Virus record (IMG/VR): IMGVR_UViG_3300032240_000726
Coordinates: 1-31,250 of that record
Direction: 5' to 3' (one strand)
From: a virus
Length of the DNA: 31,250 nucleotides
In this document: positions 1-31,250 of the stretch, one piece after another
How the letters are laid out: the number at the start of each line of letters is the position of its first letter
How positions within the stretch are numbered: the stretch's first letter is position 1
Position numbers and translations under genes: made by a program
Notes under the pieces: generated by a model
What the model was told of the DNA's origin: nothing
The model's input: only the letters and a program-made list of their open reading frames with translations
The model's database searches: none

Positions 1-63
1 ACGCCTGCTTGGAGCGGTGTTGAAACAGCACAGACCCCCGCATGGGAAGAAGTCGTAACTTGA
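1..63 (+). CDS. C-terminal end of an upstream phage structural protein (partial)
   Basis: Frame 1 is open from the first base to a TGA at 61-63 and reads TPAWSGVETAQTPAWEEVVT. The repeated TPAW / TPxWxx pattern resembles the C-terminal ends of small virion or tail proteins in related phages, where a short Trp-Pro repeat ends the chain; that resemblance is from memory. The next gene starts 10 nt downstream on the same strand, so this is probably the preceding gene of the late operon. Nothing can be said of its N-terminal part, which lies outside the window. An accidental open frame cannot be excluded over 20 codons. Confidence 0.6.
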   Translation, partial: TPAWSGVETAQTPAWEEVVT

Positions 64-73
64 GGTTTTAAAC

Positions 74-3000
74 ATGACTACAGCATATACATCACTCTTG
101 GGCTTGGCTCTTCCAGTCACGGGCGAACTGTCAGGGACATGGGGTGATACGGTCAACAACTCCATCACTTCGCTGTTGGACTCCGCTGTTGCAGGCACGA
201 CCACTCTGAGCACTGATGCTGATGTCACACTGACCACTACAACAGGCGCGGCCAATACGGCGCGGGAGGCCATTTTGTTATGGGCTGCAGGCGGAACGGC
301 CACCCGGTACATCACGGCCCCGGCGCAGTCAAAGATTTACACGGTCATCAATGCAAGCTCAGGAACGCAGTCCATTGTGCTGCGAGCTTCAGGCCCGACC
401 ACAGGTGTAACCATTGCAAAAGGTGAGGCCGCCATTTGCGCTTGGAATGGATCTGATTTCATCAAGATCAGCAACACATCTGGCGCTGGTTTGTTTACTT
501 CAATCACCAATGCTGGCTTAACATCGGGCCGTGTAGTGTATTCCACTACAGGCGGTCTTGAGACTGACTCTGCCAACTTGCTGTACAGCGGTACTGACCT
601 GACTGTTTACGGCATCACCGTAGGCCGTGGTGCTGGTTCTCAAGCCACCAACACTGCAATGGGTGCGAGTGCTTTGGCAAGCAATACCTCTGGGTCAACA
701 AATACTGGTCTTGGTTATTATGCCCTCCAAAGTAACACTACTGGAGCAGGTAATACTGGCGTTGGTTATGGCGCTGGATACCAAACCACAACAGGCGGAA
801 GCAATACTTCAGTTGGTTATTACGCCCTTCAAGCAAACACCACAGCCTCCAGCAACACTGCTGTAGGTTATCAAGCGGCTTATGCGGTGACCACTGCAAA
901 CGGTATTACTGCTGTAGGTTACTCTGCAATTGGCGCAGGAAATTCTGCTTACAACACAACTGCTGTTGGTTTTGAGGCGTTGCGTACCAATGGCTCTACA
1001 GGTTCTTCCAACACTGCTGTTGGTGCAACTGCAATGCGGGCAAACACAAGCGGCCGTGATAACGTGGCTATTGGCGCTGACATTGCTGGTTCTGTAGCAG
1101 AGGCCGCGCTTTATACCAACACATCAGGCTCTAAAAACGTAGCAATTGGTAACGCCTCTTTAGGGTTAAACACCACGGGTTCATACAATACTGGTATTGG
1201 TACATACGCCCTTTACTCCAACACCACGGCATCAAACAACACTGCTGTTGGGTATCAAGCTGGGTACAGCAATACGACTGGTATTGGCATAACGGCGGTC
1301 GGTGCATCAACTCTGTACAGCAACACAACAGGCGTTGGGAACACCGCAGTTGGCGGTCTTCATGCGGGGTCAGTTAATCCTGCTCTGTACGCAAATACAA
1401 CAGGCGGGTACAACTCCGCTTTTGGTTCTGGAGCGTTGACGGCTAATACTACTGGCAATTTCAACATTGCACTAGGATATGCCGCTCTTACCTCCAATAC
1501 AACAGCCTCTAACAACACCGCTGTAGGGTATCAGGCGGCTTACAACAACACCACTGGCATTCAAAACGTGGCCGTCGGAAATACTGCACTACTTTCAAAT
1601 TTGGTTGGCGGTTCAAACGTGGCGATTGGTGCGCGAACCCTTGAAGCTAATACTGCTAGTTACAACACAGGATTGGGATTTGCAGCAAGTTTTCAAAACA
1701 CATCTGGAACTCAGAATTTAAGTGTTGGTTACATTGCTTTGTATGCAAACACAACTGGTTCATACAACACTGCGTTAGGCGCGAACGCACTTGCTACCAG
1801 CACCACAGCTTCAAACAACACCGCTGTAGGTTGCCAAGCTGGTTACAGCAACACCACAGGCGGCGTAACTGCTTTTGGGCAAGCCGCTTTATATTTAAAC
1901 GTCACCGGAGCGCAAAACACTGCTGTTGGTCAAGCATCCTTGTATTCCAATACAGGAAACTACAACACTGCTGTTGGATTTTATGCAGGCAATGCGAACA
2001 CAACTGGCGCAAGCAATGTGTTCTTTGGCAACTATTCTGCCGCCGCAAATACGACTGGTGGGTCTAATAGTGCTTACGGAGATTCTTCGTTAAGATTTAA
2101 CACATCGGGCGCATACAACGTTGCTTTAGGTGCATCGGCTCTCTACTCCAATACAACAGCCTCTAACAACACTGCTGTAGGTTATCAGGCTGGGTATAGC
2201 AATACCACAGGAACTCAAAACGTATTTATTGGTCAAGCTGCTGGTAATTTAAATACAACAGGAAATTATAATTCTTCATTAGGCGCAGGAGCTTTAAACA
2301 GCAATACTACTGGCTCGAATAATACCGCAGTGGGTTATTTAGCGTTGCTTACCAACACTACAGCCAACAACAATGTGGCAATAGGACATAAAACTTTATA
2401 CAGCAACACAACTGGGGCTAATAACATTGCAGTTGGTTCGCAAGTTGATGGTTTTTCAAGTTCAACACTTTACTCGAATACCACTGGCGCACAAAACAAC
2501 GCTTTGGGATCATCTGCTCTGGGTTCAAACACAACAGGCGCTGAAAATAACGCTTTTGGTTATTTGACTTTGTTGAACAACACCACGGGTGGATACAACA
2601 CTGCTTTTGGTAATCGTGCTCTTTACGCCAACACCACAGGCGCAAACCTCACTGCTGTTGGTTATCAGGCTGGGTATAGCAACACTACTGGCGCATACAA
2701 TACTTCTTCAGGCTATCAATCAGGGTATTCTAATCAAACTGGTAATGTCAATACTGCTTTAGGCGATCAAGCCTTATACAGCAATACCGCTTCTAACAAT
2801 ACCGCTGTTGGTGCGGGAGCAATGTATTACAACACCGCTGGTATTAATAACGTGGCGGTTGGGGGCGGTGTTTATGGAGTTTCTCAAGGAGCTTTGTCTG
2901 CCAACACAACAGGTAACTACAACACCGCAATGGGCGTGCAAGCATTGCTCTCCAGCACCACAGCTTCAAACAACACTGCTGTCGGTTATCAGGCGCTTTC

Positions 3001-3553
3001 TTCCAGTTCAACAGGAGCCGCGCTTGTTGCTTTAGGAACTAATGCTGGCAGTAGTGTAACAACTGGAAATAATTGTGTATTTATCGGCAATAGCACCCAA
3101 CCATCTGCTGGTAATGATTCTGGAGAGCTTGTAATAGCCACAAACGGAGCAACTGGTAAAGGATCAAACACTGGATTCATTAGCCCCAACGGTGGTGGCG
3201 TATACCAAGGCAACAACTCTGCTACTTGGTCAATTACTTCTGACCAACGTCTGAAAAAAAACATTGTTGACAACATTGTTGGCTTGGAAGCCATCAACAA
3301 AATCCAAGTTCGCAATTTTGAATACCGTTTGCCAGAAGAAATTACAGAACTGGACAAATCAAATGCAGTCAATATTGCTGGCGTTCAGTTGGGCGCAATT
3401 GCTCAAGAACTCCAAGCCATTCTTCCTGATTGCGTTAAAACAGAATCCACGGGCGTTATGTCTGTGGATACAACCAACTTGACTTGGCATCTCATCAATG
3501 CAGTCAAAGAATTAACCGCCCGTGTGGCACAACTTGAAGCTAAAGGAAACTGA
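74..3553 (+). CDS. Tail fibre / receptor-binding protein with beta-roll repeats and C-terminal Peptidase_S74 chaperone
   Basis: Predicted 1159-aa trimeric tail fibre. Residues 1-135 are an adaptor-like region (PVTGELSGTWGDTVNNSI near the start) of a kind seen in phage fibres, probably the virion attachment part. Residues about 193-1007 are some 48 copies of a roughly 17-residue unit of the form NTAVGYQAGYSNTTG, like the left-handed beta-roll of YadA/Hep_Hag adhesin heads. The C-terminus is an intramolecular chaperone of the Peptidase_S74 family: SDQRLK places the likely catalytic Ser at 1056 and Lys at 1061, as in the endosialidase chaperones, so self-cleavage would release about 104 residues after trimer folding. 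A terminal heptad-like helix (HLINAVKELTARVAQLEAK) fits trimerisation. SD GAGG lies 9 nt before ATG. Role in host recognition is inferred from family; the receptor is unknown. Confidence 0.9.
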   Translation: MTTAYTSLLGLALPVTGELSGTWGDTVNNSITSLLDSAVAGTTTLSTDADVTLTTTTGAANTAREAILLWAAGGTATRYITAPAQSKIYTVINASSGTQSIVLRASGPTTGVTIAKGEAAICAWNGSDFIKISNTSGAGLFTSITNAGLTSGRVVYSTTGGLETDSANLLYSGTDLTVYGITVGRGAGSQATNTAMGASALASNTSGSTNTGLGYYALQSNTTGAGNTGVGYGAGYQTTTGGSNTSVGYYALQANTTASSNTAVGYQAAYAVTTANGITAVGYSAIGAGNSAYNTTAVGFEALRTNGSTGSSNTAVGATAMRANTSGRDNVAIGADIAGSVAEAALYTNTSGSKNVAIGNASLGLNTTGSYNTGIGTYALYSNTTASNNTAVGYQAGYSNTTGIGITAVGASTLYSNTTGVGNTAVGGLHAGSVNPALYANTTGGYNSAFGSGALTANTTGNFNIALGYAALTSNTTASNNTAVGYQAAYNNTTGIQNVAVGNTALLSNLVGGSNVAIGARTLEANTASYNTGLGFAASFQNTSGTQNLSVGYIALYANTTGSYNTALGANALATSTTASNNTAVGCQAGYSNTTGGVTAFGQAALYLNVTGAQNTAVGQASLYSNTGNYNTAVGFYAGNANTTGASNVFFGNYSAAANTTGGSNSAYGDSSLRFNTSGAYNVALGASALYSNTTASNNTAVGYQAGYSNTTGTQNVFIGQAAGNLNTTGNYNSSLGAGALNSNTTGSNNTAVGYLALLTNTTANNNVAIGHKTLYSNTTGANNIAVGSQVDGFSSSTLYSNTTGAQNNALGSSALGSNTTGAENNAFGYLTLLNNTTGGYNTAFGNRALYANTTGANLTAVGYQAGYSNTTGAYNTSSGYQSGYSNQTGNVNTALGDQALYSNTASNNTAVGAGAMYYNTAGINNVAVGGGVYGVSQGALSANTTGNYNTAMGVQALLSSTTASNNTAVGYQALSSSSTGAALVALGTNAGSSVTTGNNCVFIGNSTQPSAGNDSGELVIATNGATGKGSNTGFISPNGGGVYQGNNSATWSITSDQRLKKNIVDNIVGLEAINKIQVRNFEYRLPEEITELDKSNAVNIAGVQLGAIAQELQAILPDCVKTESTGVMSVDTTNLTWHLINAVKELTARVAQLEAKGN
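650..3093 (+). repeat. Degenerate coding tandem repeat, about 51-bp unit, within the tail fibre
   Basis: About 48 imperfect units of roughly 51 bp encode the pattern N-T-A-V/L-G-x-x-A-L/G-Y-x-N-T-T-G. Some units are far more alike than others. A unit beginning TTASNNTAVGYQ recurs near nucleotides 835, 1220, 1497, 1799, 2150 and 2953, mostly 280-390 nt apart, and its DNA is almost unchanged between copies. This suggests a higher-order repeat spread by duplication or recombination inside the gene. It is not a CRISPR: there are no unique spacers, units are contiguous, and all are in one reading frame. Confidence 0.9.
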
Positions 3554-3554
3554 A

Positions 3555-3872
3555 ATGACCACTTTCACCACCACCATCACGGCTATGTACACAGTGCAAC
3601 AGCCCGACCCCAACTATGTGGTTAACGCCATCTGGAAAGTTACTGGCGTAGACGGACAGTACACCGCTGAAATTGGTGGCAACACCATCTTTGACAGCCA
3701 GCAAGAATCTACGTTCATCCCTTATGCCAACCTAACAGAAGCCACGGTGATTGGTTGGATTCCCGCTGAAGCCATTGCAAGCGCACAAGCGTGTGTACAA
3801 GGCCAGATCGACAGCATGATTACCCCGCCTGTCAGCCCGGCCAATACAGCGCTGCCTTGGGTCACGGCTTAA
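3555..3872 (+). CDS. Small conserved phage protein downstream of the fibre
   Basis: A 105-aa protein of unknown function. The ATG at 3555 is one base after the fibre stop and has AAGGA 8 nt upstream, so it is preferred over an in-frame ATG at 3522 that lies inside the fibre gene. The sequence has a beta-rich core (YVVNAIWKVTGVDGQYTAEI), a conserved-looking FIPYANLTEATVIGWIP segment and a Pro-rich tail. Phages often carry a small protein of this layout (V-x-W-x-V-T-G-x-D-G, then PY-x-x-L-T-E-x-x-V-I-G-W) next to fibre or tail genes; this is recalled, not searched. No signal peptide or membrane segment is seen. Position suggests a tail-associated or fibre-assembly role, but that is only context. 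Confidence 0.8.
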   Translation: MTTFTTTITAMYTVQQPDPNYVVNAIWKVTGVDGQYTAEIGGNTIFDSQQESTFIPYANLTEATVIGWIPAEAIASAQACVQGQIDSMITPPVSPANTALPWVTA

Positions 3873-3925
3873 AATAATATGGGGTCACGCCGCTGCCCCT
3901 TCTCAGCGGTACTGGAGAACTTTAT

Positions 3926-4108
3926 ATGAGTGAAGAACTGAACACGTCTATCGAATTGAAGCTGCCTTTGGGCGCAGTGAATATGATTTTGTCTGCTCTG
4001 GCCAAAGCGCCTTATGAGCAAGTTGCTGACTTGGTGCAAGCCATCCGGGCGCAGACAATCCCACAAATTCCTGCACCTTCAGAGGAGTCTGAACAACCCA
4101 ACCCGTAA
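3926..4108 (+). CDS. Small conserved phage protein, 60 aa
   Basis: A 60-aa protein beginning MSEELNTSIELKLPLGAVNM and continuing with a helical segment (ILSALAKAPYEQVADLVQAI) and a Pro/Glu-rich tail. GGAG lies 9 nt before the ATG. It has no membrane segment and no catalytic motif. Short proteins with the pattern L-x-L-x-(V/A)-N-x-(I/V)-L-x-A-L-x-K-x-P-Y-x-x-V occur beside tail and lysis genes in other tailed phages, but their job is not known to me. It lies between the fibre-proximal gene and the lysis block, in the same orientation, with a 53-nt gap before it. Confidence 0.75.
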   Translation: MSEELNTSIELKLPLGAVNMILSALAKAPYEQVADLVQAIRAQTIPQIPAPSEESEQPNP

Positions 4109-4177
4109 CTCCGGGATAAAGGGGGCGCTGGCAGACCGTCCTTTTGGGTTGAAGTCTGCCCCCAAATTGGAGGAAGT

Positions 4178-4669
4178 ATGATCCCGATCGACCCATCTGA
4201 AGCACTTGACGCCATCAACTCGGCGGTCAATCTTGTGAAGAAAGCGGCAAACACCGCGCAAAACGTGGAGTCCCTTGGCCCTTTCTTGGGCCGATATTTT
4301 GACGCCAAGGCCAATGCCCTTCAGGTGGTGGTCGAGTCCAAGAACGGCACGTTCAAAGGTTCCGCGCTGGGTAAAGCAATGGAAATTGAAATGGCGCTTG
4401 AGCGCAGCAGGCAGTTTGAAGAGGACGTGAAGAACAAGCTGTTCTACCCCAACCACATGGAGCTCTGGAACCGCATCAAGGCCCGCGCTGCAACGATGGA
4501 AGCCGAGTTCGCCAAAGCTGCCAAGAAGGAAAAAGATGCCGCAGCTAAACGCAAAAAAGAAGCTAAAGAAGCTATCGAACTGGTTGTGGGATTACTTGCC
4601 GCTGCCCTATTACTTGCTTTGGTTGGATTTGGTATATACCAGATACGCGATCATGCAGGAAATCGTTGA
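4178..4669 (+). CDS. Tail-anchored membrane protein at the head of the lysis block
   Basis: A 163-aa protein with a strong ribosome site (GGAGGAAG, 3 nt before ATG). The N-terminal two thirds are helical and charged. Residues about 95-130 form a Lys/Ala/Glu-rich helix (KAAKKEKDAAAKRKKEAKEA) likely to be a coiled coil, and residues about 131-155 are a single membrane span (LVVGLLAAALLLALVGFGIY) followed by a short tail. There is no N-terminal signal, so the bulk should stay in the cytoplasm with the chain anchored at its C-terminus. That is the reverse of an Rz-type inner-membrane spanin. It is followed by another membrane protein, a lipoprotein, a holin and an endolysin, so a lysis-associated role is inferred. 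No family is recognised. Confidence 0.75.
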   Translation: MIPIDPSEALDAINSAVNLVKKAANTAQNVESLGPFLGRYFDAKANALQVVVESKNGTFKGSALGKAMEIEMALERSRQFEEDVKNKLFYPNHMELWNRIKARAATMEAEFAKAAKKEKDAAAKRKKEAKEAIELVVGLLAAALLLALVGFGIYQIRDHAGNR

Positions 4670-4802
4670 GGGATTCAAAAAGTGGTTCAAGTTGGCATGC
4701 TATGTTGCTTGCGCTTGGTGGTTTCTGGATTTTGTGTATGTGTTGCCTGAACCACTCGCCAAGCGGGCGATGGACAAGGCGTTGAGTTATCTTCCCTTTT
4801 AA
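4653..4802 (+). CDS. Small overlapping membrane protein, 49 aa
   Basis: ATG at 4653 lies inside the end of the preceding gene (17-nt overlap, different frame) and reads MQEIVEGFKKWFKLACYVAC then AWWFLDFVYVLPEPLAKRAM to a TAA at 4800-4802. Residues about 11-31 form one aromatic-rich hydrophobic span flanked by Lys residues. The same frame is open further upstream to an ATG at 4536, but that would add 39 residues entirely within the previous gene, so the shorter start is favoured. A small single-span protein just before the lipoprotein and holin could be a holin-like, anti-holin or spanin partner; the sequence does not decide. Short length makes this less certain than its neighbours. Confidence 0.55.
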   Translation: MQEIVEGFKKWFKLACYVACAWWFLDFVYVLPEPLAKRAMDKALSYLPF

Positions 4803-4811
4803 GGAGCGCTT

Positions 4812-5156
4812 GTGAAACATTCAACCCTTCTGTTATGCCTTGCACTGTGTGGCTGCGGTGTTGGTTCTGACTCTACTCCAACAGCCAAAACAATGGCGGT
4901 GCGTTTAAGCGCGGATACACCACCGCCTAGCCCCTTTGTGTTGGGGCCAAGTGGGACACAGGCTACGCCTGTCTCAGCCCCTGTGGTGACGTTTGTCACT
5001 GGCCCTGTGATCGGCCCGATTGCTGTGGTCAACCCACCTATTGTCAGTTCAACGCCCATTGTGCCCACGCCAAACTGGTGTACAGATGGTTTTGTCATTG
5101 GCCCTTGCACTCTTCGTTGCGAGCCTAATCAATTTACTACAGGACCCTGCCCATGA
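4812..5156 (+). CDS. Predicted Pro-rich lipoprotein, possible outer-membrane spanin (Rz1-like)
   Basis: A 114-aa protein with a GTG start preceded by AAGGAG at 5-nt spacing. It starts MKHSTLLLCLALCGCG, a lipoprotein-type signal: Lys, a hydrophobic run, then Cys at about position 15 after L-C-G. The -2 Cys makes the lipobox non-standard. The mature part is about 100 aa, rich in Pro, Val and Thr, with recurring TGP / VIGP segments, and ends in a Cys-rich tail with four Cys (WCTDG, GPCTLRC, GPCP). Pro-rich outer-membrane lipoproteins beside holin and endolysin are typical of Rz1-type o-spanins, so that role is inferred from context. Mature length is greater than classic Rz1. It overlaps the holin start by 4 nt (ATGA). 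Confidence 0.7.
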   Translation: MKHSTLLLCLALCGCGVGSDSTPTAKTMAVRLSADTPPPSPFVLGPSGTQATPVSAPVVTFVTGPVIGPIAVVNPPIVSSTPIVPTPNWCTDGFVIGPCTLRCEPNQFTTGPCP

Positions 5157-5647
5157 GCTGGTTAGAACAAGTTGCCCCTACGATTGCCACGGCCCTTGGT
5201 GGCCCACTGGCAGGTCTGGCCGTTGACGCCATTTCCAAAGCTGTTGGCATTGATCCAAAAGATGTGCAGGCTACGATTGACAACGGCAAATTATCTGCTG
5301 AACAAATCATGTCCATCAAGCAAGCTGAGATACAGATGGCTGCGCGGGCACAGGAGATGGGTCTTGATTTTGCCAAGCTGGGCAATGACGACAGGAAGTC
5401 TGCCCGTGACATGCAGGTGGCTACTAAGAGTTGGATTCCTTCTGCCCTGTCTATCGGTGTCACGCTTGGATTTTTCGGCATCCTGTTTGGTTTGATGTAC
5501 GGCAAGATTGAACACGCCCCTCAGATTGACATCATGCTTGGCTCACTTGGCACTGCATGGACAGGCATCATCGCCTTCTACTTCGGTAGCAGCGCAGGTT
5601 CTCAGGCCAAAGATCAAATGCTCCACCAATCGACGCCAACAGTATGA
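5153..5647 (+). CDS. Holin, GTA_holin_3TM-like
   Basis: A 164-aa membrane protein that resembles the '3TM holin of gene-transfer-agent release' family. Recognisable elements are the acidic-basic motif DDRKSARDMQ before the first strong span, the Trp-Ile-Pro-Ser-Ala entry to that span (LSIGVTLGFFGILFGLMYG, residues about 98-120), a second span (LGSLGTAWTGIIAFYFG, about 130-150), and the closing GSSAGSQAKDQ. A weaker N-terminal hydrophobic stretch (residues 5-32) could be the third. Holins form lesions in the inner membrane at a programmed time and let the endolysin out. Start and stop both sit in ATGA overlaps with neighbours, indicating translational coupling with lipoprotein and endolysin. 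Confidence 0.85.
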   Translation: MSWLEQVAPTIATALGGPLAGLAVDAISKAVGIDPKDVQATIDNGKLSAEQIMSIKQAEIQMAARAQEMGLDFAKLGNDDRKSARDMQVATKSWIPSALSIGVTLGFFGILFGLMYGKIEHAPQIDIMLGSLGTAWTGIIAFYFGSSAGSQAKDQMLHQSTPTV

Positions 5648-6156
5648 AAGACAATTTCCAAAAAGCCCTTGCCGCCGTCCTCGTACACGAGGGAGGATTT
5701 GTAAATCATAGTCAAGACCCGGGGGGAATGACAAACCTAGGGTGTACCAAAACTGTCTGGGAAGAGCACTGCGGTCACCCAGTGGACGAGAAAGCCATGC
5801 GTGCGCTGACCCCTGCCGATGTTGCCCCGCTGTACAAAACCAAGTACTGGGACAAGGTGAAGGGCGACGACCTACCAGCAGGCGTTGACTACGTGGTGTT
5901 TGATGCCGCGATCAACTCTGGCCCGGGCCGTGCGGCCAAGTGGTTGCAAGCCTGCGTGGGTGTCGAGCCTGATGGCGGTATTGGCCCAAAAACACTGGCT
6001 GCGGTCAACGCCATGAACCCCAAACAACTGGTCGAAGATTACGGCAAACGCCGTCTGTCATTCTTGACTGACCTGCCTACTTGGGGTACATTTGGCAAAG
6101 GCTGGGCACGACGTGTCGCGGAAGTCACCAGTGCCGCATTGACCATGACTACATGA
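5644..6156 (+). CDS. Endolysin, GH108-type N-acetylmuramidase with PG_binding_3 domain
   Basis: A 170-aa peptidoglycan hydrolase. The N-terminus has the glycosyl hydrolase 108 signature: VLVHEGGFVNHSQDPGGMTN with likely catalytic Glu16, followed by LGCTKTVWEEHCG. Residues about 97-165 (WLQACVGVEPDGGIGPKTLA, then RRLSFLTDLPTW and GKGWARRV) match the C-terminal peptidoglycan-binding 3 domain that normally accompanies GH108. Known family members cleave the MurNAc-GlcNAc beta-1,4 bond. There is no signal peptide or SAR anchor, so export should depend on the holin just upstream, whose stop overlaps this ATG. Length is normal for the family. Cell-wall breakage at the end of infection is the expected role. 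Confidence 0.93.
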   Translation: MKDNFQKALAAVLVHEGGFVNHSQDPGGMTNLGCTKTVWEEHCGHPVDEKAMRALTPADVAPLYKTKYWDKVKGDDLPAGVDYVVFDAAINSGPGRAAKWLQACVGVEPDGGIGPKTLAAVNAMNPKQLVEDYGKRRLSFLTDLPTWGTFGKGWARRVAEVTSAALTMTT

Positions 6157-6164
6157 GGTAGCCC

Positions 6165-8036
6165 GTGCCCTTACAAAAAATCCTGTTCAAGCCGGGGGTT
6201 AACCGGGAAAACACACGCTACACGACCGAAGGCGGCTGGTACGAGTGCGACAAAATCCGGTTTCGTCAAGGCAACCCCGAGAAGATCGGTGGATGGACAC
6301 GATTTAGCACTGCCACTTTTCTTGGCATTTGTCGATCGTTGTGGAACTGGGTTACGCTGGCTGGACAAAACCTGATTGGGGTCGGCACAAACCTCAAGTT
6401 CTACATCAATCAGGGCGGCGCGTACTACGACATTACGCCTATTCGGGGCACCAGCACGCTGACCAACCCGTTTGCGGCCACACTGGGTTCGTCCACCATT
6501 ACCGTGACAGCAACAGCGCATGGCGGAGCAACGGGCGATTTTGTGACTTTCAGTGGGGCCACGGGTCTTGGCGGCAACGTTACTGCCGCTGTGCTCAACA
6601 AAGAATATCAAATCACAGTTGTAAACGTCAACAGCTACACCATTACCGTTTCAGTTACAGCTACTGCTGCGGACGTTTCAGGTTCTCCCGGCGGTGGCAC
6701 TGTCTCTGCGGCCTACCAAATTGCTGTGGGTCCGGCCATTGAAGTGCCTCTTGTAGGCTGGGGCGCTGGCGGTTGGGGGCTTGGCACTTGGGGCGTTGGC
6801 CGAACAGCGACCAACTCTTTGCAGCTCTGGAACCAATACAACTTTGGTGAGAATCTGCTGTACGGCCCACGCGGCGCAGGGATTTACTACTGGACAGCAT
6901 CTTCTGGTGTGGGCACTCGGGGCGTTAACTTGACTACATTGGGCGACGCCCAAACCCCAGTAGTGCAGAACTTCATCATCGTGTCTGATACCTCACGGTT
7001 TGTAATTGTAATGGGCACGAACGATCCAAACTCCGCAACACCCAACGCGCTTGACCCCATGTTCATTCGTTGGTCGGATCAGGAAAACCCTTTTGTTTGG
7101 ACTCCCGCCATCACCAACCAAGCCGGTAGCGTGCGCTTGTCGCACGGCTCCCAGATCATCACAGCCATTCAGACCCGGCAAGAAATTGTGACGTTCACGG
7201 ATCAGGCTGTATATTCATTGCAGTACCTTGGGCCTCCCTATGTCTGGGGCACGCAGCTCTTGGGTGACAACATTTCCATCATGGGGCCGAACGCTGTGTC
7301 GTTGGCTTCGGGCGTGGTCTACTGGATGGGCGTAGACAAGTTCTACATGTACGATGGCCGTGTGCAGACGCTTAACTGCGACCTGCGCCGCTATGTGTTT
7401 GGTGACCTTGACCTTGGCCAAGCCCAGCAGGTATTTTCTGGAACCAATGAAGGTTTTAATGAGGTCTGGTGGTTCTACTGCTCCGCCAACTCCACCACGG
7501 TGGACAAATATGTTGTGTTCAACTACCTTGAAAAAATCTGGTACTACGGCACGATGGCCCGTACGGCTTGGCTGGATTCGGGCCTGCTGCCCAACCCAAT
7601 TGCCACTACTTACATCAACAACATCGTCAACCAAGAAGATGGCGTGGACGATAATTCGACTGGCACGGTTGCGCCAATTGACGCGTATATCTCTTCGTCC
7701 GAATTCGATATTGGTGATGGCCACAACTTTGGCTACATCTGGCGTGTGTTGCCGGACTTGACGTTTACCGACTCCAACACCGCCCCTGACGGAAGTCAAG
7801 CGCAAGTCACCATGACGCTGTATCCGATGCAGAACTCAGGTTCTGGCGCGGGCTCCCCGGGTATTGACTACGTCAACAAGATTCCAGCGTACAACATCAC
7901 GGAAGAATTTACCGGCATTGTGTACACACGTGTGCGTGGGCGGCAGTTGATTTTTAAGATTGAGTCCAACCAAATTGGCACAAACTGGCAGCTTGGCGCT
8001 CCACGTATTGATATTCGACCAGACGGAAGACGCTGA
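6165..8036 (+). CDS. Tail hub / packaged-DNA stabilisation-like virion protein
   Basis: A 623-aa protein with a GTG start 8 nt after the endolysin stop and GAGG upstream. It opens LFKPGVNRENTRYTTEGGWY and continues with CDKIRFRQGNPEKIGGW, an N-terminus I recall from many short-tailed phage structural proteins, often labelled tail tubular protein B or stabilisation protein. The rest is beta-rich, Gly/Trp/Thr-rich and has no transmembrane segment. Residues about 106-180 are a Thr/Val-rich strand-forming insert (STITVTATAHGG, GDFVTFSGATG) of a type often found as an Ig-like or HGL-x-x-GD module in phage proteins. Segments such as VYSLQYLGPPYVWGTQLLGD and VVYWMGVDKFYMYDG suggest beta-propeller blades, as in the P22 gp10/T7 gp12 type of tail nozzle. 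Exact assignment is inference. Confidence 0.72.
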   Translation: MPLQKILFKPGVNRENTRYTTEGGWYECDKIRFRQGNPEKIGGWTRFSTATFLGICRSLWNWVTLAGQNLIGVGTNLKFYINQGGAYYDITPIRGTSTLTNPFAATLGSSTITVTATAHGGATGDFVTFSGATGLGGNVTAAVLNKEYQITVVNVNSYTITVSVTATAADVSGSPGGGTVSAAYQIAVGPAIEVPLVGWGAGGWGLGTWGVGRTATNSLQLWNQYNFGENLLYGPRGAGIYYWTASSGVGTRGVNLTTLGDAQTPVVQNFIIVSDTSRFVIVMGTNDPNSATPNALDPMFIRWSDQENPFVWTPAITNQAGSVRLSHGSQIITAIQTRQEIVTFTDQAVYSLQYLGPPYVWGTQLLGDNISIMGPNAVSLASGVVYWMGVDKFYMYDGRVQTLNCDLRRYVFGDLDLGQAQQVFSGTNEGFNEVWWFYCSANSTTVDKYVVFNYLEKIWYYGTMARTAWLDSGLLPNPIATTYINNIVNQEDGVDDNSTGTVAPIDAYISSSEFDIGDGHNFGYIWRVLPDLTFTDSNTAPDGSQAQVTMTLYPMQNSGSGAGSPGIDYVNKIPAYNITEEFTGIVYTRVRGRQLIFKIESNQIGTNWQLGAPRIDIRPDGRR

Positions 8037-8344
8037 TGTCACAAACAAACTTTACTCCTCCCAGCCTACCACTTGCCCCAGAGACGTACAATCGGCAGTA
8101 CATGGACAAGCTGTCCAACGTGATTCGGCTGTTCTTTAACCAGATCAGCAACACAGGTCCTTTGTCTGCTTCAACGCAACGCAACGGCACAACAATCGTC
8201 TCGGGATTGAGTTTTGTGGAACCCAGCACAACAACGCCAAATACGTTCCAAGTCAGCTTGCCTACAGACGCAGATTACGCTAACCTACGGGTGGGGTCTG
8301 TCTATTACGACAGCGCCACCAAAGTACTAAAAATAAAGGTCTGA
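8036..8344 (+). CDS. Small virion-type protein, 102 aa
   Basis: A 102-aa protein whose ATG overlaps the previous stop by one base (TGATG), with GGAAG upstream inside the preceding gene. The N-terminus is Pro-rich (PPSLPLAPETYNRQYMDKLS), followed by a helical stretch ending NVIRLFFNQIS, and the C-terminus LRVGSVYYDSATKVLKIKV looks like a short beta-hairpin typical of tail-spike or fibre head-binding ends. Small proteins with the pattern PxLPxxPxxYNRQYxDxL are common next to tail-hub genes in related phages (recalled). No enzyme motif or membrane segment is present. A structural role as an adaptor between tail hub and a fibre or internal protein is inferred from position only. Confidence 0.75.
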   Translation: MSQTNFTPPSLPLAPETYNRQYMDKLSNVIRLFFNQISNTGPLSASTQRNGTTIVSGLSFVEPSTTTPNTFQVSLPTDADYANLRVGSVYYDSATKVLKIKV

Positions 8345-8345
8345 C

Positions 8346-11300
8346 ATGAGCCTTCACACCCTTGCTACACACATGGCCCAACATGGGCGCGGACCAGATT
8401 CAATGCTGGTGCACATGTCCCCCCGCGAAGTCCAAAGCCTGCAAGCGCTGGCCAAAGCAACGGGCGGCACACTGACGCTCAACCCCCATACCGGGTTGCC
8501 TGAAGCTGGGTGGTTGGACAAACTATTTCCTGCACTTGCGGGGTTTGCCCTAGATATGTTTGTGCCCGGTTTGGGCGAGGCAATTGGCGGGGCATTGGGA
8601 ACTTCTGCGGCTGTTGGTACCGGTATTGCTGTTGGCGGTATTACCGGTCTGGCCACCGGCAGTTTGCAACAAGGTCTGATGGCGGGCTTGGGTGCGTATG
8701 GCGGCGCTGGGTTAAGCGCGGGATTGACGGCTGCGGGAATTGAAAATATTGGCGCTTCCCAATTATCGGCAGCAAATGCAGCGGCAGACCCAATAGCAGC
8801 CCTTGCAGAAGAAAAAGCCGCGCTAATGCCTGCGGCAGGCACGCCGGGAATTGATACGATTTCCAAAGGTTTTGACAACGTTACATCCAACCCATCTTCC
8901 GCCCTCCAGTTTGTTAAAGACAACGGCAAGTCGCTGCTGGCTGCAACGTCTCCCATGTTGGCAGGATCGGGCGTGCAGACAACAACTCCTATACCACAGA
9001 CGCCTAGCTACTATCGCCCATTCATGTACGATCCTCAGACCCAAGGTCTGCAAGCCCTAACGCCTGTCAGTGGCAAAGGGATCAAAAAAGGCGGCTTACT
9101 GAGTTTGGCCAACGGCGGAGCCGTTGCCTTTGCCGATGGTGGGTCGCCTGATGACCAGCCGGATTTGTTCCAGAAAATCTACGGACGCGCAGGTACGGCA
9201 GAAGAACAAGCTGCTATGGCTGGTAAATCGGCAGAAGAAGAACGCGCAATCCTTCAGCAATCGATTGATGCTTGGAACCAGTCGCATCCCAGCGCTGCGC
9301 CACAAGCACAGCCGCAACCACAGCCGCAACCACAAGACCAACCTCAAGCACAGGCCCAAGCGGCTGCGCCCACATCTTCCCCAGATGCAAACGCGGCTCC
9401 CCAGATTACGGACGAGCAACGCAAATTCATTGACTGGCAAGCCAAGCAGAACGACCCGATGCAGCAGGGCATCATTGCAGACGAGTGGGCACGCGCAGGC
9501 ATCACCGACCCGTACTCCAATGCTACGCTGATTAAAAATGCGCAAGCCGCAATTGACAACGCAAACCGTCGCATCAAAGAAACTGGCGGCACCGACGTTG
9601 CTCAATGGAACGATCCCAACTGGCAGAAGTATTTGGGCACCAACAAAGATGCGTTCAACATTGGCACGCAAGTCAAAAACGATCCAGCGTTTGCTGCACA
9701 GTTCTCTAAGCAAACTGGGTTGACTGGTGCCAATTTAAATGCATGGGTTACTGCCGCTACCGATCCTTATGCCGCCGCAGTTCAAAATGCAGGTACGCCA
9801 TCTAAATTCACCGTGGGTGGAGGTGGCGGCTCACAGTCAACAGACACTAGCCAGATTCGACGTCCCGGCCAAGCCATTACTGAAGGCGAAAACTATTCAC
9901 GCCAATATACACCCGACCAATTGACTGGTTTGAGTGCGCTATGGACTAAGTACGGTAGTGATCCTACGGCCATGAAACAGGCAATGCAGCAGTATGGCAT
10001 TACTGCTGATGATATTGGTTTGGCAACGGGGCAGTCTAAAACCCAACTGCAAAAATACTTTGGTGATACATCAAGCCTAACAGGTGACGCCACTAAAGGT
10101 ACGGGGTTATCTGGCCTGACAGACCAAAGCCTTAATGCTACAAGCGCATTTGATATGTTGGATACGCAAGGCCGACGTCAATTTTTCAGTGATTGGGCAA
10201 AACAGCACGATGTTTATGGAATGTCGTCTCCCGGCATGACAGCCGATGATGGGTCGTTTACCCCTTGGGCAACAAAAGACCCATTAACTGTTGCGCAAAG
10301 CAAAGCGCTTGATGCAAGTTGGGTAAAAGCAATCGCGGACTACAACAAAGAACACCCTTTTACATCTTTTTCGTTAGACAAAGCTAAACCCGATGTCCCC
10401 GCAGCAGGCGGTACGCCGACAGCTAACGCATCAGGCATCCAGACTTTGACCAACGCAAACGCACTTGCGTCCAACACACCCCCGCGCGATACACCTGCAC
10501 CATCCGGCATCCAGCAATTGACAAAAGACGGCCACCTTGTTGACCCCACAACTGGTCACTTGCTGAACCCAACATTGACGGCGGCTCAGTTGTCCGAAGC
10601 TAAAGGCAATATGCCCGAGATGCAGTCCGCATATCAAGCGTACTGGGATTCCGTAAAGCCCGGTGACATTTTGGATTTTGCTGGCGGCACATTGACACGT
10701 AATACGGACGGAACAGCTACGCATACTTACACGGACGCTAACGGCAAAAAACAGTCTTACACGTTTAACCAAAACACTGATTTTTCAACTGTGGCCAAGT
10801 CCGATCCCAACATTGCCAAAGAGTGGAAGGACATGTTTAACTACGCCCCACCAAAAGATACAGGTGCGCCTATTATTCAAACACCCGGCCCGACACAAAC
10901 ATCCGTGCCAACCGGCGGCAGCGGGACTGCGGGTTCAGCAACAACACGTGCATTTAACTGGCAGCAAACCCCGATTGACCGCTTGCCTACCGTGGCACAG
11001 AAGAAGCCTGAAGAAGCAATGTCTGGCGAGTCGCTTGCAGCCTACAACGCGTTGTTTGGCAAAGGTTCTACCGCTACAAAAGCATGGACCACGTACCCCG
11101 GTCGCAACTACTTGCCAAATACTGGTCAAGGGTTTTATGTGCAGCACGGCGGAGCAGCATCGTCTTCAAACCCAACGTCTTCCAGTTCGTCAACTACAGA
11201 CAAAACGCAGCCTACAACTGAACAATTAAACGACAAAACCACCATGCCATCGCAGTCCCCCGGTGAAGGGTATCACTGGGTGTGGATTGATAGCCCCGGT

Positions 11301-11693
11301 GCAAAACACTGGGTCTCTGTTCCAATTGAGCCCGACACTACCGGCGGGTCCAGCCCGGGCGGCGCAGCCAATGGCGGTTTAATGGGTTATGCAGGCGGCG
11401 GGCTTGGCTCGTTGGGCGGTTACTCTGATGGCGGCAGATTGCTGCGCGGCCCGGGCGATGGCGTTTCGGACTCGATTCCTGCCTCGATTGGTAATCGCCA
11501 GCCTGCCCGCCTTGCCGATGGTGAGTTCGTTGTGCCTGCCCGCATTGTGTCGGAGTTGGGTAACGGCTCTACCGAAGCTGGCGCTCGTCGCCTGTACCAG
11601 ATGATGGACCGTGTGCAGAACGCCCGCAAGAAGTCGGTCGGCAAAGGCAACGTGGCTAAGAACAGCCGCGCCGAACAATACCTTCCCGCATAA
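8346..11693 (+). CDS. Large virion protein with glycine-zipper region and ADGEFVVP motif, possible ejection protein
   Basis: A 1115-aa protein of low overall complexity. Residues about 56-131 form a hydrophobic Gly/Ala-rich stretch with GxxxG spacing (GLGEAIGGALGTSAA, GIAVGGITGLATG, AGLGAYGGAGLSAG) that could insert in or cross a membrane. A Gln/Pro/Ala linker follows at about residue 318, with two exact 12-bp units at 9309-9332. The middle is Thr/Asn/Asp-rich with no recognised enzyme. The C-terminus has YAGGG and YSDGG motifs, then PGDGVSDSIPASI, RQPARLADGEFVVP and a helix (ARRLYQMMDRVQNARKKS), a block I recall from virion proteins of many marine and freshwater phages. ANGGAVAFADGG occurs near residue 255. 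The gene sits with other very large virion genes; a role in DNA ejection or as an internal core protein is inferred. Confidence 0.75.
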   Translation: MSLHTLATHMAQHGRGPDSMLVHMSPREVQSLQALAKATGGTLTLNPHTGLPEAGWLDKLFPALAGFALDMFVPGLGEAIGGALGTSAAVGTGIAVGGITGLATGSLQQGLMAGLGAYGGAGLSAGLTAAGIENIGASQLSAANAAADPIAALAEEKAALMPAAGTPGIDTISKGFDNVTSNPSSALQFVKDNGKSLLAATSPMLAGSGVQTTTPIPQTPSYYRPFMYDPQTQGLQALTPVSGKGIKKGGLLSLANGGAVAFADGGSPDDQPDLFQKIYGRAGTAEEQAAMAGKSAEEERAILQQSIDAWNQSHPSAAPQAQPQPQPQPQDQPQAQAQAAAPTSSPDANAAPQITDEQRKFIDWQAKQNDPMQQGIIADEWARAGITDPYSNATLIKNAQAAIDNANRRIKETGGTDVAQWNDPNWQKYLGTNKDAFNIGTQVKNDPAFAAQFSKQTGLTGANLNAWVTAATDPYAAAVQNAGTPSKFTVGGGGGSQSTDTSQIRRPGQAITEGENYSRQYTPDQLTGLSALWTKYGSDPTAMKQAMQQYGITADDIGLATGQSKTQLQKYFGDTSSLTGDATKGTGLSGLTDQSLNATSAFDMLDTQGRRQFFSDWAKQHDVYGMSSPGMTADDGSFTPWATKDPLTVAQSKALDASWVKAIADYNKEHPFTSFSLDKAKPDVPAAGGTPTANASGIQTLTNANALASNTPPRDTPAPSGIQQLTKDGHLVDPTTGHLLNPTLTAAQLSEAKGNMPEMQSAYQAYWDSVKPGDILDFAGGTLTRNTDGTATHTYTDANGKKQSYTFNQNTDFSTVAKSDPNIAKEWKDMFNYAPPKDTGAPIIQTPGPTQTSVPTGGSGTAGSATTRAFNWQQTPIDRLPTVAQKKPEEAMSGESLAAYNALFGKGSTATKAWTTYPGRNYLPNTGQGFYVQHGGAASSSNPTSSSSSTTDKTQPTTEQLNDKTTMPSQSPGEGYHWVWIDSPGAKHWVSVPIEPDTTGGSSPGGAANGGLMGYAGGGLGSLGGYSDGGRLLRGPGDGVSDSIPASIGNRQPARLADGEFVVPARIVSELGNGSTEAGARRLYQMMDRVQNARKKSVGKGNVAKNSRAEQYLPA

Positions 11694-11702
11694 GGAGACA
11701 GC

Positions 11703-13085
11703 ATGTCTGATCCACAATTCACACAACAACAGATAACGCAGACCACCATCCCTGACTATGCTCGGCGCTATGTCGAGAACTTGTTGGGCGCTGGCGAAGG
11801 CACACTGTTCAATTACCAAAAAGACGCGCAGGGTAACCCCGTCCTTGACTCTTCTGGAATGCCTATTCCTGCGGGGTTTCAGCCGTACCAGCAGTACACA
11901 GGTGAGCGTCAAGCCCAGTTTACGCCGTTGCAACAGCAAGCGTTTGAAGCTGCGGGTCAGTTGCAGGTTCCCGGTCAGATGTACGACGCATCGCAGATGG
12001 CCAAATTGGCCACGCAAACGGCTGGACAGACTGCGTACAAACCGTCCAACTATCAGTCGTCCATGGTGCAGGCCCCACAGATTAGCCAGTACCAGATGCA
12101 AGGGCCGCAGGAGGTAACAGCAAAAAACTTCACTGACGCTGGCGTGGCCAGCCAGTACATGAACCCGTACCAGCAACAGGTCACGGATATTCAAAAGCGT
12201 GAAGCCCAGCGCCAAGCAGGTATTGCAGCCACCCAACGCGGTGCACAAGCCGCAGGAGCCGGTGCGTTTGGCGGTTCTCGCCAAGCCATCATGGACGCAG
12301 AAGCCGCCCGCAACTTGTCGCAACAGATGAACGACATCCAAGCGCAGGGGTCAAACCAAGCGTACACCCAAGGCATGAGCCAGTTCAATGCGGATCAAGC
12401 GCGTGCCTTACAAGCAGGCATGGGCAACCAGCAGATGGGGTACAACGTCAACAACGCCAACCTTCAGTCGTTGTTGGGCACACAGCAGTTGGGCACAGGC
12501 CAAAGTCTGCAAGCGCAGTTGGCCAACCAGCAAGCCATGAATGCCATGAACCAGCTCAACGAGCAGTCGTCCCAGTATGGGGCGGGCTTGGGGCTGCAAG
12601 GTCTTCAGACGGCTTTGTCCGGCGCGGGTCAGTTGGGTAATTTGGGCCAGAACATCTACGCCCAAAACCAAGGCAACTTAACAATGCAGAATCAGTTTGG
12701 CACGCAGCAGCAGGCCCAGATTCAAAACATGTTGAACAACAACTACCAAGACTTTCAGAACGCGCAGAACATGCCGTACAAACAGATGGGCTTCATGTCC
12801 GATCTGTTGCGCGGAACGCAAGGTCTTGGTCAGTCAAACGTGTACCAGTATGCACCTACGCCCAGCCCGATGTCTCAATTGGCGGGTTTAGGTACGGCTG
12901 CGTATGCCACCAGCAAAGCGTTTGGTTCAGCCGACGGCGGCATGATTAAAGACAAGTACGCTGATGGCGGCGCTGTTGACCGTCCTGTGTATGCCCACGC
13001 ATTCGATAACGGCTCGGGCTACGCCCGTGGTGGTAAAGTTAAAGGGCACGGCTTGGCTGACTTGGCCTTGTCTCGCATGGCGTAA
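11703..13085 (+). CDS. Gln/Asn-rich virion protein, 460 aa
   Basis: A 460-aa protein with a clear SD (AAGGAGAC) 9 nt after the previous stop. It begins with FTQQQITQTTIPDYARRYVE and is unusually rich in Gln, Asn, Ala and Gly. Residues about 155-205 (QQQVTDIQKREAQRQAG, then AATQRGAQAAGAGAFGGSRQ) and the long central part have an 11-residue-like helical periodicity of Gln/Ala/Leu, suggesting extended coiled-coil bundles. The last 50 residues carry ADGGMIKDKYADGGAV and GYARGGKVKGHG, motifs shared with the genes on either side. I recall homologues in uncultured freshwater phages without known function. No membrane segment or catalytic motif is seen. An internal virion or ejection-channel role is inferred from neighbours. 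Confidence 0.75.
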   Translation: MSDPQFTQQQITQTTIPDYARRYVENLLGAGEGTLFNYQKDAQGNPVLDSSGMPIPAGFQPYQQYTGERQAQFTPLQQQAFEAAGQLQVPGQMYDASQMAKLATQTAGQTAYKPSNYQSSMVQAPQISQYQMQGPQEVTAKNFTDAGVASQYMNPYQQQVTDIQKREAQRQAGIAATQRGAQAAGAGAFGGSRQAIMDAEAARNLSQQMNDIQAQGSNQAYTQGMSQFNADQARALQAGMGNQQMGYNVNNANLQSLLGTQQLGTGQSLQAQLANQQAMNAMNQLNEQSSQYGAGLGLQGLQTALSGAGQLGNLGQNIYAQNQGNLTMQNQFGTQQQAQIQNMLNNNYQDFQNAQNMPYKQMGFMSDLLRGTQGLGQSNVYQYAPTPSPMSQLAGLGTAAYATSKAFGSADGGMIKDKYADGGAVDRPVYAHAFDNGSGYARGGKVKGHGLADLALSRMA

Positions 13086-13094
13086 GGAATAAAA

Positions 13095-15287
13095 ATGGCA
13101 ATCCCAAATCCAAACCAGATCACATCCGTTTTGCGGATGATGCCCGACCAGCAGTTGCAACAGTACGCTGCAATGCACAAGGATGACCCTTACATTTTCC
13201 CCATGGCATTTGCGGAGAGCAACGCACGCAAGGAAGCGCGTGCCGCGCAGCAGGCTATGGCGATGGGCCAGCCCCAGCCCAAGGTGGTCGATCAGGATTT
13301 GATGGCGATGGCTTCCCAGCCGCCCATCCCCCCACAAGGGGGGATGCCCCAAGGCGGGCCTCAGATGGCCCAGCAGCAGTTGCCCGAGCATCAAGGCATC
13401 GGTGCGTTGCCTGCCCAGAACATTCAGCACATGGCTGATGGCGGTATCGCTGGCTACGCTGGCGGCGGTATGGATGAGCAGTTGGCCTACAACAACGAAC
13501 CCGTTATGCGCATGGCGGGCGGCGGAGCCGTCCAACATTTTGCTGAAAAAGGTGCAGTGAACCCCAGCGGTTTTACACCTGAGATGCAGCAGTACTTGCT
13601 GGAGCAAGCGCAAGCAAACAACGTCGATCCACAGGCTTTGATGGCTATTGTAAAAGCAGAAAGCCGTGGAAAAGTTGGCGCTCAAAGCGACACATCAACA
13701 GCGCACGGTTTGTTTCAAATTATTGATAAAACTTTTAAAAATGCTGGCGGCGATCCTGCCAAGCGCCATGATCCGTTTGAGAACATCCGTGTCGGAGCCA
13801 AGCTGCTGGGCGACAACGCCAAAGTTTTGCGCAACCAGTTGAAGCGAGACCCTAGCCCGGACGAGCTGTACGCTACGCACTTCCTTGGGACAGGCACAGG
13901 CGGTAAGTTGCTGCAAGCGCATCCTGACACGCCGATGTCGAGCTTCTTGTATTCTGCTGACAAAGAGAATGCTGACAAAATTATGTCTAGCAATAAGAAA
14001 CTGCTGGGCGGCAAAACCGTTGGTGAAGTACGCCAGACCTTGGCCAACAAACTGTTCAGCGCCATTCCTATGGGCGCAGCAAACGCTGCGACTGTTCCGT
14101 CGGGACCACCAACTGTATCGCCCCAAGGCACACCCGGTGATCTGGCGTCCCAAATCCCGGGCCAACGCGCGCAAGCGCCTGCGTCTACAGCCGAACAAGA
14201 GAATTCATATTTTGGACGGTTGGCGGACACACTGGGTATTTCGCCAGAAGTTCAGCGCAATATCAACAACACGTTGAATGCGGCGGGGGGTTACTCGTCT
14301 CCAGTCAGCACAGCAAACCGTATGGTCGGGGTGGCATCGGGCGCATTAAAAGCTACACCAGAAATGATTGCCGAAGCTGAAAAAGCACGCCGTATAGCCA
14401 ACACTGTTCGGTTACCCGCTCCTGCTAAAGCAGGTCTTGAAGCCCTTGATGCCGCGTCCCAAGCAACCCGCGATGCCGCTGTAGCGGCCCGACAAGCCCG
14501 TAACTTGGAACAAGACCGTAGAGCCGCAACGGCTGCGGAACAATCCGTTAAAGCGGCTGATGAGACAGCCAACATTGCCCGCAAAACCGAAGAAGGTATC
14601 GCGGCTGTGCCCCGCGCACAAGCGGCAAACACAGCCAAAGCAGTAAATGCAGCACGGACTCTATCTGTTAATCAGTTTGGCGAGTCTATGTTTCCAAACA
14701 AAGAAGCTGCTGCTACTGCTGGGGCCAAAGAAAGCCCTTACGACGTGGAAGACATGCGCAAGGCCGAGCCTATGCCCACCGCCAAAGAAGCCGTGGATGC
14801 CGCCAAAGCAGAGTTGCCTGCCAAGGAACGCAAGGGCATGAACTACGACGACCTGCTGGCGTTTGGTTTGAACTTGATGGCAGGCACTTCTCCCAACGCT
14901 TTGACCAACGTTGGTGCTGCGGGTATTGCGGCTTTGAAGAACAAGCAAGAGCGTGAGAAGGCTGAGCAAGACCTTGAGTACAAGGACATCATGAAGAAGT
15001 ACTACGGCTCGTTGGGCAAGAAGGCCGAGTCTGAGGCTTCTTATCTGGCGTCAGGAGAAAAAGGCCGGATGGCCGATCGCCAAAAAGCTGTGGCCGAAAT
15101 TCAAGCAAGCATGGACGCATGGGCCAAAGCAAAAGCCGGTATGTACACACCGGAAGAGGAAGAAGCCCAGCGTAGAAAACTGACGCAGTACTTCTTTAAT
15201 GCGTACGAATTACCGATTCCCGCTACAATGTCGTCTACAACCGGAGGTGGGTTGCCTCAAGGTGTCAAGGTGACGCCGTACGGTTAA
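13095..15287 (+). CDS. Virion-associated lytic transglycosylase (SLT domain)
   Basis: A 730-aa protein; AAGGA lies 7 nt before ATG. Residues about 160-270 are a soluble-lytic-transglycosylase-like domain: ALMAIVKAESRGKVGAQS places the catalytic Glu at 189, and TAHGLFQIIDKTF (205-210) is the conserved G-L-F/M-Q-I block after it. Such enzymes cut the MurNAc-GlcNAc bond to a 1,6-anhydro product. Residues 112-154 carry MADGGIAGYAGGG and MAGGGAVQHFA, shared with the two preceding proteins. The remainder is Ala/Lys/Glu-rich coiled coil (about 400-560 and 600-690). A transglycosylase embedded in a long virion protein, separate from the GH108 endolysin, fits local wall penetration during DNA entry as in T7 gp16; that role is inferred. 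Confidence 0.85.
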   Translation: MAIPNPNQITSVLRMMPDQQLQQYAAMHKDDPYIFPMAFAESNARKEARAAQQAMAMGQPQPKVVDQDLMAMASQPPIPPQGGMPQGGPQMAQQQLPEHQGIGALPAQNIQHMADGGIAGYAGGGMDEQLAYNNEPVMRMAGGGAVQHFAEKGAVNPSGFTPEMQQYLLEQAQANNVDPQALMAIVKAESRGKVGAQSDTSTAHGLFQIIDKTFKNAGGDPAKRHDPFENIRVGAKLLGDNAKVLRNQLKRDPSPDELYATHFLGTGTGGKLLQAHPDTPMSSFLYSADKENADKIMSSNKKLLGGKTVGEVRQTLANKLFSAIPMGAANAATVPSGPPTVSPQGTPGDLASQIPGQRAQAPASTAEQENSYFGRLADTLGISPEVQRNINNTLNAAGGYSSPVSTANRMVGVASGALKATPEMIAEAEKARRIANTVRLPAPAKAGLEALDAASQATRDAAVAARQARNLEQDRRAATAAEQSVKAADETANIARKTEEGIAAVPRAQAANTAKAVNAARTLSVNQFGESMFPNKEAAATAGAKESPYDVEDMRKAEPMPTAKEAVDAAKAELPAKERKGMNYDDLLAFGLNLMAGTSPNALTNVGAAGIAALKNKQEREKAEQDLEYKDIMKKYYGSLGKKAESEASYLASGEKGRMADRQKAVAEIQASMDAWAKAKAGMYTPEEEEAQRRKLTQYFFNAYELPIPATMSSTTGGGLPQGVKVTPYG

Positions 15288-15306
15288 CAATCAGTGAGGT
15301 GCGGGT

Positions 15307-18300
15307 ATGCCGCTATACCAAGTCGAAATCCCCGGTCGGGGAAAGTTCAAAGTCGAATCTCCGACAGAGCTTACGGATGAACAGGCCTACGAGGCCGTCA
15401 TGCGGGACATTGGTAACGAACCCCCACCCAAGTCTGGTATTCTTGCAGCCCTCGGCAAGGGCACAGAGTCCACGCTAAGCCAGCTTCGTTCTGGTTTATC
15501 TGGTGCGTTGGGTTCTGGCGAAGAAGCCGCCACTGCCGGGTTGCAGCGCGGCGAAGCCATCAACCGCAAGTACGCCGACCAAGTTAGCCTTGAGAAAGTC
15601 AAGGAAGCGTATGAGAAGAACGGTCTGCTGTCTGCGGCCAAAGAAGTAGCAGGCCAAGTCCCTGCTGCGATCGCTGAACAAGCCCCGAACCTTGCTACTG
15701 CTTTTGGTGGCGCTCGTCTTGGCGCTATGGCTGGCTCTGCGTTGGGTCCAGTCGGCGCAGTGGTTGGCGGTGGTCTGGGCGCTTTTGCCCCTTCCCTGAT
15801 TCAACAGTTCGGTGGGAACATCGAGCGTCAGGCGCAGGAACAAAGGAACCGGGGGGAAGAAGTCTCTATCAACAAAGGGGCGGCGGGGGCCGCAGCCCTT
15901 CCTCAAGCTGCTTTGGACGTAGCGCAGACGTTCATTCCTTTTGGCGGCAAGCTCATCAGCAAACTGACGGGTATCCCAGAAGCTGCGTTCTTCAGCAAAG
16001 CAGCCGGGCAGGCAGAGAAGCTGGCCAACGAGCGGCTCTTGACCACGCTGGCCAAAGGCACAGCCACCGGTATCTTGGCTGAAATCCCCCCAGAAATTGG
16101 CCAACAGATGTTAGAGCGGGCGCAAGCTGGCTTGTCGTTGACCGACCAAGACGCCATGAAAGAGTACGGCCAGACGGCGTACCAGATTGGTTTGCTCGGC
16201 CCGTTGGGTGCTGTGGGTCGTCTGTCAGAAAAAAGCGCAGCCCGTCAAGAGCTTGCCGCTCGGCAAGAAGCACCAGAGCCAACAACCCCTGCGGCACCGC
16301 AAGAAACCCAAGAGCCGATGCTGGCGTTGCCCCCACCTTCTGCTGAACAGATTGGGACCGAAGTACAGCCTGTCACCCGTGGCTTTAACGAAGCCCTTCG
16401 CGCTGGCGCTGTCATGGGCAACATGGACACCAGCCGCCTCGCCCAACCCGGAGCCTTGGCTACGCCTGCACCAGACCTGAACAGGGAGATGGAGCAGCAC
16501 GACCAGTTAAAACGGACTCTGGAAGCCATGCAGATGCAGTTGCAGACAGCAGCAGCGGCAGGCGATACAGCAACGATCAAAGCGTTGCACCCAAAATATG
16601 CGGAACTTGAGCAGCAGGTGCAGGCATCTGCCCAAAACATTGAGAATTTGGGCGGAACAACCCAGACGTTGGCTGAGCTGGAGACGCAATCCAAAGCCCA
16701 ACTGCAAACGCTGAACAACAAGATCAAGTCCGCACAGAAGAAGCTGGCCGATTCCGCGCAGCTTGGCGACTTTGGAGCGCTGCCAAAACTGACAGAGAAG
16801 CTGGATGAACTCAAGCAAGAACACGCCGACCTGACCGAGACCTATGGCAAGAAGCGTGGGGTACTGGAAGAAAAGCAACTTAACCAACAACAGCGTGGGC
16901 AGACCCGTGAGTTGTTTACACAACAAGAAGCCCCTCCATCCCCAGCAGAAAAACCCGCAGGCTACGACCAACACAAACCTGTGCAGGGTTTTGCCGCTAC
17001 GCCAGCCGAGGCCCAAGGAATTGAGCCCTCAAAAGTTGCTGCGCCCACTGAAGTGGTCAGAGAAGAAAAGGTTGCCACGCCTGAGTCCACCGCTGCCGCA
17101 GAAAAGATGTATGCCGAAATCCAAGATTTGGAAGGACAAGTGGCACGTCTGCGCGGTAAAGAAATTCCAGCGAACGCGGACAGGATTGCCAAGCTGAACA
17201 AGCTCAAAGAAGCCTACGTTTCGGCCACAAAGCCAGCACCGTTGGATACGCGCTCGATTGATCTGTTCAGTGAGCAGAACATCATCAACACTGCTATTCA
17301 AAGCGGCGATCAGGCCACGCTTGAAAAAGTGGCCAAGGCTCGGATAGAAGAAGAGAGAAAGACTCAGCGCCAGCGCAGCGAAGAGAAAGCTGCCGAACGT
17401 GATCGTTTGCTAACGTCCTTGGACGAGCGTCTGGGATTGGCTGGCCAAAAAGTTGAGCGCACTGCCACGCCAGAAGAGTACGACTCGGTCATGGATCAGA
17501 TCGACGTTTACAAACGCGCCATTGAAAATCCACAAGGCAACGCCAACAAGTCAATCTTGCAGCAACTGTACGATCTGACGGCTGAACACGAGAAGCTGAC
17601 AGCGCAGCTTGAGAGTGGCATAGCTACGCCTACCCTGCGTGAGAAAGCCATGCAGATTGGCAAAGGCACGCAACCTGCTCCTCGGCAGATGGATGCATCA
17701 GAACGTTTCCAGATGCGCCGCCGTATTGATACGATTGCCAAACGCTACCAGCATCTTGTCGATACCAAGGTCAAACCAGCACGCGAAGCCATCGTTGCTT
17801 TGCATCAAAGCCTGTACAAAAAAGCTCCCGCCGCTAAAGCGGAACAGATTCGTGCTGAAAAAGAAGCCGAGTCAGCGCGACAAGTCGAGTCTACAAAACG
17901 GCGAGACAAGAACTGGCACGCCCCGTTGCTTGATAAACCTGTTGGCGCTGTTATGAGTCGTGCGGCTAAGACAGCCAAGCGCATCAATGAAGGTAACGTA
18001 ACCCGAGAAGCCTCCAAGACCGCAGCGCTTGAGAAACTGGCATTTGATTTGGGTATTGCCACGCCTGAGTACGGGAACATGATTACCGAGCAGGCTCGGC
18101 GTATTGAAGCATTGAAGAAAAGGTACGGCGAAAACGACAAAGCAGTCAACGAGTACCGCAACCAAGTGACAACAGAACGGGATGTAAAAGCCCGGGAGCT
18201 GGGGTACAAAACACCCGAGTACAAACAGGCACTGAAAGAGCAGTCTAAGAAACTCACTGAAGCCGTGGCTGCGTCAGGGCCAATGGAGCCCGCATCCAAG

Positions 18301-21300
18301 CGCACCCAACAAGAAACACGCAAAGTAAAACGCGCCAAACAGGAAGAACGCACAGGTTCTCCAGAAAGCCGTGCGGCTACAGAGAAGCGGGCCATCGCTC
18401 TCAAGCGCCAAGACTTGAAGGATTTTGAAGAAGGTATCGCTTCTGAGAAAGAAGGCCGCGAATTCTTGCGTGGTGTTGAGACCGAGAGCTTAGAACTGAA
18501 CAAAGACATCGTGGCTGCACTGGAGCAGGGCGATGTACGCAAGGCACTGGACCTGCTTAGCAAAGACAAGAACGCCGACTCCTTTAGCCGTGCTGTGGCT
18601 GAGCGTCTTACACCGTTCCTTGATGTCACAAAAGTCAACATTGAAAACGATCTGCGTGACCCTGACGGCAAAGAAGTCTTGGGCGCTGCAACCAGCAAGC
18701 TGATTGAGCTGAACCGCAATGGCGGTCTGTCGGTTGAAACATTGCTGCACGAGTCCACTCACGCGGCGGTTGAGCGCGTGATCCAGTTGGCCGAGAAGAG
18801 CCCAGACTCGTTGACCAAAGAGCAGCGTGTCGCCATCAATGAACTGAAAGCGTTGCACGCCCAGATCAAGAAAGATTCCGGCATCACCAGCAAGAACGCC
18901 AAGGGTAGCCTGTCGGAGTTTGTGGCCGAGGTCATGTCGAACCGCAACCTGCAAAAGCAGTTGGCACAGCGCAAGTGGCGTCTGTCCAATATGTGGCAAG
19001 GCATCAAGTCTATCTTCATGACCATGCTCGGTTTGAAGAAAGTCGAGACCATGTTCGGCGCATCGGTAGTTTCCATCGAGCAGTTGTTTGTTCCCGCCAG
19101 CTCCACAGTAGGCAACGCAACGACTGAACAGAAGGTGAACCGAAACCTGTCCGCCAAGGACATTGCCGCGCTGCATACCGGTAGTAACTCGATGAAGCAG
19201 TTTGCCGACCAGTTCGGCCCGCTCATCAAGCAGAAAGACCGCACACCAGAAGACGCCGAGCGTATTGCCGACGAGCAGATTGACGCGATGCTGGCCAGCG
19301 TGCGGCCATACAGCCGACTGACCGCCGAAGGTCGGGCTATGCCTGCACTGCGTAGGGATTTGAAAGAAGCTGCGGACGCCGAACACAATGCCAAGTCTGT
19401 CGTAGCGTTGCCTACCGCTGATACGCTTGACTACAAGGGCATGATTACCATGTCTGACGGCAAGACGTACGATCCAAACAACCCGCTGCACTACGTGGAA
19501 GCAGGCCCGGCTACGTTTGCTGCACTGCAAGCTATGGAAAATCCCACGCTTCGTCGACGTGAGGCCGAAGAGATCGCCGCTAAACGCCGAGAAGACTTCC
19601 AAAGCCTTGGCGACTACTTGCAGTCCAATTACAAAAACTACACCACAGTCGAACAAGCACTGGTGTTAAAGGCTGCGGCCAAGTACGCGGTTCTTTCCGA
19701 CAAGAATGGCCGATTGAAGTTGGCTGAAATTGGAAGAGACAACCGCCACAACATTGCGGTCGTTGGCAAGGAAGCAGCAGACGCTGTGATCGAACAGCTT
19801 CGCGCAGGCAAAAACCTGAAGCAGGCTTTTTTGGATGGCCTGCAAAAGAACGCCGACGAAAGCGCCAAGAACAATGAGCGCAAAAGCGGTTGGAAAAAGT
19901 TTGACCAAGCTGAAGAACAAGAGTTTCTTCCCAATCTGTATACCAAAAAAGAAATTGATGAGGCAATCAAAAAAACAAATTTGACAGACGAAGACATTCA
20001 AGAAGTGGGTTTGGACGAAGAGTCCCTGATTGGTTATCTAATTCAAAATGGGTATCTTCCCGATCGCCAAAAATCAAGCGAAGAAGCTGCAATTAATCTG
20101 AACGCTGGTTGCGCGGGCACGCCTTGGTGTACAGGCGCCAGTGTGAACACGGCTCGCGGCCAAATTGAAAAAGGCGACTTCTACGTCTACTACAAGAACG
20201 GTCGTCCGGAAGTTGCTGTTCGCATGGACGGCAAGGATAGGATTGGTGAAGTTCGCGGCAACAACCCCAACCAAGCACTTAACGCTGAACAGCAGCAGAT
20301 TGCTGAAGCGTTTTTACGGAGCCAGCAATTTAAAGACACAGACAGGTACTTGTCGGAGTTTACTCGTCGTGAAACACTGATTAAACGGGCAAAGGGTGAA
20401 GCCCCGCTTAAAGTTACCGATCTGTTTGATGCAAAAAACATTGTCAACGACGAAGGAAAAATTGACGATCGCGCCATCAGGCAATTACTGGCTTTCCGTA
20501 CGATTGATGGCTACGGAAACAGACCGGACCCAACAGACACTGTTGTTAATTTCTTTGGTCAGCAATACGTAACCGCCGTTAAAAAAGCGTACGAGAACAA
20601 CCAGTTTATTTTTGCAAGCATCGATGTAAAAATTGCCGCAAGTCCTGAAGGCGATGAAACTGAGTTTGCAGGTAAAAAATATAAAGTGTTTGCAAACACT
20701 TTAAAAGCAGCAAAAGAAATTACGGTGGCATTTGGATGGCGGGATGATACTGCTATTCCAATTGAACTGCCTCGCCTTGAACACGTGCAAGACATTGATG
20801 TGTTCAAAGGAACTGTTTCATTGCCTGCGTTAGACACTGTTGATGAAATTCGTTTTTATTCAACGCTAAAAGAAAACGTGCTGGCAAAAGTAATATTGCC
20901 TCCAGACGCTGTGGTTAAGCACGTAATGGGTACCAGTAGAAATGCGGTGGGGATTGTTGCGGGGGTTCAAACGATTCAAACAGTGCAATTAAGAAACGGT
21001 TTGGAAGGGTTGACGCTTGATTTACCGGATACAAAATACGTAAAGGTGGTTAACAGCGACCGTTCACTCAATGGCGACATTGCGTCTGCCGCGTTGGTCA
21101 AACTTGGTGACGTCCTGTACAACAACGGGTGGACATATACACGAAAAGACGCAGCGGTAAATAATAGAACATCGGATACAGTAACAGAAAAAGATATTAA
21201 AGAATATCAAGCTCTTGTTGCGCCTACAATAAAAGAGTTTTTTAGCAGTATTAAACAGTTGTTTGGCACAAAAACTTTTGAAGCGTTAAACAGCGATGAT

Positions 21301-24177
21301 TATATAAACAAGAAAAAAGATCAGTTCGATTATTTTGCGGCAGTATACAATGCCACAGATAAAATTTTAAAAGATAATAATTACTCTCAAGATACCGTTG
21401 ATAAGTTAATTGGTTTAGCAGAAAAAATTTCAGGCAAAAAAATCGAGCAGCCCAAAGCAGAACTGATTGCGCCCAAACTGGTGGGAGAAACACCGCCAGC
21501 CAGCGTGTACACCGAAGCCCCTGAAGAGCGCCGCTTTGCGCCCAAGGATGCAGGCGTTCAGAAAGACAAGGACGGCACGTTCTCGTTCGTGCGTAAGCCT
21601 ACGCGTTCATCGTCTGTGGTTGCACAAGAAATGGGGATTGGTGACCAAATTCTGGGCAACATCATGGGCTTGGCTGGCCGCGTCCAGTATATTGACCAGT
21701 ACGCCGCGCTGGAAGCCGTTACTAAAAAGGGCTTGTCCGCAGGACAGATCAGCTCTTTGGAAGCTACCAACGCCAACTACCTGTTGCGCTTTGGCCAACA
21801 GCGTAGCCAGTTTGCGGGTCAGTTCCTGACCAATGGTCCTGTCAAGGCAGAGATCACCAAGAAGGACGGCGGCACAGAGACCATCTACCGCAGCACCAAA
21901 GGCACGTCGATGCTGGACGTAGCATCCGCACTGAACAAGGCCAAGCTGTCCGATGACGTCGAACAAGAGAACATGTTCACGCTGTACCTTGCAGGCAAAC
22001 GGGCCAACCAAGTGGGCTGGGAAAAGCTGAACTTCAAGAACCCCGGTCAAGCCAAGGCAGAGTACGAAGCGGTCATGGCGCGGCTGAACAATAACAATGC
22101 CGCCAAGGCTGCGTTTGAAGAGGCATCCAAGCTGTACCAAGAGTACAACGCAGGCCTGTTGGATTTCTTGGTCCAGACTGGGGCACTGCCGCCAACCAAA
22201 GCAGCCGAGCTGAAGAAGATCAGCTACGTTCCGTTCTACCGCATCAGCGGCAACGGCGAAGTGCAATTGATGATTGACAAGGAACACCCCGTTCGTATTG
22301 CCAACATCAAGGATCAGCCGCAGCTCAAAGAGTTGGTGGGCGGTAACACTGCCATCTTGCCGATCTTCACCAGCGCTGCGCAGAACACGTTCATGATTAC
22401 AGGCATGGGTCTGCGCAACCAAGCGGTCAAGGAGACTGCTTTCATGCTGCACAAGCTGGGCGTAGCCAGCGTGCTCCGTACGGGTAATGGGCCAGAGGGT
22501 TCCAACGTCATCCGGTTCCAAAAGAACGGCGAGAACCACTACGCTCTGGTTGACACAGACATGTACGGCATCCCTGCCGAGCTGATTGTTCGCGGCATGG
22601 AAGGGATCAAGACCACCATCCCAGCAGTCATCAAGGCCATGGGTGTACCAGCCAATCTGTTGCGCTCGTTTGTTGTGCGTAACCCAGCCTACGCTTTGCG
22701 TCAGGTTGTGCGCGATCCGTTAAACGCTTGGCTGACCACTGGCACAGACGCCACGCCTGTGTTGTCTTCCATGAAAGAGCTGGCCGCTATGGTGGCTGGC
22801 CGCAGTGAAGCCGAGCGCAAACTCATGGAGACCGGGGCTATTAGCAGCAACGTCTACAGCGGCGATGAGCGCGACATGGCCAAGTTCCTCAAAGACATGT
22901 CCGCAGGGCGGTCAGGTTGGGACAAAGCCATGGCTAAGCTCGATGCGTTTGCGCTGCAAGGCGACTCCGCTACTCGCGCTGTGATCTACAAAGACTCGCT
23001 GGCCAAGGGCATGAGCGAACAGGAAGCCCTGCTGCGCACACTGGAGTCAATGAACTTCAGCCGCCGTGGCGTATCGCCCAGCATGCAGGCGTTGTCTGTT
23101 TTGATCCCGTTCTTCAACGCCCAGATTCAAGGTCTGGATGTGTTGTACCGTGCGTTCAAAGGCGACATGCCGTACAGCGAACAGCTCAAGATCAGAGAAA
23201 AACTGGTCACGCGTGGTCTGTTGTTGGCCGCAGGCACGATTGCGTATGTAGGCATGATGTCGGATGACGAAGCGTACAAACGCGCCAAGCCTGAAGAACG
23301 CTACGGCAACTGGTTCGTGTACGTCCCCGGTTTTAATGAGCCTGTGCGTGTGCCAATCCCGTTTGAATTGGGTTACCTGTTCAAGGCGTTGCCGGAAGCC
23401 GTCATCAATATGGCGGCAGATGATCCACGGGCAGACAACGCAGTCAGCGGCTACTTCAAACTGATTGCCCAGACCAACCCGTTCAGCTTGCCGCAGGCGG
23501 TCAAACCCATTACCGAAGTGGTGCTGGGCAAGTCGTTCTTTGGTGGTGACATCGAGTCGGCTCGGGAGAAACAAATCCTGCCATCGGAGCGTTACCGCAA
23601 CGACAGCACAGAGCTGGCCAAACTGATCGGCAGTATTACCGCCAACAAAGCTGTCAAGGCTGTGACGGGCAAGGAAGGTCTGACCCCAATCGACATTGAC
23701 TACCTGATTCGTGGTTACACGGGTGGTCTGGGTCTCGGTCTGGTGCAGTTGGCCAACCCGATCCTGAACACCGAGATGACGGCAGAGGTAGCCAAGCCTA
23801 CGCTCAAGGCCAGCAAGCTACCTTTGATTGGCGGTATCTTCCAGCCAGTTGAAGGACGGGGCACGTTGGATCAAGCGTACAACATGATGTCTGAAATCCA
23901 GCAGACCAAGGGCACGCTCAACCGGATGATCGAGCAAGGCAAACAAGCCGAAGCCCGAGCGTTCGCGCAAGAGAACGCCAACGCGTTGTCAATGGCCTCC
24001 GTGTCCGGCGCAGTGCAGCAACGGTTGGGTGAGCTGGCTAAACGCCGCCGCCAGATCGAAGCGGCTCCTCGCTTGACCACAGAGCAGAAGGACGACTTGC
24101 TGGAGAAAATCGACCAAGCGCAAACCGATCTGGCTAGGCAGTTCTTGCAGCGCGGCGATAGAACCAAACGCCAATGA
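15307..24177 (+). CDS. Giant polyvalent virion protein (2956 aa) with HExxH motif, WCTG/leucine-rich insert and LPD38-like C-terminus
   Basis: One uninterrupted frame with GAGG before ATG. Residues 1-35 (LYQVEIPGRGKFKVESPTEL) are a small N-terminal module. Residues about 128-170 are a Gly/Ala-rich hydrophobic zipper. Long coiled coils fill about 380-1080. HESTH at 1148-1152, with Glu1204 or Glu1208 in SEFVAEV as possible third ligand, is a zinc metallopeptidase-like arrangement seen in large polyvalent phage and plasmid proteins. Residues about 1530-2045 hold an insert with GTPWCTG (Trp1607, Cys1608), GDFYVYYKNGRPEVAVRM, then irregular leucine-rich-like strands, in DNA much richer in A+T. Residues about 2060-2956 resemble the LPD38 domain (GDSATRAVIYKDSL, NFSRRG, VLIPFFNAQIQGLDVLY). 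Probably packaged and ejected with DNA; no polymerase motif seen. Function is inferred. Confidence 0.8.
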   Translation: MPLYQVEIPGRGKFKVESPTELTDEQAYEAVMRDIGNEPPPKSGILAALGKGTESTLSQLRSGLSGALGSGEEAATAGLQRGEAINRKYADQVSLEKVKEAYEKNGLLSAAKEVAGQVPAAIAEQAPNLATAFGGARLGAMAGSALGPVGAVVGGGLGAFAPSLIQQFGGNIERQAQEQRNRGEEVSINKGAAGAAALPQAALDVAQTFIPFGGKLISKLTGIPEAAFFSKAAGQAEKLANERLLTTLAKGTATGILAEIPPEIGQQMLERAQAGLSLTDQDAMKEYGQTAYQIGLLGPLGAVGRLSEKSAARQELAARQEAPEPTTPAAPQETQEPMLALPPPSAEQIGTEVQPVTRGFNEALRAGAVMGNMDTSRLAQPGALATPAPDLNREMEQHDQLKRTLEAMQMQLQTAAAAGDTATIKALHPKYAELEQQVQASAQNIENLGGTTQTLAELETQSKAQLQTLNNKIKSAQKKLADSAQLGDFGALPKLTEKLDELKQEHADLTETYGKKRGVLEEKQLNQQQRGQTRELFTQQEAPPSPAEKPAGYDQHKPVQGFAATPAEAQGIEPSKVAAPTEVVREEKVATPESTAAAEKMYAEIQDLEGQVARLRGKEIPANADRIAKLNKLKEAYVSATKPAPLDTRSIDLFSEQNIINTAIQSGDQATLEKVAKARIEEERKTQRQRSEEKAAERDRLLTSLDERLGLAGQKVERTATPEEYDSVMDQIDVYKRAIENPQGNANKSILQQLYDLTAEHEKLTAQLESGIATPTLREKAMQIGKGTQPAPRQMDASERFQMRRRIDTIAKRYQHLVDTKVKPAREAIVALHQSLYKKAPAAKAEQIRAEKEAESARQVESTKRRDKNWHAPLLDKPVGAVMSRAAKTAKRINEGNVTREASKTAALEKLAFDLGIATPEYGNMITEQARRIEALKKRYGENDKAVNEYRNQVTTERDVKARELGYKTPEYKQALKEQSKKLTEAVAASGPMEPASKRTQQETRKVKRAKQEERTGSPESRAATEKRAIALKRQDLKDFEEGIASEKEGREFLRGVETESLELNKDIVAALEQGDVRKALDLLSKDKNADSFSRAVAERLTPFLDVTKVNIENDLRDPDGKEVLGAATSKLIELNRNGGLSVETLLHESTHAAVERVIQLAEKSPDSLTKEQRVAINELKALHAQIKKDSGITSKNAKGSLSEFVAEVMSNRNLQKQLAQRKWRLSNMWQGIKSIFMTMLGLKKVETMFGASVVSIEQLFVPASSTVGNATTEQKVNRNLSAKDIAALHTGSNSMKQFADQFGPLIKQKDRTPEDAERIADEQIDAMLASVRPYSRLTAEGRAMPALRRDLKEAADAEHNAKSVVALPTADTLDYKGMITMSDGKTYDPNNPLHYVEAGPATFAALQAMENPTLRRREAEEIAAKRREDFQSLGDYLQSNYKNYTTVEQALVLKAAAKYAVLSDKNGRLKLAEIGRDNRHNIAVVGKEAADAVIEQLRAGKNLKQAFLDGLQKNADESAKNNERKSGWKKFDQAEEQEFLPNLYTKKEIDEAIKKTNLTDEDIQEVGLDEESLIGYLIQNGYLPDRQKSSEEAAINLNAGCAGTPWCTGASVNTARGQIEKGDFYVYYKNGRPEVAVRMDGKDRIGEVRGNNPNQALNAEQQQIAEAFLRSQQFKDTDRYLSEFTRRETLIKRAKGEAPLKVTDLFDAKNIVNDEGKIDDRAIRQLLAFRTIDGYGNRPDPTDTVVNFFGQQYVTAVKKAYENNQFIFASIDVKIAASPEGDETEFAGKKYKVFANTLKAAKEITVAFGWRDDTAIPIELPRLEHVQDIDVFKGTVSLPALDTVDEIRFYSTLKENVLAKVILPPDAVVKHVMGTSRNAVGIVAGVQTIQTVQLRNGLEGLTLDLPDTKYVKVVNSDRSLNGDIASAALVKLGDVLYNNGWTYTRKDAAVNNRTSDTVTEKDIKEYQALVAPTIKEFFSSIKQLFGTKTFEALNSDDYINKKKDQFDYFAAVYNATDKILKDNNYSQDTVDKLIGLAEKISGKKIEQPKAELIAPKLVGETPPASVYTEAPEERRFAPKDAGVQKDKDGTFSFVRKPTRSSSVVAQEMGIGDQILGNIMGLAGRVQYIDQYAALEAVTKKGLSAGQISSLEATNANYLLRFGQQRSQFAGQFLTNGPVKAEITKKDGGTETIYRSTKGTSMLDVASALNKAKLSDDVEQENMFTLYLAGKRANQVGWEKLNFKNPGQAKAEYEAVMARLNNNNAAKAAFEEASKLYQEYNAGLLDFLVQTGALPPTKAAELKKISYVPFYRISGNGEVQLMIDKEHPVRIANIKDQPQLKELVGGNTAILPIFTSAAQNTFMITGMGLRNQAVKETAFMLHKLGVASVLRTGNGPEGSNVIRFQKNGENHYALVDTDMYGIPAELIVRGMEGIKTTIPAVIKAMGVPANLLRSFVVRNPAYALRQVVRDPLNAWLTTGTDATPVLSSMKELAAMVAGRSEAERKLMETGAISSNVYSGDERDMAKFLKDMSAGRSGWDKAMAKLDAFALQGDSATRAVIYKDSLAKGMSEQEALLRTLESMNFSRRGVSPSMQALSVLIPFFNAQIQGLDVLYRAFKGDMPYSEQLKIREKLVTRGLLLAAGTIAYVGMMSDDEAYKRAKPEERYGNWFVYVPGFNEPVRVPIPFELGYLFKALPEAVINMAADDPRADNAVSGYFKLIAQTNPFSLPQAVKPITEVVLGKSFFGGDIESAREKQILPSERYRNDSTELAKLIGSITANKAVKAVTGKEGLTPIDIDYLIRGYTGGLGLGLVQLANPILNTEMTAEVAKPTLKASKLPLIGGIFQPVEGRGTLDQAYNMMSEIQQTKGTLNRMIEQGKQAEARAFAQENANALSMASVSGAVQQRLGELAKRRRQIEAAPRLTTEQKDDLLEKIDQAQTDLARQFLQRGDRTKRQ
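19900..21450 (+). other. AT-rich island inside the giant virion gene
   Basis: Base composition drops sharply within the reading frame. Hand counts of 60-base rows give about 30% GC at 21181-21240 and 32% at 21301-21360, against about 60% at 22921-22980. Lys and Asn codons become AAA/AAT-rich and Ile/Phe rise. The island encodes the WCTG/DFYVYY module and the leucine-rich-like strands. Borders are approximate: the composition is mixed between 19600 and 20300 and returns to the gene norm near 21450. No flanking repeat or mobile-element gene is visible. The simplest reading is a domain acquired from another genome and joined in frame. Confidence 0.7.
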
Positions 24178-24340
24178 AGCCGTTACGGATGCACGGGTGA
24201 GCCCGTGCATCCAGTACTTTGAGAGCCACGGCCTTGCGTAGGCCCAGCTCACGGATCAACTCCGTGTCGAGGCAGGGGATGAAGAACCCCTGACCCCGCT
24301 CAGTCTTCAGCCACGGGAATCGGACTAAGGATGTCTTCAC
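24134..24340 (-). CDS. Small conserved phage protein, 68 aa, overlapping both convergent arms
   Basis: GTG at 24340-24338 is preceded by a perfect GGAGGA at 5-nt spacing, and the frame runs to TAG at 24136-24134. The product reads MKTSLVRFPWLKTERGQGFF then IPCLDTELIRELGLRKAVAL and ends with a GVWFYRRAA segment. The pattern RGQGFFIPCLD...REL/GLR-x-A...G-x-x-x-x-x-x-G-V-x-F-Y-R is one I recall in small proteins near phage replication genes, function unknown. It overlaps the end of the primase-helicase gene by 41 nt in another frame and runs 44 nt antisense into the 3' end of the giant virion gene. It has no membrane span. The ideal ribosome site and family-like sequence argue against a chance frame. 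Confidence 0.7.
   Translation of the reverse strand: MKTSLVRFPWLKTERGQGFFIPCLDTELIRELGLRKAVALKVLDARAHPCIRNGFIGVWFYRRAARTA
24187..24212 (+). terminator. Perfect 11-bp hairpin at the end of the late transcription unit
   Basis: GGATGCACGGG at 24187-24197 pairs perfectly with CCCGTGCATCC at 24202-24212 around a TGAG loop, 10 nt after the stop of the giant gene. On the + strand it is followed by AGTACTTT, only a weak U tract. The two long convergent units meet here, so a terminator is expected. The hairpin also lies inside the 68-aa gene on the opposite strand, so it must be both coding and structural. Stem strength is clear; factor-independent termination is not certain because the U tract is poor. 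Confidence 0.55.
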
Positions 24341-27194
24341 CGATGTCCTCCGCTTTACGGCGAATCTTCATGACCTGTACCCGCATTGGTGGTCCTTTGG
24401 TCCGCGCCATCATATCCTTCTTGGTGTACTGCACCATGAACATGTCCTCCAGCCCACGCTTGAATGACGTGTAGCCGAAGCTCATCGAGGCGCAGTAGGC
24501 TTTGAACACCTGCTCTTCCACAAAGTAGTCAATGTAGCCCGGCGTCAACTCGTGCTCCACACGGCCCATCACCTTAGTACGAGCAGTCGACAAATCAATC
24601 TGACCACCGGAGCCCAGCTCGGCCAGTACACCGCCCTTGCTTGGCTTGATGACCACGAAGCTGCCGTAGTTGTCGCGGGTGAAAGCGTTGAGCACATCTT
24701 CAGCGTTGCGGGCGCTGATCTTCATGCTGGAACGCATGTTCTCGATGGCCTTTTTGAACGCGTTGATGATTGGGCGCAGAGGGATTTCGGCAATGCCTGC
24801 CTGCTTGAACACTACAGCGGCGCAGATCGCGGTTCCGATGCCTGCCATCCAGAAGCGCTCGTCGTTGGTTGCCTTGAACTCACCGTACATATTGGTCACC
24901 GCCTTGGTGACAAACTCAGGCCATTCGTCGAATCTGTCAACCAGCACCTGCGACAGCATGAACCCAGCGTGGCCGTAGTTGTGGGCCAAGGACTTGATGA
25001 TCTCGATCTCGTGGGCTTCCCACTCCAGCGGCTTGTCGAACACAAACTCGATCAGGCGGCGCAGCTCACCCTCGGATGAGTGCTGACGGCCACCGCTCAA
25101 GTAATCCACGATGTGCGTGTTCGATGACATCAAGCAGGTCGTCATCCATGTGGACAGGTTCAAGCGCTCCTTATTGGAGCCCGACTCCATACGCTCCTTG
25201 CCACGGCCCTCGGTCATGTCCAGTAAAAACTCTGGGAGCCACTCGAAGTCCTTGCGGTTCTTGGCGGTGATCTCATCGGTGATGAGCGGATGGCTGTTGA
25301 GCAGACCGAGGCGCTGCTGCATGGCAACGGGCGATGTGCTCTTGCCTGTCCGGTAATGGACGGGGTGCCCCCACACGGAGGCCGCAGCTTCGAGCGACAA
25401 CGACTTGCCTGTTCCCGACTCTGTGCTGGCGCAGTGGTAGGTCATGCCGTATATACCAGTGAAGCGCATGAACGGTGCGCCAGCACCAGCAAGGACAACG
25501 GCTAAGTGGCCCCACATCTTGCGGTGCACCAGCATGTTGATGAAGGCTTGCCAGTTCTCCAGCGTCCCCTTGGGTTCCGTGTGCATGGTGATGTTCTCAA
25601 GCCCCGGCATCGGGACTTTGATGGGCTCTTTGCCCTTGGAGAAGATACGTCCGGCATAGACGTACGAGTTGTCCGGTTGCCAGCCGTAGCTGTCAGGAAC
25701 TCTGATTGCGGGTTTATTCATACTGCACTCCTCTACACAGGCTCGAACGTATTCGGCCAAGTTTTTGTCATTACCTGCGCCAAAGGAAGCAACCACGTTC
25801 TGGCTGGCCAACGCTTTGGCGGTCTCGTCTTTGCTGACTACAGCTTTCTGCGGCATGGTGACATTGACTGCCCCTTCCGGTTTGAGCGCGATCATGTGGA
25901 CCGTGTGCTCATTGTTGCTGTTGAGGATGTCGACCACGAACAACTCGTAGGGCAGGAGCATGACCTGCTTCTTGGACTTGCCGCCTTCTTCGTCCTCGAC
26001 CATGCGCTCCATGAAGACGCCACCGTTCGCACCGTACGCGTACCCACGAGGGGGCACTGGACGCTGGACCTTGATGACTTCTTTTGGAGCGGCGTAGCCC
26101 TCACTCTGCACCTCAACCTCCAGCTCCTTGACGCTGACATCGACTTCAATCTCGCGGCCAAGGATCAGAGGGTTGGTGATCTTGCCCCAGTTCGGGCAGT
26201 TCGGGCAGACGCCGGGGTTCTCGCTGTCCATCTTGACGCAGGGGTATGGGCCTTTGATGTCGCGCAGCTTCTGGTTCATCCGGTCTGCATCGTAGGGGTG
26301 CATCTTGCTGAGCCAGACCGCAGCTTTCGCACCGTCTGTGCACACCTTGGTCCACGACAACAGACCGCGCCAGAGCGGCTCCATGCCCTCATCCTTTGCG
26401 TTCTCGGCGTAGTGCGCCAACTGAGAGCAGCCCTTGTCCTCTTTGGTCAGCAGCCAGATTTTCTTGAACGAAGTCTTGCTGTTCTCGAACAGCTTGACCG
26501 CTGTCGCACTGGTCGATGCCGCTGGCCTTGCCCCGGGTAGGTCGAGCTTCTCGACCACATCCGTTGCCTCGTAGACCGAACCCTTCAACTGTCCCCGCAC
26601 GATGGTTGCAAACGCATCGAAATCGAACAGGTCTCCGGTATTCAGTATGCGTACGGGGCGCGGCTCTGGGTACTTCTTCTTGAAGTTCATTGTGCCGGGC
26701 ACACGCAGAACACGGGCCGCATCGGCGGTGACGGTCATGTCGATCGCCATGTCTTGCTGGTGGCACAGGCGTTTGAAGTTCTCCGCCACGGGCTTCCATG
26801 TCTCGACAGGGAGCGCCTCCTTCAGGGGCCAGTAGCAGTGCAGACCACCGCCAGAGTTGACAATCCACGGCGTGCCCAGCTCACCAAGACCTGTGTTTTC
26901 CAGAAAGGCGTTGAGCGCTTGCGCTGCGTCCTTCTTCGATGCGTAGCCGTCCATGTCAATGAACAGCGATTTGATGTACTGCGCGTTGGCTGCGGTGCGT
27001 TTATCTTCCGGTCCGAACGTGGACATGGCGTAGTACACGCAGTCCCTGTTCCTCAACATCCGCGCAACTGCACCCTGCGTCTCTTCGAGCGTGTTCGTAA
27101 ACACCTGCTCTTTCCTTGACGTGAACTCTGCTACGCAGTACCGCCCATATTCGGGCGACGGCAGCACAGCCGCTAAAAAATCAAGCGGTTCCAT
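24300..27194 (-). CDS. Primase-helicase: AEP/PrimPol-like primase fused to DUF927-like ATPase
   Basis: A 964-aa replication protein; AAGGA lies 5 nt before ATG. The N-terminal primase resembles archaeo-eukaryotic primases: LFIDMDGY (Asp80, Asp82), SGGGLHCYW (His119), Asp152 in MAIDMTV, and RVLRVPGTMNFKK with Arg164. Cys319, Cys330 and Cys333 (CPNCPNWG) may bind zinc with a fourth ligand. The second half is a P-loop helicase of DUF927 type: Walker A ESGTGKS with Lys597, Walker B-like LITDEIT (Asp640, Glu641), and a downstream MSSNTHIVDYLSGG sensor-like segment. It should unwind DNA and lay primers at the phage fork; reactions are inferred from the domains. It is the last long gene of the leftward unit, after the 63-aa gene (14-nt gap), and overlaps the 68-aa gene at its 3' end. 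Confidence 0.88.
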   Translation of the reverse strand: MEPLDFLAAVLPSPEYGRYCVAEFTSRKEQVFTNTLEETQGAVARMLRNRDCVYYAMSTFGPEDKRTAANAQYIKSLFIDMDGYASKKDAAQALNAFLENTGLGELGTPWIVNSGGGLHCYWPLKEALPVETWKPVAENFKRLCHQQDMAIDMTVTADAARVLRVPGTMNFKKKYPEPRPVRILNTGDLFDFDAFATIVRGQLKGSVYEATDVVEKLDLPGARPAASTSATAVKLFENSKTSFKKIWLLTKEDKGCSQLAHYAENAKDEGMEPLWRGLLSWTKVCTDGAKAAVWLSKMHPYDADRMNQKLRDIKGPYPCVKMDSENPGVCPNCPNWGKITNPLILGREIEVDVSVKELEVEVQSEGYAAPKEVIKVQRPVPPRGYAYGANGGVFMERMVEDEEGGKSKKQVMLLPYELFVVDILNSNNEHTVHMIALKPEGAVNVTMPQKAVVSKDETAKALASQNVVASFGAGNDKNLAEYVRACVEECSMNKPAIRVPDSYGWQPDNSYVYAGRIFSKGKEPIKVPMPGLENITMHTEPKGTLENWQAFINMLVHRKMWGHLAVVLAGAGAPFMRFTGIYGMTYHCASTESGTGKSLSLEAAASVWGHPVHYRTGKSTSPVAMQQRLGLLNSHPLITDEITAKNRKDFEWLPEFLLDMTEGRGKERMESGSNKERLNLSTWMTTCLMSSNTHIVDYLSGGRQHSSEGELRRLIEFVFDKPLEWEAHEIEIIKSLAHNYGHAGFMLSQVLVDRFDEWPEFVTKAVTNMYGEFKATNDERFWMAGIGTAICAAVVFKQAGIAEIPLRPIINAFKKAIENMRSSMKISARNAEDVLNAFTRDNYGSFVVIKPSKGGVLAELGSGGQIDLSTARTKVMGRVEHELTPGYIDYFVEEQVFKAYCASMSFGYTSFKRGLEDMFMVQYTKKDMMARTKGPPMRVQVMKIRRKAEDIGEDILSPIPVAED
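24346..24351 (-). promoter_or_regulatory. Ribosome binding site deciding the GTG start of the 68-aa gene
   Basis: The - strand reads GGAGGA, then CATCG, then GTG. This is a full match to the anti-SD core at good spacing, inside the 3' end of the primase-helicase gene, and it is the main evidence for translation of the overlapping 68-aa gene. Confidence 0.7.
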
Positions 27195-27208
27195 TACGAT
27201 CCTTGGGT

Positions 27209-27400
27209 TTAATTGTGCAGGAACAGGTCGAGTTGTCGCGGGTCTTGCGCAGGGTGTTCGTGTTCGGGCGCGAGTAAGGTGATACGGCGCAGCAGTTCAA
27301 TCTGCCAGTCCTTGGGCAGGCCGTCTTCGTCTTGAATGAAGTCAGCGCAAAAGCGGATCAGCTCCTGCGTACTCAAGGTTCGAGGTTGTATTCTTGACAT
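27209..27400 (-). CDS. Small protein between regulator and primase-helicase, 63 aa
   Basis: A 63-aa acidic/helical protein beginning MSRIQPRTLSTQELIRFCAD and ending LDLFLHN. An in-frame ATG four codons earlier (27412) would consume the ribosome site GGAGAA as coding sequence, so the ATG at 27400 is preferred. It overlaps the end of the helix-turn-helix gene by 28 nt, which suggests translational coupling, and its stop is 14 nt before the primase-helicase start. No domain is recognised. The helix ELIRFCADFIQDEDGLPKDW and a following amphipathic segment suggest a compact helical fold, perhaps an adaptor of the replication machinery; this is context only. Confidence 0.65.
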   Translation of the reverse strand: MSRIQPRTLSTQELIRFCADFIQDEDGLPKDWQIELLRRITLLAPEHEHPAQDPRQLDLFLHN

Positions 27401-27651
27401 ATTCTTCTCCATGCTGTGTCTGCATCCCGTGAGGTCTGCATTATTTTTGTAAGGAACTCGACGCGGTTACGGTAAGCCACGAACACCTCAGTGCCAGTGA
27501 ACCAGTTGTAAACGGTCTGTCGTGATACGCCCAATGCACGGGCGATCTTGGTGACGGGGAAGTCGAGGTGGATAGCCCACCGCCCAAGCTGGTTGCCCAG
27601 AGACTTGGGGGTCTTCGCTACGTCATCAATGATTTTTTGTGAATAGGCCAT
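27373..27651 (-). CDS. Helix-turn-helix DNA-binding protein, probable phage regulator
   Basis: A 92-aa protein. Residues 32-52 (PVTKIARALGVSRQTVYNWF) are a clear helix-turn-helix with the recognition helix SRQTVYNWF, of the Cro/XRE or IS-type kind. The C-terminal part (FLTKIMQTSRDADTAWRRIC) is helical and may dimerise. The ATG at 27651 lacks a good SD: the upstream sequence is C-rich with CTATACCACT before ATG. Translation may therefore be inefficient, or the message nearly leaderless. It follows the only sizeable gap in the right arm (27652-27760), a natural place for its own promoter or operator. It probably regulates the downstream genes, including primase-helicase, but a replication-origin-binding role is possible. 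Confidence 0.8.
   Translation of the reverse strand: MAYSQKIIDDVAKTPKSLGNQLGRWAIHLDFPVTKIARALGVSRQTVYNWFTGTEVFVAYRNRVEFLTKIMQTSRDADTAWRRICQEYNLEP
27405..27410 (-). promoter_or_regulatory. Ribosome binding site deciding the start of the 63-aa gene
   Basis: The - strand reads GGAGAA, GAAT, ATG. This supports the start at 27400 rather than the in-frame ATG at 27412, which overlaps the ribosome site itself. Confidence 0.6.
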
Positions 27652-27760
27652 AGTGGTATAGGTGGGGGCTTCGATTTGGTCTTTGACAAGGCAAGATGGA
27701 AAGCCAGAAAAACTCTTGCATCGACATCCTCGAACGCTGGCTTAACAGCCCCCGATTCGT
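27652..27760. other. 109-nt non-coding gap before the helix-turn-helix gene
   Basis: This is the longest stretch of the right arm without a convincing gene. On the - strand it contains TTGTCA and, 23 nt later, TATACC: elements of promoter type but too far apart for a standard sigma-70 site. A 27-codon frame begins within it with GAGG upstream but looks incidental. No strong inverted repeat is seen. A promoter or operator for the regulator gene may lie here; the sequence does not prove it. Confidence 0.35.
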
Positions 27761-27994
27761 TTATGGGTTTGCGGCGTCAACGAAGCCGTGCTCACCGCGC
27801 AGCCACAACATCTTGTCAACGCATTTGGCTCCCCGCGTCAACAACTCGTCTCGGGTGAAACGGTTTTGGTTATGTCGCGGGTAACCCGGTCCAACAAAAA
27901 TGTTCTTGTTGCGGTAGTGCGGCACGTAGGTGATGCCGTTCTTTACGAAAGCCATTTGGCTGTCGCGTGGTGTGGATTCAGGAGAGCGTGCCAT
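27761..27994 (-). CDS. Small unknown protein, 77 aa
   Basis: A 77-aa protein whose ATG overlaps the stop of the preceding gene by one base (TAATG), so translation is probably coupled; no strong SD is seen. It reads NGITYVPHYRNKNIFVGPGY then PRHNQNRFTRDELLTRGAKC, with a basic, aromatic centre, one Cys near the C-terminus and another absent, and no membrane segment. An internal Met at residue 14 is an alternative start but has no ribosome site either. I do not recognise a family. It lies between the proposed ssDNA-binding protein and the regulator gap, so it is the last gene of that coupled set. Confidence 0.6.
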   Translation of the reverse strand: MARSPESTPRDSQMAFVKNGITYVPHYRNKNIFVGPGYPRHNQNRFTRDELLTRGAKCVDKMLWLRGEHGFVDAANP

Positions 27995-28962
27995 TATTCG
28001 TCATCCCAATCAGAAACGATGTCGGCCAGCTTGGACTTCTTCGCTGGAATGGCGGTTGGCTTGGGTGCCGCAGCTTGGCGCACTTCTGGCTCGTCAGCTT
28101 CTTCCTCTACCACTGGCTCGGGCTTGGCCTTGGCCTTTTTTGGCTTGGGTGCTTCGGCTTCTTCCTCGGCCATCAGCTCACCCATGGGGCGCGTGCCTTC
28201 CAGCTTCAGCGGGGCAACAGGAGCCACCACGCCATCCGTAGCCGCAGGGGTAGCCGACACTGCCTTGGCAGCATCGCTGGAGTGCGCCTGATCTTGCGCT
28301 GCCACGTACTCGTCGTCGGTCAACCAGCGTGCAGCTTCAAACACCAGCTTGGGCGACTCGGCCTTGGTGTCGAACTTCATACGGGTCACGATGGTGTCGA
28401 GGTTCACAGGAGGAGTCTGCGCTGCCATGTAACGAGCGTACGCTTGCAGTGGGCGCTTGCCGCCTTCTTCCTTACCGAAGATGGACGTGGCTGGCAGGGT
28501 GACCTGCAACACATCGCCTTCAGGGTTGTTGGCCAAGACCACAGCGAGGCGCTGTTGGTAACGGCAAGCACGAGTCTGGCCATTGCCTGAACCTGCGATG
28601 TTCTGTGGGCACTGGGCGCAGCTTGACGACTGCTTGTTCTTCACGCCTGCATCAGGCTTCTCACCGTCAGTGGATGTGCAGTCAGGTGCGGCAGCAGCAG
28701 CGTCCTTGTCGTAAGCACCAGCGTAAAAAATACGGCTGACCTTGGGCGCAGCCTTGACGATGATGACGTCCAGATATCGCTCGTCGATTGCAGCGATCTC
28801 CTTGCCGCCAGACAACAGACGGAACACACCGCCTTTGATCGAGACACGCTTGAGGCCAGAAGGAGCAGCACCGCCAGCCAGAGCCAGTGTGGTTGCAGAC
28901 AGCTCAGCATTGCGTGCGAAAGCGGGGACTTGGGAAGGGTTAAAAAGGGTTACGTTGCTCAT
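27994..28962 (-). CDS. Zinc-cluster protein with acidic tail, candidate phage ssDNA-binding protein
   Basis: A 322-aa protein starting MSNVTLFNPSQVPAFARNAE at 28962, 7 nt after the preceding stop, with a weak GAGAAA site. A longer in-frame start at 29097 would add 45 low-quality residues over the previous gene and is rejected. Cys95, Cys115, Cys118 and Cys133 (SSCAQCPQN, RACRYQQRL) form a Cys4 zinc-ribbon-like cluster between beta-rich halves; VLQVTLPATSIFG and PLQAYARYMA follow. Residues about 245-300 are a Lys/Glu/Pro/Ala linker, and the chain ends KLADIVSDWDDE, an acidic tip like those of ssDNA-binding proteins that recruit replication partners. I recall this layout in phage proteins annotated as hypothetical. 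Location among helicase and primase supports an SSB role, which remains inference. Confidence 0.75.
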   Translation of the reverse strand: MSNVTLFNPSQVPAFARNAELSATTLALAGGAAPSGLKRVSIKGGVFRLLSGGKEIAAIDERYLDVIIVKAAPKVSRIFYAGAYDKDAAAAAPDCTSTDGEKPDAGVKNKQSSSCAQCPQNIAGSGNGQTRACRYQQRLAVVLANNPEGDVLQVTLPATSIFGKEEGGKRPLQAYARYMAAQTPPVNLDTIVTRMKFDTKAESPKLVFEAARWLTDDEYVAAQDQAHSSDAAKAVSATPAATDGVVAPVAPLKLEGTRPMGELMAEEEAEAPKPKKAKAKPEPVVEEEADEPEVRQAAAPKPTAIPAKKSKLADIVSDWDDE

Positions 28963-28969
28963 GATTTTC

Positions 28970-29371
28970 TCAGGTTGGTTTACGGACAGAGATGTCGTAC
29001 TCGGACGACGAATTGAGACCCGGAGGCATGATGCCGGGGTTTTCTTCCAAGAACTGCGCCATGTTGGTCTGCGCGATGCGCTTCTCCAGCAGCTCAAGAG
29101 CTGCGTGTTCCAGCACGAACTTCTTGAATTCGTCCCAGTCTTGGGTGGAGTAACGCGTCTTCACAGACAGCACCACAGTGCCCTCTGGAGTTCGTACAGA
29201 TGTGACGCCCATCGTCTTCATCTGGTCTTTCATTGCGTTGCTGATCTCAGCTTGCTGGGCCTTGAGCACTTCCACTTGCGTGTCGTACTCTTGTGTCAGC
29301 TCACTGATCTTGCCGCGCAGCTTGCGGTAAATTTTCGCCAGTTTATCCAGCGGTATCGCTTCATCACTCAT
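28970..29371 (-). CDS. Conserved phage protein of the replication block, 133 aa
   Basis: A 133-aa protein with a strong site GGAGAAG 3 nt before ATG. Residues about 9-50 are a charged coiled coil (LAKIYRKLRGKISELTQEYD), followed by MKTMGVTSVRTPEGTVVLSV, then KTRYSTQDWDEFKKFVLEH and LLEKRIAQTNMAQFLEENPG, ending PPGLNSSSEYDISVRKPT. Proteins with the same T-x-G-V-x-S-V-R-T-x-x-G-T-V...L-L-E-x-R-I-x-Q-x-N-M order are frequent in phage replication blocks (recalled), with no known biochemical role. It lies between the SNF2 helicase and the proposed ssDNA-binding protein. A DNA-transaction accessory role is likely from context; the sequence has no catalytic motif. Confidence 0.82.
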   Translation of the reverse strand: MSDEAIPLDKLAKIYRKLRGKISELTQEYDTQVEVLKAQQAEISNAMKDQMKTMGVTSVRTPEGTVVLSVKTRYSTQDWDEFKKFVLEHAALELLEKRIAQTNMAQFLEENPGIMPPGLNSSSEYDISVRKPT

Positions 29372-29405
29372 CTACTTCTCCTGTTATGTTTGTCTAAGGT
29401 TGGAC

Positions 29406-29433
29406 AGTCTACACGGGTTTTCTGGGTTTGCAA
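29406..29433 (-). promoter_or_regulatory. Possible sigma-70-type promoter before the 133-aa gene
   Basis: On the - strand TTGCAA (29433-29428) and TAGACT (29411-29406) are separated by 16 nt, each matching four of six consensus bases. They lie in the 70-nt gap between the helicase stop and the 133-aa gene. The match is modest and could be chance; the gene may simply be transcribed through from upstream. Confidence 0.25.
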
Positions 29434-29441
29434 ACTCCTTT

Positions 29442-31004
29442 TTAAGATTTAATTTCGATGTCGAACATCTCGGTCAGCAAAGAGTTGTCGGTCACCTTTG
29501 CGGCCAAGGCCTTGAACATACGCTTCTCGATCGGGCTACCTTCGATGTGTATGACAGTAACTTTCTCTGCGGTCTGACCCTTGCGGTCGGCTCGGGCGCA
29601 GCACTGGATGTACTGCTCAACACTCATCAACGGGCCGTAGAACACCACCGTATCGGCAGCGGTCAGGGTAATCCCGTGGGCAGAAGCGGCAGGCTGCATG
29701 ACCAAGACACGGGGTTGCGCCTCAATCTGGAATCTGTTAATGGTCTGGCCGCGTTTGCTTGGGGAGATGTCGCCATGGATACACTCGTTGGTGATTCCCT
29801 TCTTGGTCAGGTAGTTGCTGATCGTGTCGATTGTGCTCCTGAACAGGGCGAAGATGATGACCTTGCGGTCGGTCTCCTCCAGTATCTCTTCGAGCACCGC
29901 CAAGCGGGGCGCAGAGTCGAACTCCACCACTTCCTTGTCGTCCGTGTACGCCGCACCGCAACTGATCTGCAAGAGCTTGCTCACGCCAGCAGCGGCATTG
30001 ACCGCCGTGATGGTCTCTCCAGCCGCCTGCACCAGCATGCGCTCCTTGAGCAGGTCGTAGTACTTCTTCTGCTGCGGGGTCAGGGCCACCTCGCGGGTCA
30101 TGGTAATGACGGGCGGCAGGTCAAGGCATTGGTCTTTGGTGAACCGGATGGCTGGCTGCAACGCTTCGTACACCTTGTCCTTGGCGTCTGCCTTGGGTGC
30201 CCACTTGAACACCGTCACTTTGTTCATCACCAGATCACGCCACGCTGTGAAGAACTTGGGCACACCATCGGGGTTGACCAGCTTGGCCAAGCCGTACGCA
30301 TCCACAGGAGACTGCGATGCAGGGGTGCCCGTCATCATCCACAGGTAGGTGTTGGGTGTCAGGATGGAGTTGAGCGCTTTCCAGCGCCGTGTGGTGGGCG
30401 TCTTGTAGGCGTTGGCCTCGTCAACAATCACCAGATCAAACCGTCCGTCAGCCTTGACTTCTTCTGCGATGAGGTTGAGCCCTTCGTAGTTGGTGATGAC
30501 GATCTCGTAGTCATGCTGGATCATCTCGATGCGCCGAGCAGCCTGCGGATGGTGCGCGATAACGGCAGACCTGTGAATGATGCTGCTGTTGATGTCCCCC
30601 ATCCATGCGCTGTGCATGATCGACAGAGGGCACAGGATCAGCACACGCCTGACTTTGCCCAAGCTCATCAGGTAGTCTGCTGCCCACAGAGCGGAGAGCG
30701 TCTTGCCTGTGCCCGGTTCGCTGAACACGAATGCCCTGCGGTACATCGTGAGGAACGCCCCTGTCTCCATCTGGTGTGCCATGGGCTTGTACCTGCCGGG
30801 CCAGTCGTAGCGCCGAGTGATGGGCGAGGGTACGTTCTTTACGCCTAGATTACGCAGCACACGCGCTTCATCGAGCCCCCAGTAAACTGCAACAGACGCC
30901 GAGCCATCGCTGTGTGTTTCAACAACTTTGTGCTTGGGAATGATGCTGTACTTGTGAGGGTTCCGTGTGCGTAGTATGAGTGCCTTGTCGTCAACAATTT
31001 CCAC
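29442..31004 (-). CDS. SNF2-like superfamily 2 DNA helicase/ATPase
   Basis: A 520-aa protein with GTG at 31004 and GGAGAAG 3 nt upstream. Helicase motifs are complete: Gln78 (KPMAHQMETG) before motif I SEPGTGKT (Lys101), motif Ia VLILCPLSIMHSAW, motif II VDEAN (Asp195, Glu196), motif III MMTGTPAS (225-228), motif IV KVIIFALFRS (381-390), motif V-like ASAHGITLTAAD (441-451) and motif VI QCCARADRKGQ (467-477) with arginine fingers. Residues 1-60 are a small N-terminal strand-rich lobe. Length fits the minimal phage SNF2-like helicases. These enzymes use ATP to move on or remodel double-stranded DNA; here it may help replication or recombination. It follows the HNH nuclease gene by 12 nt in the same direction. 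Confidence 0.92.
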   Translation of the reverse strand: MEIVDDKALILRTRNPHKYSIIPKHKVVETHSDGSASVAVYWGLDEARVLRNLGVKNVPSPITRRYDWPGRYKPMAHQMETGAFLTMYRRAFVFSEPGTGKTLSALWAADYLMSLGKVRRVLILCPLSIMHSAWMGDINSSIIHRSAVIAHHPQAARRIEMIQHDYEIVITNYEGLNLIAEEVKADGRFDLVIVDEANAYKTPTTRRWKALNSILTPNTYLWMMTGTPASQSPVDAYGLAKLVNPDGVPKFFTAWRDLVMNKVTVFKWAPKADAKDKVYEALQPAIRFTKDQCLDLPPVITMTREVALTPQQKKYYDLLKERMLVQAAGETITAVNAAAGVSKLLQISCGAAYTDDKEVVEFDSAPRLAVLEEILEETDRKVIIFALFRSTIDTISNYLTKKGITNECIHGDISPSKRGQTINRFQIEAQPRVLVMQPAASAHGITLTAADTVVFYGPLMSVEQYIQCCARADRKGQTAEKVTVIHIEGSPIEKRMFKALAAKVTDNSLLTEMFDIEIKS

Positions 31005-31016
31005 TTGCTTCTCCGA

Positions 31017-31250
31017 TTATTTTTTTGAGCTGGCGCGGTTCTTTGCCACGCTTCGCATCCGCAGATTACCTTTGGCCGATGTGCCGCCACTCTTGAGTGG
31101 CTTGATGTGATCGACATCCATGCCGTCACCTTTGCTTGCCTGCCCAGACTTCTCCATCACGCGGCGGGCCTTGACTCGCTCTGCTCGGTTGGCAATCTGT
31201 TCGGGCTTGCCGTGGTAGTCGGCGTACTCTTTCTTGTAGTCACGCTTGCT
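31017..31250 (-). CDS. HNH endonuclease-like protein, C-terminal part (5' end outside window)
   Basis: The - strand is open from the window edge to TAA at 31019-31017, giving 77 residues. They include KKEYADYHGKPEQIANRAER, then MDVDHIKPLKSGGTSAKGNL and a final Asn in KNRASSKK. The D-V-D-H-I-x-P-L...G-x-x-x-x-x-N-L-R...N pattern is the beta-beta-alpha metal site of HNH nucleases, with His48 of the visible part as the likely catalytic residue (count from the window edge). Such small nucleases cut DNA and can act in replication, packaging or homing. Its stop lies 12 nt before the helicase start, so it heads the visible leftward unit. The missing 5' end means total length is unknown. Confidence 0.85.
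   Translation of the reverse strand, partial: SKRDYKKEYADYHGKPEQIANRAERVKARRVMEKSGQASKGDGMDVDHIKPLKSGGTSAKGNLRMRSVAKNRASSKK

Follow-up and report, generated by a model that had tools for sequence, protein, structure and literature searches.

Phage-type polyvalent proteins, as described by Iyer et al. (2017, PMC5512222), are very large multidomain polypeptides that carry zincin-like metallopeptidase (MPTase) modules and LPD38 and have been proposed to be ejected with the genome. Polyvalent giants that combine MPTase and LPD38 are thus already known; such proteins are known effector bags. The best evidence that an LPD38 giant is a virion protein is that 51 unique peptides of the 4515-aa gp69 of Burkholderia phage JC1, which has LPD38 at residues 4195–4401, were detected in CsCl-purified virions (PMC9144972). 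The N4 virion RNA polymerase (vRNAP) also has an MPTase and is packaged unprocessed (PMC5512222), so that MPTase-driven processing of an ejected giant is not a given.

We analyzed a window of 31,250 bases, an IMG/VR virus record, in which one plus-strand reading frame (15307–24177) runs from an ATG without internal stop through 2956 codons, as originally predicted. The encoded giant belongs to the phage polyvalent proteins, the kind to which it had been assigned from the sequence: it is a single large phage polypeptide with several domains, among them LPD38 and an MPTase-like module. The accompanying suggestion, that it could process virion proteins or disarm host defenses at entry, is a conjecture. 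It differs from the proteins of Iyer et al. in that this module, which we call clade A, matches no Pfam peptidase model and the cargo that follows it, a MID-WCTG-solenoid cassette, matches no Pfam family; the terms PcfJ and leucine-rich are absent from the text of that paper (PMC5512222). With JC1 gp69 and the DarB-like giant Bcep22 gp75 (PMC9144972) it shares LPD38 near the C-terminus and a place at the end of the virion gene module. JC1 gp69 has been shown in virions. The cargo of gp69 and gp75 consists of transglycosylase, methylase, DarB-type helicase and LPD3 rather than MPTase-WCTG-solenoid. The C-terminal region of N4-type vRNAPs is similar in placing an HEXXH module in an ejected giant, and the vRNAP of Vibrio phage phi 1 is a Foldseek match, but no RNA polymerase was found in the window protein.

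Gene neighborhood and chassis of the giant

The giant is the last plus-strand gene of its run. The same run contains a structural protein gene (6165–8036, plus strand), a gene for a 1115-aa protein with no family match (8346–11693, plus strand) and, in the operon of the giant, a DNA ejection protein-like gene (phrog_4287; 11703–13085, plus strand) and the gene of a 730-aa SLT transglycosylase-containing protein (13095–15287, plus strand) immediately upstream. Minus-strand replication genes (DUF927 primase/helicase, helicase) lie 3' of the giant, and all four relatives inspected have ejection protein, SLT, giant and primase in this order. Judged by this gene order, the giant has the position and neighbors that an internal virion (ejection) protein would have in a tailed phage, probably one of podovirus type. 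Elsewhere in the window, a 1159-aa tail fiber or spike ending in Peptidase_S74 (74–3553, plus strand) contains many tandem repeats of ~17 residues (51-nt spacing). Relatives of the 8346–11693 product share only ~90–130 residues at 70–80% identity and the remainder is variable, a pattern like that of tail appendages whose anchor is conserved.

The C-terminal part of the giant forms a conserved chassis module (residues 2051–2956; 21457–24174, plus strand), recognized by sequence and predicted fold. The LPD38-like end of the original prediction was confirmed by a match to PF18857 (E 2e-28, 100.2 bits vs a cut-off of 27, model positions 1–189 of 189), but LPD38 itself is narrower than claimed (residues 2654–2841; 23266–23829, plus strand) and lies within the wider conserved module of residues ~2054–2956, for which there are at least 493 relatives among viral contigs. 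The predicted structure of this module (mean pLDDT 69, pTM 0.64) matches many phage giants, including LPD38 giants (best TM 0.84, normalized to the query), with TM 0.69 for Escherichia phage PTXU04 and 0.64 for Ralstonia phage Alix. Given the conserved gene order and the virion-proven LPD38 relative, we suggest a role for the chassis in particle loading and ejection. The giant is probably packaged in the particle and delivered into the cell along with the DNA; its presence in virions is inferred by homology to JC1 gp69 (PMC9144972).

The N-terminal ~45 residues (MPLYQVEIPGRGKFKVESP...; 15307–15441, plus strand) differ between otherwise near-identical giants (L016 vs L040) and occur in several forms, such as MPIYSVQGPDGRIYDVEGP..., MAKYLTLPDGSSFEMKEGQ... 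and MELSQVLQALRNADAAGD... (e.g. in L016, L040 and L025). We consider these variable forms possible virion-loading tags. The glycine zipper that had been noted is visible in the sequence as a glycine-rich, zipper-like segment (residues 130–165; 15694–15801, plus strand) and falls under the Pfam cut-off (E 0.31). Sequence comparison identifies residues ~380–1040 (16444–18426, plus strand) as a weakly conserved helical, charged linker. A PARP_reg match was disregarded, being below the cut-off (E 0.007) and present in one member alone.

A metallopeptidase-like module and its replacement

Residues 1060–1250 (18484–19056, plus strand) make up the clade A metallopeptidase-like module, delimited by conservation and a structural model. 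As anticipated, HESTH, an HExxH motif, occupies residues 1148–1152 (18748–18762, plus strand) within a predicted helix, and acidic candidates for the third zinc ligand follow in the next conserved predicted helix, namely E1204 and E1208 of SLSEFVAEV (residues 1201–1209; the two glutamates span 18916–18930, plus strand). The H, E and H of the motif and both downstream glutamates are invariant in 37 of 37 relatives whose mean column identity is 34%, so the motif is no product of chance. In an AF2 model of residues 1060–2051 (mean pLDDT 82, pTM 0.59; model numbering plus 1059 gives protein numbering), DSSP assigns a helix at model positions 33–46, strands at 50–54, 67–69 and 73–77, the HESTH helix at 84–105, insert helices, and a helix at 143–152 that holds E1204 and E1208. 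This succession of helix, three strands, HExxH helix and glutamate helix, which concerns the order of elements and not zinc geometry, is the order of helix, three strands and two helices of the polyvalent-protein zincin core (PMC5512222). Together, the invariant HExxH, the glutamate in the next conserved helix and the predicted core order point to a zincin-like MPTase.

Matches to known zincins were sought in several ways. No Pfam peptidase model matched; neither the whole protein nor a profile of residues 1045–1700 found a sequence match in the PDB at E limits of 1 and 10; and Foldseek of the 1060–2051 model against the PDB yielded noise only and no solved zincin. The metallopeptidase-like part of the original prediction is supported, but in view of these negative searches we call the module zincin-like rather than a member of a named peptidase family. 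Against viral models (BFVD), Foldseek matched internal core proteins and a virion-encapsulated RNA polymerase (E 3.6e-4); these matches are local and the aligned part of the query is not reported, so they are not assignable to the peptidase module.

A census of 85 nonredundant relatives reveals two alternatives at this position. Clade A is present in 45, whereas another 38 carry, just before the C-terminal chassis, a module with an HEXXXH motif (HExxGHYG), which we call clade B; the remaining two are truncated before the position. A metallopeptidase motif is thus found there in all 83 nontruncated relatives examined. An HEXXXH set is present among polyvalent MPTases (PMC5512222). Outside the motif, profiles of the two clades show no alignment (hhalign probability 0.5%), and we rejected homology between them as undetectable. 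Since there is no profile similarity outside the motif, the function appears to have been kept while the domain was replaced: a peptidase-type motif seems to be required at a fixed position, and the domain that supplies it can apparently change. WCTG cargo accompanies 38 of the 45 clade A modules and none of the 38 of clade B; in the seven clade A proteins without the cassette the peptidase motif directly precedes the C-terminal module. Among clade B giants, close pairs (L126, L128, L130, L135 and L136) vary most at residues ~300–900.

A portable cassette and the exchange of its solenoid

Between the peptidase-like module and the chassis lie three elements. MID (residues 1273–1545; 19123–19941, plus strand) was found by sequence comparison to travel with WCTG cargo. 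The WCTG/GDFYxYY/IGEVRG domain (residues 1595–1689; 20089–20373, plus strand) has homologs in bacterial genomes and contains the two motifs that were first noticed in the sequence, PWCTG at 1606–1610 and DFYVYY at 1624–1629. The exchangeable solenoid region, defined by the model and by comparisons, comprises residues 1690–2050 (20374–21456, plus strand), with a predicted beta-solenoid core at ~1766–1917; in the AF2 model strands recur at ~20-residue steps, with helices before and after. The original prediction had described a leucine-rich part, and a short-repeat region does exist there, but it is better called a beta-solenoid of short repeats, given the ~20-residue strand steps of the model, the 19-aa period in L187 and the 21-aa period in bacterial homologs. 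LRR models of Pfam leave the window protein itself unmatched and match only bacterial homologs such as L234. A short-period solenoid is also what it has in common with LRR_5/BspA-like and DUF4097 (Toastrack) repeat proteins, yet the window's own solenoid is matched by neither family, whereas L234 is matched by both and L187 by DUF4097.

The WCTG domain and solenoid-like repeats also occur in two giants that lack the LPD38 chassis. One (L187, 3851 aa) contains Kinase-PolyVal, repeats with a 19-aa period and the DUF4097 match; in the other (L189, 4438 aa) the WCTG domain is followed by solenoid-like repeats. By these comparisons the WCTG/solenoid part is a portable cassette. A tblastn search of isolate phages and plasmids with residues 1270–1700 gave no credible match. 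The WCTG domain is colinear with PcfJ (PF14284) in the order C, helix, three strands, RG, N/Q, helix, and a relation is possible; in hhalign the comparison has P 0.009–0.022, a probability score of only 2–5% and no Pfam match, and with such weak statistics we do not claim it.

Comparisons of closely related phages show that the solenoid is allelically exchanged, which, like the cellular homologs of the cassette, was no part of the original prediction. The DNA of L025 and L028 is mostly 94–99% identical over ~5.7–21.6 kb and 58–62% identical at 11.7–12.6 kb, which is the solenoid. In the window's own clade, the proteins of L016 and L040 are 98–100% identical before MID, once the first 100 residues are passed, and mostly 97–100% identical past the cassette, vs 41% in the solenoid. 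L042 and L044 are 98–100% identical over most of the locus and 74–84% in the solenoid, with a second drop to 50–60% at the end of the SLT protein and the start of the giant; in the L042 locus these two parts diverge together at ~3601–5100. Among 33 pairs with a C-terminal identity of at least 88%, which share members and are not independent, the solenoid has a mean identity of 0.52 vs 0.80–0.94 elsewhere, and in 28 of them conservation is lowest there. It is not the sole mosaic part, since the N-terminal tag and the linker are strongly variable in some pairs.

Between L025 and L028 the synonymous-site difference is 0.65 in the solenoid, 0.30–0.34 in MID and WCTG, and 0.10–0.17 in the N-terminal, linker, metallopeptidase-like and C-terminal modules, which suggests that the alleles most likely arrived through recombination and not through point changes. 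Hydrophobic positions largely stay hydrophobic between alleles (82–94%). Assembly chimeras are an unlikely cause of the pattern because some alleles recur across independent assemblies and samples (L025/L029, L026/L027). A diversity-generating retroelement was rejected, as the window holds no further copy of the solenoid and the variation, over ~900 bases, includes synonymous sites.

In bacterial genomes, a scan with residues 1045–1700 found no homolog. With the WCTG domain alone, 203 stretches were found to encode the domain, and the 78 loci kept are mostly metagenome-assembled genomes of Bacilli/Tenericutes and Patescibacteria. The domain typically lies near residue 250–340 of a 600–900-aa protein; what comes after it is a solenoid of 21-residue period in most Bacilli and other sequence in many Patescibacteria. 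When 106 phage and bacterial WCTG domains are aligned, conservation reaches at least 97% at W, C, T, G-D-F-Y, R, E, R-G and Q. Pfam and NCBIfam hold no named domain for the WCTG region of the bacterial proteins tested, and, as far as these searches go, which cover open-access papers and a few terms, a WCTG-solenoid cassette with cellular homologs is undescribed.

Proposed function

We tentatively propose, with a confidence that approaches an even chance and stays short of it, that the giant is an ejection (internal virion) protein of the phage, its last and largest, that it processes itself and that it thereby frees a cassette for a variable host target. Its N-terminal tag, together with the LPD38 module at the C-terminus, would load it into the particle and send it out with the DNA; the clade A module would cut it, in the particle or after entry; and cutting would free the MID-WCTG-solenoid cassette in the host cell. 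There the solenoid, which we read as the target-recognition part of this ejected, self-processed protein, would bind a molecule that varies from one host to the next, and the WCTG domain would act on that target or on a common partner. The very different repeat versions that are swapped are as expected of a part that matches changing host targets, and the exchange, at a fixed position, of metallopeptidase-type clades that look unrelated supports the proposed need for a built-in protease. Put more broadly, and held with slightly greater reserve, the giant could be a virion-delivered polymorphic effector, in which a fixed chassis (tag, metallopeptidase and LPD38) bears an allelically exchanged WCTG-solenoid head for host targets that vary, with relatives in a widespread and so far unnamed family of WCTG-solenoid proteins that Bacilli and Patescibacteria encode on their chromosomes.

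The variation of the solenoid might instead track the receptor or cell envelope met on entry rather than an intracellular target, the solenoid then being a part of the virion that contacts the receptor. That envelope-related parts vary too is suggested by L042 and L044, whose only other strong drop in identity falls on the C-terminal part of the SLT protein and the start of the giant. We nevertheless regard this as unlikely given that the homologs in Bacilli and Patescibacteria are chromosomal, lie near housekeeping genes and show no sign of a role in adsorption, and that in L187 the cassette is within a protein bearing a polyvalent kinase domain.

It has also to be considered that the effector is the metallopeptidase module, which would cleave host proteins with the solenoid as an exosite that chooses the substrate. 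The peptidase adjoins the cassette, WCTG cargo is confined to clade A in the census, and host targeting is among the options listed for MPTases (PMC5512222); however, the seven clade A proteins that lack the cassette retain the motif before the C-terminal module, suggesting a role tied to the chassis, and we find this explanation improbable to a similar degree. We give still less credence to a mainly structural giant that scaffolds the ejection conduit and whose HExxH module is catalytically dead or serves packaging only. The homologous region of the N4 vRNAP is indeed needed for encapsidation of a protein that remains unprocessed (PMC5512222), but against a dead module stand H, E, H and E, strictly invariant in 37 divergent sequences, and the replacement clade, which, dissimilar as it is, likewise bears a metallopeptidase motif.

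In an ejected protein, wholesale exchange of a cassette between otherwise near-identical phages points to the part under host-specific selection and makes that part directly testable, and Bacilli and Patescibacteria, with their chromosomal WCTG-solenoid family, offer cellular proteins that might reveal its function. Tandem copies of WCTG genes occur at 5 of the 78 bacterial loci. At one of them, in an uncultured Bacilli metagenome-assembled genome, three tandem chromosomal WCTG-solenoid genes lie between gyrB and gyrA (L205, 7257–13444). In two bacterial WCTG proteins (L230 and L277) DUF4116 repeats replace the 21-residue solenoid as the C-terminal part, as if the repeat part of these proteins were interchangeable.
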